Assembly: GCA_914767715.1 (NCBI GenBank)
Contig: OU612067.1
Location: 14,575,001 to 14,639,000 of the forward strand
From: Membranipora membranacea
Lineage: Eukaryota; Bryozoa; Gymnolaemata; Cheilostomatida; Membraniporidae
Length of the DNA stretch: 64,000 nucleotides
Direction of reading: 5' to 3'
In this document: positions 1 to 64,000 of the stretch, piece by piece
How positions within the stretch are numbered: position 1 is the first letter of the stretch
Layout: every line of letters starts with the position of its first letter
Program-made: the position numbers and the translations under genes
The notes under the pieces: model-generated
Databases searched by the model: none
The model's input: the letters and a program-made list of their open reading frames with translations, nothing else
What the model was told of the DNA's origin: nothing

Positions 1-3000
1 TACCTGATGATATAGGTATGATAAGTTCACTGACAAAGTTATATGCACACAACTGTGATCTGTCTCAGATACCTGACAGGTGAGTAATTTCTCTGTTCTC
101 AAATTTTGGTGAGTGATGACGGTGATACAATCATCAATAATATTTTTAATTGTGACATCGAATTGTTTTCTATGATAATCAGTTATCAGCGAAATCTGTT
201 TTCTCATTGATAATTTACCTCTAGGTATCTTGATGTTAGTGATATAATTTTTGACTATGCCATTTAATTGTTTTCTGTCAGAAGCGGCTATATCCTCATC
301 TTACCTCACATTGTGTATATTTATATTTCAGTATTTGTTCACTGACAGCACTAGAGGAGTTACATATAAACGGGAACAAGAAGCTAGAAACATTACCTGA
401 TGATATTGGTATGATGAGTGCACTGAAGGTGATAATGGCATGGGACTGTGATCTGTCTCATATACCTGGCAGGTGAGTCATTTCTCTGTTATCAGATTTT
501 GGTGAGTGATGACGGTGATACAATCATTAATAATATTTTTAAGTGTGATATCGAACTGTTTTCTATGATAATCAGTTATCAGCGAAATCCATTTACCCGT
601 TGATAATTTACCTATAGGTATCTTGATATCAGTGATATAATTTATAACTATGTCATTTAATTGTTATCTGTCAGAAGCGGCTACATCCTCACTTTACCTC
701 ACATTGTGTATATTTATATTTCAGTATTTGTTCACTGTCAGCACTAGAGGAGTTACATATAAACGGTAACCAGAAGCTACAAACATTACCTGATGATATA
801 GGTATGATAAGTTCACTGACAAAGTTATATGCATCGGACTGTGATCTGTCTTATATACCTGACAGGTGAGTCATTTCTCTGTTCTCAAATTTTGGTGAGT
901 GATGATGGTGATACAATCATTAATAATATTTTTAAGTGTTGTATCGAATTGTTTTCTAAGATAATCAGTTATCAGCGAAATCTATTTACCCGTTGATAAT
1001 TTACCTATAGGTATCTTGATGTCAGTGATATAATTTATAACTATGCCATTTAATTGTTATCTGTCAGAAGCGGCTATATCCTCATCTTACCTCACATTGC
1101 GTATATTTATATTTCAGTATTTGTTCACTAACAGCACTAGAGGAGTTATCTGTACGGGGTAACCAGAAGCTACAAACATTACCTGATGATATAGGTATGA
1201 TAAGTTCACTGACAAAGTTATATGCATCGGACTGTGATCTGTCTTATATACCTGATAGGTGAGTCATTTCTCTGTTATCAGATTTTGGCGAGTGATGACG
1301 GTGATACAATCATTAATAATATTTTTAAGTGTGATATCGAATTGTTTTCTATGATAATCAGTTATCAGCGAAATCTATTTACCCGTTGATAATTTACCTA
1401 TAGGTATCTTGATGTCAGTGATATAATTTATAACTATGCCATTTAATTGTTATCTGTCAGAAGCGGCTATATCCACATCTTACCTCACATTGTCTATATT
1501 TATATTTCAGTATTTGTTCACTGACAGCACTAGAGGAGTTATATATAAACGGTAACAAGAAGCTACAAACATTACCTGATGATATAGGTATGATGAGTTC
1601 ACTGAAGGCGATAACGGCGTTTGACTGTGATCTGTCTCATATACCTGACAGGTGAGTCATTTCTCTGTTATCAAATTATGGTGAGTGATGACGGTGATAC
1701 AATCATTAATAATATTTTTAAGTGTGATATTGAATTGTTTTCTTTGATAATCAGTTATCAGCGAAATCTATTTTCTCTTCGATAATTTACCTATAGGTAT
1801 CTTGATGTCAGTGATATAATTTATAGCTATGCCATTTAATTGTTATCTGTCAGAAGCGGCTATATCCTCATCTTACCTCACCTTGTCTATATTTATGTTT
1901 CAGTATTTGTTCACTGAAAGCTCTAGAGGAGTTACATATAAACGGTAACAAGATGCTACAAACATTACCTGATGATATAGGTATGCTAAGATCACTGACA
2001 AAGTTATATGTATGGTACTGTGATCTGTCTCATATACCTGACAGGTGAGTCATTTCTCTGTTATCAGATTTTGCTGAGTGATGACGGTGATACAATCGTT
2101 AATAATATTTTTTAGTGTGATATGGAAATGTTTTCTATGATAATCAGTTATCAGCAAAATCTATTTACCCGTTGATAATTTACCTATAGGTATCTTGATG
2201 TCAGTGATATAATTTATAACTATGTCATTTGATTGTTATCTGTCAGAAGCGGCTATATCCTCATCTTACCTCACATTGTGTATATTTATATTTCAGTATT
2301 TGCTCACTGACAGCACTAGAGGAGATACATATAAACGGTAACAAGAAGATACAAGCATTACCTGATGATATAGGTATGATGAGTTCACTGAAGGTGATAA
2401 AGGCATGGGACTGTGATATGTCTCATATACCTGACAGGTGAGTCATTTCTCTGTTATCAGATTTTGGTGAGTGATGACGGTGATACAATCAATCACTAAT
2501 AATATTTTTAAGTTTGATGTCGAATTGTTTTCTATGATCATCAGGTATCAGCGAAATGTATTTACCCGTTGATGATTTACCTATAGGTATCTTGATGTCA
2601 GTGTTATAATTTATAGCTATGCCATTTAATTGTTATCTGTCAGAAGCGGCTATATCCTCATCTTACCTCACATTGTGTATATTTATATTTCAGTATTTGC
2701 TCACTGACAGCACTAGAGGAGATACATATAAACGGTAACAAGAAGATACAAGCATTACCTGATGATATAGGTATGATGAGTTCACTGAAGGTGATAAAGG
2801 CATGGGACTGTGATCTGTCTCATATACCTGACAGGTGAGTCATTTCTCTGTTATCAAATTTTGGTGAGTGATGACGGTGATACAATCAATCATTAATAAT
2901 ATTTTTAAGTGTGATTTCGAATTGTTTTCTATGATAATCAGTTATCAGAGAAATCTTTTTACCCGTTGATAATTTACCTATAGGTATGTTGATATCAGTA

Positions 3001-3231
3001 ATACCATTGTTAACTATGACATCTAATTGTAATCTGTCAGAAGCGGCTATATCCTCATCTTACCTCACATTGTCTATATTTATATTTCAGTGTCTGTTCT
3101 CTGTCAGCACTAGAGGTTATATCTGTAAGAGGTAATAAGATGCTCAAATCATTACCTGATCTTATAGGTAAGGTGAGATCACTGAAGGTGATAAATGCAT
3201 CAGGCTGTGATCTGTCCTATATACCTGAAAG
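1..3231 (+). repeat. 393-bp tandem exon/intron array encoding LRRs
   Basis: Nine LRR exons start at a regular spacing: 332, 725, 1118, 1511, 1904, 2297 are exactly 393 bp apart, then 2694 and 3091 are 397 bp apart because of a 4-bp AATC duplication in the intron. Each unit is a 141-bp exon plus a roughly 252-bp intron, and the introns are nearly as alike as the exons, including the shared acceptor TATATTTCAG and donor GTGAGTCATT. Both 141 and 393 are multiples of three and all introns are phase 2, so units can be gained or lost without breaking frame. The array continues off the left edge. The ninth exon (3091) is more diverged, and exons at 3858, 10002, 10420 and 10870 have unrelated introns, so they are older units. 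Confidence 0.93.
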
Positions 3232-6200
3232 GTGAGTTATTCTTCTGTTATCAGATTATGGTGAGTGATGACAATAATACAACTTTTCATTGCGATATCA
3301 AATTGGTACCTGTGAGAAGCGGCTATATCCTCATCTTACCATTTTACCCCAATGGTCACAGTCATGACTTATACTTAGTTATTAGCCAATTGGAACTCAG
3401 TATGAGTGGTATATAATCATGAGGAAAGAACATGCATCATCAAAAGCCTTCATTAACTGAGGCATGTTTTTGACGCGGCTGATAGACATTGGTGTATTTG
3501 AGAAGCCGCTAAGGGGCCCCTATTTGTTCAAATGCAATGAGAATTTGACCAGGTGTGTAAAAGACTCCAACGTACAACATGGTGTTGCCGATTTGTTTTG
3601 TATGGAACCCTGCTAGGAAACCTTTAATATAACTATCTTATCTCGCGTAGGGAAATTGAACCTTCAGTACACAGCCAGGCCTAAGGTTCATAATTATATT
3701 GAAATATTTTTTTCCCCTAATACTAAATATTTCTTTCCTGTAAGGTAGCTTTATGATATAAATTGAGCTTTGTTAATTTTAATGTCAGTATTGATATATA
3801 TGGCAAGCAGTTATGTGACAGCTATATCGTAATCATACCTCTTTTTTTATATTGCAGTGTCCTTAGTCTGACAGTTCTTGAGGAATTACGTATATCACAA
3901 AATAAGAAGCTAAAAAAACTACCAGCTGATATAGGTATGATGAGGTCACTGAAAATATTGGAAGTCTCGAACTGTCAGCTGTCTCAATTACCAAACAGGT
4001 ATGTTATTCTTATCTGTTTGGTTATGCTTTTTCTTGGGGCGATGATATGTTCTGTTTATCTGATATGATGTCCAGAGTTATTTATCAGGCGTCACCTTGT
4101 CATAGCAGGATGACACATTTCGGAGTTTATTGTGTCATTTCATTGTGTCGCAAAATCAGTAAGAATACACCCTTTATCACTAAAACAGTATTGCATCTTC
4201 AGAATTTATGATGGTTGTGATATTTCATCATGTATTTATTATCACGTAATTAAAAGTTAGTTCTTCGTGATCCTTGTGTGTTGAGCTGAAAGCTTTCAAT
4301 TGATACAATATTGAACACTAAAATTTATTTATGACGTTACTTTAGTGAGATTTCTTTAAGGCTTTATGACAGCTGTACTTTTTCTTACATCATTGTAAAA
4401 CTCACAATCAGACTATGGGAACCAGAGGGACCTTATGAGCGCCATATCTGCCATGAATTAAGGCAGTATGAAAGTTCTAGAATTTATGGGGTAAATATGG
4501 GGTAAATCCAGGGTTTTTCTCCTCTGCAGAAAGCGGAGGCAGAAGAGCAGAGGACGTATGGGTATGAGGCATGCGCAACAAATAAACAGAGCTAACATCA
4601 TAAAATACCTTAATAATCTTGAGATTGGATATGATTTATAAGCTTAGTGGCTCCACTGCACACTTGGCACCTATTGTTGAGGGGCAACTTCAATTTTTTT
4701 TTAAATTTGTAAAATTACCGAAAATATGTCAGAATCTTGAGAGCCTATGAGGTTATGTAACTTTTCGAGCTCTTTAAAATGTTAAAATATGGTGACCCTG
4801 CATTTGTCATGTTGCCTCTCAGTTTCTGATAGTGAAAAATAAATATACAATCAAACAAAAAATAATTAAAGGCCTAGAACATTGATCGCACATTCAATTT
4901 TGTTCTGTTTGCTGTTTTCTTTTTTTTTGTCTTTGATTTGCAGTGTTTTTTTCATTTGCTGTTGTATTTGTTATTTTAATATGGGTTTTTCTATGTATAT
5001 TCGACAGCGATTTGATGCAAACCAATCTGGTCCCGTGGGAATTTATCCTGAATTCTATTTATGTATCAGTTGCCACATCATTTATCATGATCAATTTAAG
5101 TGGATTCTGTACTCCATCCAGGCCATCCAAGGTCAGAGGGGAGGTATAACTTTAGTGTATTGGTTGATATATACAACATGGTAATCATCAAATTCTAACT
5201 AACAGGGTCTCTGTCAACTTAAGAGAAAATAAACTTAAATCTGTTTTCAACAAGCAGAAGTTCTCAAAAACTTGTGCAACTCTGATTTCCAGTGCTTTCA
5301 TAACCTGCTGTTAAACAAGGTCAGCAAATCAACCGCATTCTTTGACTGTTGTTATCATGTCTTAATCACAGGAACACCATTACAAATCCGCTTGGCATGC
5401 TTTTGGTAAATATTTTAAAGTATCAAGCTTTGAGAAGATCAGCGGTCATATACCAATTTTTGCCAGGATCTGATTTATATGTTACACGTGTAGGATGTCA
5501 TGGATTTCTTTAGAACTATACTTTAGGCACAACCACCAAGAATCTTTTCAGGGAACAAGAAGAATCCTTTAATTGACTTTTTCACCAAAGAACACAAAAG
5601 ACAATGGGAACATAATTCCACAAACAGTGTGAACATAACTCCTAATTACATGTGAGTTTTTCAGGTAAAACCAAAATACAACATCAAACTACTGTATAAA
5701 CAATACTCCCACTTAGTTTGATAAAAGATAAAAATGAAACATGAATTACAAACGAACTGTACATGTATGTTATATAAGAGCGTCACATCATATGGTTACG
5801 CGTTTACCTACTCCCACTCGTTTAGCATAGCGAGCATTTTGCCAAACAAGGGACGAGCGAGTGGTTTGGTGAACATGTCGGCAACGTTGGATTCGGAGGG
5901 ACAGAAGGTTGTCTGAATGATACCTTTCTCTATCGCTTCTCTGCAGTAATGGTATTTGATATCCATGTGGCGTGTACGTTTAGAGCTAGTGTTATTCTGA
6001 GCGATTGAGATTGCCGACTGATTGTCAACATGAGTGAGAATAGCGGGGTTGTCGAGACTTCTCATGTCATTGTAGAGTTGCTTCAACCAAGCAGCTTGCT
6101 TGGCGACATCATATAGAGCGATATACTCCGCCTCAGCAGTAGAGACAGCTACGACACTCTGTGATTTGCTGGACCAGTAGATCGGTGCACTACCATGCAT

Positions 6201-9200
6201 AAACACAGAGCCTGAGGTGGATGTTCGATTATCAGAATTGTCAGCCCATGACGAGTCAGAATAAGCTACTAACTTACCATCAGACTTGACCATCTTGATA
6301 CCGCGATCTGAGGTACCTTTCAGATATCGGAGTACACGTTTCGCTCCAGACATGTGAGTCTCAGTTGGAGACGAGTTGAAGCGGGACAGAACTCCCACTG
6401 CATGACTTATGTCAGGGCGAGTAGCTGATGCAGCATAGAGAAGGCTGCCGATAATAGACTGATAGGTAGATTGGTCGGCGGGTTTACTCCCGTCTTCTTT
6501 CTCAAACTTGACATCGGTTGCCATAGGAGTTGAGACTGGATTAGCGTTGTTCATACCGAACTTGTGAAGAATCTGGTTGACATAGTGTTTCTGATTGAGT
6601 GTGATTGAGCTCTGTTCTTGCTCTACAGAGATACCCAGACAGAAATGAAGGGGCCCGAGATCTTTCATATTGTACTGAGCTGCGAGAGCCTGCTTTATGT
6701 CAAGCATCTGATCTTCAGTATCTGTCATAAACACTAAATCGTCGACGTACACTGCAATCATAGCCTTAGAGCCAGATAACTCACGCACATAGACACACTG
6801 ATCGGCATTGGAGTTCACAAAGTTCAACGATTTGAGAAAGTTATCTAACACAATGTTCCAGCATCGTGGTGACTGTTTGAGGCCATATAGTGATTTACTG
6901 AGTTTGCATACCAGATTTTCATCTCCTGGCTGTACAAAACCTGACGGCTGATCCATATATATGTCCTCATCGAGGCTGCCATTCAAGAATGCGGTCACAA
7001 CATCCATTTGATGAATGCGCATGCCTCTATCCACGGCCTCAGCTAAGACTGCTCTCAATGATGGAAAGCTAACAACAGGTGAATATGTCTCATCGTAATC
7101 CACACCTGCTTTCTGAGCATAGCCCTTGGCTACTAATCGAGCTTTGTAGCGATCTACATTACCATCAGGGGTGTACTTGGCCTTAAAGACCCATTTACAG
7201 CCTACACTTTTACGACCTGGAGGTAATTCTACTAGTGACCACGTCTCATTATTCATAAGAGCTTCATACTCACGCTCTGCAGCTGCGATCCACTCAGATC
7301 TCTGTGGGCTGTTCTCGACTTGATCAATGGTCTGAGGCTCAATGATCTCACTAGCGTGACAGGCAACGTGATCAGCTGTAGAGGCAGCCTGGTAGCGGTC
7401 AGGCTCACGGCGTTGGCGTTCTGATCGTCTTAGAGGGTGACTGTCGTCGGCGGTGTCGAGATCAACGATGAGTTTTGAGCTGGAGTTGTCTGCACACGGC
7501 GAAGGGCGGACAACCGGTACATGGCACGACCCATCACTGGTAACACCACAAACTGCTTCGTCAAATACAACATCACGACGAACTACAACAGACTTAGTTT
7601 TGATATCATATAGACGATAGCCTTTGGACCTGGTACTGTATCCAACGTGTAACATTGATTCAGCCTTATCATCTAGTTTCCCACGTAATTGATCAGGAAT
7701 ATGAGAGTATGCTAGACATCCAAATACTCGGAGATTACTTATGTCAGGTTTGCTGCCATGCCAAAGCTCATATGGTGTGGTCGGTTCTGAGTGAGCACGT
7801 GTGGGCACACGATTTCTAACATAGGCAGCGGTGGCTATGGCTTCAGCCCACAAGAACTTGGGTAGCCTAGACTCAATAATCATAGCACGGGCAGCTTCAC
7901 ATACCGTTCTATTATATCTCTCCGCCACACCATTCTGTTCAGCAGAATAACGTACAGTGATCTCGTGACGTATACCACATGACTTCAGATGAGTTTCAAA
8001 CTCGTTGGATATATACCCGCCACCTCCGTCTGAACGCAGCGTTCCTATCGATTGACCTGTCTGATTTGATACAAGAGCAGAAAGCTCTAGAAACTTAGAA
8101 AACACTTCAGATTTATCATGCAAAAAATAAACATGTGTATATCTAGTAAAATCATCAACAAATGTGACAAAATACCTACTACCACCTAACGACGTCGTTC
8201 TCATGGGCCCGCACACATCGGTGTGTACGAGCTCAAGTACTCTAGTAGACTTGATCTCTGACCTGGCCTTGAATGGCATACAACTCATCTTACCCTTCAC
8301 ACACGGTTCACACAGTCCGACTTTAGTCTCAAATAGTTCGGCTCCATTCACAAGCCCTTCACGACACATACGTTTTATAGCGGCTTCATGTACATGTGCT
8401 AAACGACTGTGCCACAGAGAATCAGATTTAGCTACAGCGGCATTTGCGTGGTCGGACGACTCCAGATCTAGGTAATATAACTTATCTACCAATGTGCCCC
8501 GAGCACATAACTGATTACACTTGTTTCTAACCCAGCAGCGACTATGACCAAACTGCACCGTCATATTTCTGGATGTTACTGCCCTCACGGAGAACAGGTT
8601 AGAACTGAGATCAGGCACATACAACACATCATACAGCGTAGATTTACGAGCTACACTACGGTTAGCACTGACTGATACCATGACACGGCCTACACCTAAG
8701 GCATTTACAGTTTTACCGTCAGCGATCGCTACTTTCTCAGGCTTCTCAAACTCCTGGTAGTCAGTAAACAGTGACCGATAGGGTGTCATGTGTTTAGTAG
8801 CACCTGAATCTATGAGCCAGCGTTGACTCGTACTATTCTCACCATCATCATTGTTGATAGCAAAAGCAGACTCTGTATCATCAGCTACATGTTTGGCTTT
8901 GTGCTGAGATCTATTGTGATTGTTACTGTTAGAGTGCTGCTTGCGGTTTGGACATTGTCTCTGCATATGTCCAACCTTCCCACAATCCCAGCACTTGGGT
9001 TTGGGGCGACCAGCCTTCATAGCGGTGTCAGGAGGATTAGCATTGTTACTCCTGGCACCAGAGACGCCGACCGAAGCCGGTAATACTTGTTCCCTGCGTT
9101 TTTGTTCCTCATTAAGAAGTGCTTGTTGAACGAATTCGAGCGTAGGTGGGTCTTGCTGAGTCTCGAGAGCGGTCACGACTGTTGAATAACTATCAGGAAG

Positions 9201-12200
9201 CGAACCTAACAGAGTAACCACCTGATCTTCCTCGCTAATAGGAGCCCTAATCGCCGCTAAACGATCAGTCAAGTCTTTCATGAACTTGAGGTGTTGCTCT
9301 ATAGTTGAACTCTCACTCATCATGGAACGGAAGTAGCGCTTCTTGAGGAACATCTTATTTGCCAGAGTGTCTCTCTCAAAATGTTTCGATAAAGCCTCCC
9401 AGGCAGCTTTTGGAGAGTCACACTCAGTGATGAGATACAGCAACTCATCACTCACTGCAAGCACTATGAGGGAAAGTGCTTTATTAAGTTTCTTGGTGTA
9501 ATTTGCTTTGGCTGGCTCTTCAGTGGGCTGTGTAACTGATCCATCCACATAGCCATATAGTTCTCTAGCTATCAGAAAATGCTTAAACTTAAACTTCCAT
9601 GTAGTGTAGTTAGAAGCAGTCAGTCTATCTATACTCCACTTCTCTTCCATTTTGATTGCTGGAAGTTAAGCTATATTTCTGTCACAGTGGGATAGAGATA
9701 CTGGGCCCATAACCTGTAGGATGTCATGGATTTCTTTAGAACTATACTTTAGGCACAACCACCAAGAATCTTTTCAGGGAACAAGAAGAATCCTTTAATT
9801 GACTTTTTCACAAAAGACAATGGGAACATAATTCCACAAACAGTGTGAACATAACTCCTAATTACATGTGAGTTTTTCAGGTAAAACCAAAATACAACAT
9901 CAAACTACTGTATAAACAATAACACGAGGTGTACATCTTTCCTACTGGATCTTGAATCTTTAAGCTATCGCTTCATCACCATATCTCTATTTATATTACA
10001 GTATCTGCTCACTGTCAGCACTAGAGGAATTAGCTGTAGAATGTAATAAGAAACTCAAGACATTACCTGATGATATTGGAATGCTCACATCTCTTAAGAA
10101 GATAGATGCCAGTTCGTGCAGTTTGACTCATTTACCTGGCAGGTGAGTGACAGGATGGTGATTAAGATGATGGAGACATCATGGTCTTTTGATGTCGTGG
10201 GATGGTGATTGGCGTTGCATTGGTTATGCAATGGTGATGAAGCTGGTTATGTGATGCTAATGTGATCTGTTACGGTGGTGACGGCGATGTCATGTTGATC
10301 GCGTTGGAATATGATGCTGATGATGAGGATGTACCAATGTTACAACGCTGTGGCAATCACATAATATCATTACAGTTATTGCCTCATTTTCCCTAACAAT
10401 ATACTTGTGTACTTCACAGTGTCGTCACATTGGCAGCTCTAGAGGAGTTAGCTGTACAAAGTAACAAAAAGCTAAAAGCATTACCAAATTATATTGGCAT
10501 GATGAGATCGCTGAAGAAATTAGATTTTAGCTCTTGTAGTATGACTCAAATACCTGCCAGGTTAGTAACATTACAAATCATAGCTCATTTTTAATTCTGG
10601 TTGTATGTCAGGCAGTGGTGTACACCAGTGTACAAATGGCATGTATGATTGCAGGCATGTGAATGAGTGATTGTTGTATATAAGCTAAATAAAAGCTTCG
10701 CCTTTCTTCCGTGTACTAATACAACAAGGACAAAAGCAGTCAATATTTGGCCTACAGGGCATCTGGCATTGATAACTTATATATGCTTTGCCAGCAAGTA
10801 AAGTCAGCCTTGACAGTGTGCTTATGTTTTATCATACATCAAATTTAAAACTTAACACAATCATTACAGTATATGCTCACTGGCAGCTCTAGAAGAGTTA
10901 TCCGCGTACGGAAATAAGAAGTTAAAAGTATTATCTGATGACCTAGGCAAGATGAAATCACTGAGAAAGTTGGATATGGGTTCTTGCAATTTAACTCATC
11001 TACATACCAGGTAAATACTTCCACCTTGTATTTTCACATTTACTCTAAGGTGAACGACTTAATTTTATACTCATGTTAACTAGGGCGAGTTTGCACTAAA
11101 ATTGGCTGCTAGCTTTAATTTAATTTAATTCTTCTGACACATTGGCTAAATTATCAACATGTTTCTCAAAGTCAGCCAGAGATTGATATCAATCAAATAT
11201 GAAAACACAGCCTGAAAACCATAGTCATTATTATCTGAATGGGGCTACTTTAAACTTATTGACAAAAGATGTGTGCATGGGGGACCAAAAAAATTACTGA
11301 TGATAACAAGAGTATGTTGACAAAAGCTTGTGATTTGTATGAAGTTTAGAAAGTAGTGTCAAGCTAGATGGGAAACCTAGATATATTATTCCATTTGCCT
11401 ATATGATCAAAGAGTCTCTGCTTTACTAGCTCCAGCATATAGTCAGTGGCGCTCCAACTGGAACAAAAAACATCTGGACGATTGACAAGGCTCCCTGTTT
11501 TGTGTTGGTTCTCATGTAATTTTAACTGTAAGCTGATCTCTCATCTCTTGCAGCATTGGAGAACTGACTAATCTTATCACCCTGGATGTCGAGCACAATC
11601 GCAAGTTAACCACCATACCTGAGAGTCTTTTCCAACTTGGCGCATTAGAAGAAGTCAAATGTAAAGGCTGTCACGCGTTAACATTTCCACCTCTGGCTGT
11701 CTGCAAACTAGGAGTTGAAGCAGTGAGAAAATATTTCTCCGCCCTTCGCGTGGATGAACCAAGTAATCAACTGCTAATCCCAGTCACTGTAATTGGACAG
11801 AGTAGGGCTGGTAAAACAAGTCTTGTCCGTAGTGTACAACAAAATGAGAGAGTGTTGACAAAACGAGATTCTGATGAAAGCGCGTTGGACGCGGCCACCA
11901 AGGTTTTCCAAGTATCTGAAGCTGAGGTGGACAAGGCCACAAAACTTGTCTTTACTGACTTTGGAGGACAAACAATATACCAGTTTTCTTACCAGCTAAC
12001 CTTTAAGACTCAGTGTGTCCCACTGCTGGTGATAGACATTGCTGAGTTTGACAGGTTAGTTGGAAAGAATGGGTTGGAGATGGCCTGCAAAGAGCTGTGT
12101 ATACAATGGCTGTCACAGCTCTACATTTCATCTCCTCAACTCAAACGGCCAGTAGTAGTCCTCACTCACCGTGACAAAGTTAGTGATGAGTGTTTTGAAC

Positions 12201-15200
12201 GCAGAAGAGAGCAACTGATAGAGGTCACTGAAGTGTTACGTCAGCACATCATCGAAGCTGAAAGAAGTGTGTCTCCAACATCAAATCCTGTTTCCACAAT
12301 GACAAGCTTTACTGATCCCTCAGAAACTTTTATAGGAAAAAGTAACATTCTTGTGTTATCAGACACATCAGATCAGTTTGACATTGATGCTGTGAAAAAC
12401 GCCATTGCCCTCACTGGTTCAGAACTAGTAACAAAAATACCAGGCAACTGGTACAAAATATTCATCAGAATCACTCAGCAAAGTGATAAACTGTTCATCA
12501 CCCTGTCAGAGGTAGATAAGGAATTTCCCGATGATAAAGACCATGTAGCCCTCGAGTATCTCCATGAGTCAGGACGTATAATGTGGTTTGGGAAAATAGA
12601 AAAACTCTCAAGTTACATTTTCCACCGAGCGGAAGTTCTGACAGGCCTCATAGAGGTGCTATATAGTCACACGATAGATGATACCTGGGATCAACGGCTA
12701 CATCACTTTTCGACGTTCACCTGTAATGGAAGAACCTTCACCAAAAGTAAATATGCTGACATGATTGACAATTTCAATGAGACTGGAGTAATGGAGGGTC
12801 CTTTGCTTGTTAATCTGCTAGAGAAAGAAACAATACTCCCAACTGACATCTCATTGGAAATCTTGAAGTTGTTTCATCTTATTCATTCATGCGGACCATC
12901 TGATGAGCTAAGAAATGAGAAGTACATCATACCCTACTTCGCAAAGCAGAGGATAGAGGCACCAGAAGTGTATGATCACCTGATCCCGCTAAGGGTAGAT
13001 CTGTTCCTACGCGGTCTCCCTCTACCGAACTACGTATACTCCCTCATCACAGCAGCTTACCTAGACATGAACTCAGATCCCTACAACATTCCTCAGGCTG
13101 GTATGAATGGTGCAACAGTAACAAAGGGGAACAAAAGAGTGAAATACCTCCTACATCAAGCTAAGGAGCAGCGTGTTTCATTAATCGCTCTCACCCCTCT
13201 GAGAAGAATATGTGAAGCTTGGCAAGATCAACTAAGTTCACTGCGACAGATCATCTCAGAACTGAAATCTGTTTGGAAAGGCGTTCGGTATGAGACTGGC
13301 TTTGTTTGCTCCCATTGCTTACTTGCAAATAAATCAACCCCAACTACAGTTGCTGATCCTGATTGGTTCAATCTAGAATATGCAGCCAGTGATGTAAATA
13401 TCTGCTATACGGGAACCGAAATAACTGTTTGCGGGAAAGACCTCAGTGCTATAGAGAGTGAATCTGTTCCGTACCCACTGATGAATCCATGTAAGTAAAA
13501 CAACACACAACAAAATGGTGTAACAAAAAATGAGCATCTACCAGCAGTGGAAAATACCAAACATTCTATGAGTATTGTTAGAGTTTCCTCCCCATATACA
13601 TTGTTTACCAAAGTAGGCAGTTGGTATCAAGAGGTGAGATAATATTTTTTCATGTTTTCGCAGGTACTGAAATATCTGACTCTGGATACAATGTTCTCCA
13701 AGATTACATCTCAGCCCTCAGAATTTTGTCAGGCAAGAACTTTATCACCATATCACCTTGTTCTCCAAAAAATTAATATCAGAACTACCTTTTGCTTCTA
13801 GCTTGGGGAGGACTCTTCGATTGCAACTAAAAACCCTAACTATGAAGCACATAATTGTGTAAGAAATCTCTCTGATAGAATAGACAGTTTTCTGAGCTCT
13901 GATTTAGGCCTCAATTCTGAGTTGTCCTCCTCTTCAGTTTGGTATTTTTAACCCACGCCGCATAGGAAAAACGTGCTGAAAAGAGGGTTATCTTGAAAAC
14001 CGCTTATAAAAGGATAAAAATTGTTTTTGATTCTGAATCTGCAACATTAAAAACTCATATGGACATAGTTTGGGAAATAATTTCAGTAATTGGATAGTCA
14101 ATTACAGCATTTTCTGCCTGTTTTGCGGACAATTTGGCAGAATTTTTCATGAATTTCGTCACATAAATTAAGATTTATCAACATTCAAGCCTCCAATGAT
14201 TTGGAAACCCTGTCTCACAGGATTTTCAGTGGAGCAGACTCAGAATCAAAAATCATTTTCATCCTATCATAAGCGGTTTTCAAGATAGCCTTCTTTTAAC
14301 AGGTTTTTCCTATGCGGCGTGGGTTAAAAGTACCAAACAACTCCGAATTGAGGCATAAATAAGAGCTCAGAAAACTGTTTATTAGAATGTAGAGACCTAA
14401 TAAGAACGACATTGTAAATCTGTTTCACTGAATCTCACAATTCAATCACAGCATTTTGTGGGAGCTGGGGAAAATCGTTTGACAGTTACACATTATTTTA
14501 AAGCTTGCAACTGAGACATATCTTTCCTAATGTGTTCACAGATAAGTCACAGACGCTAAAGGAGCTGATAGAGAAACATCAACTAGAGGCGAATGACATC
14601 AAGCTGCTGTTCAATCACAGTGATCAATACATCATACCTTATCAGCAATCTCATGTGAAGAGATGTGGATTAGTGCTGTTCAACTCTGAGAAAAGGGACG
14701 GGGCCAGAGAAGAAGCTGATACAATGCAACAAAGTCTTGCCAAATCTGGATTTTCGTCTAAGTCCATGGAATGGAAGATGGACTATGACATGTTTGATAA
14801 GCTCAAATCTGAGATCAGCAGGTTTACTGATGGATTGTCACTGCTCGTCGTCTCCATCATGTCTCATGGTCAAGCAGGAATACTGACCGGGAATCACGAC
14901 TGCAAAATACCTATTACTGATATTCTGCAGGAGCTGAGAGCTATTCTCCCTGAACATGTGCCTTTGGTAAGTTGACTGGACTTGTTCCCGTAGTCTTAAT
15001 GACAAAGTTTACCTACATTTTTTTGTTCAAGATTCTAAATTGATGACACAGACAAAGATTAAATATGGAGCACAAAAAAAGAAAGAATTCCATGTAGCAA
15101 AATCTAAGAATTGAAATTTGGTCGGAGGGGTCTTAAATATTCGGTCGATTTTGCTTTTCAGATTCTTCTGATTCAGGCCTGTCAACCGTATCGTCCAGCT

Positions 15201-15572
15201 GCTAAGCATAAACAATATGACGCTGGTGCCGTAGATCCTTCCAAGAAACCTTACATCAAGCTAGAAAGGCCACATACCCTGCTACTGATGTCATCAGTTG
15301 TTGGAGGGATGGCTGTCAGAGGAGCGTTCACATCTGCCATTGCTAGACAGTTTGCTAATGCTGATGGTAAAACAAATATCAATGATATGGTCACCAGTGC
15401 TATAATCGACATGAAGAAGAACGAAACAGACGGGCACAATCAGTCTCCAGAGTCACGAAATACTCTTCAGAAAAGTCTAGTGCTACCACCAGGTGTAGTA
15501 AGCACAGATCTGCCTCAAAGTCAAGAGAGACTTTCTAAAGAGAGCCTCATGAGGAAGCTTGGTGTCCTGTAG
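1..15572 (+). CDS. LRR-Roc-COR-caspase fusion gene (Roco family), 5' end outside window
   Basis: Partial multi-exon gene; its start lies upstream. LRR exons: 1-79 (partial), 332-472, 725-865, 1118-1258, 1511-1651, 1904-2044, 2297-2437, 2694-2834, 3091-3231, 3858-3998, 10002-10142, 10420-10560, 10870-11010. Each full one is 141 bp, phase 2, about two LRRs (LxxL, NxxL, LPDDIG signatures). The next exon 11554-13490 adds the last LRRs and the Roc-COR module; 13664-13732, 14542-14966 and 15162-15572 add a linker and a caspase-like domain, stop TAG at 15570. Phases are compatible throughout: 2, then 1, 1 and 0. The intron 13733-14541 needs a GC donor (CAG/GCAAGA) and a TTCACAG acceptor. Roco proteins are GTPase scaffolds; caspases are death or inflammatory proteases. 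A receptor-like role, LRR sensing to GTPase to protease, is inference. The alternative is two adjacent genes, Roco and caspase, but no start codon, promoter or poly(A) signal was seen between them. Confidence 0.78.
3999..5483 (+). other. Intron sequence of the Roco gene, nothing recognised
   Basis: Left part of the long intron that carries the copia element. I see no LRR exon, coding exon or clear transposon here; short ORFs at 4.9-5.2 kb are T-rich and not protein-like. Confidence 0.6.
5489..5705 (-). repeat. 3' LTR of the copia element (217 bp)
   Basis: Near-identical partner of 9715-9921, 10 bp longer. On the minus strand it is preceded directly by the purine tract AAGTGGGAG. Confidence 0.93.
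5706..5716 (-). other. Polypurine tract of the copia element
   Basis: Minus-strand AAGTGGGAG abuts the 3' LTR, the standard position and composition for the plus-strand primer of a copia element. Confidence 0.75.
5808..9650 (-). CDS. Copia Gag-Pol polyprotein, 1280 aa, intact
   Basis: Single uninterrupted ORF starting at an ATG just inside the 5' LTR and primer site. Order on the protein: Gag (UBN2-like start, WKFKFKHFLIARELYGYVDG), CCHC knuckle CWDCGKVGHMQRQC, aspartic protease DSGATKHMT, GAG-pre-integrase zinc motif (HSRLAHVHE to CEPCVKGK), integrase core (HTDVCGPM, then LRSDGGGGYIS, then EQNGVAERYNR), reverse transcriptase with YVDDLVFM, and RNase H with AYSDSSWADN and STAEAEYIAL. The order PR-IN-RT-RH defines the copia superfamily (gypsy has IN last). 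All catalytic residues I looked for are present. The lack of any stop or frameshift agrees with the near-identical LTRs. Confidence 0.97.
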   Translation of the reverse strand: MEEKWSIDRLTASNYTTWKFKFKHFLIARELYGYVDGSVTQPTEEPAKANYTKKLNKALSLIVLAVSDELLYLITECDSPKAAWEALSKHFERDTLANKMFLKKRYFRSMMSESSTIEQHLKFMKDLTDRLAAIRAPISEEDQVVTLLGSLPDSYSTVVTALETQQDPPTLEFVQQALLNEEQKRREQVLPASVGVSGARSNNANPPDTAMKAGRPKPKCWDCGKVGHMQRQCPNRKQHSNSNNHNRSQHKAKHVADDTESAFAINNDDGENSTSQRWLIDSGATKHMTPYRSLFTDYQEFEKPEKVAIADGKTVNALGVGRVMVSVSANRSVARKSTLYDVLYVPDLSSNLFSVRAVTSRNMTVQFGHSRCWVRNKCNQLCARGTLVDKLYYLDLESSDHANAAVAKSDSLWHSRLAHVHEAAIKRMCREGLVNGAELFETKVGLCEPCVKGKMSCMPFKARSEIKSTRVLELVHTDVCGPMRTTSLGGSRYFVTFVDDFTRYTHVYFLHDKSEVFSKFLELSALVSNQTGQSIGTLRSDGGGGYISNEFETHLKSCGIRHEITVRYSAEQNGVAERYNRTVCEAARAMIIESRLPKFLWAEAIATAAYVRNRVPTRAHSEPTTPYELWHGSKPDISNLRVFGCLAYSHIPDQLRGKLDDKAESMLHVGYSTRSKGYRLYDIKTKSVVVRRDVVFDEAVCGVTSDGSCHVPVVRPSPCADNSSSKLIVDLDTADDSHPLRRSERQRREPDRYQAASTADHVACHASEIIEPQTIDQVENSPQRSEWIAAAEREYEALMNNETWSLVELPPGRKSVGCKWVFKAKYTPDGNVDRYKARLVAKGYAQKAGVDYDETYSPVVSFPSLRAVLAEAVDRGMRIHQMDVVTAFLNGSLDEDIYMDQPSGFVQPGDENLVCKLSKSLYGLKQSPRCWNIVLDNFLKSLNFVNSNADQCVYVRELSGSKAMIAVYVDDLVFMTDTEDQMLDIKQALAAQYNMKDLGPLHFCLGISVEQEQSSITLNQKHYVNQILHKFGMNNANPVSTPMATDVKFEKEDGSKPADQSTYQSIIGSLLYAASATRPDISHAVGVLSRFNSSPTETHMSGAKRVLRYLKGTSDRGIKMVKSDGKLVAYSDSSWADNSDNRTSTSGSVFMHGSAPIYWSSKSQSVVAVSTAEAEYIALYDVAKQAAWLKQLYNDMRSLDNPAILTHVDNQSAISIAQNNTSSKRTRHMDIKYHYCREAIEKGIIQTTFCPSESNVADMFTKPLARPLFGKMLAMLNEWE
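9699..9714 (-). other. Primer-binding site, half-tRNA iMet type
   Basis: On the minus strand, directly after the 5' LTR, the sequence is GGTTATGGGCCCAG. It is complementary to the anticodon stem-loop of initiator tRNA-Met (CTGGGCCCATAACC). Drosophila copia primes from an internal fragment of tRNA-iMet in the same way, rather than from the tRNA 3' end. Confidence 0.8.
9715..9921 (-). repeat. 5' LTR of the copia element (207 bp)
   Basis: Read on the minus strand it begins TATTGTTTATACAG and ends CATCCTACA. It matches 5489-5705 along its length except that it lacks a 10-bp stretch (ACCAAAGAAC-like) present in the other LTR. Confidence 0.93.
11554..13490 (+). CDS. Long exon: terminal LRRs plus Roc GTPase and COR domain
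   Basis: One 1937-bp exon, part of the fusion gene. It opens with the last LRRs (SIGELTNL, TIPESLF), then a linker that reaches the Roc domain. The P-loop is GQSRAGKTSLV near 11800, switch II is DFGGQ near 11960, and the base-recognition motif is LTHRDK near 12165 (THxD, as is usual in Roc instead of NKxD). The COR region follows, with an LHESGRIMWF segment near 12565 typical of the COR start. After COR comes a Cys pair, CSHC, near 13310. Roc-COR modules act as dimerising GTPases. All nucleotide-binding motifs look intact, so it is probably active. No kinase domain follows, which separates it from LRRK proteins. The exon ends CCAT/GTAAGT, phase 1. Confidence 0.9.
13882..14382. mobile_element. 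MITE, ~500 bp with long terminal inverted repeats
   Basis: Starts ACAGTTTTCTGAGCTCT and ends AGAGCTCAGAAAACTGT. The inverted arms extend roughly 130 bp each (13882-14020 against 14250-14382), including an AACCCACGCCGCATAGG block mirrored by CCTATGCGGCGTGGGTT. No transposase ORF. It sits in the intron between the Roc-COR part and the caspase part. A 93-bp member of the same family is at 43160-43252. Confidence 0.88.
14542..15572 (+). CDS. Caspase-like protease domain (C-terminal part of the fusion)
   Basis: Two exons, 14542-14966 and 15162-15572, joined phase 0. The p20-like part has RCGLVLFNSEKRDGAREEAD, corresponding to the caspase strand and the S1-pocket Arg loop, then VSIMSHG with the catalytic His at about 14860, and LLIQACQPY with the catalytic Cys at about 15180. 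Canonical caspases read QACRG or QACQG here; QACQP is unusual. The p10-like part follows after only about 25 residues: LLLMSSVVGG, then AVRGAFTSAIARQF with an Arg where caspases have the WRN loop. The linker contains Asp residues that could be cleaved. No CARD or DED is seen in front; the prodomain would be the Roco part. The protein ends about 70 residues after the p10 core, in a polar tail. Confidence 0.85.
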
Positions 15573-15578
15573 GCTTCT

Positions 15579-15584
15579 AATAAA
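15579..15584 (+). terminator. Poly(A) signal AATAAA after the caspase stop
   Basis: AATAAA lies 6 bp after the TAG stop of the fusion gene. It is the first such signal after the Roc-COR exon outside coding sequence that I noticed, which fits a single transcript ending here. Confidence 0.6.
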
Positions 15585-18200
15585 CACCCAAGAAGCCTCA
15601 CTCTACTATATCCGCTCATGCTGGGTGGACGTGCATCATTTTGATCACATGATGTGGAGTTTATTTGTTCACATAATGTAGTCTGAGTTTTCAATTCTCT
15701 CAAAGTAGTGATTGGACAACACATGCTCCTTAGGTTATTACAAGGCATCATTAATTTTATTTTGATGCCGATGATAACTATGTATATACGTTCATTTAAT
15801 TTCACTTTTATCAAAAATGTGGTGGCCACTATTGTACTTTTTGTATATTTTGTATATTATGTGTCTATGACATCATCTTACAAGTTCCATTTTGTTGTGA
15901 ATGTTTTGTGATCTCAAGACTAAAGATAAATTGTGGCTTGCGCTGATAGGAGTAGTGTTTGTGTGACATCATTAATTCATCAGTTTTTATTCAAGTTTTA
16001 CATGTTTATATTTATAACATAGATAGACCAAGGATAGACTAATATAATCAACCTTATCAGGAAAAGGTATAGGCTTCTAAAATTGAGGCACTGAGATGCA
16101 CATACTACCCAACAGTCCGTAATGTTTAGATTATACAAGACCATTAAGGGCAGTTTTAACGTTTTTGAACTTTTTTGCAAACAACTATTCAAAATTGTTA
16201 AAACCGATAAAAACTGTCAAAATACCTCCTAGTATAAACTAGCCTCAACAGACCATAACCGAATATGTAACAAATAGCAAAGACTGTTGAACTATAGTTT
16301 TCAATGTGATTTACGAGTTTTAGATATTTGGTAATAGTCTAATCCAATTAGAGCAGAACATCATTATAACTTCGATTGGGAGTAGTCAAATTTTGTTTCG
16401 AATAGACTGAAAAATATTCAGTGGGAGCGAGTACAGTACTGATAGTTGACGATGACGCAATGATGTGTTGACTTAAGATTGTAGAGATACTAGACAACTT
16501 TATCGGACAGGGATTCATACCGAGTTATTTTGTGTCTGTCCGATATTTTTACACCTACTGGTACACCTAGCCACAGTGATGGTCTCTCCATGTTGTTTTA
16601 CTAGATTTTATAGCAGACAGTAGTTAGTATCGCCACCACTAGCAGTCAGCTTTTTGCAGATGTAAGTTCTGCTTCAAGGTTTGTAGGGAGGGGTGGACAG
16701 CTCAGTGAATGATCTATCCATGAGCACATCGAAGGTAAGAATAATTTCATTGGTTAGACTCTTCAAGTGTACTATTATTGTTGAACACATTTGATTCGGA
16801 TTTTGGATAACAATGATGTGGATTTGTGCAGTCTTCAGTGCTCTATAGTCAGAGTCTGTAAATGTAATGAAGAATCCTTTCAAGTTATTATCTTTAATTT
16901 TATGTGTTGAATTCTGTAGAATTCCTGAAGGTAGAAGTTTGGGTGATCCCTACGTTAATGTTAGGAGCAAGTATTTTGTATGACATCAGGTGTGTTTTCA
17001 CCACATTCCAATGTGATTTTTGGAATAAAAATCGATCGGGCATGTGTATCACACAATCCGCATCAGCATAACCCATTCCCATTAACAAATCTCTCTACTA
17101 CTCCTCTTATTTACGAAAAAATAGGCTGCTAACCCCATTTGAATTTGATATGGCTGTTTGATCGCTTCACATTTACTGGGTCTTTTATACCCGTCTTCGA
17201 TCATTGAGGACTGTTCAATAATATTGTTACCTGCTCCAGCAAGCTCTGTCTCGGTACAAATCTATCAATGGAGTCTAAAGTTTTAACCTAGCTGTCCTCC
17301 GGAGTATAAATGTTGAACAGTATACAACTGTTTTCGATCCTGCTTTCTTGTTTTTGTAGACTTATTTTTTGTAATTTTTTTGCTGGGTTTTCTTGTTTAA
17401 GGTTCCATATTGTGGCAGGTGGAGTATATGAATATTATGATGTAGTATGTCCAAAGATAAAGTATGATCCCTCAGTAGGCCTACAAAATATCATAGGGTT
17501 CCAGTCTGCACTATCTGGTTCCTACCATGGGGCTGACTAGAGTGAACTAGTGCTTATAATGTGAGAGTGGGCATGATGTCAGTTAGAAGTTGGAATATAT
17601 TATTCAATTCTACATCTTTCAACATTGTGCACATTTATAAAGCCCTGCGTAATATATCCCTCCAAAACCCAGTCAATTAATCTTTAAGGGCCCTAGATTG
17701 CTCACGCTGGGGCAGGCGGGCTTATACCCTTTGGCCCTTCTTCCCATAACCCCAGCTATGTTTACTCGGGGCTTTGCCCTCGGTGTGCGGCCACGCTGCA
17801 CTGGATGGTCAGGGATGGCAGGGTCACAACTGAAAGCTGGAAATCCTCCCTGCTCAAACTATATTCAACACGTGAGTTGCCTTCTCCAATGTGTGAGCGG
17901 GAAACACGTAAATGTTATGTGATGGCTGTGGGAATTTGGCTAATTTGACAATAAAACCAATGAACTCTCCATTGAGTTCAGTGATACAACGTCCGTCTTT
18001 AAACATCACATTAAAAATTCCTGTATCATTATGTTCACCCGGGCGATTGATTGATTGATGATTACTTTATTAATCGATCTGAATACATTGAAAATGTATA
18101 TAGTTGATAAACATTTGGTGTTGTCATAAAAATTGATTATAAAACTAATTAAAAGTAATCATAACAATTTGCCGAACTTTACAAACAGACTTTTGCTAGC
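15585..18200. other. Intergenic, no gene recognised
   Basis: About 2.6 kb without an ORF that looks protein-like. A GC-richer patch at 17690-17840 stands out from the AT-rich surroundings and resembles a transposon or SINE fragment, but I cannot name it. Confidence 0.5.
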
Positions 18201-18202
18201 AA

Positions 18203-18288
18203 GAGCAGTGTGGGTGAGGGAATATCCCATCCTCTCTTGTTCGATTGATCAGCGAGGATGGGATACCTTCCACACTCTCTGACCATCC
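18203..18288. repeat. Short inverted repeat, MITE-like
   Basis: Left arm has GTGTGGGTGAGGGAATATCC followed by CATCCTC; the right arm has GAGGATGGGATACC followed by TTCCACACTC. Roughly 27-bp imperfect arms around a short spacer. Confidence 0.6.
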
Positions 18289-18940
18289 TCCCTGCTCTGA
18301 CCAATGAACTAAACCTGCTGACCAGTTGTGATAGCAGGGATAGGGATCTGCTTCAATTTTCATGGTAGTCATCCTCTCTTGACTCGAAAGTTTTTGGAAA
18401 TAATGACCATAGTGGATGAAATTAGGCTATACTTCCTGTTAAATATCACAGCGGATATATTATTTGCAATTAAAAAAAATTCTGAGAAGAAAAAAAGCTC
18501 AAACACTGTGTTGAGAGAAAAATACCTACACAGCTGTTGGCATTAGGGTTCTCCCAATAAAGTAAAGTCATCGTTTAATTTCTCAAATTTCCTGTTAATA
18601 ATCAAGGTCCAAGAAGTACTGCCCTTTACATGATGAGAACTCATCTCATGCAACAAAGTTTTAATAGTTATGTTAAGTTACTGAGGAGTAGAGTAGTAAG
18701 TAAGGGTCGTCATCATACTTTTTTGGATTGATTGTTGAGTGTTTGAATACAGTTTCGTTTTAGTATGTAATAGTGTCCAATAAATCACATAGCCTAGAAG
18801 AAACAAAGGGTTTGCAAGCATGTTTACTTTGCCACCAATGTCCATGGACATTGGTTGGGACTTGGATTGGCATACATACAAGCTTTTGTTGTTGTGGTGA
18901 CTGGACAGTCCAGTCATCTACTCTAGCTTTCATTGCAGAA

Positions 18941-20200
18941 AAAGTCCAGTTCTGTATAAGTATGGGCGATAGCCAGTTTTATGAAAAAATCATAGAGGGT
19001 TTTTTGGTGCAGCCCATCTTGCAATGTAAGACAACGTTTAGGTACTTAGTCTGATCCAACACAGGAGTGTTGTAAGACATGTCGTCATTACAAAATAAAG
19101 TGCAGTTCTAAATGAGCAATAAAAACCGTCGCTGGCGACGGGTGTTGCATGAATGGCAGCATTATTGTTAAATACAATACAGCATTGTTGATAAATACAA
19201 TACAGCATTGTTATACAGCCAATATCGTTAGAAATCCTTTGTTGGATCAGACTAAGTACCTAACATTACAAAATAAAGTACACCTATGCTGTAGGATGTT
19301 GGATAGGCCCTGGGGGCCGATGTCAGGGAGACATGTCCCAAGAGACCTATGAGAGCTGTATAACAAAAGGCCTTTTGTTTGGTGAACAAAGGAGTACAAT
19401 GGCAGGCAAAGTTTGCATGTCTGATTACATGTTGGATGTGTGTGCTTGCATGCTGGGGAATGTGTATGGTAGCCTCAATTCCCTATTTTTGATACACTCA
19501 TTTGTGGGTATACTCAATCCACCCGCTGCTACAATATGTAGGAACCACTGGTAAAGGGTATTTTACAACTGTATTTTATTTTGTAATGAACTATGCCTTA
19601 ACATGCAACATGGGCTGCACCAACAAACCCTCTACTATGAATTTTTCATAAAACTGGCTATTGGCCATTTAGAACTGGACTTATTCTGGAACGGTACAAC
19701 TTGTCTTACAGCACTCAAGAACAATGGAATTTGTTCACCATATAGACTGTATAGCAATGCTGTGTTGTATATAAGAACTATGCTGTAGAGGCCTTGAGCT
19801 CTGTAAGACCTGTCCTACAACATTTCTTACATCACCTGTTACCAGCGACGGTTTTTTATGCCCATTCAGAACTGCATAAACTTTTGTAATGTTTAGATGC
19901 CTGTAGTGTATGGGAGGGATGGTGGGGAGACTGAAAGAAACTTGCACACAGCTATTAAAGGGTCATTGAAGCATTTTATCTAGATGTCATTATTGATTGA
20001 GTTCATACAGTAGGCTCTAATGATGCATGGGTATGTCAGTCAGGGGGTTTTCCAATTATAAACAACATGACAGAAAATGTTCAGTTTTGTATTGAAGTAC
20101 TAGTAGCCAGTTTTAAGAAAAAAACATGCCATAGGGCTTTTTGTACAGCCCATGTTGCATGCTAAGATATATTTGAGGTACTTAGTCCATCCAAAACGTT
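18941..20200. repeat. Nested inverted and direct repeats (transposon remnant)
   Basis: Arm 18941-19026 (GTCCAGTTCT ... AGTTTTATGA ... GTGCAGCCCATCTTGC) recurs inverted at 19600-19688 (GCAACATGGGCTGCACC ... CATAAAACTGG ... AGAACTGGAC). A second pair lies inside it: 19104-19140 (AACCGTCGCTGGC) against 19838-19875 (CCAGCGACGGTT). A third, direct copy of the first arm is at 20066-20170. A 22-bp unit is also tandemly doubled near 19165-19208. The pattern fits two insertions of related non-autonomous DNA elements, one inside the other. Confidence 0.75.
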
Positions 20201-20324
20201 AGTGTTGTGAGATGTGTGGCAGGCGTTGTATGGGACATGTCTTACAGTGCTCATGCGGCCCCTACAGCACAAACAACAATACGTTATAGGCCTGAGTGCT
20301 GTAATACATGTCCCATGTAGCACT

Positions 20325-20483
20325 CGCTCACTGAGTAAACGAGACCTGATGGGACGATATACATTCTGAGTGGAGTAATTTTGGAATGAATTTATCTAAC
20401 TGACCAAGTGAGTGACAATTTTGAGCAAGGTGATAGTGATAATTGGCTCTAGTTAAGCATCTCTCATTCTAATTGAAAGACCC
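20325..20483. mobile_element. MITE family 'TCTTTCAATTAG', partial copy
   Basis: Shares the right half of the element at 36364-36603: CAAGTGAGTGA, ATTTTGAGCAAGGTGATAGTG, and the terminal TCTAATTGAAAGACCC. The left terminal repeat is missing or degraded. Confidence 0.7.
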
Positions 20484-20798
20484 GTCCTGTACCATAGGCG
20501 AAATGCAGGCTTAAAGCCCAAATGCCCATATTTTTCTCATCAAAATAGGCATCAGTTACAAGTATGAATTCCAAATTGGTTTACTTCACCAGTCTTCATG
20601 AATAATAAATTAACAAAATCTACAAAGATCAGTCACTGGCCTAAGGCTCTAGTCCTAGTCTGGTCCCTGACTCCCTACAAGTAGGTAAATATTTACTGTC
20701 GCTGGATTAGCTGCACTGAGCAGCAACATTGATTATATCTAGGTCTATCACCCTATTCATATCTATATATGGTTCCTAATATAAGTGACCCCTTGCAG

Positions 20799-23700
20799 AT
20801 GTTATCCAGTAAGAGTAAGTCCAGGAGACACCACTCAGATAGCGACGATGAGGACAGAAGGACATCTAAATCATCCGTGTTTGAGAGGCTAGGAGGTTCA
20901 TCCAAAGGTGAGACCTTCATACGGATGTTTTAGTGAGTAATTTTAAGTCCCAGTAATGCATCTATTTCGGCCATTGAATAGTGTGTAAAACCTAGCAAAC
21001 CCTGTCCTGTAGTGTGAAACATTTACTCTTTGTGCAGTATATTGTGAAAACGAAATATTTACCATGACACTTTCATCGCTACAGGTAAATATGATTAGAA
21101 AACTGTGACCATGATATTTAAGATCTCCTGTTAGGATTGAGTTCCCTCCATCTTGAAAAGTTGATTGTATCTAATGTATCTGCATTTCAGATCACAAGAC
21201 GAGTTCAGGCAGTAAGCATGAATCATCAGAGAGAAGAGAGCGAGAAGACTATGAGAGGAGAGACCGAGAAAGAGATTACAGAGATGACCGGGTCGGGAGT
21301 GGAGAAAGAGGCGGAGATAGGGGTAGATATGAAAACAGGGGTGGATCGAGGTTTGAAAATAGAGGAAGATTCGATAGACCACAACCAAAGGTTCGTCCGT
21401 ACTTCATAATCGGTATCAGTTTTCTACAAACAATACAAGTCAAATTGCCTTCAAAGTGCTTAGACGCTCAATCGTGCGGCTTAATTCAGTTGGTTTTCCA
21501 TATTGAGCTAAATGGTCACATCAAGAAAACTGCAGCATCTAGAATGGTTTTATAAGAGCATGAGGCACAGAGATCCATTACTGAGTATTAATAATTGATT
21601 TTAAATGGCAGCAATGTAACCAAAATCTGGTTTGCACCTTGAACATCTTATTGCAGCGAGAATCAGACAAGCGAGACCCGTGCAAATTTTTATTCAAGAA
21701 TGGATATTGTAATTACGGACCAAACTGTATATTCTACCATGATCGGGAGAGATATGAGAAAGAGTTCCCTAATGCTGAAACCAGGTATGCTTAATTCTCT
21801 AGACTAGAATGTTTGACATTAAGGATGGATAAACATGCTGCTATCACATGGACTGATAGTAGGGTGGGCAGGCAGGGTGTTTTAGTGGTTAGGATTCAAG
21901 CTTCTCAATCTGAGAATTGCAGGTTCGAATCCCAGTCACTTCTCATCCTGCTGAAGGAGGTGAGCTCTCCGGACAATAGCCTAGCTTGCCCACCCTTACA
22001 TTGTACGAGGGCGCGCTTATTAGATGAGATCTTAATTATTTAATTAATGAAAGCATATTCTCATTAGCCCCGAAAGGAGCAATGAATAGCAATAAAGCCT
22101 ATATTTTTTTTTTGCTTAGTTTGTTCACCTGTGCTGAGCATCAGAGTTGGGATCATCCATATATGCTGTCTGATATGTATACTGCAGCTTGCTCACAAGA
22201 AATTAACACTGTCATTCTTTGTCCTGTCTATATTTTCCTGTTCAGACCACACAGAGAGTTAGACTCAGCACCTAGTAGGAGTGATAGAAGAGATAGCAAC
22301 AGACCAAGAGAAGAAAACAGGAGAGATGATAGGGACAGGAGCAGGAGGGACTACTCCTCATCTCCAGAAAGGGTGCGTATTTATTAATTTCGTTTCCTGT
22401 TCCCCGTATGTATCAGAGCTGCATATAAACTTTGACTTCATGTGGTAAATATAAACAGCCAAATATCAAACAATCTCCATATTAAAGCTTGTAATTTGTT
22501 CTTTAATCACTTATAATATGTTATTATGTTATGATAGATTATAATATATAACATAATATGTTATTATATCACTTATTACTTGTAATATGTTACTTTATTG
22601 TTTATTATTAAAACACTCCACATTTTTTACTTGTGGTCACAGAGGGAAGTTAGTGCTGACAGAGCTATAAAATCTACTATCACAGTCGCTCCTAAGGAAG
22701 ACAGATATAGCAGTGATGAGCTAACAGATGTCGATGCATCTGACCTTCAAACACTGGATGAGAAACTGCAGAGATACAAAGAGCTGGCAAGCAAACAGAG
22801 TATCGGGGTAAGCCATATAGTTATCATATATTATATTATATGTATATATATATATATATATAATATCTCTATGGGGTAAGCTCTCATCAAACTCTCTGTG
22901 GTGGCCTTACATATTTGAATTATGGATAAGTTAGCCTTTCCGCTCATATCTGAGCTAGTGAAATTTGTGTAAGGGTGTCATATGTTGATTGACCTGATTG
23001 TTATGGTGTTTTAGTTTGCCTAATACTGACAAGTGACAGAAACATATCCATAAATCTCACAGGATGACAAAGTGCATCAATATTAGCACATCGCATGAGG
23101 TCAACCGTTGAATAAAGGTTGCATGTATGCATATGGAAATATCTTAAATAAGCGACATAAATTCTTAAAATCATTTCATTTGGGAAAACAAGCTCCAATT
23201 GCATCACATATATCTTACCTTTGTATTTATAGAATCCATCCACCTCTAAAAGATCAGGACCCAGAACCCCTTCTCCTGAACCGTAAGTTTATGATACATA
23301 CTCCCCGCTGTATCTCTTCTATTGCATTTGTTGTGTGGAAATATGTGACCATTATTGAAGTTTTCCTAATTATTTGTGAATATCTCATGCCGTTATCGCA
23401 TTGACTTTTTGAATTTTGCATTGTGTCCACTTGCTCTAAGCCCTGGTTTATCATGCCTTTACAAATTAAGGCTCTAGCGCTTCTGATGCTATGCCATGTT
23501 AAATTTTATCGTAAAGGGAACCAGAACCTTCTGAGAGTAAACCCAAACTTGTGAAGAAGAAGGGGAAAAAGAAGCCAGCGGCGTCTAGTGGGGAGGAGCC
23601 GGTTAAAAAGAAGAAAAAGTAAGATAAGATTGATTTATTTGGTAAAATAGCCAATGACATATTACAATGATGGAGTAGGAATGTCTCTGTTGTTTAAAAT

Positions 23701-26700
23701 CTTGATGCTAACCGGTATGAAGCTATTTGAAAATCTATTGGTTCTAACTTTTGGTAAAAGGCATCCGTCCTCTATCTATGACTTTGTTCGATGCTCAGGC
23801 GATTGAGTCACTATTCACAAACAGATGTTACCATCAATTGTAGAAAACAAACAGCTTGCTCCGGACCAATTTCAGTTTTAAATTAATAACCTTAACCGCT
23901 TACTGATTACCATGTGTGTGAAATAATAAAAGGAAAGTGCTAGTTCAGTAGAGAAATGTCTGGTTGCGATCCAAGCGCTGTTTCCCTGTTAATATGAGAC
24001 ATATACTAATGTATTTTACAGGGCCGTGGAGACTAAGAAGAAAGCAAAGAGAAGTTCATCAGTAGAATCAAATCAGGCTGAAGAGGGTGTAGATAAAAAG
24101 AAAAAGAAGGTTAAGTCAGGGTAAGTAAGACAAATGCTTGATTTACGACATAGAAAATTGCTCAGTTTGTAAGTGCGCTTGCACTCTAAATGTGTTGGAA
24201 ATCTAAAGATTAAATCATGTTGCAGTCTCCTGTAAACTGAGAGCAACTTAGTGCTGAATATGCTGTTTGAGGTACTTTTATTTCTCAGTTTTTCAGATAC
24301 AGAGCTTGGAATATTTAAGACCACCCAACGACCAAATCAGATTATAGTCAGGCAGTTGGTTAATTACTTATGATAAAGTTGTGTCACAGTCTCCCGGAAG
24401 TGATTGCTTCCTGTGTTGCACATGCGGTAGACTGTGACATCATAATGCAGAGAATGGGTGTTACCTTCCCTTATGGAAGGCACTTTTCCACTATTAATAA
24501 TTCATGTAGAGCATTGAGTTTTTTACCATGCAAATCTGACACAACTTTATCAAAAATAACTGCCTGACTATAACATGCTTTGGTTTTTGGGGTAGTCGTT
24601 AACTAGTAGTGGTTACTCTCATGCCGGATACAGATGGGAGTTTGAATTTCTCTTGGGCACTGCTTTGGCACATCTTTGCTGTCAATCCTAAGCACAACCC
24701 TTTGTTTGAATGTAGGTCATTGGATATGACGACATGATTGATATGCTAACATCGGAATGTTTCTTTTATTATAGTGAAAAGGTCAAAGCAGGTTCTAAAG
24801 TGATGAAGAAAAAATCTAAATCAAAAGCTGAGTAAGTTTCGCTTCATCGACCCATCTTAACACTGTATTTTGAGATGGATATGATTTGTTAAACAGGATT
24901 TAAAAAAAAAAAAATATGTGGCCTGTGACACATTATATTCCGAACACAAACTATTTTTTTAATTGCCTATCGACAGGTTTTCTACTCGTAGTAATAAGGA
25001 GTTATCTCCAACTAAATAAAAGTGCAGGAGAAGACAATCGCAATAAAATATTGGATATTTCACAGTGAAGTTATCAGGCGTGAATCAGTATGTATATGAT
25101 AGACAATCCAAGGCTGGAGTTGAGTTATGATGATCATGTATTATTCTGGAAATGTCAGCTTTATTTTATAAATTTCATTTTATAGAGTTGAAGGTAAAGG
25201 GAAGTCAGAGGTGACTCGAGTGGAGAGAAGCCCAGAAGAGAGAAAGTCCAGATCGGACGAAACTCAGTCTAAAAGGTGATCACTAAGACTTTTAGTTTAG
25301 TAATATGAGGGATGTGAGTAATGTAATGGAAGACAAATTCAGTCTGGGAATGAAAGGAAAAGTTACAAGTAAATGTAGATCAAGCTTATGTTTACTAATA
25401 TGATAAGACATAAGAAGGGTTGAGATTAATGGAATACTAAATTAAACAGGGAATGAGGGGAAAAGTTGCAAGTAAATGCAGATCGAATTCAAGCTTTTGA
25501 TGACTTGTGCTGCAATCGCTACACGAGTGAATCAAGGCGACAAGGAGATGCAACAGCCTTATATTTACAAATTTATGTTATCGCAGTAGTAGAGGGTTAT
25601 CCCCTCCTGTCAAATAGTGATTCCTCTCCAACAACAAATAGGATGTCAGCAATCTAGGTCGAACTCCTTGGTTGTATTATTGATTCAAATTTTGACTCAG
25701 GTTAAAGTGCTCATAGTTCTCCAAATATTCAGCTTTATCAAAAACTTCTCAATCCACAATTGAATAAACAACAAATGTTTTTAAGTAGGCATTCAGAGAG
25801 CAGAGAGCCGGCCGCTAACAGTGAGAAGAAGAGATCCCGCTCTGCTAGCAGCTCCTCATCAGGCTCTAGTAGGAGTGCATCCAGATCTCCAACTCCTCAA
25901 GAGAAACCATCCAGATCTACTAAACGTCACTCGGGTAATTTTTTACATTCTGTATTATCAGATAAATATTATCCACTACTAACACATGTTTGAATTATCC
26001 CGTATCAATTTGTTCATTTTCCTGATTTGATGTGTTATATTTTGGCATACTGCTATTGGGTTGCTGTGCTGTCTGGAATATACTTAGACAACTGAAACTC
26101 ATGCAGGAGTAGGAGTGGCTCAGCCGGTTAGAGCACCGTTCCTTTAGCATGCAAATGTTGAAGGTTGCGGGTTTGACTACAGGGGTTTGGTTGGCCCCTA
26201 GGTGTGATCCAACCTGCCTGCCAACAGAGAGCAACTTGGCCCATGCTTTGGGATGTGGCAAGTTGATATTAAAGAACCATTTTGTTTTAATCAACCAGTA
26301 CTGAGACAGTTTTTTTAAATAGAATCCTAATCATCGGACTCATTTGAACAAATGTACGCCTGTCTCTTTGGACAACCAATCAGCAGTACCTCTAAAACTT
26401 TTGTCCGATCCTAGATGCAGATAGAAGATCTCGTTCCCCCTCCGCTGACCGCAGATCACATCGAGATGAAGGTACAAGGGCTGAGCCAGATCGGGGTAGG
26501 GATGAGCAGGATCGTAGCAGGGGGGAAGAGGAGCGTAGAGATGATCACAGCAGAGATGAAAGGGGTGAAAGGTCAGACAGTAGACGAGGAGAGGATAGAC
26601 GCGGGGAGGAGAGACGAGAGGACGATCGATCTCGAGATGAGAGGAGGGACAGGGATAACAGGTATATATAAGCTTGTGTGCTGCACCTTGATCATGTATT

Positions 26701-29700
26701 GATGTTGATGTTGATGTTGTTGTTGATATTGATAATGATAATGATATCATTAAATGATAAATCATGCATCTAGTAACAATCAGAGGGGGAGTAGCTTCGA
26801 AATCAGTCACAAAGAACCAATATGCTTGACTTTTATGTATGTATGATACTTAAAATTCTTATCAGCAGTCCTATAAATGGCAACATGCATTGATCTTTAG
26901 GCCTAAAGAGCGTTCTCCTGGTGAGCGCCAGGAAGTAAGACGAGAAGAAAGACGTGATGACAGGCGAGATGAGAGAAGGGAGGAAAGATCTCGAGTAGAT
27001 GACAGAGATGGTAGGAGGGAATACCCTTCAGCAACAAGAGGTCGTGATGATGAGACCAGGTATGGTAATAATATAAAAAAAATTAACCGATAAATTACTG
27101 TCCTGCTGGCTTAATGTGACATCAAGCTTCAAACTTGGGGCTTCCAAAATGATATATTGTCTTAATGTGTTTACAGACCACCACGAGGAGGGCGTGAGGA
27201 TGATCGTGAGAGGGAGAGAGAGAGAAGAGATGATAGGGAGAGGTATGACAACAGAGAAAAAAGAGATGAGCGACGCGACGATAGACGTGATGAAAGACGC
27301 GACGACAGACGTGACGATCAACGCGACGACAGGCGCGATGACAGGCGTGACGACAGGCGTGACGACAGGAGAGATGAGAGAAGAGACAGATATCCAGATG
27401 ACAGGGAAAAGGTAGGAGGTAGTATATAGACATCCATATCACACTGACATCAATATTACACTATCATGATGTGTATCTCTGATTGTTAGTGTCAATTCAG
27501 TATCAGTGCCAATTATGTACCCACCCCTAACTGATCAAATTGAACACGGGCTGTTACACCAAATTCCTTGTGATGGTACTCATACTAAAGGAATTGGTTC
27601 GCTCTCTATCGATCAGAGATATACATGCAACAGTATACAGGTATCATTTGATCACTGTCCATCCATATGTGAGTAAACATTCATGGCATGCAGGAATCTG
27701 ATTAAATGCATATTTTTGTGATCTTTATGAAAGTTAAGCTGATAAATTCTAATGATGAATATCCCCAAAATAATAATGAAATCTACAACTTTCCAAAGGT
27801 GTGGTTTCAGCATAATTACATGCACAATCAATTTCCAATTTTTTCCTGATGATATTATTATTAATATTTCATTATTATTATATTATGTTACATAGAGAAT
27901 GTACGCAGATCGTGGGCGGGAAAGGGAGGAGAAGTTTGCTGCAGGAGGCCGACCTAGCCCTAGGCCTTCTGGTCACAGTCCACATCACAAGGATGATAGA
28001 GGACGCCCGCCAAGTCCAGGTGATAGAAGAGGAGACAGGAGAACCCCGCCGAGATCAAGGTCACCAGGTGACAAAAGATTACCTGTTAGCCCGGGATATG
28101 GCAGGTGAGCTAGAAAATCAAATTTAAACCACTCTCATCCATGCTTACAATACTGGCAAAAAAGTTAGGTTGAAACTTGGATTATACTTTTTGCAAATAA
28201 ATAATTAGCTGAATTTTGAAGTCTGCTCATTATCAACCTTTTGTCATAAATTCTATGGGAACACAAAAAATTTCTTTGAAAAAAATGCATATATTGTTTG
28301 TTTCTAATTGAGGGAATTTTCTTTATCAGCGCTAAAAAAAGTTCTACTTACATCATGAGTAGGGCACTTGTCCAATAGAAATTTCTGCATCAAATCATCT
28401 TCTTATTCATTTGACCCCCACAATTGGCTAACAGACATCAGATCCAATTATCTGAATCTGGAATGCTTATGTACTAATCCTTGTAGGGGCCCGGGTGATT
28501 ATAGGGGCGGTAGAGATTATCCCCCTCCTGGAATGCCTGGACCCGGCCCTGATGGTTATTATGACAGAGAAAGACCTCCTTATCCTCACTTTGATGGCCC
28601 TGACAGGGGTGGATTTAGAGGTAAGTCTAACATTTGATCAAGTTTTCCTGAATTTGTAGTTGCTTTATGAACTAAATGAAAGTCTCTATGCATGTATGTT
28701 ATATAATGTTATGTTATATTATGTTATATTATGTTATATTATGTTATATTATGAAATTATTCCGTTATTATGTAAATTATTTCAGGTCGAGGTAGGGGCG
28801 GATATGGAGACAGGCCACCCCCTGATCGCATGCCATATGGAAGGTATGGTGGAGGACCACCCCCTCCAGGAGACCACTACGGAGGTCCACCCCCTCTTCA
28901 TGATGACAGATGTGGCGGCCCTGACGATAGAGGGGGTTACAGAGGTGGATACAGAGGCAGAGGCACGTGGAGGGGGCGAGGCAGAGGAAGAGGAGGTAAA
29001 AATATGTTTATTTTAATTCTCAGTTGCTATGATGATTTGTCATATACATTCCTTTCTATAGTGGAACAGATTTTTATTTTGTAATTATTTTGGCAGCCCA
29101 TCTATTACATTTTCATTCTGGAGTTTGTGAGAATCACAATGTTTGGCTTCGTCCTAAGACTGTCGAATAAAGGTGCCTTGAGGCCATTGCCAACCATATA
29201 TGGTGCCAAGTTGCTCTCAGTTTGTAGGCGTTTACACATGTTTCAAATATTTTCTGTAGGATATGGTGGGCATGATGGACCAGGGTATCCTGATGGTCCA
29301 CCACACTACGATGATCGTCATCCCGCTGATGACAGAGGTCCTCGATATAAGAGGGACCGCAGTCCACCCCCTCGTGATCGGGAGTCTGATAGGGTGGAGA
29401 GGGTCGGCTCACCAGACAGGAAGAGACAGAGGAATGAGTCAGACAGGAGAAGTCGCTCCAGAGAGAGGGAACGAGATAGGGAGGTTTGTGCCGTGCTCTA
29501 ATGTGACAAGCAGGAAATTATACTTGGAACTCATAATATTTGAATTTGTTAGGATTTCCAATTCCGTGTATTCAACAATATTAAACCAGATTACTCAGAT
29601 TTGTGAACATTGTAGATTATCATGCTCATTCAGGTTTATTGTTCACAGGATCATTGTCAGCAGACGTTGATGAAACTTTTAGAGTAGGGTAGTTGTTACT

Positions 29701-32181
29701 ATCATGTGCTTTTGTGCTGCTCTATTCTCACAGTTATAGGTCAGTGGCTTGATGAAAGATCCGGTTTAGGGTAGCTGTTGATATTTTTAGGCTATCATGT
29801 GCATTCAGACTTTTGTCACTAGTACATCGTCAGCAGACCAAGACTAAATGCCAATTTTCTCACTTTTCATTTGTCAAAAGCTTCAGCTGTGCTTCCTATG
29901 ATTTCATAATATGTCATTCCTGTGAACATGAACATGTTGAATGTTCTAGAGACGCGGTGGAAGTGGCTTTGGTAGATCACCGAGAACTCGCAGGGAGACC
30001 GATACACCTGGTCAGTAATTATTGTGTTCTGTACGATTTGCTTTCCTCACAAAATTTATCATTTACATACCAATTCAGTAAACACCATTATTATAAAGAT
30101 TTTATTCTGAAACAATTGAATTACCCTATAAAATCATTTAAAGAATGTCCCAACCTAATCCAAGGTAGCAAAACTAGATATTCGACAGCTTGCTGTGTGC
30201 ACTGTGATTGCATAATCGAAGCATCGGTAGGTTGTCTATTCGGTAAAGCCCATATCTTGTGAGCAGATGGTGCAATAATGTTATAAAACAATACTTGCTG
30301 AGTATACTAACAAAGACTATTTTTCTCTACAATTAGAGAAAGGTAGAAATCGAGATAAGAGAGATTCTCTGTCAGCTAAAGACGACAGTGCCGATCAGCA
30401 GCAGAATAAGCCTGACACTGTCGTGACAGATGCTGACTCGCAGGAGAAACCAACCGCTGATACAGCCGCAATATCGGCAGAGACTGAGGACCTGGAGCAA
30501 AACAAGGAGGAGGTGGCTGTCACTGGTAAGTTCTTATATTGTGCACCCATTTTGTTGTGTTTTATGAGACTTTGATCTGATTGCACGACCTTGTATGTTA
30601 AAAAAAGTCATTTGACTAGGAGTGGCACTGTGGAACTCCACAGCAGTTGAAAGAAGGGAGTTTTTTGGTATTGACATGATATTTTGTTTATGATCTTCCT
30701 CTGCATCTACCTGATATCATATCTGAGTCTATGGTGAATACCATCAGTTGTTTACTGCATCCTGACATGCTTGATTCTTATTGGACAGATGTAGTGGGTA
30801 TTCTGGATGTTGATTGGCAGTCACTTATGTCTACGAACACAGCGATGAAGCCCAAACCCTCCTCGTCCACAGACGCCCTCGAGCGATTCTCGCCTGCTAA
30901 TATACTCAGTAGAATAGGAATATCGAAGAAATATGCAGGCCAGGAAAGAGTAGACAAGGTTCAGAATCTTCTAAACCAACACAATGGTGGGTCACTATCA
31001 CCACAGACATCAGCATTTAACAATAATGTATAGTAGACCACATGATTTACTGTTGGTCCATTGTATTCAAGGTCATCTAAATGGTACAATAAGTATCAGG
31101 TGCATATTGTACATATAAATTATGGCTATAACTTTTACCGGACTCGAGTATATGTGCAGCTTCTACCAGTTTAGTACTTAGGGATTGCCATATACCTTTT
31201 AGACCCAATCAGCTCTTGTATCTGTTCACATGGTTTGGTAATTGCGGTAAACATATGTCGCTCACATGTTTGATTTGCAGTTATTGGAAAACGTCTTCCC
31301 ACTTGCTTCAAATTGCATACACCGCGATTGCCATTCCATCTGAGAAAGTTTTATAGTTGCGTATATGATTGTATATGTGTCGTAGCCGGAAGCCTGAGAG
31401 ATGATTTAGGAGAGTTACACATACGTAAGGTACGAGAGGAGACCCAGAGGAGTGATCTGTTTAAGTCTATCGGCTCGTATAGAAAAGCTTTAATAGCCAG
31501 CCGAGATATCAGAATGAGAAGGCTGGCTAACTATATGAACCCTGTGAGTAAATATTGCAGCCTCAATTAACACATAAGTTCTTCTATTATATCTCTAAGG
31601 ATTTAACAACATGTCTCTGGTATGTTATGCTAAACTCATTTGAAATAACTACTAGAAGTTAAAAAACACAACTCACTCTAAAACTATCTGCCCTCAACTT
31701 GAAGTGTCGCTGTATTGTTTTGTATTGACCAGATCGAAGTCAGTTCAAACGAAAAGCAATACGGTTACAAGGCTGGTTGGACCAGTTGCCATGACACAAG
31801 CTCTGTTGCTTTTGAGAGGTCCTATCCAATCTTCACAGTTAAATTATCAGGAGTTACCTCTTAATGAAAGAAAATCGTGCATGAGGCTTAAACACATGTC
31901 TTCCTGATTTGGTAAATGCCTGCCATAGGCCTCAAAGTATGAGAAATTCAAACTGGAAAGTTATGCCTGCACAAATGTTGTCTCGGTTACAGTCCACAGG
32001 CTACTTCTGACATTTGACTGATCTCTTCCTGTAATAACCAGACAGTATTTTTTTCTTGCAGACTGAGAACTTGGTGACATTACCATCATACAATACACAG
32101 AACGTGGACAGGGATCTACTAAAACAAGGACTTAAATTGTTAACTGGTAAAATTCCTGAACTAGTGACTGCGCCATCATAG
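20799..32181 (+). CDS. ZC3H13: ZC3H13 orthologue, 23 coding exons, about 1138 aa
   Basis: ZC3H13 is a nuclear subunit of the m6A mRNA methyltransferase (WTAP-VIRMA) complex. Exons: 20799-20907, 21191-21390, 21657-21784, 22246-22372, 22643-22807, 23233-23282, 23517-23618, 24022-24120, 24775-24831, 25186-25275, 25789-25934, 26415-26661, 26901-27059, 27177-27411, 27896-28104, 28487-28620, 28786-28995, 29260-29483, 29950-30010, 30337-30525, 30789-30986, 31386-31543, 32062-32181. All phases join and the total is divisible by three. The N-terminus has SSVFERLG, as in vertebrate ZC3H13; exon 3 has a CCCH finger (C-x8-C-x5-C-x3-H). Exon 6 keeps GPRTPSP. Exons 12-15 are Arg/Asp/Glu-rich, 16-18 are Pro/Gly/Arg-rich. 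The last three exons carry the conserved C-terminal domain: LDVDWQSLM, RIGISKKYAG, then a helical region. The ATG follows a splice acceptor directly, so a 5' untranslated exon is likely upstream. Confidence 0.9.
21863..21995 (+). mobile_element. tRNA-derived SINE-like element in ZC3H13 intron 3
   Basis: Contains a box A-like TTTTAGTGGTTAGGATTC and a perfect box B GGTTCGAATCC about 35 bp downstream, resembling a tRNA-Glu type head. It is bounded by GGGTGGGCAGGC and its near inverse GCTTGCCCACCC, an unusual palindromic border for a SINE. Confidence 0.6.
22500..22600. repeat. AT-rich simple repeat (TTATAATATG-type)
   Basis: Repeated TAATATGTTATTAT words in intron 4 of the ZC3H13 gene. A similar TTATATTATG tract is at 28695-28760. 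Confidence 0.6.
24328..24600. mobile_element. MITE in ZC3H13 intron 8
   Basis: Inverted arms: AACGACC, TTATAGTCAGGCAGTT and GATAAAGTTGTGTCA on the left (24328-24395), mirrored by TGACACAACTTTATC, AACTGCCTGACTATAA and TAGTCGTT on the right (24534-24600). No coding capacity. Confidence 0.75.
26109..26290 (+). mobile_element. tRNA-derived SINE in ZC3H13 intron 11
   Basis: Head GTGGCTCAGCCGGTTAGAGC is a good box A, and GGGTTTGACTAC about 45 bp on is a degraded box B. A GC-rich body and an AT-rich end (TTAAAGAACC) follow. The mutated box B and length argue against a functional tRNA gene. Confidence 0.7.
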
Positions 32182-32286
32182 ATATTCACTTCATCAATCC
32201 TAAGAAAAAGAAGCTTGTAAGGAAAGTCTCTAGTCTGCAAAGAGGATGAAGTTTTCAACTGTATAATCTGTATTATATTAGGTGTA

Positions 32287-32292
32287 AATAAA
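32287..32292 (+). terminator. Poly(A) signal for the ZC3H13 gene
   Basis: AATAAA about 105 bp after the TAG stop at 32179. The gene converges on CCDC12, with 465 bp between the two stop codons. Confidence 0.6.
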
Positions 32293-32646
32293 GAACTGAC
32301 ATACATATACAGAAATTTTAAATAATCCACCTGGTGGGATGACCTATTTTACGTAACTCATCTCAGAAATGCGTTTCTGAAACTAGTTCCATAGTTGTAA
32401 TGTGATGTAATTGTATCAATAATAATGTGAAGACATCTTCCATAAAAAATGAAAAGCATACTATGTAAATTTATTGAGTCAAAAGTGTATTGTCTAGTTG
32501 TAATAAACAAATGTTACAACCATAATTTGCCTTTACTCTTCATGTGCAAGACAAGTTGGAGCCTTTAAAATGTGGTAAACAACAAATCTAGCTTCATTTA
32601 CAGCTCAGTTGTTTTGATTATATATATGTACATAACATATTGATAT

Positions 32647-34775
32647 TCAATCATCCTCATCATCATCGTTTTTATGTTGCATTGCTGTACTGACAGCTCT
32701 GACCAGGTTTTCTCCATCTCTCTCTCCTTGTAATCTCTCACCTAAAATTCATATCAGATATTGGTTTAACAGGTCTAACCCCAGCCTGGGATTCAGGCCA
32801 ACAATGTATTATGAGTTGTGATGGATTTTACTTCTGTGGCGTTATCTACTCATGCATCACTATTGTGTAGTTCTAAATAGTGTGCTTGTTTTTTGGTTTT
32901 GTTGTTTATTGGCTGATGGGTTTTGGTTTGTTATTGTGTGGAGTTGTCTGTTCATGTTGGGTTTTGTTACACCCAACCTGGGGGTATAACTCAAAATTGT
33001 TGGACTTATGTATCATTACAAGTTGTCATTTCTAATACATTTTGCTTGAACTAGATCCAAAACTATCAAATGGCCTTATCATGGCCTTGACTTGTAACCT
33101 ATGCGGATCGTTTTAAAACTAAACATTTTAGTTCAACCCATCGGCTAACACCTAATCTATTTTCTAACCAAATTCAGCATGAGATGTAGCAGACTTACGG
33201 ATGAGTTCTGCGATAGCTCGCTGTGTTCGTTTCTCTAACTTCTCCAGTTTCTTAGATACATCACGCTTCAGATCCCAGTCAGGCTTACGAGGTGCAAGGG
33301 AAGCTAAGTCTACCTCCTCGATGATAGGAGCTGGCTTACCAGCATCTAACTGATCCTTTACATGCTCTGACACTGAAAAAATCATAATAAATCCTCTATA
33401 TGACATGATGAATTAATGACCGGATTCTCAAAGTTATCTCTATGTATGACAATCAACAATCATGTGAGTTATGTCCAGAAGTGAAACTAGGCATTAAAAG
33501 ATATGTTACTATAGACTAAATGTACTGTAGTATATTAAGTCTATGTATGTTACCAAGAAGAAATTATCTAAAAGCCAGCGCTAATTTTATAACAGATATG
33601 ATGCAATGCAATGTTTTACAAGGAAAGAAAGTGTTATCATTATGATGTTTAGAAGGTTTATGTCTGCTTCGGTCGATGCGGTGATTTGCTGAAAGGTGAG
33701 GGTGAGGACAACATTATGTATATTAGGGCTGAATATTCACAGTGTAAGCTTACCCTCCACAGTGTCAGGATTAGGTAGTGTGTTCTCTTTCAGTGCATCA
33801 TCAGTCGGCTTATAGCTTCGAAATATCGGCCTGTAAATATCACATCAATAATATTTATATTAGGGTATAAGTATATTATTACAGAACAACTCTGTACTTA
33901 CAATTATAGTTCAGCTGTTAGCCACTGTAAGTGACATATTTCTCAGAAGATTGTTGAGATGACATTGATGAATTATTGAGGGATCTGGTTATAGGGCATG
34001 GCAACATTTGAGCCATAGTTATAGCTATATAAATGGGCATGATAAAAAGTTACAATGTCTCATCGAAACTCAGTTGTACATAAAATTGTAGCTGTAAAAT
34101 GTCATAAAATAATCGAAGAAACTGCACTGGCGTTTAGTGGTACAGCAGCGTTTGGGCCTGAATTTTAGGCATTACGAGAGGATACCATTAGATTAGTGTC
34201 AAAAACTATACGATTGTACAGAGGATGAGACTCCTTACTTAGAATATTACTAAAATGATTAGCACAGTATAAAGTTCCCAACAAACTTTAGATTAGTGTC
34301 TTGGTCGTAAAGAGCATATTAGACACAACGGGGATCATAGACAGAGAAATAAACGTGACAAATAACAGATATTATAGTGAACATAGTGAAACCTTGACAG
34401 TCTCTTGACCAAGCTTAAATTTATCTTTACTTATTCTTTACTCGTTTCTAAGCTTTAGATTAGTGTCTTGGTCGTAAAGAGCATACTAGGCACAACGAGG
34501 AAGCGAATTGGAGAAATGACAGATATTATTTCTCCAATTCGCTTCCCCGTTGTGCCTAATATGCTCTTTACGACCAAGACACTAATCTAAAGTTCGTTGG
34601 GAACTTTATACACAGATTGTAAACATATAATCAATACATACTTTGGAAGTGCAGCATCTGTTTTATCGTTGTCTGATAGTTCCTCGACTGTTTTGCCTTC
34701 TTTCTTAGCTTTCAAAGCAAGCAGTCTCTGTTTTCTTTTCTTCGCTTCTGCCTCCAGATTCCCAACGACTGACAT
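32647..34775 (-). CDS. CCDC12: CCDC12, spliceosomal coiled-coil protein, 159 aa
   Basis: CCDC12 (cwf18 family) is a component of activated spliceosomes. Four exons on the minus strand, 34642-34775, 33754-33830, 33199-33372 and 32647-32741, join in phases 2, 1 and 1, total 480 bp including the stop. The start is the ATG at 34775 (MSVVGNLEAEAKKRKQRL), which matches the family's basic N-terminal helix. Exon 2 has FRSYKPTDDAL, exon 3 the family signature IIEEVDLASLAPRKPDWDLK followed by KKLEKLEKRTQRAIAELIR. The acidic C-terminus ends NDDDEDD. Vertebrate CCDC12 is about 166 residues, so the gene is full length. It is tail-to-tail with ZC3H13, another RNA-processing gene. Confidence 0.95.
34264..34617. 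mobile_element. Inverted-repeat element with a nested third copy
   Basis: Left arm 34264-34332 (AAAGTTCCCAACAAACTTTAG ... GTCTTGGTCGTAAAGAGCAT) is mirrored by 34545-34617 (ATGCTCTTTACGACCAAGAC ... GTTGGGAACTTTAT). A third copy in left-arm orientation lies at 34452-34515 and itself forms a tight palindrome with the right arm through GAAGCGAATTGGAGAAAT. It reads as one foldback element inserted into, or duplicated within, another copy. It lies in CCDC12 intron 1, ending about 25 bp from exon 1. Confidence 0.8.
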
Positions 34776-35269
34776 CACTTGGTGAGGGTATATTGCGTAT
34801 CAATTGGCCTGGAAAATAATTATCACTCTTGTATACATTTAGAATTGAATTTTTTCATGAGACTGGCTCCTGCCCATTAGAACTGGATTTTTTTCTGTAA
34901 TGGCTGATTCTACTCATTTACACAGCGCTTACATCGTCACTAAATAATAGTCAACCGCTTTAAAAAACTATTCAAGTCAAGATCATGGTTAATGTTTGAG
35001 TTACAGCCAGGGATGTCTTTCATATAGGCATCAGGAGTTACAAGCATGTATACTTGGCAAAGTGAACATGCCGGCAACTTCAAATGCCTATAGGTGGCAA
35101 AGCTGAGCACCTCAAGGCGTTCAAGGGTCGAATTCAGCATGTTGCTGTTGTTGGGTCTATGCACACACAATAATGTAGAGACAGCGGCAGATACTATTCT
35201 ATATTAGACCTAATATTCATAGATCTCTGTATACAGGCCTATATACAGAACTGGGTTTGTTTCGTAATG

Positions 35270-36238
35270 TAGGGGAAGGCGGGGCACGTTGAGCCTTGGG
35301 GCACTTTGATCCACCCCACTTTTTTCAAATACCATTTTATGTTTTGAGTTTTCCCCTCCATCAGAGGTCATGTGACCAAAGGCCCCCTTTTTGAGCAGAC
35401 AAAAAGAAAGATAGCTACTAAGGGAAGATAATTATTTAGTTTTTCATCGTTTTTAGCGTAAAAAGTAAATAATGCGCCATTCGACGGCAATGTCATTTAT
35501 TCCCAACAAGGCGTGACTGAGAAGTTGCAACTTTTATTATGTGATAACATCATATTTAGCCTCAAAATCACATAATCTAAACTTATCTCTGATGGAGAGA
35601 TTTTGTTGAACTCGAATTGAAAGTGAAAAACAGGTTGTTGGGGCACGCTGAGCCATGCAACGCAGTATATAAATGTTACATGATGAAAGTGTATATGAAG
35701 TATATGTACACAAAAACAAAAACATTGCAATTGATGTTTCTTCAATGAAATCAGCAATTACTCGGCGCTCACTTTTCCCTTCACTTATGATCAAGTTTGC
35801 CGTGTGCAAGTATTCCTCTACCGCAAAAAATTCAGAGATTTATGTGTTGCGAATTATATTTTATAGTTCACTTGAGTGATGAAAAAAATGCGCTGTTGCA
35901 ATGAATTTGGTTCCTTTCCTTTATTTCTTATGGTTGCAATGAATTAAAAAGTTATTACCAGCAAAGAGATGACCATAACAGAGTGGCTCAACGTGCCCCA
36001 TACAAAATGCGGACCCGGCTCAACGTGCCCCGTGCTTGGGGCACGTTGAGCCGCTTCCCGATTTTTTTTGAAACAGCAATATTTCCTTTTCTTGCTGCAA
36101 TGGGTTTCTGACCTCACTCCTGTTGATGGAAGACATGAAGACCAATTTCAGTGCCAATTTTTGTTAATCTGGCACTATTCAACCGCATGTTACAATTAAA
36201 TATGTAAAAACTGGCTCAACGTACCCCGCCTTCCCCTA
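35270..36238. mobile_element. Non-autonomous DNA transposon with 26-bp inverted termini and repeated internal motif
   Basis: Left end TAGGGGAAGGCGGGGCACGT followed by TGAGCC, right end GGCTCAACGT followed by ACCCCGCCTTCCCCTA. The core word GGGGCACGTTGAGCC or its inverse recurs inside at about 35300, 35640, 35988, 36018 and 36040. No ORF resembles a transposase. Target duplication is unclear. Confidence 0.88.
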
Positions 36239-36363
36239 ATGATTGATTTTTCTGTAATGAGGGCAGGCTGACTCCATGGGCCCCTGGGACTTATATGCCG
36301 TTATTTTGCCAATGTCCAGTATCGAACCACCCTTTCTTTTGGGTGGTTGATACTGGGGGGGGG

Positions 36364-36603
36364 GGGTCTTTCAATTAGAAACAGCCAAAATCGCAATCTT
36401 ATCGCTCACTCAGTGAGTGAGCGATACCTGCTAGAGGTCTCGCTTTCAGATCGCTCAGTCACTTGATGGAACTATATAAATTCTGAGTGAGCGATTTGGG
36501 GGCGATTTTCTCTAATTGAAACACCAAGTGAGTGATAATTTTGAGCGATGTGATAGTGATAACTTGCTTTAGTAAAGGATCACTCTTCCTAACTGAAAGA
36601 CCC
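36364..36603. mobile_element. MITE family 'TCTTTCAATTAG', full copy
   Basis: About 240 bp, ends GGGTCTTTCAATTAGAA and CTAACTGAAAGACCC. Inside are mirrored ATCGCTCACTCAGTGAGTGA words. Related copies at 41577-41754 and 20325-20483. Confidence 0.8.
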
Positions 36604-36829
36604 CCCTGGATATTGGACTTGGCAAAGTAAAGGGATGTTGTAAGTCCCAAGGCCCATGGCCGACTCAACTGAATTGGGCAAGGGTATTAGATATACTAAC
36701 TATGATGACCCAGGGGCCTTTGGATAAGATTTAATTGGAGTAGATTAAATGATGACACACAACCAACCCCTGGCCTCCGAAATTGCTTTACAAAAATAGT
36801 CCTATGTATCCATTATTATTTTTATTATC

Positions 36830-39300
36830 TATAATTAATAATAACATACATACACACATTCATATCAATCAAACAAGAGTGATTACTCTACTCCTACTCT
36901 ACTGGTTGCTGCTACTTACTTGCTACTTGCTGTGTAGTCGCTAACTTCTGTTGAAGGTTTCAGCAACATGGCATAATCGTCAGTCCATAATCGTTCCAGT
37001 CGTCAACATGTGCCAGTCAGGAGTACCGCCGATGTCTTAACCTGCCAGAGGGGGGCCGACCAGGAGGGAACTCGATGGTGGGAGGGCATTCCACAGCTTC
37101 GCTGAACTGATGAAGAAGCTGTTTAGATGGGCCTTAGTCCGACAGTGAGGTGTCAAGTACTGCTGACTGTGTCTTCGGGTTTGTACAGTTGATGGGGGCT
37201 GGATTGGAATGTAGTCACAGATGTTGGTTGCGACTTCGCCAAAGTGCATGGCCCTGAACATCCCTATCCGTCGATTTACTCTCCTGGATTGGAGCTCTTC
37301 CCATCCCATGTCTTCCAGTAGCTTGGTGGTGCTGGTAACATGGTCTGTTCTTGGTATGTTTTTAGTGATCCGTGCTGCTCTTCTCTGGACGGACTCAAGC
37401 TGGGTGGACTGGGTTTTGGTGATAGCCGCATCCCAAACTGTACATGAGTACTCTAGGATCGGTCTAGCTAGTTGTTTGTAAGCCTTTTCTCGCAGATAGG
37501 GTAGGCTTGGTGGAATTGTTCGCCTGATATACCCAAGTCTGCTAGAGGCTTTCCCAGTGATGAATGCTGTGTTCTCGTTCCAGCGTAAGTTTGATTGAAG
37601 TTTAACCCCTAGGTATTTCACGGATGAAACCTTGCACATCTCAGTGTTGTGGAGAGTGTAGGAGTTGTTTGAGGTGTTCTTCAGTTTTCGGGTGAACTTC
37701 AGGTGCTCGCATTTGCTAGGGTTGAATTCCATGCTCCATGCTGCTTCCCAAAGTTCAAGTTTCCTGAGGTCTTCTTGGAGAATGTCATAGTTGTCAGAGG
37801 TGTTGTAGATAACTGTGTCATCTGCAAACAACCGGATTTCAGATTTGATGTCGTTCAGCATGTCATTGATGTAGATTAAGAATAGGATGGGGCCAATCAC
37901 AGACCCTTGGGGCACTCCTGAGGTGACAGGTTGCGCTGAAGATGGATAACCATCAACAACAACAACCTGGGAGCGTTGGGCCAGGAAGTCTAGTGTCCAG
38001 TTCGTGATCTGGCTGTTAGCACCAATGTTGACAAGCTTCTTTATGAGGTGAGAGTGGTCTACCTTGTCAAAAGCCTTACTGAAGTCGAGAAAGCAAGCAT
38101 CAACTTCTTTATCGTCGTCGAGGAGTTGTGATATATCTGAGGTCAGCTCGATGAGTTGGCTTTCACAGCTCCTGCGACTCCGGAAGCCATGTTGACGGGA
38201 GGTGAGTTTGTTGTTGCTCTCTATGTACCTAGTTAGATTACTGGTAACGATGTGTTCTAGGATCTTGCTAGACACACATGTGAGGCTAATGGGTCGGTAG
38301 TTACAGGGCTGGTATCTGTCACCCTTCTTAAAAACTGGGCACACTCTAGCCATCTTCCAGTCCTCTGGGACACAGGCAGAGTCCAGGGAGATCTGGTATA
38401 TGTGTGTGAGAGCGGGGGCGATGACTTTAGCCATCATCTTCATGAGCCGAGGGGACAGGTCATCAGGTCCGGTAGCTTTGTGTGGGTTTAGTTTCATTAG
38501 TTGAGATAGCACCCCTTTCTCATCAACGGTGATGGTTGGCATTTCACTGGCATGGTGACTTCTTGGGGTGGGCTGTGAAGTGTGTGGCTCAGAGAACACA
38601 GACTGAAAGTATGTGTTGAGAGCTTCAGCTTTCTCCTTTGGTGAGGTGAGGAGACGAGATCCTACACGTAGTGTACCAATGCCAGCAGCTTCTGATCTTT
38701 TGTGCTTGACATATTTCCAAAATCTCTTGTTGGGGTCCCCATCACCGTCTGTGTCAGTGAGTATGTTTTCGACGTATTTGTTGTGCTCTTGTCTCAGTTC
38801 TCTTTGACATTCAGCTTTTAGTTGTCTGAATCGTAGTTCAACATCTGCTTTCCCATGTTTCTTACTCTTTTGATGGAGCCGATTCCTCTTTTGCATCTTC
38901 TTGTCAAGGGTAGAGCTGATCCATGGCTGAGAAGGGCGTGTGCTACTTCTCCTGGTGGGGATGAACTTCCTTGCTCCCTCTAATAGTGTACTTCTGAAGG
39001 TACACCATAGGGAGTTAACATCACTATAGCTTTGGGTTATCTTCTCCATCAGCGGTTGTAGGTGGTCTGCAAGTCCTTCCCAGTCTGCACGTTTGTACAG
39101 CCAGATCGTTCTTGCGGCTTCTCTTCTGCGGTTAACCTTAAGTGATATTTCCGTGAAGGGGATGTGATGGTCGCCTATACCGGGTAGTACTTTGCTTCTG
39201 TTCACTCTGTCAGGGATGTTGGTCATTGTAAGGTCTAGCGTGTTCTCTAGTGCTGAACTGAAGGATTGACTGGACTCGCTCATCAAGGCCCTTAGGCTTA
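36830..39300 (-). mobile_element. 5'-truncated non-LTR retrotransposon (LINE)
   Basis: Carries one long ORF (next entry). The 5' end stops inside the endonuclease domain near 39300, typical of incomplete reverse transcription. On the minus strand the 3' side runs through about 200 bp of untranslated sequence into an AT-rich simple tract near 36830, which may be the tail. No clear target duplication could be assigned by eye. Confidence 0.85.
37037..39286 (-). CDS. LINE ORF2: end of endonuclease plus reverse transcriptase, Jockey/CR1-like
   Basis: 749 codons open, with no internal stop. It begins in the last segment of an APE-type endonuclease (TLDLTMTNIPDRV, then GDHHIPF, where the conserved SDH/GDH motif ends the fold). 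The reverse transcriptase follows: GPDDLSPRLM, NYRPISLTC, DFSKAFDKVDH, SGVPQGSVIGPILFLIYIND and the catalytic FADDT. The thumb and C-terminal region contains RPILEYSCTVWD and FFISSAKLWNALP, as in CR1/Jockey-type elements. The missing N-terminus (most of the endonuclease and ORF1) makes it non-autonomous. The start given is only the first usable codon after the truncation. Confidence 0.93.
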   Translation of the reverse strand: MMSESSQSFSSALENTLDLTMTNIPDRVNRSKVLPGIGDHHIPFTEISLKVNRRREAARTIWLYKRADWEGLADHLQPLMEKITQSYSDVNSLWCTFRSTLLEGARKFIPTRRSSTRPSQPWISSTLDKKMQKRNRLHQKSKKHGKADVELRFRQLKAECQRELRQEHNKYVENILTDTDGDGDPNKRFWKYVKHKRSEAAGIGTLRVGSRLLTSPKEKAEALNTYFQSVFSEPHTSQPTPRSHHASEMPTITVDEKGVLSQLMKLNPHKATGPDDLSPRLMKMMAKVIAPALTHIYQISLDSACVPEDWKMARVCPVFKKGDRYQPCNYRPISLTCVSSKILEHIVTSNLTRYIESNNKLTSRQHGFRSRRSCESQLIELTSDISQLLDDDKEVDACFLDFSKAFDKVDHSHLIKKLVNIGANSQITNWTLDFLAQRSQVVVVDGYPSSAQPVTSGVPQGSVIGPILFLIYINDMLNDIKSEIRLFADDTVIYNTSDNYDILQEDLRKLELWEAAWSMEFNPSKCEHLKFTRKLKNTSNNSYTLHNTEMCKVSSVKYLGVKLQSNLRWNENTAFITGKASSRLGYIRRTIPPSLPYLREKAYKQLARPILEYSCTVWDAAITKTQSTQLESVQRRAARITKNIPRTDHVTSTTKLLEDMGWEELQSRRVNRRIGMFRAMHFGEVATNICDYIPIQPPSTVQTRRHSQQYLTPHCRTKAHLNSFFISSAKLWNALPPSSSLLVGPPLAG

Positions 39301-40923
39301 GTTAGTGACTAGCTAGTTGAAGTCAAATGTACTATGAACAAGAATTATGATGTCTACTGCTGGCGTTTGCTTATTAATCATTCAAAATAATCCTTTGCTT
39401 TGTCTTCTTTCCAAGCTTGTCCTGTCAATTAAACATTTCTTTCTCACAAAATTCTATTTCGACATATGACCTTGACATAGACATCATCTCAATCTAATCG
39501 AATACTGATAGTTTTGTATACCCGTCTCATATTATGAAAATGTAGCATCTCAGTCTCTTCACCAAAGAACTTCGTAGGGTTGTGCTATCTTTTCTTAATC
39601 CAACTGTCGGACTGACAACTCCTGAGCCTATGGAAATGTTGTTGATGAAGCAGGGAGTTTTGGACAATCTCCCTGATGGTAGGAACTGGGAACTTTCTAG
39701 TTAGAATGTGTATAACTTGCCAATAATTTGGAAAAAGGGTGAGAGGCGGTACGCGATACAACTAGCTATTATCAGAACTGTACACAGCATTTAGCAGGTA
39801 CCTGTCATTGTTAAGAGAACACAACCAGTGTAGACTGGTTAGAAAAAAAAACCATGACACATACGCATATCAGATTTTGTTCAAAGTTTATTAAAGTCAG
39901 CAACGAATGTGAACAAACACTTGGAGGTTAGGCTGTAAAATATTTGGAAAAAAACAGGACTTTTCTTCCAAATCTACACTATAACTGTCAACTTGAAACT
40001 GGCACCAAACGTCAACAAACAATTTGAAAACATTTACTCACATGAGAAAAAGTTAGCTCCTACTTACAACACAATTTTTGCATTGCATTACTCTAAATTA
40101 TATTATATTGTGAACACTGATATATATATATTCGTATCAGTGCGATTGTAAACGTCAATTATTATTCTCAGGTTCGTCATGGGTTGTCATAATATGCACC
40201 TTGTGTAAATCTAAGACAACACTTGCAAGAAGCTGTCCCAATCTGACAATATATCAGTCAGGCTTTCAAACTCTTGTCATGAATGGCTCAGACAAAAAAA
40301 GTTTTTGGTTATAAAAGTGAAAGTCCCTAAACTGCGTAACAAAAGTAAGTGGTCTATTTCGTTAAAAAATTTGCAATTCAAGAACATCGCACTTGCAAAG
40401 AATAGATAATTGTTAGGAGCCATTTATATATTCAACATGGCCGAGTGCGGGAAGATTTTTAAATAGTAAGCTATTTACAATATTATGATCTTTGACTCTT
40501 TGGTACATCATCCATGTACAATACCAGTTACATGTATATACATAAAAAAGTTATGACTAACTACACTATAACTGATTGAGTGCATAAGTCCTTTCTGTTT
40601 CTGGTTGTTCATCAATTGTCCGACATGATATGTCTGTAGGTAATAATTTCTTCATTTCGCTGTCGTGAAGTTTTAACCTGCTGTTACGAGACATTTTTGG
40701 AGGAGGTAGTATTTTTATATTAGGCTGTAACATAGAGAAAAGCAATCCTCAGTGATATTTACAGGTGACGGTGAGCTGTTGGGAGGACAGCTCAGAATAA
40801 TAAACTTATCGCACGATACAAATCAGGGAGGGTGGGATATACCACCCTCCCACGGTGTTCAATAATTAAGACAAACAGGACATAGCAAAATCCTACAGAA
40901 AAAATGTTTTCTTTTATCTTTAT
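39301..40923. other. Intergenic region between the LINE and the CACHD1 3' end
   Basis: AT-rich, no coding exon recognised. On the minus strand this includes the likely 3' untranslated region of the CACHD1-like gene. Confidence 0.5.
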
Positions 40924-42989
40924 TTAGCTCACCAGTTTACTTGAAGTTGCACTGCTGCCATTTTTACTGCTTGTTGCTGAAGTGGACTGCGCTGAGACGA
41001 GAGAATCTCGACAGGACGCTGCTGATTGAGAAGAGGTCTCCGCCTCTTCCTGTGCCGTCATTGTACTGTAGCCGTGGTCGCTGCTCTCAGTAGCTGTGAC
41101 AACGGGACGCGGTGGCCTGTAGTTCTCGTTGACATGATACGGAGAAATGTGGGCCGCTGGGGGAACCTCCATCTCCACAAGATTCACATGAGCTGATAAT
41201 ATATAATAATATATGAATGTAATATATATGTATTTATTTATATTATAATATTTAAATTGAGATGTAGTGGCTCAGAATGACAGGGCCCAACACAGTCAGC
41301 TCAAACAGCTGTAAATGGGTTGTATCAGGAATAATAAGAGGGAGCTGAACAGACGGAGACAATGATTTGCAATTTCTTTTAATATCTACATGTAGTTATA
41401 ATACATGATTTTTGGGTCAATTTAGAGAGAATTACCTGCAGATGTAGCGCTTCAACATGCGCTAACCAGGGGGTAACCCTGTTCACACGGCCACGGGTTT
41501 TGGTTTTTTTGGTTGTGTAGGCACCTACAAAACCATAATAACCAAAACCTGTGGGCGTGTGAACAGGGCTAACCAGGGTTCTTTCAATTAAAACAGCCTA
41601 AAAGACTATGCTGGCTCAGTTAGTGAGAGTGATCTCAATCACTCAATTTGTATAAATTCGGAGTAAACGATTTGGGAACGAATTACTCCAACTTTGAGCA
41701 ACATGACAGTGACAATTCATTTTTTAAAAGCATCGCTCCCTCTAATTGCAAGGCTCAACAGAATACCAATATAGTTTGTTTACCTGCGGCGACTCCAGAA
41801 GGCCCTGGTACAGCTGGAAGCTCATGATACACGTACGCTCCGTCAGTCTCCTGATTATATCCACTACAATTACTGGAGTCATGAGCGTCAGAGTCGGAGA
41901 GAGGCTGCCGGTGTATGTTATGTCTGTAGCAGTAGACACTGAGTGCTATTATCAGTACTAAACCTAGAATAGCTCCAGTAACTGGTCCTACTGGTGTGTT
42001 CTTCAGGAAAGGATGGGTACTCTCTGCCACTGCAACATAAACGTTAAAATGTGTTATAAGTTTTAGTTTCTAATACCGTTGAGACTATCAGCAGAGAAAA
42101 GGTGAGAACATAATTGTCATCATTATATGTGAGGGCATTGTGAGTAATGTGGCTATATTACAAATTACAAGTCTTCAATGCACAGACAGTTATCCCTTTA
42201 AGGGTAACGCGGGATGAGGATCTTTAAACTGCCTGTGGGGTGTGCAATCACAGAGCGGACTCCGGTATTTTTTAGTCCTGTTCCGCAAGGACCTCGCTAG
42301 GATGAATGGCATCTACTTAATCAAGAATGACATTCATCACCAGGAATTGCATTCGGATCCCATAGTCATGAATCCGCACCCTTAACCTCCAGACCACTCC
42401 TGACTGAATATTACAATACATTGCAAACTTTATGGGGATATTGATATTATAGTAAAATATATTCGGTGGGTAAACAGTGAAAACTAACTATCATCAATAT
42501 TTTATGACAGCACTGTCATAGATAATAATTGGAGACAATAATATTGCTGCTAATATGTGAAAGAATCTCGATCGACGCAGTAACTTTGTCTGCCAGAAAC
42601 CTTCAAGCTGGAAAACAGCTTTTTTCGAAAACTTTCCTCAGTGAATAATCATCATGCTGAAGTTGAGATATTGATTGTTGAACTCACTTGATATCTGATC
42701 GTTATAAGGTGTTCGAGCACCGAGTATGCCTCCAAAGCATATCTGATGGATATCACAGAACCCCTCATCCAGGGAAGTCGTCCCATCGCTGGCTGTCTCA
42801 CACCACGAACATCCTACTACTCCCATACAAGTTCTACAGTCATATAGAAAACTCACAGTTAAAGAACAGCACTGTGATCTAAGTCACTATTTCCAAGATT
42901 TTTGTTATTTATAATGTTATTCAATATGAGTTTTGATAAGTAATAAAGTTGATACTTGACATAACATTGATACATAAAGACCGGTAATG

Positions 42990-43043
<54 letters not shown>

Positions 43044-46000
43044 TTTGTAAGCTACTTCCTCAAAACATGTTTCAGATGATCAACTACACAGCCTTCACTT
43101 GTAATGATAGGACATATTCCAGGATTTTCACAAACAGCGCTTAGTTGTGGTTCATTTATATAAACAGTTTTCTGAGCTCTATTTTATGCCTATATTCAGA
43201 GTTGGGGACAACTCCTAATAGAGGCTAAAATCAGAGCTCAGAAAACTGTCTATTATTATTGTGCAACATAATCAGTTGAGCTGAGTAGTTATCGTCTATG
43301 CTCTGCCCACAGCACACGCCTTTATCTGACATAGATAGGGATACCATCTATGATCACACTCACCGTTTACTTGTATATTTGTCACATCTAGGCTCCACAC
43401 ACTGATGTACCCTCTGAGTGAGAGCCTTAGGTAGCTTAAACAGCACATTACTCTCAGTGAACAGATCACAGCTGGGCTGAGAGACCTCACTGGAGTCGAG
43501 CTCCCCTGTACATATATCTGACACCAGGGGGCACTCACATGGACACTCACACTCAGACTGCTCCATACGCTGACAGTTTAGACACAGACGATCAGTCTGT
43601 GAAAACGAATACAAGACCTCAATATGAGAAACAGTAAGAATATTCAGTATGAATGAACACGAAAGGCTAACTCGGGACTATTTTGTTTATCTTGCAAGTA
43701 AGGGAACATTAGAACGATGTGCTTTACTTTGGATCTACCTATTGAAATGAATAGATCCTGAACTTGCAGATCAATCAAAGATGAGAAATGCTGTCTAGCA
43801 ACCATACATAAATAGCCATACACTTGTTCAGGGATAGATATGTTCCCCTCATCCATATAATATATATATATATCCGTGGTTCTACCATATAAGTTTTCTA
43901 TGATTAGATACAAATTTCCAATTCATGAATACATATACATGACATTGCATAGAAATTTATTATTTGTTGGTTAAAGATAATTCCAGACTTACAATACTAC
44001 ATGGGCAGAAGGCAGCCATTTTCATATCACATGTCTCGTTGATCATGACGATGAATGAGTTAGTACCGGGCACGAGTCTCATCTGATAACGGACACACTG
44101 CTCTCCCACCTTTAGATTTGTGACATTGGTAGTGAGGCTGGTGTTAAACTGTAATAAACAATACACATTCAGTCCTCACAGAGTAGGGAAATCGTATTAC
44201 GGACAAGTATGTAACAAACTAAGGAGAGGTATGCAGATACACAAGTTCATAATAATTGAATAAAAGGAAATCATCGTAGCTTCACGAGTGAAGCCGGATG
44301 AAGCAAGTTGTCTGACCGCCGAAAGATAGAAGACAACTATAACTTCATAATTTAGATGCAGCAGGGAGTTTGGGACTCCCTGGATGCAGCGTATAATACC
44401 AGGGAGTTTTGGGCAATAGAACAGCTCTCTAATATAAATAGCTAAATTTCAAGTCACTCACATGATAGTATCTCTGCACTGTCCTATCAGCAAAGCTGTT
44501 ACATTGCTTCTTATTGACCAGAGTTTTGTGTCCAAGTATATCATTGGCTACTAGAGGCTCCTGTAAGTAATAATTATGGTACTAGTTAGGAAGATGGTAA
44601 TGTAAATTAGGTGTACATAGCAGGCCCAAAGAACTCTAAGGGAGGCAGGGACGGTGGCCTAAAAATGCTAAAATTGAATATAGGCCATGTCAGAATCAGC
44701 TCATTTGGAACTTCCATTTGCTATTTATCACTAAAACCCTTTGGAGGCTGGGGATTACCCCCAGACTCCACTTCACACCATTGCCATGGCACATCCCCAA
44801 AGTTTTGCGCCTCCCCCACCATTTGTCTTATGCATAGATAAATGATAAGCAATATCATCTGCTTAAACTAGGTCTTTTTTTGTTGTGAATATCCTACCGG
44901 TAAAACAGCAAGTTTGAACTCAAATTATGTGACATATAGCAGGTTCACACAAATAAAAAATGAGCTAATTTAAATTGATTGGTCTAAACTAACCATATGA
45001 GTGAGATGTTGCTGCTCTAACGCCCTTTGGTTACTGGAGAGTTTGAGGTTAGGGTGAGTGATGATGTATCCCTTATCATCGAGCATGAAACATCGGATCC
45101 CCTTAACTGAGCAGGTAGGTATCAGGTCGTATAGAAGTCTCTGAATGTAGTTAGCAGGTAAATCTAGTCCTACAACAGCTGCTATAGGGTCTCTAGGAGT
45201 GTGGAGAGCTGCAGATCTAAAACACAGAACGATAAACCATTTAATCACAAGACTTGAATGCCCAGACTTAGTCAAATCTCAGGCAAGCCCACCTAAATAG
45301 ATGTTGAATTGACCAAAATATTTGGTTGCGTGAGCTGGTGGTAAAATTAACATAAAACCCCTCATAACAGCAACACAATTCCGCTATCTTATAGCACATC
45401 ATGTCTTTTTATACGAGTCCACATACATCACATACTGCTAACATTTGTTGTATTCAGACTAAGAAATCAATAATTTCCAAAATCCTTCAGCATTTTCTTC
45501 ATTTCACTCCTGTGCCAGCAGCAGTGTTTATTAGATTCTCCAAATTAGTTATTTACTTGTAATTCAAATGGCTTATAAGCCACTCAATGGGGAGGTTGAT
45601 CATTAACCATCACATATTAATATATCATCGATAACACATACCTGCCCTCATAGATGCTATGACTCAGTGTAACCATGTATCCTGATCCCGCAGAGTCTAC
45701 ATAAGGCCTGGTCAGCATGATTCTACCAGGTAATCTCATAGCCTGCTTGTACCAGTGACTCTGTGTTGGGTCATAGAGCTTACGAGTCAGAGTGGCAGGA
45801 AACATCCTAAATACACCACTAGGTGTCGCTATGTACCTGGGTAACAATAGGAGAGAACAAGCTGATGAGAGCCGTTGCTTATTGATACTAAAATGGCTCA
45901 TATCTTTGTAAAGTCTCATGCAAAATGTGGCTGAGCCCTTCTTTGTCCTTCAATTGAAAATTGGGTAGGTTGGAAAATCCATACTGCGTGGTTCACATGT

Positions 46001-49000
46001 AATAAAGTTAAGGCTGGCCACAGAAACAATGCTTCTCTAAAAACCAAGCCTTTCTGGCCATCAGTAAATACTTTACAATAGGGCTAAGTGTATAAAAAAG
46101 CAGTAGCTACTATGGAAGAATCATGTAAACAAGGTTCAGACTAGCCTGTCTTGACAAAGCTTGTCAAGATAGGCTAGGTTCAGACATGACCAGTGAGTAA
46201 ACTACACATACCTTCTGATAATAAACTCTGAGTAAGTAGAAGTCTTCCACTGTTTCAGCCACAGTTTGTGAACTTTAGATATAGCTATGGCATCATTCTT
46301 CACTCCCTCCTTCAGACCTGTATAGTAGATGAACATTCCATAGAATAAAAACTCATGAGCAAGAAAAGAGCAAGTAAGGTTAGGCAGATTCAAAGCAACC
46401 CTCTACTGCATAATGGCTATGATAAAATTATGGATGGATATTAATTTAATATCAGGCCCCTGATCGAAGGATAAAATAATTATTAAGGAATTTTTTGAGC
46501 AGTGCCTTTAAATAAAAAGCTGTCCTTTCAAATATCCTGTTGTATATTTGACAGTGAAGACCAAGATTGGCTATGGCATGTGATATACAGAAAAACAGGG
46601 AAAACACAATACTGAATTTTATTATTGACCCCAAAACCTATGTAACTCCTGAATAATGCATTGTGGGATTTCATAAACAGTCCTGTTATACAAAATATAA
46701 CTGACCAGGTTTGCTAATGTAGCTGGAGTCATCTGCGATATAAGCTAGGTAATTGGACACCACCTTTTTCGTCTCAGGCTGACTTATATGTTCGAACGGT
46801 TTGTCGAATGCCCGAGCTGAGAGAAAGAGCGCAGAGGTAGAGAATGAGGCTAACTGCTGGAAGTGCAGACATGTATCATCAGTGGGTAGCTGACCGAGGT
46901 CTAGCCTGTGATTAACCATACCATCCTCTTCAGAATCTCCTAAAAAACGAATATCACATAATTATTTCAGAGTCAGTCCCAAGCCTTGTTGTATCTAGGC
47001 AGGGAACATAATAGATATTTATGAAAGAGTGTTCACACAAAACTCTACAAAAAAGTTTATACATCACACTCGGCACCGAAATTGAAGCTTTTGTTCATTT
47101 CACTGTGTTCATCTGTAGCTTTTATATCATTTTTGATGACGAGTTGATCGACATATCATAAACCAATCTAGCCAAATCAGACAATGGTTAGTCAATGATT
47201 GAAGACAATGTTATGGCAACACGGCCTGAATAAGTGTCATAACCACTCACTCATGACTCACTTCTATTACATACGGTCAATAAAATAAGAGTACCACTTA
47301 CCACTTATTGATGATATTTCTTCGCTAGAATCTTTGCTCTTAGCCTGTCGCATGACGACAACATAGGGAGTTTCCTTAACTCTATACCACGAGTACATCA
47401 TCATATATGTGGGGTATATAGCATAACTGGTGTTACTCACTACCAACTCGGCTGTACAATTGCTGTATATATGATATGAGTAAACTGTTTGCAAAATATT
47501 CGACTTTAAGAGGAGGAATGTACCATGATGAGCAGGTATTAAAGAGAGTTTGAATACGCTGTTATATTCTAAGAGCGACTATGAAATGTACACCACTGAC
47601 CATTACAAAAGTTTGATGGCTGTTGAAATGGCTGCTGAAAAGGCTAGCATAACAGTGCCGTTGGCCCAAAGAATGTTCAATGCGGCTCATGGAATATTGT
47701 GTTCTGATTATTCAATTTTTGTAAGGCTTTGTTCACATGGAAAGAATAAACCCAATCATAGGTAATTCAAAATGTTCAGATTCAATAGAAAGTGTTGTAA
47801 AGGGCAGCTATGAAGAAGTTGTCTACTACCGTTTATTGAGGAGACAACTCTCTAAATACTGAACAAAATCTGTTAGATATCAAAAGTGTATACCTTGTTG
47901 ATAATATCTGCCGAGCCACAGCAGGGAATCCTGGCAGATTCTCATAGTGTGTGAGATTAATCAGTGTCAGAGTATCTCTAAGAGCCATTGTCCCCTCGAT
48001 ATCAGGATGCATAATCACATGGCCTGCAACGGACGACACAAAAAGTTGCGTAACTCACAACAGTAGTCAGACTAAAACTTATCAAATGCACTCAAACATT
48101 TAAATAAAAACTGCAACTTCAGCACTTTGAAAGATATATGTGTACGCTATCATGGCAAAACTCACATAAAAATTGGAAATGAGCACAATGGCTTTAGCGC
48201 AAATTCCAAAGAAACTTATTTCTTTGTGGATTGAAAGTATTATGGCTCAGAATCAATTGTAAAAGTCATGAATTTGTGTAGCTGGTTGGTACCTTGTATA
48301 TCTGTAAGAAAGGCATAGAGTCCCTCACTATTAGTGTGTGTTACTCTGGCGGTGAGATCCTCTAGTGATAAGTATATACCAGTCACACCAATCACCTCAT
48401 CATCCCCTGTTACACATGGTACGGACATACTGACCACTAGACCTGTGAAATGAACATAAATTTTTCTAAAATCTAGGCCTAGTGTTTGGCAAGTTGTCTA
48501 TGCCAAGTTTCAGAGATATTTATTAGAGTAATCAATAACTCTTATAAGTGAATAAAAAGAATTGTTGATGAGTAAAACACTACAAAGTGATCATCAAAAT
48601 AATTACACCTTGATAACTTTAATCCTGGATTTAATTAGAACAATTTCAACCCCTCAACAGGTAGTAATATTTGCGCACATACTGCATACTTTTAGCTCTG
48701 GGTTCGCTAAAAACAGTATTCGAATGGTGTGGGGTGAGTTTTATCTGGTAAACAAGGTTTTATACAAGGACAACATTTTTGGTATGCTGAATGTTCACTG
48801 TATAGTCGACCTCTACCCACAATACAACAGTGATGTCAGATATAACTCACCCTGATCTATTAGATCATTGTATGGTTTAGACATCCTAACATCAGAAGCC
48901 TCAGAGCCTGATATGGATGTCAGTAAGAAAAGTTTGGACAGTGCAGCGGCCGCCTTATCTGCACAACAGACAGCCTGATAGGTCCCAGGCTACAAGCAAC

Positions 49001-50217
49001 AAAAGAAGGAACACTAGTGATCATAATTGTTTTAGGGAAAACTTCGACTAACAACTGGAGCAAGGAGTTTTGTGCTTTTTGTGGCAAAAACAAAGATTCA
49101 GATCATCAAAATTGCAAGATCACACAACTCCTGTAATGAAAAGAAAAAGAATAAATGCTTCCATACTTCCAACGGAAAAGATAGTAGAATTGTGCTGATA
49201 GTGACCCAATAGTATAATGGTCAAAACACAATTTTCGGTTGCAACCTCAGAGGTTTGCACAATGCCACCATTGTTAACATATATGCTGACAGCAGCCTCA
49301 GCTGATCTCAGAGGTTTGAGCAGCGGTTGCAACTTCAGTGTGCAGACCGGTTTGCATGACGTCACATTACTAACATATGACCCTCAGCTGACCCTCAGCT
49401 GACCGTCAGAGGATTTATGTGTACATAAAAACTCATTGAGGTCTCGCTGAGGCTGCAACCCCTTACAGTGTGTTTAGACCATTATATAACAAGGTGACGG
49501 ACAAACTGGAGGATAGTAGTAACTCACAGTGACAGGTGGGCCTGTGTAGTCAACACCATATTTAGTAAAGTTCTGTGAAGCTATGTCAGTCAGGAAAGTT
49601 TTCTCGTACATCACCGGTGTTCCTTCTGCAAGTAAAGTGATATGTATATATAAGGAACAGTGAATATATGGATCAAACTTGATCTCACTATGAACCAAAA
49701 ACGTTATGCTAGTGTTAACACTACTCAACTGACACTAAGCATGGCTTTACCTTATTTACTCCATAGCTTTCACGACAAAACTTATTCAAAATTCTCCGAT
49801 TTGCAATTGAATGGTAAAATCACAGCATAAATATTTATATACAGCACTGCAACTGGCACATTGTACTGTTATGTTACCCTCAGTCAATAACATTTAAAAA
49901 AAACTATAAGTTTCAGAGACAGGGAGAAGGCCATTTTATTTTTCCTGCTGCTGGAAGTGCATTTTTTTGAACATCAGAGGAAGAAAAAAAGATTTGATTG
50001 GTCCATAATTGTATAACTTATAATTTTCTATAATGTCACATGACATTCAGTGCTGTGTATTTACTTTAAGGCTGTGGTTAAGCTCAACTTACCATCACTT
50101 CTATACAGATATTGAGATATATATGTGTACATTCTTCTATAGCATCAGGCAGCCAGGGGTATGTCTCGGTTCTATCCTTTATTAAATATTGTTCTTCATC
50201 AACACCACTCATTTTAG
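40924..50217 (-). CDS. CACHD1: CACHD1-like (alpha2delta-related) membrane protein, N-terminal part not found
   Basis: Sixteen minus-strand exons: 50093-50217, 49528-49625, 48851-48989, 48293-48442, 47894-48023, 47302-47462, 46706-46939, 46212-46317, 45642-45836, 44994-45216, 44462-44560, 43993-44148, 43364-43596, 42688-42833, 41784-42029, 40924-41192. From the second on, all phases join. Two Cache domains are visible: exons 4-5 (VIGVTGIYLSLEDL, then HVIMHPD) and exons 9-10 (YVDSAGSGYMVTLS, VVGLDLPANY, GYIITHPN). A Cys-rich segment follows (CMGVVGCSWC, CFGGILGARTPY), then one transmembrane helix (VGPVTGAILGLVLIIALSVY) and a cytoplasmic tail with SSDHGYSTM; helix and tail strongly resemble vertebrate CACHD1, a regulator of Cav3 channels. 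In the first exon the frame seems to slip by one base near 50133 (GAAGAATG). About 350 N-terminal residues, including the VWA domain, are not seen. Confidence 0.85.
41461..41580. mobile_element. Foldback MITE, ~120 bp, in the CACHD1 last intron
   Basis: AACCCTGTTCACACGGCCAC and GGTTTTGGTT are mirrored by AACCAAAACC and GTGTGAACAGGGCTAACC around a short loop. It is directly followed by a second MITE at 41577. Confidence 0.8.
41577..41754. mobile_element. MITE family 'TCTTTCAATTAG', second copy
   Basis: Begins TTCTTTCAATTAAAACAGCC and ends TCTAATTGCAAGGCTC. The internal TATAAATTCGGAGTAAACGA and TTTGAGCAACATGACAGTGA match the copy at 36364-36603. Confidence 0.75.
42195..42404 (-). mobile_element. 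tRNA-derived SINE, copy 1
   Basis: On the minus strand it starts GTCAGGAGTGGTCTGGAGGT (box A-like), has a degraded box B (GGATCCGAATG), then a body ending in CATCCTAGCGAGGTCC and TTGCGGAACAGGAC. The same head and body occur at 61460-61656. Confidence 0.75.
42992..43041. repeat. (AT)n microsatellite
   Basis: About 50 bp of pure AT dinucleotide repeat in an intron of the CACHD1-like gene. Confidence 0.95.
43160..43252. mobile_element. 93-bp MITE, short relative of the one at 13882
   Basis: AACAGTTTTCTGAGCTCTAT at the left, AGAGCTCAGAAAACTGTCTA at the right, with TTTATGCCT and AGGCTAAAA next inside. Only the terminal parts of the longer family member remain. Confidence 0.85.
46143..46181. repeat. 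Near-perfect palindrome
   Basis: CTAGCCTGTCTTGACAA is mirrored by TTGTCAAGATAGGCTAG with almost no loop, in an intron of the CACHD1-like gene. Confidence 0.8.
49208..49490. mobile_element. MITE with ~44-bp inverted termini
   Basis: Left end TATAATGGTCAAAACACA ... GGTTGCAACCTCAG; right end CTGAGGCTGCAACC ... TGTGTTTAGACCATTATATA. Inside are further CTCAGCTGA repeats. Lies between exons 2 and 3 of the CACHD1-like gene. Confidence 0.8.
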
Positions 50218-51297
50218 CTGTAATAAAGTCAATTTTAAAGGGCAGAAATTAAACAAAATAAGTAAACATATTACAAAAATGGAACATTTTCTATTTTACA
50301 TACTCATGGAGAATGGACATAACATTTCTATTATCTATGAGTATATAACATAGGTAACTTATTATTGGCTACACAACTCCTCACACTAGACCTATGAATG
50401 CACTCGATCATCTAAAGATAACGTTGTTGCTCCAGACCTTCCATTGGAGAGTTGATCATGTAAAGAGCATTAAATGTGATGTTCGACCATAATAAGCTCA
50501 CAGCCCAACTTCCCCTTATTGTCATTAATTAGTGTATGACACGTAATTCCAATGTCATCCATCAAATTGGAAATCCGCAAGTAAAAGGTGAAAACCTCCG
50601 GAGGGGAGGGGGGTCAGATGGGGGCAAAAATCTGGGGTGCTTAGACTAGTAAAAACCATGAGCATAAGAATATTTTTATGAATATTGTTAACATGTAAAC
50701 ATGAACATTGCGCAGCCCCATATTGGTATAATTTTGAGGGAAAGAGATATATAAAACAACTGTAAGATTTAATTATATTACATTGGAGATGTATTCTGTA
50801 CTATTATTTACAACCATCAAAATATGAGAAGTGTTTACATTTATGACATATAGCCTACAAATTTGTAACAAAACACCATTTTTGTGTGAAAACCTAGTTA
50901 CTCCTCGGTTTTTACCCTCTTCGTTTGAACTTTGGCCCGGGTTGCTGTCAGTGGCATTCATTACTAAACACATCACAATGAAAAGCCGCTAACAGCACCA
51001 AAGTCCAGAGTATATCATCAACATCATTATCACATTTTTCCCTTGAATCACTATGGATGCTGTTTGTTGTACACTTTTGTTTTGAGACAACTACATTTAT
51101 GAATATGAGTAACTAGATGAGAAACCTTTGGCATAGTGTACATCAGATGTGATGAAAATGTTTCAGATTTTAAATCTATAGCCAAAAAATCTTTCCAATG
51201 TCATCCCAAGATACAACATATGGATCTGTCATTTTACAGCAGCAGGGGCGTATATTCTAAAAAAATTCACTCACTGACTTTTTAGAGATGAGCATAA

Positions 51298-51334
51298 TGA
51301 TCGGGCGCAGCCCGATCCACACGCCGTAGGCGTG
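51298..51334. repeat. Two adjacent GC-rich hairpins
   Basis: GATCGGGCGCAGCCCGATC and CACGCCGTAGGCGTG are perfect or near-perfect stem-loops side by side, in a GC-rich patch. They appear to belong to the same repeat body as the tRNA-like head at 51500-51592. Confidence 0.7.
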
Positions 51335-51499
51335 GCGGGGAGGGTGTGGGTGTGTCAATACACCGGGCTTTTGATTGGCTTGTCCAGCTCAAGGTCAAAA
51401 GTCAAACTCTGTATGTACCGTAATTCCTCACTGATAAGACATCCCTCCTTGGGAAAAGTAAAAATGCTCCAGTTATAAAGCACTCATTTGAAATAATCT

Positions 51500-51592
51500 G
51501 TCACTGTTGGGATTCGAACCCAGAACATTCTTAATAAACAATTATTATCAGGCAGACGCTCTACGCACTGAGCTATTCAGCCTGGCTTGCCA
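51500..51592 (-). mobile_element. tRNA-like SINE head
   Basis: On the minus strand: box A AATAGCTCAGTGCGTAGAGC, and a perfect box B GGTTCGAATCC about 40 bp later. The 5' end (GGCTGAAT) does not pair with the 3' end (CAGTGACA), so it is not a working tRNA gene. The GC-rich body with twin hairpins continues to about 51300. Confidence 0.65.
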
Positions 51593-51756
51593 AAAGGAAT
51601 CAAGGATGTTGATAGAGGGATATCCGTGGTCAGTGATTGCTAATATACGCCACTGTACAGCAGTAATATAGCTTTATTGCCGTACGAGCGATCATTGCTA
51701 TTTTTGGAAACGCAGCTCAAAATCCCATCATTTAGACAAAGAGAGGCTCGACTGCC

Positions 51757-54700
51757 TCACTGTAGAATGACATTATCTACTGTTTTTTTTGGGCTGTATT
51801 TTTGTTCTGTTTGTTCTGATGAGTCTTTATCGTTCTCCACTTTATTCTCCTCTGGTGATGGATGATACAGATCAAAACCTCTCCTTAGGTAGGCGAATAT
51901 CAAGTCAGATATAAAGAATATCTACAAAACAAACCGCAACCAAACTGGTTAAGTAGGGTTCTCAGTTCTCACAACATCAATATGAATATTGGAGAAAAAT
52001 GTAAGTAGATCTCTCTGGATTGCATTCGGAACAAATACAAAATTTCATTCCAAATCTAAATCCTCCTACATTTCATATCAAACCTGGTGACATTTATAAA
52101 ATAAAAAAATTAGAATGATACTACTCAGTGATGTGGCTATGTCATACATTGACAAACATGACTTACTAATTCAGCACCTCATGTTAATAAGACACCACTT
52201 AATAGTCTAAGGATATTATCATAATTATGATATAATATTATATATTATCATATTATTATAGTGATACGCCGAGGATGATACAGGAGGAGATAACTACTTA
52301 TACGTATTATACCTGAGCTACCAGCGAGACGAGTGAGAGAGCAGAGTAGAAGTTAACATTAGCTGATCCAGAGTAGATCCATAGATGATAGAATATAGGT
52401 GATAGGATCGCGCACCAGATGTACATGTTAGTTACTATAAATGTGATCCTCATATCTAAAATTAAAAACAAATATACCATTATGATGTATGTAATGTATG
52501 CATGCTTCATTATCATTCCTCCTCATAATATACTAGTCAATATTTTCATGAGTGCAAGTCATAAAGTATTGTCAGGGTAGATAATAAATAGATCAAATTT
52601 AAATTTGAGGAAAATCCTGATTATTCTGATGTTACATTTTGCCAACATTAGAGTCAGATTCCTGCCTGTTGTGTAAGTGATGTCACACTTAGTTCTTTGT
52701 TCGAGTTTTTGCAATTTTATGATGCATAAAAAATTTGATCAACACAAAGCAATAATTTTACTTGATTTCATAGGAATTTGACAACCTGCCAAGCATTTTT
52801 ACACAGTCCAATGACAATAAATGTCAGAACTTATATCCAAATTGCCATCATTATCACAATTTCACAGTTATAATGATTCAATTTCCATGAATTTCACAAC
52901 TATCATGATTTAATTAACTTAGCTAAAAGTACTTAGATATTATCTCATGCATAACAAGGAAATTACACTACAAAGGATGCAAAAAAAGAAAGTTATTACT
53001 GACGTGAGCTCACAAAGCATAACATACTTACATGTTGTAGCAAAACTCCAGCAAGGCAAAAGGGCAAGATAAAATCCTCCATCTGCATATTCGGGATAGG
53101 ATTTAAATATCGCCACAATCACTATGAGCGTGTATAACAGGAATGCTGGATGATGGCTGCAAAAAAAAACATAAACAATGTGATAATGACTCGTCATTTA
53201 ATACATAGATGTCATGCAAACAGTAAATATTGAGTGAATTCGGAATGTTCTATCTATTTTTTTGTAAAGCTTTTTATCATAGTTTTTTACATCCAAATGA
53301 AGACATTTTCCTTCTTTCTAATGTGTAAATTCTGATCTGTCACATATTTTTTGCAGTCCATATTACATCTGATCCTGTAACTGCAGTACCAAACAGAACT
53401 GAGACTGTGTTTTGTCATCCAGCATCAAATAAATGAACATAATCGCAAAAGAAGACACTTTGACATTTCAAAAGTTCATAAAATAGGGAAACTCATTATC
53501 ATGGTAGGTAGAAGTTGGTTATGACAAGGAATCAATTTAGATTACATACAAATTATACAGTTTATCTCAAATACGAGAGTTGTCATCTCTCTGAGGTTAA
53601 GGTTCAGAGAGTTGACAACTCCCATTTGCTCCACCAATTTCTAATTAGACATATCAGTCTGCTTGTATAGGATTTTAGAGTTTATCAAATGATTATTATA
53701 GCAGGACTGGGACCTGTCCAAGGGCATTTATTAACCCTGCAGCATGAGATACAATGTATTATGAGTTTAGAAGGACATGTGATAAAATGATATGACAAGA
53801 TCCTTTACACGATAGATAATGATAAGAGTACATAGATTGCAAACTTACACTCAACTAAACACCGGTTGCTATCCATTCATACAATGTTTGTGTCATGACA
53901 GATTGCTTTGTTGTTACTGACCTTAGTTTTATGGCAAGTGGAATGGTATAGATGAATGCGTTCACTTGGAATACTATGAGAAAGAACTGCTCGAAATGTG
54001 TGAACATTTCAGTGAGGAAATACCAGAATACTCCCATGTTAGGAGTCAGCTCCGGCACGCTTAGCTTATAAACAAATAGATGACCCCAGTTATTTCATAC
54101 GGTGGCTGAAGTTAGCCTGGGCAGGCTGTCAGGGGTGGGTGGTGTCCCCCCCACCCACCCCTGACAGCCTGCCAAGGCTAGGCTGAAGTACTAAGATATG
54201 CATGTGATGTTAACTATTTCTAAATAATGTCTTCTTTGTACTGTCATTCTGGCATGTCTGCTCGACTGTGAATATGACAATTGAAATGATCAAGTATTAA
54301 ACAAATATTCAGCTTTACAGATATCCAGTGATTTCATGGTACATTTGATTGAATTTCAAGTTTATTTAGGTTTATTTGAGTAACAGAGAACCTGTTGATA
54401 TCGTTAATCTGGAGGGGGGGGGGATTCAGCTGTTAGGAGCACACAAGTATCCAGACGCATCGGGTTAGAATCCTATTGCGGTGCAGTGATAAATGTGTGC
54501 TAAAATCTGAAAGCTACGGAAGTGAAACCTCTCCAAAAGAAATGATCTTATCCTAACATCGTTTGCAGATGAGTGATAGAACTTGCGAATTTTCCAGCTG
54601 ACAGAACTTTTGTGACTTACATGAAACCATAAGTAGATCCGAGGAAATCCCAGGAGTCTGTGAGTAATATAACAGTGAGGCGAGCCATGCAGCAGTCAGG

Positions 54701-57394
54701 ATAACAGTCAGTGAGATGGAGGAGAGAGCCTTCCTGCTGGTGTAACGTACCACTCCTAACATATCTCTCTGTGTGCCAGAAAAATTACAAACATCATATG
54801 CCATTCTGTGATGAATACAAAAATTGTGCCTAAACCTACATACATAAAGCTACCATAAACATTTGAAAACTGGCCTATCACGGACCAATATTTTGGGCTA
54901 GTAAATTGTAAATTTAATTCAAAATAATTGCATCATTGGCATTATATGTTGCAAAAAAACCAAAATTGGGAGGCTGGGTCAGCTATTGTTGATTTAGCAC
55001 CCACACGCGGGTGAACTAAAACGAAGGTCGAAACCAAGGAGGAAATTTGATCTAATATAACCATATTTGGTATTAACACATCACAAATTTTATATTTTTT
55101 CGTATTGGACTCATAAGGGAAAGGACACGCCTTTCTCAAACATTATGACATATATTACTTTGTCATATTGTTAGTCATGACATGACTTAGTAATGCAAGG
55201 AGTTCTTGTGTCATATTGCAGGGCCATGATGACCATATGTTTGTCTATATTGGAGGTTAATCTCATTCCCATGTTACGCCCAACTCCAAAATTTGCACGG
55301 CTTAACTCCATGGAAACACAGTGATTTTATGATGACTTCAGCCAACAAACAGTAGAGGTAGAGTTACCTGCACCAAGCAGAGAGCGACTGGCACAATCAG
55401 CATGATGGAGTAAAAGTTCTGATAAGCTAACAATGCGAGCAGCAAAGTACACCCGAATCTCCAACCTGAAAATATAATACCGATCAGCCCTTATAAGACA
55501 ATACAAATAGTTGTTAACTATTTTATAAAGCAAGTTATGAGAATGGTCAATGTCTTCAGGCGCTTATATGAAGCGGACTAAAAAAACTACCTTATATCCT
55601 TAACTTAACTTTTAAATAATTGGTCATCATCACCATTGTCAGTGATTTCACACCTATCAAGGAACGCTCATGTCAATAAAATACCATAAAACAAGTGAGC
55701 ACAACACAAATAGCTGAATCATTCCTACCTTTTATTGTGAGAATGATCATGTAGGCCATGATGATTATTATCAAACACTGCAGTGGATTTCGCAATACAA
55801 GCAGCGAGTGAGTAGGGGTTGAAGAGGTACATAGCAGCTGTATATAAAAATACACCTCTAAAAGACCTGTCTGTTAGAAGTTTATCTTCGCCACAGTTTT
55901 TGTGGTAATTTGGACGGCTTTTCTGCTGCAGCAATAGCTAAAAAATAGAGAACACATTTAGAAGTAGAGGACTTGGGTAATTTAATGCCTGGTCTTCATT
56001 AGACCAAGTTTGGTCCATTTGCCTGCATTCTGAGCTGCTCCCGTTCCACTGGTCACGCCGTAGTAACCAGTGGAAGGAGAGAGAGATTGTTTTATTGCTT
56101 GTCATCAATGATGAAGCAAAATTATAGTGACTGTAAGAAGGCGTTATCATTTAGGAGTCAACTGGAATGCAGGCGATCGGATTAAACTTGATCTAGGTCT
56201 TCACAGGAGCACTATTATCTGATACTTTAATCAATATCACCTAAAACAGGAAGTTATAAAAATTGATTAATACCAATGACCAGTTCGATATTGGGTTCTT
56301 CGATATTGGTTTCTTAGAACTCTTAGACCCAGCAGGATAATGAGTGTAATATATCATGTAGGGTCAAGGCATGGGATAATCACTCATTTCTCAAGTACAA
56401 CAATCATTTAATGATGTTGATGATTATACAAAAACAATTCACTCCATGAGGCTTACCATAAATCTGCCCGTCTCCCTGGCAGCCAAACAAATCATCACAG
56501 CAGCTATCAGGTCAAACAACTACACAAATTTTCAGATGTTCTAGTATATTAGTCATATCGTCATTAGGACATCAAACTCTCTAAACCAGAGGTTCCCATA
56601 TTTAAATCTGATTCTTTATGGGAACTCAATATTAATGCTAACAGGACTGTGTTTGTAATGATCACTTAGTATACAAACTACTGACCTTCAAAGTAATGGC
56701 AGGGGCCTAAAGTTGATCTATCTACTATTCAGAGGATCGATAGATCAGTCTGAAATAAAGCATTGGGAAGAGGGGGCAAGCTGGACAGCCATTCGGGTGC
56801 TCAAGTAGTTATATAGACTCAGACTCTTTTAATTACCTGGGTATGCGGAAATCATACTCACCACAAATATTTGGGGTACAACTCTATTCCATCCTTGCTC
56901 CAAATAGTCGACAAAACTGAGCATAATAGGGCTCTAAAAGTGAAGAGAGTATTAGATGCTTCACAACATTAAATAAATCAATTCTGTTGAGATGTAGGAC
57001 ATCACATGCACGCCATCGCATTATTGGTATGTACTTTGTAGTCTAAGCAAACCCACAACAGACTAAATAAGATAGCAGTCTATTGGTAAATCCATCAAAG
57101 ACAGTTTAAAAAGGCCCTGTGTTTATAATGGCATAACATCTAAAACTTTTGATAGAGGTAGGTATAAAACTCTGTCTTAATCTTTGGCATCCTGCATAAG
57201 TTTCTTATACAGGATGCCAAAGATTTTTACGTAGTTTTATACCTACCACTATCAAAGTCAAGTAGGGGAATTCTTGACACTAAGGAATGAGACACTGAGC
57301 AGGACTTAATCAGGCTCATCGCTTCTCACCTGATGAAACACATCACCATCGTAGGGGGATATACCATGGCGTTTCAGGTACAAGCCTTCTGTTA
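51757..57394 (-). CDS. PIGU: PIGU, GPI-transamidase subunit, with two apparent frameshifts
   Basis: PIGU is a multi-pass ER membrane subunit of the complex that attaches GPI anchors to proteins. Minus-strand exons: 57330-57394, 56862-56933, 56457-56519, 55729-55937, 55368-55465, 54621-54768, 53922-54059, 53032-53156, 52313-52455, 51757-51921. Matches to the family, in order: [89 protein letters not shown]. Exon 55729-55937 changes frame by +1 after KSTAVFDN ([13 protein letters not shown] continues in the next frame). Exon 54621-54768 lacks one base before [11 protein letters not shown]. Both downstream frames fit the next exon's phase, so these look like real single-base differences: assembly error or an inactivated gene. 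The first exon, encoding the N-terminal helix, was not found upstream of 57394. Confidence 0.9.
54113..54182. repeat. Strong hairpin in PIGU intron
   Basis: AGCCTGGGCAGGCTGTCAGG and GGTGGGTGG are mirrored by CCACCCACC and CCTGACAGCCTGCCAAGGCT around GTGTCCCCC. Confidence 0.8.
57167..57249. repeat. Hairpin upstream of PIGU exon 2
   Basis: GTAGGTATAAAACT and AATCTTTGGCATCCTG are mirrored by CAGGATGCCAAAGATT and AGTTTTATACCTAC. Confidence 0.75.
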
Positions 57395-58101
57395 CTGCAA
57401 TCACAAACATAATTTTTGAAACATCAAAAAGATAAGTCTAAGGTCTAATAGAAATGGCTCCCAAATCTTTATCAGAGAAGATCTACCTATCCATCAATCA
57501 GTGTACGGATTGGGTATAAGACCTCTGACAGCCCTTATCCTAGGTCAAGGGAATAACATGTATTTTCCAAGTTAGAGAGTGGGGTTTGACTCTTGCACAT
57601 AACCTAAGGAACCATAGCCTATATGTTATAATATACTAGCCCTCTTTCTCTATACAGTACAGTATGACACTTGTTTGCTGATGTTCTCATCAAGGAGTAA
57701 CACTCTGTTCCTCCTTGCTTCTTATACTCAGTCATTTGTTATCACATACAATATTGTCATACCATAGCTGCTAAGATGGCATCTATTTCTATGAGTGCCC
57801 AGCCAGGCAGGGAAATTAGCAAACCATTTTTGTTTGAAAAGCACAGAGAGAATGACCATATCCAGACTAATCATACTGTTAGTTTGGGTGTAGGTTGTGA
57901 ATCACAGACTCATTCCATTTAGTTATCATGTTGTCATACTCAACTTCAACTCAGGCTGTTGTTGATTGATTGACTTGAATTGATCTGATGGGACACACTA
58001 AAAACTCGATTCACTATAACAAAAAAATCACCTGACTGAATATAGCTATTAAATTAGTAATCAAGATTACTAGGGGCTTTAGCTGTGTCTGAAAAGCATA
58101 C

Positions 58102-58149
58102 CTTTCGGATGACATCATTGTCAGGGGTGAGAAGCTGACCCAGTTTCAT
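58102..58149 (-). CDS. Possible orphan first exon, importin-beta-like N-terminus
   Basis: Minus-strand ATG followed by 16 codons, MKLGQLLTPDNDVIRK, ending AAG/GTATGC, a usable donor in phase 0. The words LLxPDN and VIRK resemble the first HEAT helix of importin-4/5-type proteins. No following importin exon is visible before the PIGU exons on the same strand. The stretch is too short for a firm call and could be chance. Confidence 0.2.
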
Positions 58150-58976
58150 CAGAGTTCTTGATCGCGTTCAGTTCCGTCGGTCCCTTTTTTTGCGATATAT
58201 TGTAGTTTACCGATCTGTAATAATCAGTGTAGTTTACACGACCCAACAAAGATTCAATCACAGTCGCTTGCTCTGTCATCCCTACTTCTCTAGATTGACA
58301 AATGGTGTTTGACTTTGTGACCATTCTGCGCATGCTCAGCACACCAGGAATTTTCAGGGGTGTTCAGTGAGAGAGGAGGTGGGGCCCGCCGCAGGGGAAA
58401 TTTTTTTTGGAGTCTTAATAAGTTAGTGTTATATTTTCCACCCAACCAACCCTGCAGCTTTGTATCATAGTTTTCACCCAGCCTACCCAGAAATATCAAC
58501 CAATATACCCAACAGGCGAACACATCTGACTAAAAGAAAACATGAAGTGTGCCCAAAATGGTAGTAGGAACTATGGCAATTAATTCAACTGTTTCAGGCT
58601 ATCTGGGGGTTGTATAAGCAATAATTTGTCCAGCTTGAGAATTCTATTCAGCCGAAAGATTGCGTTGAGGCTCTCATAAATAACATACCTGCAATAAAGC
58701 TTCAAACTAGTGGTTGAATCGAACACAGAGCTCAAAAATGTTCAGAAGTGTTGGAACTTAGCCGATTGCAGTGAAATCCATCAGAAACAAAGATTGATAA
58801 GCAGATACATGTATCAGGGAGTAAGTTGGAATCTGGCCAAGCCAACAGATATTATTATTTCTGAAATTTAACAAAATGGCACCTTTATATTAAATTTAGT
58901 GAAATTATTGTGAACTTTGCAATATAGATCAGTCAGTAAATTGCCTAAAGATTCCAGTTTCAGTCATGGTTATCAG

Positions 58977-59744
58977 CTACATTAATAGAGAGGCCAGCTC
59001 CATGCGTCGTGGTTGCAGCCTAGTGAATGTATCATAGACCTGATCAATATCTATTGCAAGGTCGCAGTGGATGTTGATCAGAGCCAGAGAGTCGAGCCTT
59101 TCTGGCATCTGAGTTCTGCGTAGGTAGGTGTTGAGCCTCCGGAGAGTGCTAAAGGAGCGCTCACACTCGCATGTAGTTACTGGCAATGTGGCTGCGATCT
59201 GTAAGAGGGTATTTATATTAGGATATATATCAGGGTCGGCCTGGTGCAGAGCATTTGTGACATTACTCGGACCTACCTGGGACCGCATCTCCCACCTTTG
59301 GTATTCATTGGTGATGAATACAGGTGATTGGAGGTCCTCCACATAGAGCTCAGTCAGGTCTCTTAGCTCCTGACTGGTAAGACTTCCCTCAACCAGTTTC
59401 AGCAGAGAGGCTGCAGTTTCTGACATTCCTATCAACATACAATACCAAATAAATAAATCATTACGCAAGTTTGATAGGTATGTCAGTGTGAGAAATACAT
59501 GCACTAGCTGGTTTATCAGTATGTTGGTCAGTAAAGTCGGGAATAACTCACGAGTGAACTGGCTGTCTAACTCCGAGAGAAGGTGGTCCAGGAAGGGAGT
59601 GTACACATTGATCTGATAATAAGTTAGGAGTGAGGTACTAGGGGTGTTATTCCGGTTAGCCATCCGCCCGCAAATCCTCGGTACTGTGGGGGAAACCCCT
59701 GCCATCTCAGAAAGACCTATCGCCATTTCATACCAGCTTGTCAA
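58977..59744 (-). pseudogene. hAT-superfamily transposase, C-terminal part with an intron
   Basis: The C-terminal hAT dimerisation domain is clear: ATLPVTTCECERSFSTLRRL, then a helix with LDSLALINIHCD. The N-terminal side (VPRICGRM, then YYQINVYTPFLDHLLSELDS) is typical of hAT-like '52-kDa repressor'/ZMYM-type proteins found in many invertebrates. The frame is open from 59744 to 58977, but 59429-59551 has GTGAGT and ATAG borders and a non-conserved, hydrophobic translation, so I read it as an intron between 59552-59744 and 58977-59428 (FTR joins MSETAASLL). Another acceptor (TATATCAG) just upstream of 59744 suggests earlier exons. DNA-binding finger and N-terminal catalytic region were not found. 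It is a truncated transposase or part of a domesticated gene. Confidence 0.7.
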
Positions 59745-61455
59745 ATGTTTATCATCTACATCAATCCAAAAGAAACACTGATATAATTGTCAAAACCAAG
59801 AGTAAAACTCACAGCAGTCAGATAGAGTCACAGTGCATATTGTAAGAAACAGCAATGCAGTGACCGACTGAAGCAGTGACTGACTGAGTCATCTACTAGT
59901 GGTACTACTAGAGTGACATGGCACACACAGCAGGCATCATCACAGTCAGATCAGAACAAAACACATGATACAAAATAATGATGATCAACATTTCTTTATT
60001 TGTTGTACCAATCAGCAAAGAGATATGGAGTTCAAGAATTTGCTACATACTTGGTGTTCTGTCTCTTTGGCTGGGGCTGGAAGAAGAATTCTAGTATGTT
60101 CTTGATTTAACAGGAGCTTTCCTGTTCTGTTGGTCCAAGCCCTTGGTTGGTCCTTTCTTTTCCCCATCTTTTTTGTGTTTTCTCAGATGTGATGAATTTG
60201 TTAGCCAAACAAGTCAAAGTCAAATCATTGTGAATGAATGGGAGTTGTGAACACCCCCAACCTAATTATTATCTTATCAAACCCAAAACATGGGTTATTA
60301 CAGTGAGTGCATTATGCACATTTGTATTTTTTAGCATGACAATTGAATTAGGAAAGACAACTCTATCAACTTCAAAAGATTCTAAAAAAAATCTTTTTTC
60401 TGATGTGCTCAGGGGTGTTCGTTTGCACAGGCTGAACCCGAACCCCCCTACTGACGCCCATGACATCAACTGCCTGACTGAGACTGAATTCATCAAGTGC
60501 TCGTGGCTGTTTTTGTGAGTAAACTTAAGAAATTAGCATGTGTATCAATCTTTAATATGCTAGTGTACATGACTGTAGTGTAGCAGTAGGGCAAACAAAC
60601 AAAAACAACTTCTCAATACCCAAAGAGCTGAGTTCATTGTGCAATGCACTATACCTAAATCACAATGAGTATATACAGAGCACTTCAGCGTTTCATTGAT
60701 GAACACCGTGAGAATGGACAAGAAAAAATTTGCTAATGAGGGCGGGTCACTGTCGGACAGCAGAAGACATCCCCATTCTCTCACAGTAGCACAGCGATAA
60801 CGTTGATTATTCTTTTTATTTCATACAGATTCAGGGATTGAGTAGACAATGTTGGAGAAGAAGATGAGATACATGAGACATTCCAAAGTGAGGCTCGTAT
60901 AAGTGCTTTATGAGTACATGAGTATTTAAAAGTTTGTAGATTGGTTCAATGTGTGGTCTTGTGACCTGTGACTTGAAAATGGCCAAAGAAAGCCTCATGA
61001 TACCTAAAAAAACTCTGTGTTATATGGTGCGTAGTAGTAGTAGTATGCCATTATTGTGCATGACTCGGGTGAGTATTTCGCACAGTTCTCAAGTTCTGCC
61101 TTAAAGAGTGTCAAGCACGATTGTATGGATAGAGAGGGACTGATCTAAAAGTATTGCTCAAAAATTGGCCTTTAATGGACTCAGTTTTAGATAGTATCAT
61201 GTTGAGTCCTATCTGGGATGAATGAATATTTTTTTAACACTGTGTCAGATTTCATGTAGTTATGTCCAATATCTGATTCGAGATTTTGTAATTTATTCCT
61301 AAATCTTAGTAAGTTTTATTGTCAGGATTCGTTTTTAATTCTTTCTCTATACTAGGGCTTATTTGACCGCCCTATTTATCAGGACCTCACAAGCGCAGGT
61401 GGCTTGTATGGAGTAGTTACCTAATACCCTTACCCGCGTTGCTGGCTACACTTTT
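59745..61455. other. Intergenic, no gene recognised
   Basis: AT-rich. A short minus-strand basic reading frame at 60085-60195 (HLRKHKKDGEKKG) looks slightly zinc-finger-like but is too short to call. Confidence 0.4.
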
Positions 61456-61459
61456 ATTT

Positions 61460-61656
61460 CGAAGAGGCAGAGGGGTATCTTTATACCTCGTGCAAACACA
61501 CAGTAGACCTGTATTTACGGTCCTGATCCGAGCCGACCTGGCTAGGATGATTGGCTTGCCACTGCCAAATCAGAAATGACGGACGACGCCGGGAATCGAA
61601 CCTGGATCTTATTAAGATCACAAGTCCTTATCCAAAATCGTCAGACCACTCCTGAC
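61460..61656 (-). mobile_element. tRNA-derived SINE, copy 2
   Basis: On the minus strand it begins GTCAGGAGTGGTCTGACGAT, has an intact box B GGTTCGATTCC, and a body with CATCCTAGCCAGGTC and GATCAGGAC. Same family as 42195-42404. Confidence 0.78.
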
Positions 61657-62657
61657 CCGATCTGCAGGTCTAAAAAATACAGTATTGATACAAGCGAACA
61701 AGTGTATGTTTATCTAGTTGATAATGAAGTTTGCGCAAAACGCCGCGGGAGGGATCTACTAGGACATCTTCGGTAAAGTCATTGGCTGCAGTATTAGCTG
61801 GATGCCTCACAACTTTATCATCACTATTTTATTTTACACTGTCACAATCTAAAAGGTTGTAATTCAGGCTTTTACTGTACCTTCGTTTACATCCTGCTGA
61901 TAACGGCAGTCTAACTTATTGAGACTTCATGATAGCTGGCATACAAGCTTAGACGCATGCTAATAATCCTCTGTGTCATTGGTAAGTCATTGTATAATAA
62001 AACATAAGCGTATAATTAAGTTTTGACTGGTAGCCTGGTTTGAAGACAAGCTATTCTGGTAAATTGTACAAAATGGGGTAAACTGAACCATACCAATGCT
62101 GGTTGATTGAATTGGATGCAGTGATGCACCTTCTTGATCCGTGATCACAACCAATGATTATTTATTTACCAGTTCTGAAAAAATCACTCCCTGGCAAGTC
62201 TTAAAAATAGGTGCATGCAAGGTGCTGGCGCTGATTGGGCGTTGAATGGGCAGCGTCATAGATAGTACCTTTTCCCTTCCTAAAGTATTATCTAGTTAAT
62301 GTGTTTTTACGACATCGTAAGGTTTGGAATCTTACCACGATCCTGACGAGCCCTCTTGACAGCCTGAAAACCCTTCACAGGGTATTACAAAGCTATTTTG
62401 TGATGTCCTCTGAGCACCGTCGCCAAGTAATGGGCATCGCGCCATTCCAGACCTGATAACATAAATGTATTGCTAATTTCATGACTCTACCTGACTTATA
62501 ATACTGAGAAAGAACATATAGCTTGAAGTGAATCAACTGGTCAACACAACTAGTGACAGTCTGGAAAAACATCAAAATCCTCATGATAGAAGGGCTAACA
62601 AGCAGGAACGGTCAGTACTTTATAGACTGATTGAGTGTATTTTCATTATTCATACAG

Positions 62658-62785
62658 GGTGAGGGCTGTGAGTGATGAGACTATGGCTGGTGTGGGAGAT
62701 GAGATTGATCTGGAGGTTCACGATGGAGCAGATAGCATGACAATGTCTTCAGATGAAAAACCAGTCACATCTCAAAAAGAAGCTT
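62658..62785 (+). CDS. Unidentified acidic exon
   Basis: Bounded by CATACAG and GTAAGT, with an open frame reading VRAVSDETMAGVGDEIDLEV and a Ser/Asp/Glu-rich continuation (DEKPVTSQKEA). Composition and splice sites look coding. I recognise no family. It may be an internal exon of a gene continuing past the window's right edge. Confidence 0.4.
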
Positions 62786-63443
62786 GTAAGTATATTTTAG
62801 TCACAGACAGTTTTTGTTTCAACTTGCCTAGTTGGGTTGATGAAGCTTTACAATAATTGCAAGGCAAGTTGAAACACAAAACACATTCACCTAAACCTTC
62901 ACAAATTTTGGGTATTATTGCTATTCTCATGCACAAAGTTAAACTTGTGTCTGATGCTCAAATGACCCGGTGACGCATTTTATAGTTTGAACGCCAACAT
63001 TGTATCTGTTTCACTACAGATTTTGTTCGTGACGAACAAGGTTTTGTTTGTAAGAGTTATCTTCCCAAATTGCTATAAAATTCCTTACATTGACTGTTAG
63101 GATGAATAGAGCTGTACCAATGATTTAAGATAATAGTAGCAAATGCTAACAATCAACACTCCCATTGTTAATTGTGCAATATTATCCCTTTCAGCCATCT
63201 TGCCAAGGTGTCCATGTTGTTTTAAAGACTTAGTTTGAGGCTGCTCTTTTGTATCACATCTTATTCTCCATATTTTATTCTATCATGTGAGCAATTTTCA
63301 GCTTTAGAATCCAAATATTGGGGAACTTCCAGGGTGATTGCCTTCAATCGGCATTGGGAATAAGCGGATGTTTCCCCTGGGGTACATCTATAGGCAACGA
63401 TGCTACCATCTCCCCACCTGGACCAACTAGGTGAACTTGTAGA

Positions 63444-63512
63444 CAATATAGCTCAATGTTAGCGGCGTTGCCTGCAAAGCCATTTCTACCTGGTTCGAGA
63501 CCATTACAGATC
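63444..63512 (+). mobile_element. tRNA-like SINE head
   Basis: TATAGCTCAATGTTAGCGGC (box A) and GGTTCGAGACC (box B), 30 bp apart, in otherwise non-coding sequence. Flanking ends do not pair as a tRNA acceptor stem. Confidence 0.55.
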
Positions 63513-64000
63513 TGAACATTTTGATCATCAACATATTTATTAGTGTATCGTAATACCCTATAGGAGTTTAGTTTTCGCAGCATTTAGGATTCGCTTTTCG
63601 CTATTCATGTCTTTGGATTATGAGCTAGTCACATTGTTCTGAAAGCAATCCTAGACTAATCTGTTTGTCAAATAGTAATTTGAGAAGACATTGCCAGATT
63701 TGCCTTAAAATCCATGCAATGGATGCTATGTGTGCAATCTGCACTGTATATCAGCGTTACCAATACAGAAAAACCATTAGAATATTAATGTCAACAGGGA
63801 ATAATGACCCAAAAAATCATTTCTGAATACATTTTCTCCTGTAATTGCAACATTTTGCCCAAAAATTCGCCTTGCAAGCATTTAGTTACAAAAGAATTTG
63901 ATCAAACTTATCAATTGCGGGATTATATCACTTTATGGTGTGATAATAGACCAGTAAATTAAAAATGCTGTTAAGAACAGTCGGGATCAGGGCAGGATAT

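Follow-up and report, generated by a model that had tools for sequence, protein, structure and literature searches.

NLRs and the inflammasome or apoptosome combine a leucine-rich repeat (LRR) sensor and a nucleotide switch with a caspase that is recruited and activated by proximity. In bacteria, LRR-AP-GTPase(Roc)-COR proteins carry at least 24 C-terminal effectors, among which a caspase is named, and a single bacterium has 11 paralogues of such proteins, as far as the available portion of the source goes (PMC8195603). For animals, the available text on the actiniarian NG1 gives LRRs, Roc/Miro/Ras, a low-scoring COR and TIR_2 (PMC5094078), and that on Aplysia gives LRR, TIR, Roc and COR proteins as well as a death domain in a MyD88-like protein (PMC9334734). 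At least 17 Roco proteins with CARD, death, TIR and other domains are reported for Trichoplax in the part of the paper at hand (PMC4104024). A figure legend on NLRX of the sponge Dysidea avara lists caspase and COR among NLR architectures (PMC12909245).

Here we describe a gene on chromosome 3 of the bryozoan Membranipora membranacea, lying in a window of 64,000 nucleotides (the whole stretch of DNA that was analysed). In the mitochondrial cox1 of the assembly, TGA is read as Trp, and AGA/AGG stand at positions where Ser is usual, a code that argues against a cnidarian and against most sponges. We consider it probable that the gene is one of a large family of bryozoan intracellular receptors, each a single chain of the order LRR-Roc-COR-caspase, in which a ligand would control the proximity of caspase domains and thereby the killing of the cell.

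Gene model of the window copy

The LRR exons, an intact Roc-COR exon and a complete C14 caspase in two exons all lie on the plus strand with matching splice phases, as a first-pass annotation of the window had read them (Table 1). That annotation placed the gene at 11554..15572; these positions are indeed the start of exon D and the end of the stop codon, but the gene extends further 5'. According to tblastn in the adjoining 30 kb, the LRR exons begin about 5.8 kb upstream of the window, and at least 23 of them precede the Roc exon, most spaced about 393 bp. Those in the window, from position 1 to 11010, are 141 bp long and separated by phase-2 introns (ag/T ... AG/gt). The joined exons give an open protein of 1087 aa, which is a partial model of the window copy lacking the gene start.

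A small exon between COR and caspase, exon E, was absent from the earlier model. Its donor at 13732 is GC (TCAG/gcaaga) in the window copy, as it is in the neighbours L032 and L033, and GT in all other copies in which exon E was aligned.

A copia-type LTR retrotransposon lies antisense at 5486-9921 of the window, in the intron between the LRR exons at 3858-3998 and 10002-10142; its gag-pol frame is open (ORF 5808-9665, minus strand, a stop-to-stop length of 1285 aa), and the repeats at its two ends are 98-100% identical, which marks it as a recent insertion. The COR-caspase intron holds three nested inverted-repeat pairs at 13879-14383, with arms of 47-75 nt that are 84-91% complementary, perhaps a small inverted-repeat mobile element. 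On the minus strand, we also found a reverse transcriptase ORF (RVT_1, 37037-39301) and an ORF that contains the dimerisation region of a hAT transposase (58977-59789).

Table 1. Features of the window copy, in window coordinates.
Feature	Position	Strand	Basis or remark
LRR exon, 3' part	1..79	+	begins upstream of window
LRR exon	332..472	+	141 bp, phase 2
LRR exon	725..865	+	
LRR exon	1118..1258	+	
LRR exon	1511..1651	+	
LRR exon	1904..2044	+	
LRR exon	2297..2437	+	
LRR exon	2694..2834	+	
LRR exon	3091..3231	+	
LRR exon	3858..3998	+	
LRR exon A	10002..10142	+	
LRR exon B	10420..10560	+	
LRR exon C	10870..11010	+	
Exon D: last LRRs, Roc GTPase, COR	11554..13490	+	Pfam, predicted fold
Roc domain	11783..12055	+	Pfam match, exon D residues 77-167
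P-loop GQSRAGKTS	11795-11821	+	
Putative recombination breakpoint (approximate), switch versus effector module	13300..13350		identity drop versus C3:14676325
Exon E, small linker exon	13664..13732	+	GC donor
Exon F: linker and caspase p20 part	14542..14966	+	
Arg codon, exon F	14694-14696	+	S1 position
His codon, exon F	14865-14867	+	
Exon G: p10 part	15162..15572	+	stop TAG
Catalytic Cys codon, exon G	15180-15182	+	QACQ
Linker Asp codon, exon G	15219-15221	+	Ala next
Arg codon, exon G	15318-15320	+	S1 position

Linkage of Roc-COR and caspase exons across the genome

We searched the genome (339,339,785 bases in 18 contigs) with two Roc-COR queries. Exon D scored 68 exons out of 379 candidates and a chromosome 1 copy scored 67 out of 724; the merged census holds at least 110 Roc-COR loci on five chromosomes, many of them in tandem arrays. 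Counts of Roc-COR and caspase are lower bounds, only the best candidates having been scored. On the caspase side we used 145 Pfam matches and 151 matches to the window's own caspase query, of which 150 were counted. A caspase match was found within 6 kb downstream and on the same strand for 105 of the 110 Roc-COR exons (57 with the Pfam list on its own, 49 with the window-caspase list on its own, 105 with either), while none of the 110 has a match on that strand in the 6 kb upstream, or one within 6 kb on the other strand. When the Roc positions were shifted by -40, -20, +20 and +40 kb, caspase matches fell to 5, 1, 2 and 7 of 110, respectively. The linkage between Roc-COR and caspase is more than chance.

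Checks on smaller sets of loci agree with this. Three of the eight best Pfam caspase loci, taken with short flanks, have a COR end just upstream, and a near-full Roc-COR exon lies upstream in 19 of 20 chromosome 1 loci picked for their caspase match. Caspase exons are present in 12 of 13 loci picked for Roc-COR; the remaining one, L040, showed none by tblastn in 2.4 kb, and is among the five of 110 Roc-COR loci that have no caspase match within 6 kb. Locus L016, the exception among the 20 chromosome 1 loci, has a caspase match with no Roc-COR in 10 kb. These exceptions weigh against the proposed architecture. Eighty-eight of the 145 Pfam caspase matches (on C9, C8, C10, C5, C11 and others) are unpaired with a scored Roc-COR exon, and may belong to Roc-COR copies outside the scored set, to other fusions or to ordinary caspases.

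The window copy sits between copies that are 99% and 93% identical to it and, judged by these matches, the window gene is one member of a very large multigene family. Two protein-database searches gave no caspase-bearing relative at E<=0.01 among 2754 and 2741 candidates, which weighs against our reading.

Order and strand conserved in so many loci argue against an LRR-Roc-COR gene and an adjacent downstream caspase gene that were duplicated together as a block, an arrangement that we regard as improbable. The exon structure also speaks against two genes. We compared the window with 12 caspase-bearing paralogues, whose exons are 46-98% identical to the window's. Intron phases at the COR donor, at the acceptor and donor of exon F and at the acceptor of exon G agree in all 13 copies; the COR donor splits the same codon and exons F and G are joined at the same place throughout, and the exon F acceptor is one codon further upstream in L035, L041 and L042. 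Exon E was aligned in phase in 12 of the 13, L036 giving no alignment, although outside the window and its 99% copy this alignment is mostly weak (42-64% over about 22 residues).

The first-pass annotation had named a separate promoter and start codon for the caspase exons as something that would refute a single gene. Upstream of exon F, the open frame lacks an ATG in all 13 copies, and in seven of them, including the window, the first Met encoded by exon F lies beyond the point at which the first caspase strand begins (residue 43). In the other six, an internal Met precedes that strand, at residue 6 (L039, L043), 35 (L036) or 39 (L035, L041, L042), which favours two genes and makes the start-codon argument strict for the window and six others only. 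Two genes would also suit the break in identity close to the module border, described below, and the poly(A)-like hexamers. The AATAAA at 15579, read earlier as a single signal closing the gene, is present, but the window and 10 of the 12 paralogues have such hexamers between COR and caspase as well; the signal is therefore uninformative on transcript ends, and we rejected such hexamers as evidence for the end of the gene. A single transcript for the window gene is what we infer from the gene models, which again leaves some room for two genes.

Taken at the level of gene models, sensor, switch and caspase in one chain are well supported: the earlier reading of a single sensor-switch-executioner chain is upheld to that extent by the linkage, the intron phases and the lack of an ATG ahead of the caspase exon. 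Left unspliced, exon D runs into a stop within 5 codons in 12 of the 13 copies, so that intron retention could yield a receptor without the protease.

Roc-COR switch, caspase effector and module exchange

The first-pass annotation had proposed a Pfam check of the joined protein. In the 1087-aa protein, Roc scores 30.5 bits against a cut-off of 27, Peptidase_C14 scores 43.7 bits against 21.4 (profile 15-232 of 233) and several LRR families also exceed their Pfam cut-offs, but COR-A stays below its own in the window copy (12.4 bits against 35.3). Across the 14 members of the Roc-COR set A1, Pfam finds Roc at E<=0.01 in all 14, COR-A in 11 and COR-B in one, the window member having neither COR family. 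The predicted model of exon D (mean pLDDT 72.6, pTM 0.59) has as its top Foldseek rows the LRR-Roc-COR and Roc-COR structures of Chlorobium (E 6e-14 and 2e-12, respectively), followed by LRRK2. Its 12 best rows are all Roc-COR, COR or LRRK2 chains, with a poor superposition over the whole chain (query-normalised TM-scores of 0.19-0.30 for these first 12 rows). The Pfam matches of the relatives and the predicted fold thus support a COR domain directly after Roc. The P-loop and the DxGG motif are intact in exon D, and the motifs are found in 19 of the 20 chromosome 1 loci.

No NACHT or NB-ARC is among the 16 Pfam families listed for the 1087-aa part at E<=10 and, as the switch is a Roc GTPase, this part of the protein does not class as an NLR. 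Pfam reported no CARD or DED in the same part. Relatives of exon D at 42-57% identity (P0001-P0013) were found on contigs below 10 kb, and P0014-P0018 are distant matches. By tblastn, no A1 relative was found in prokaryote contigs among 249 pattern matches, and the viral contigs scanned with A1 gave no confirmed relative.

The effector was examined in 13 caspase sequences (the window and the 12 paralogues), nine of which form the set A2. Peptidase_C14 is found by Pfam in all nine A2 members, and the best PDB match of the A2 profile is caspase-8 (E 2.6e-8). We rejected an identity as CHAT or metacaspase, since the best matches of this profile are caspase-8 chains, with a metacaspase reaching E 0.28. 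Taken by itself, the caspase sequence of the window gave nothing significant in the PDB, its best rows being carbamoyl phosphate synthetase at E 0.03 and caspases from E 0.06. In 13 of 13 copies, the aligned positions retain the catalytic His, the catalytic Cys and the S1 residues Arg, Gln and Arg, and in the HMMER alignments the Arg residues stand opposite Arg of caspases. From caspase structure, we take these Arg, Gln and Arg positions to be the S1 residues that bind Asp at P1. The His motif is SHG or THG in the copies and THA in L041. On chromosome 1, the copies have another type of caspase that is more divergent, its motifs SHG and QACAGS being present in 20 of 20 loci. The inter-subunit linker differs in length among copies, and an Asp-Ala found in 12 of the 13 copies (it is missing in L036) is suggestive of Asp-specific autoprocessing.

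Two further features of the effector region were seen. The caspase exon of L035 (C3:21935500-21938100) continues into a hydrophobic C-terminal tail, which by eye looks like a membrane anchor. Within 13664-14665, a conserved stretch of about 60 residues (LQDYIS..LKELIEKH..DQYIIP) separates COR from the caspase fold; it looks helical by eye and is possibly a small linker or signalling domain.

The caspase frames are open in all 13 copies, and the caspase dN/dS is 0.15-0.48 in the 12 comparisons with the window and 0.24 over all pairs of the 13. For Roc-COR, eight of the 19 chromosome 1 loci with this exon were taken together with the window, and dN/dS is 0.12-0.52 in the 25 unsaturated pairs of 36, the 11 saturated ones including all eight with the window. 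These values below 1, the open frames with catalytic and S1 residues, and the SHG and QAC of all 20 chromosome 1 loci make it very improbable that the family is mostly decaying and carries along a dead caspase. Decay would agree with a stop in two of the 68 Roc-COR rows of the exon D search and in 27 of the 67 rows of the search with the chromosome 1 copy (20 on chromosome 3, seven on C1 and C10), as well as with L022, which is split across two frames; among the 20 chromosome 3 rows is the exon of the window itself, which is open and which the match overruns.

When the window copy is compared with the copy at C3:14676325 in bins of 100 bases, identity is 96-100% between about 11100 and 13299, intron included, with the exception of bins 11800-11999 (0.81 and 0.93). 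Identity goes from 1.00 in bin 13200-13299 to 0.81 in 13300-13399 and 0.73 in 13400-13499, and further downstream the bins of the intron are at 0.43-0.71 and most of those in caspase exons at 0.66-0.88. Two chromosome 1 copies, L027 and L029, show the same pattern, with 95-99.9% identity to other copies in Roc-COR and 56-75% downstream; at the thresholds used, 10 of 171 chromosome 1 pairs are alike in Roc-COR and diverged downstream, and none show the reverse. From these identities, switch and effector behave as modules that appear to have been swapped between copies. For the LRR exons, dN/dS is 0.90 over 20 of the 23 exons and reaches 1.5 in one hand-chosen site group, values that do not demonstrate diversifying selection on the LRRs.

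Proposed mechanism and comparison with known systems

Roco proteins dimerise through COR, and it is by dimerisation that initiator caspases become active. A COR dimer with a C-terminal caspase would therefore be a natural device for proximity activation, with the LRRs as its gate. In the mechanism that we propose, the long, exon-amplified LRR array would sense the ligand, other copies presumably carrying LRR arrays as well; the Roc GTPase with its COR dimerisation module would be the switch and the C-terminal caspase the effector. Ligand binding would change the nucleotide state of Roc and the COR dimer, and two caspase domains would be brought together. Their proximity would activate them, upon which they would cut at the conserved Asp-Ala of the linker and go on to cleave substrates in the cell, which would be killed or inflamed. 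The likely task would be the detection of microbes; alternatively, the receptors may recognise tissue from foreign colonies.

A role in immunity or allorecognition would fit the tandem expansion, the amplification of LRR exons and the exchange of effectors. The family could instead serve developmental or housekeeping signalling and have no part in non-self recognition, which we think unlikely. Roco proteins do act outside immunity, the available text naming Tornado1 in leaf patterning and Roco proteins of Dictyostelium in chemotaxis and division (PMC4104024), and the immune role proposed here is drawn from sequence. However, at least 110 Roc-COR exons spread over five chromosomes, many in tandem, together with amplified LRR exons in the window gene and apparently swapped effector modules, are like receptor families in conflict.

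Given the COR-dimer and caspase logic outlined above, one partial NACHT match in the genome (60 of 167 positions, in an exon-by-exon search that is a weak test) and one short gasdermin match (66 of 240 positions; 28.2 bits, the cut-off being 25), the family may be read as an NLR-like receptor system. Gasdermin was considered as a substrate of the caspase and set aside, the single match being barely above the cut-off. It is conceivable, though doubtful, that more than 100 one-chain LRR-Roc-COR-caspase proteins have replaced NLRs and inflammasomes in this animal as the main intracellular non-self system, maybe serving colony fusion or rejection too. Such a receptor set would diversify through amplification of LRR exons and through caspase modules swapped between switch modules.

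If the one-chain receptor is real, an animal has sensor, switch and executioner in one polypeptide. Until now this design has been described for bacteria, where it is a prediction; the animal would have expanded it to the scale that NLRs reach elsewhere, in a genome whose NACHT search gave that one partial match. Adaptor-free caspase activation in animals would become testable, as would the coupling of a Roc-COR switch to its effector, a matter that bears on LRRK2. The family would also point to genes for non-self or colony recognition in bryozoans.

The nearest likeness is to the bacterial LRR-Roc-COR-effector proteins described by Kaur and colleagues. As far as the available part of that description goes, a single chain in both runs from N-terminal LRRs through a Roc-type GTPase and COR to a C-terminal effector, here at the level of gene models. 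Unlike the bacterial form, the Membranipora family is animal, has introns, comprises 105 linked Roc-COR/caspase loci, and has an effector profile closest to caspase-8 among solved structures. NG1 and the Aplysia proteins likewise join animal LRRs and Roc-COR to an immune signalling domain but, in the text at hand, this is a TIR (or, in the Aplysia MyD88-like protein, a death domain) in place of a caspase, and the genes are few. The Trichoplax proteins resemble ours in joining Roco switches to death-pathway domains in an early animal; their domains would recruit caspases, and the available text and legend name no caspase (PMC4104024). The Dysidea avara NLRX architectures differ in being NACHT-centred, a comparison that covers the domain names given in the legend. 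By analogy, the Membranipora design would work like an NLR, with LRR sensor, nucleotide switch and caspase proximity, but with a Roc-COR GTPase instead of a NACHT ATPase and with the protease in the same chain.

The first-pass annotation was aware of no described animal protein with this domain order. Among the open-licence papers searched in full text (the top of larger result sets), no animal LRR-Roc-COR-caspase is described, but a bacterial LRR-Roc-COR with a C-terminal caspase has been published, according to the available portion of the source (PMC8195603). What is apparently new is an animal variant of a kind known from bacteria, on a surprising scale.
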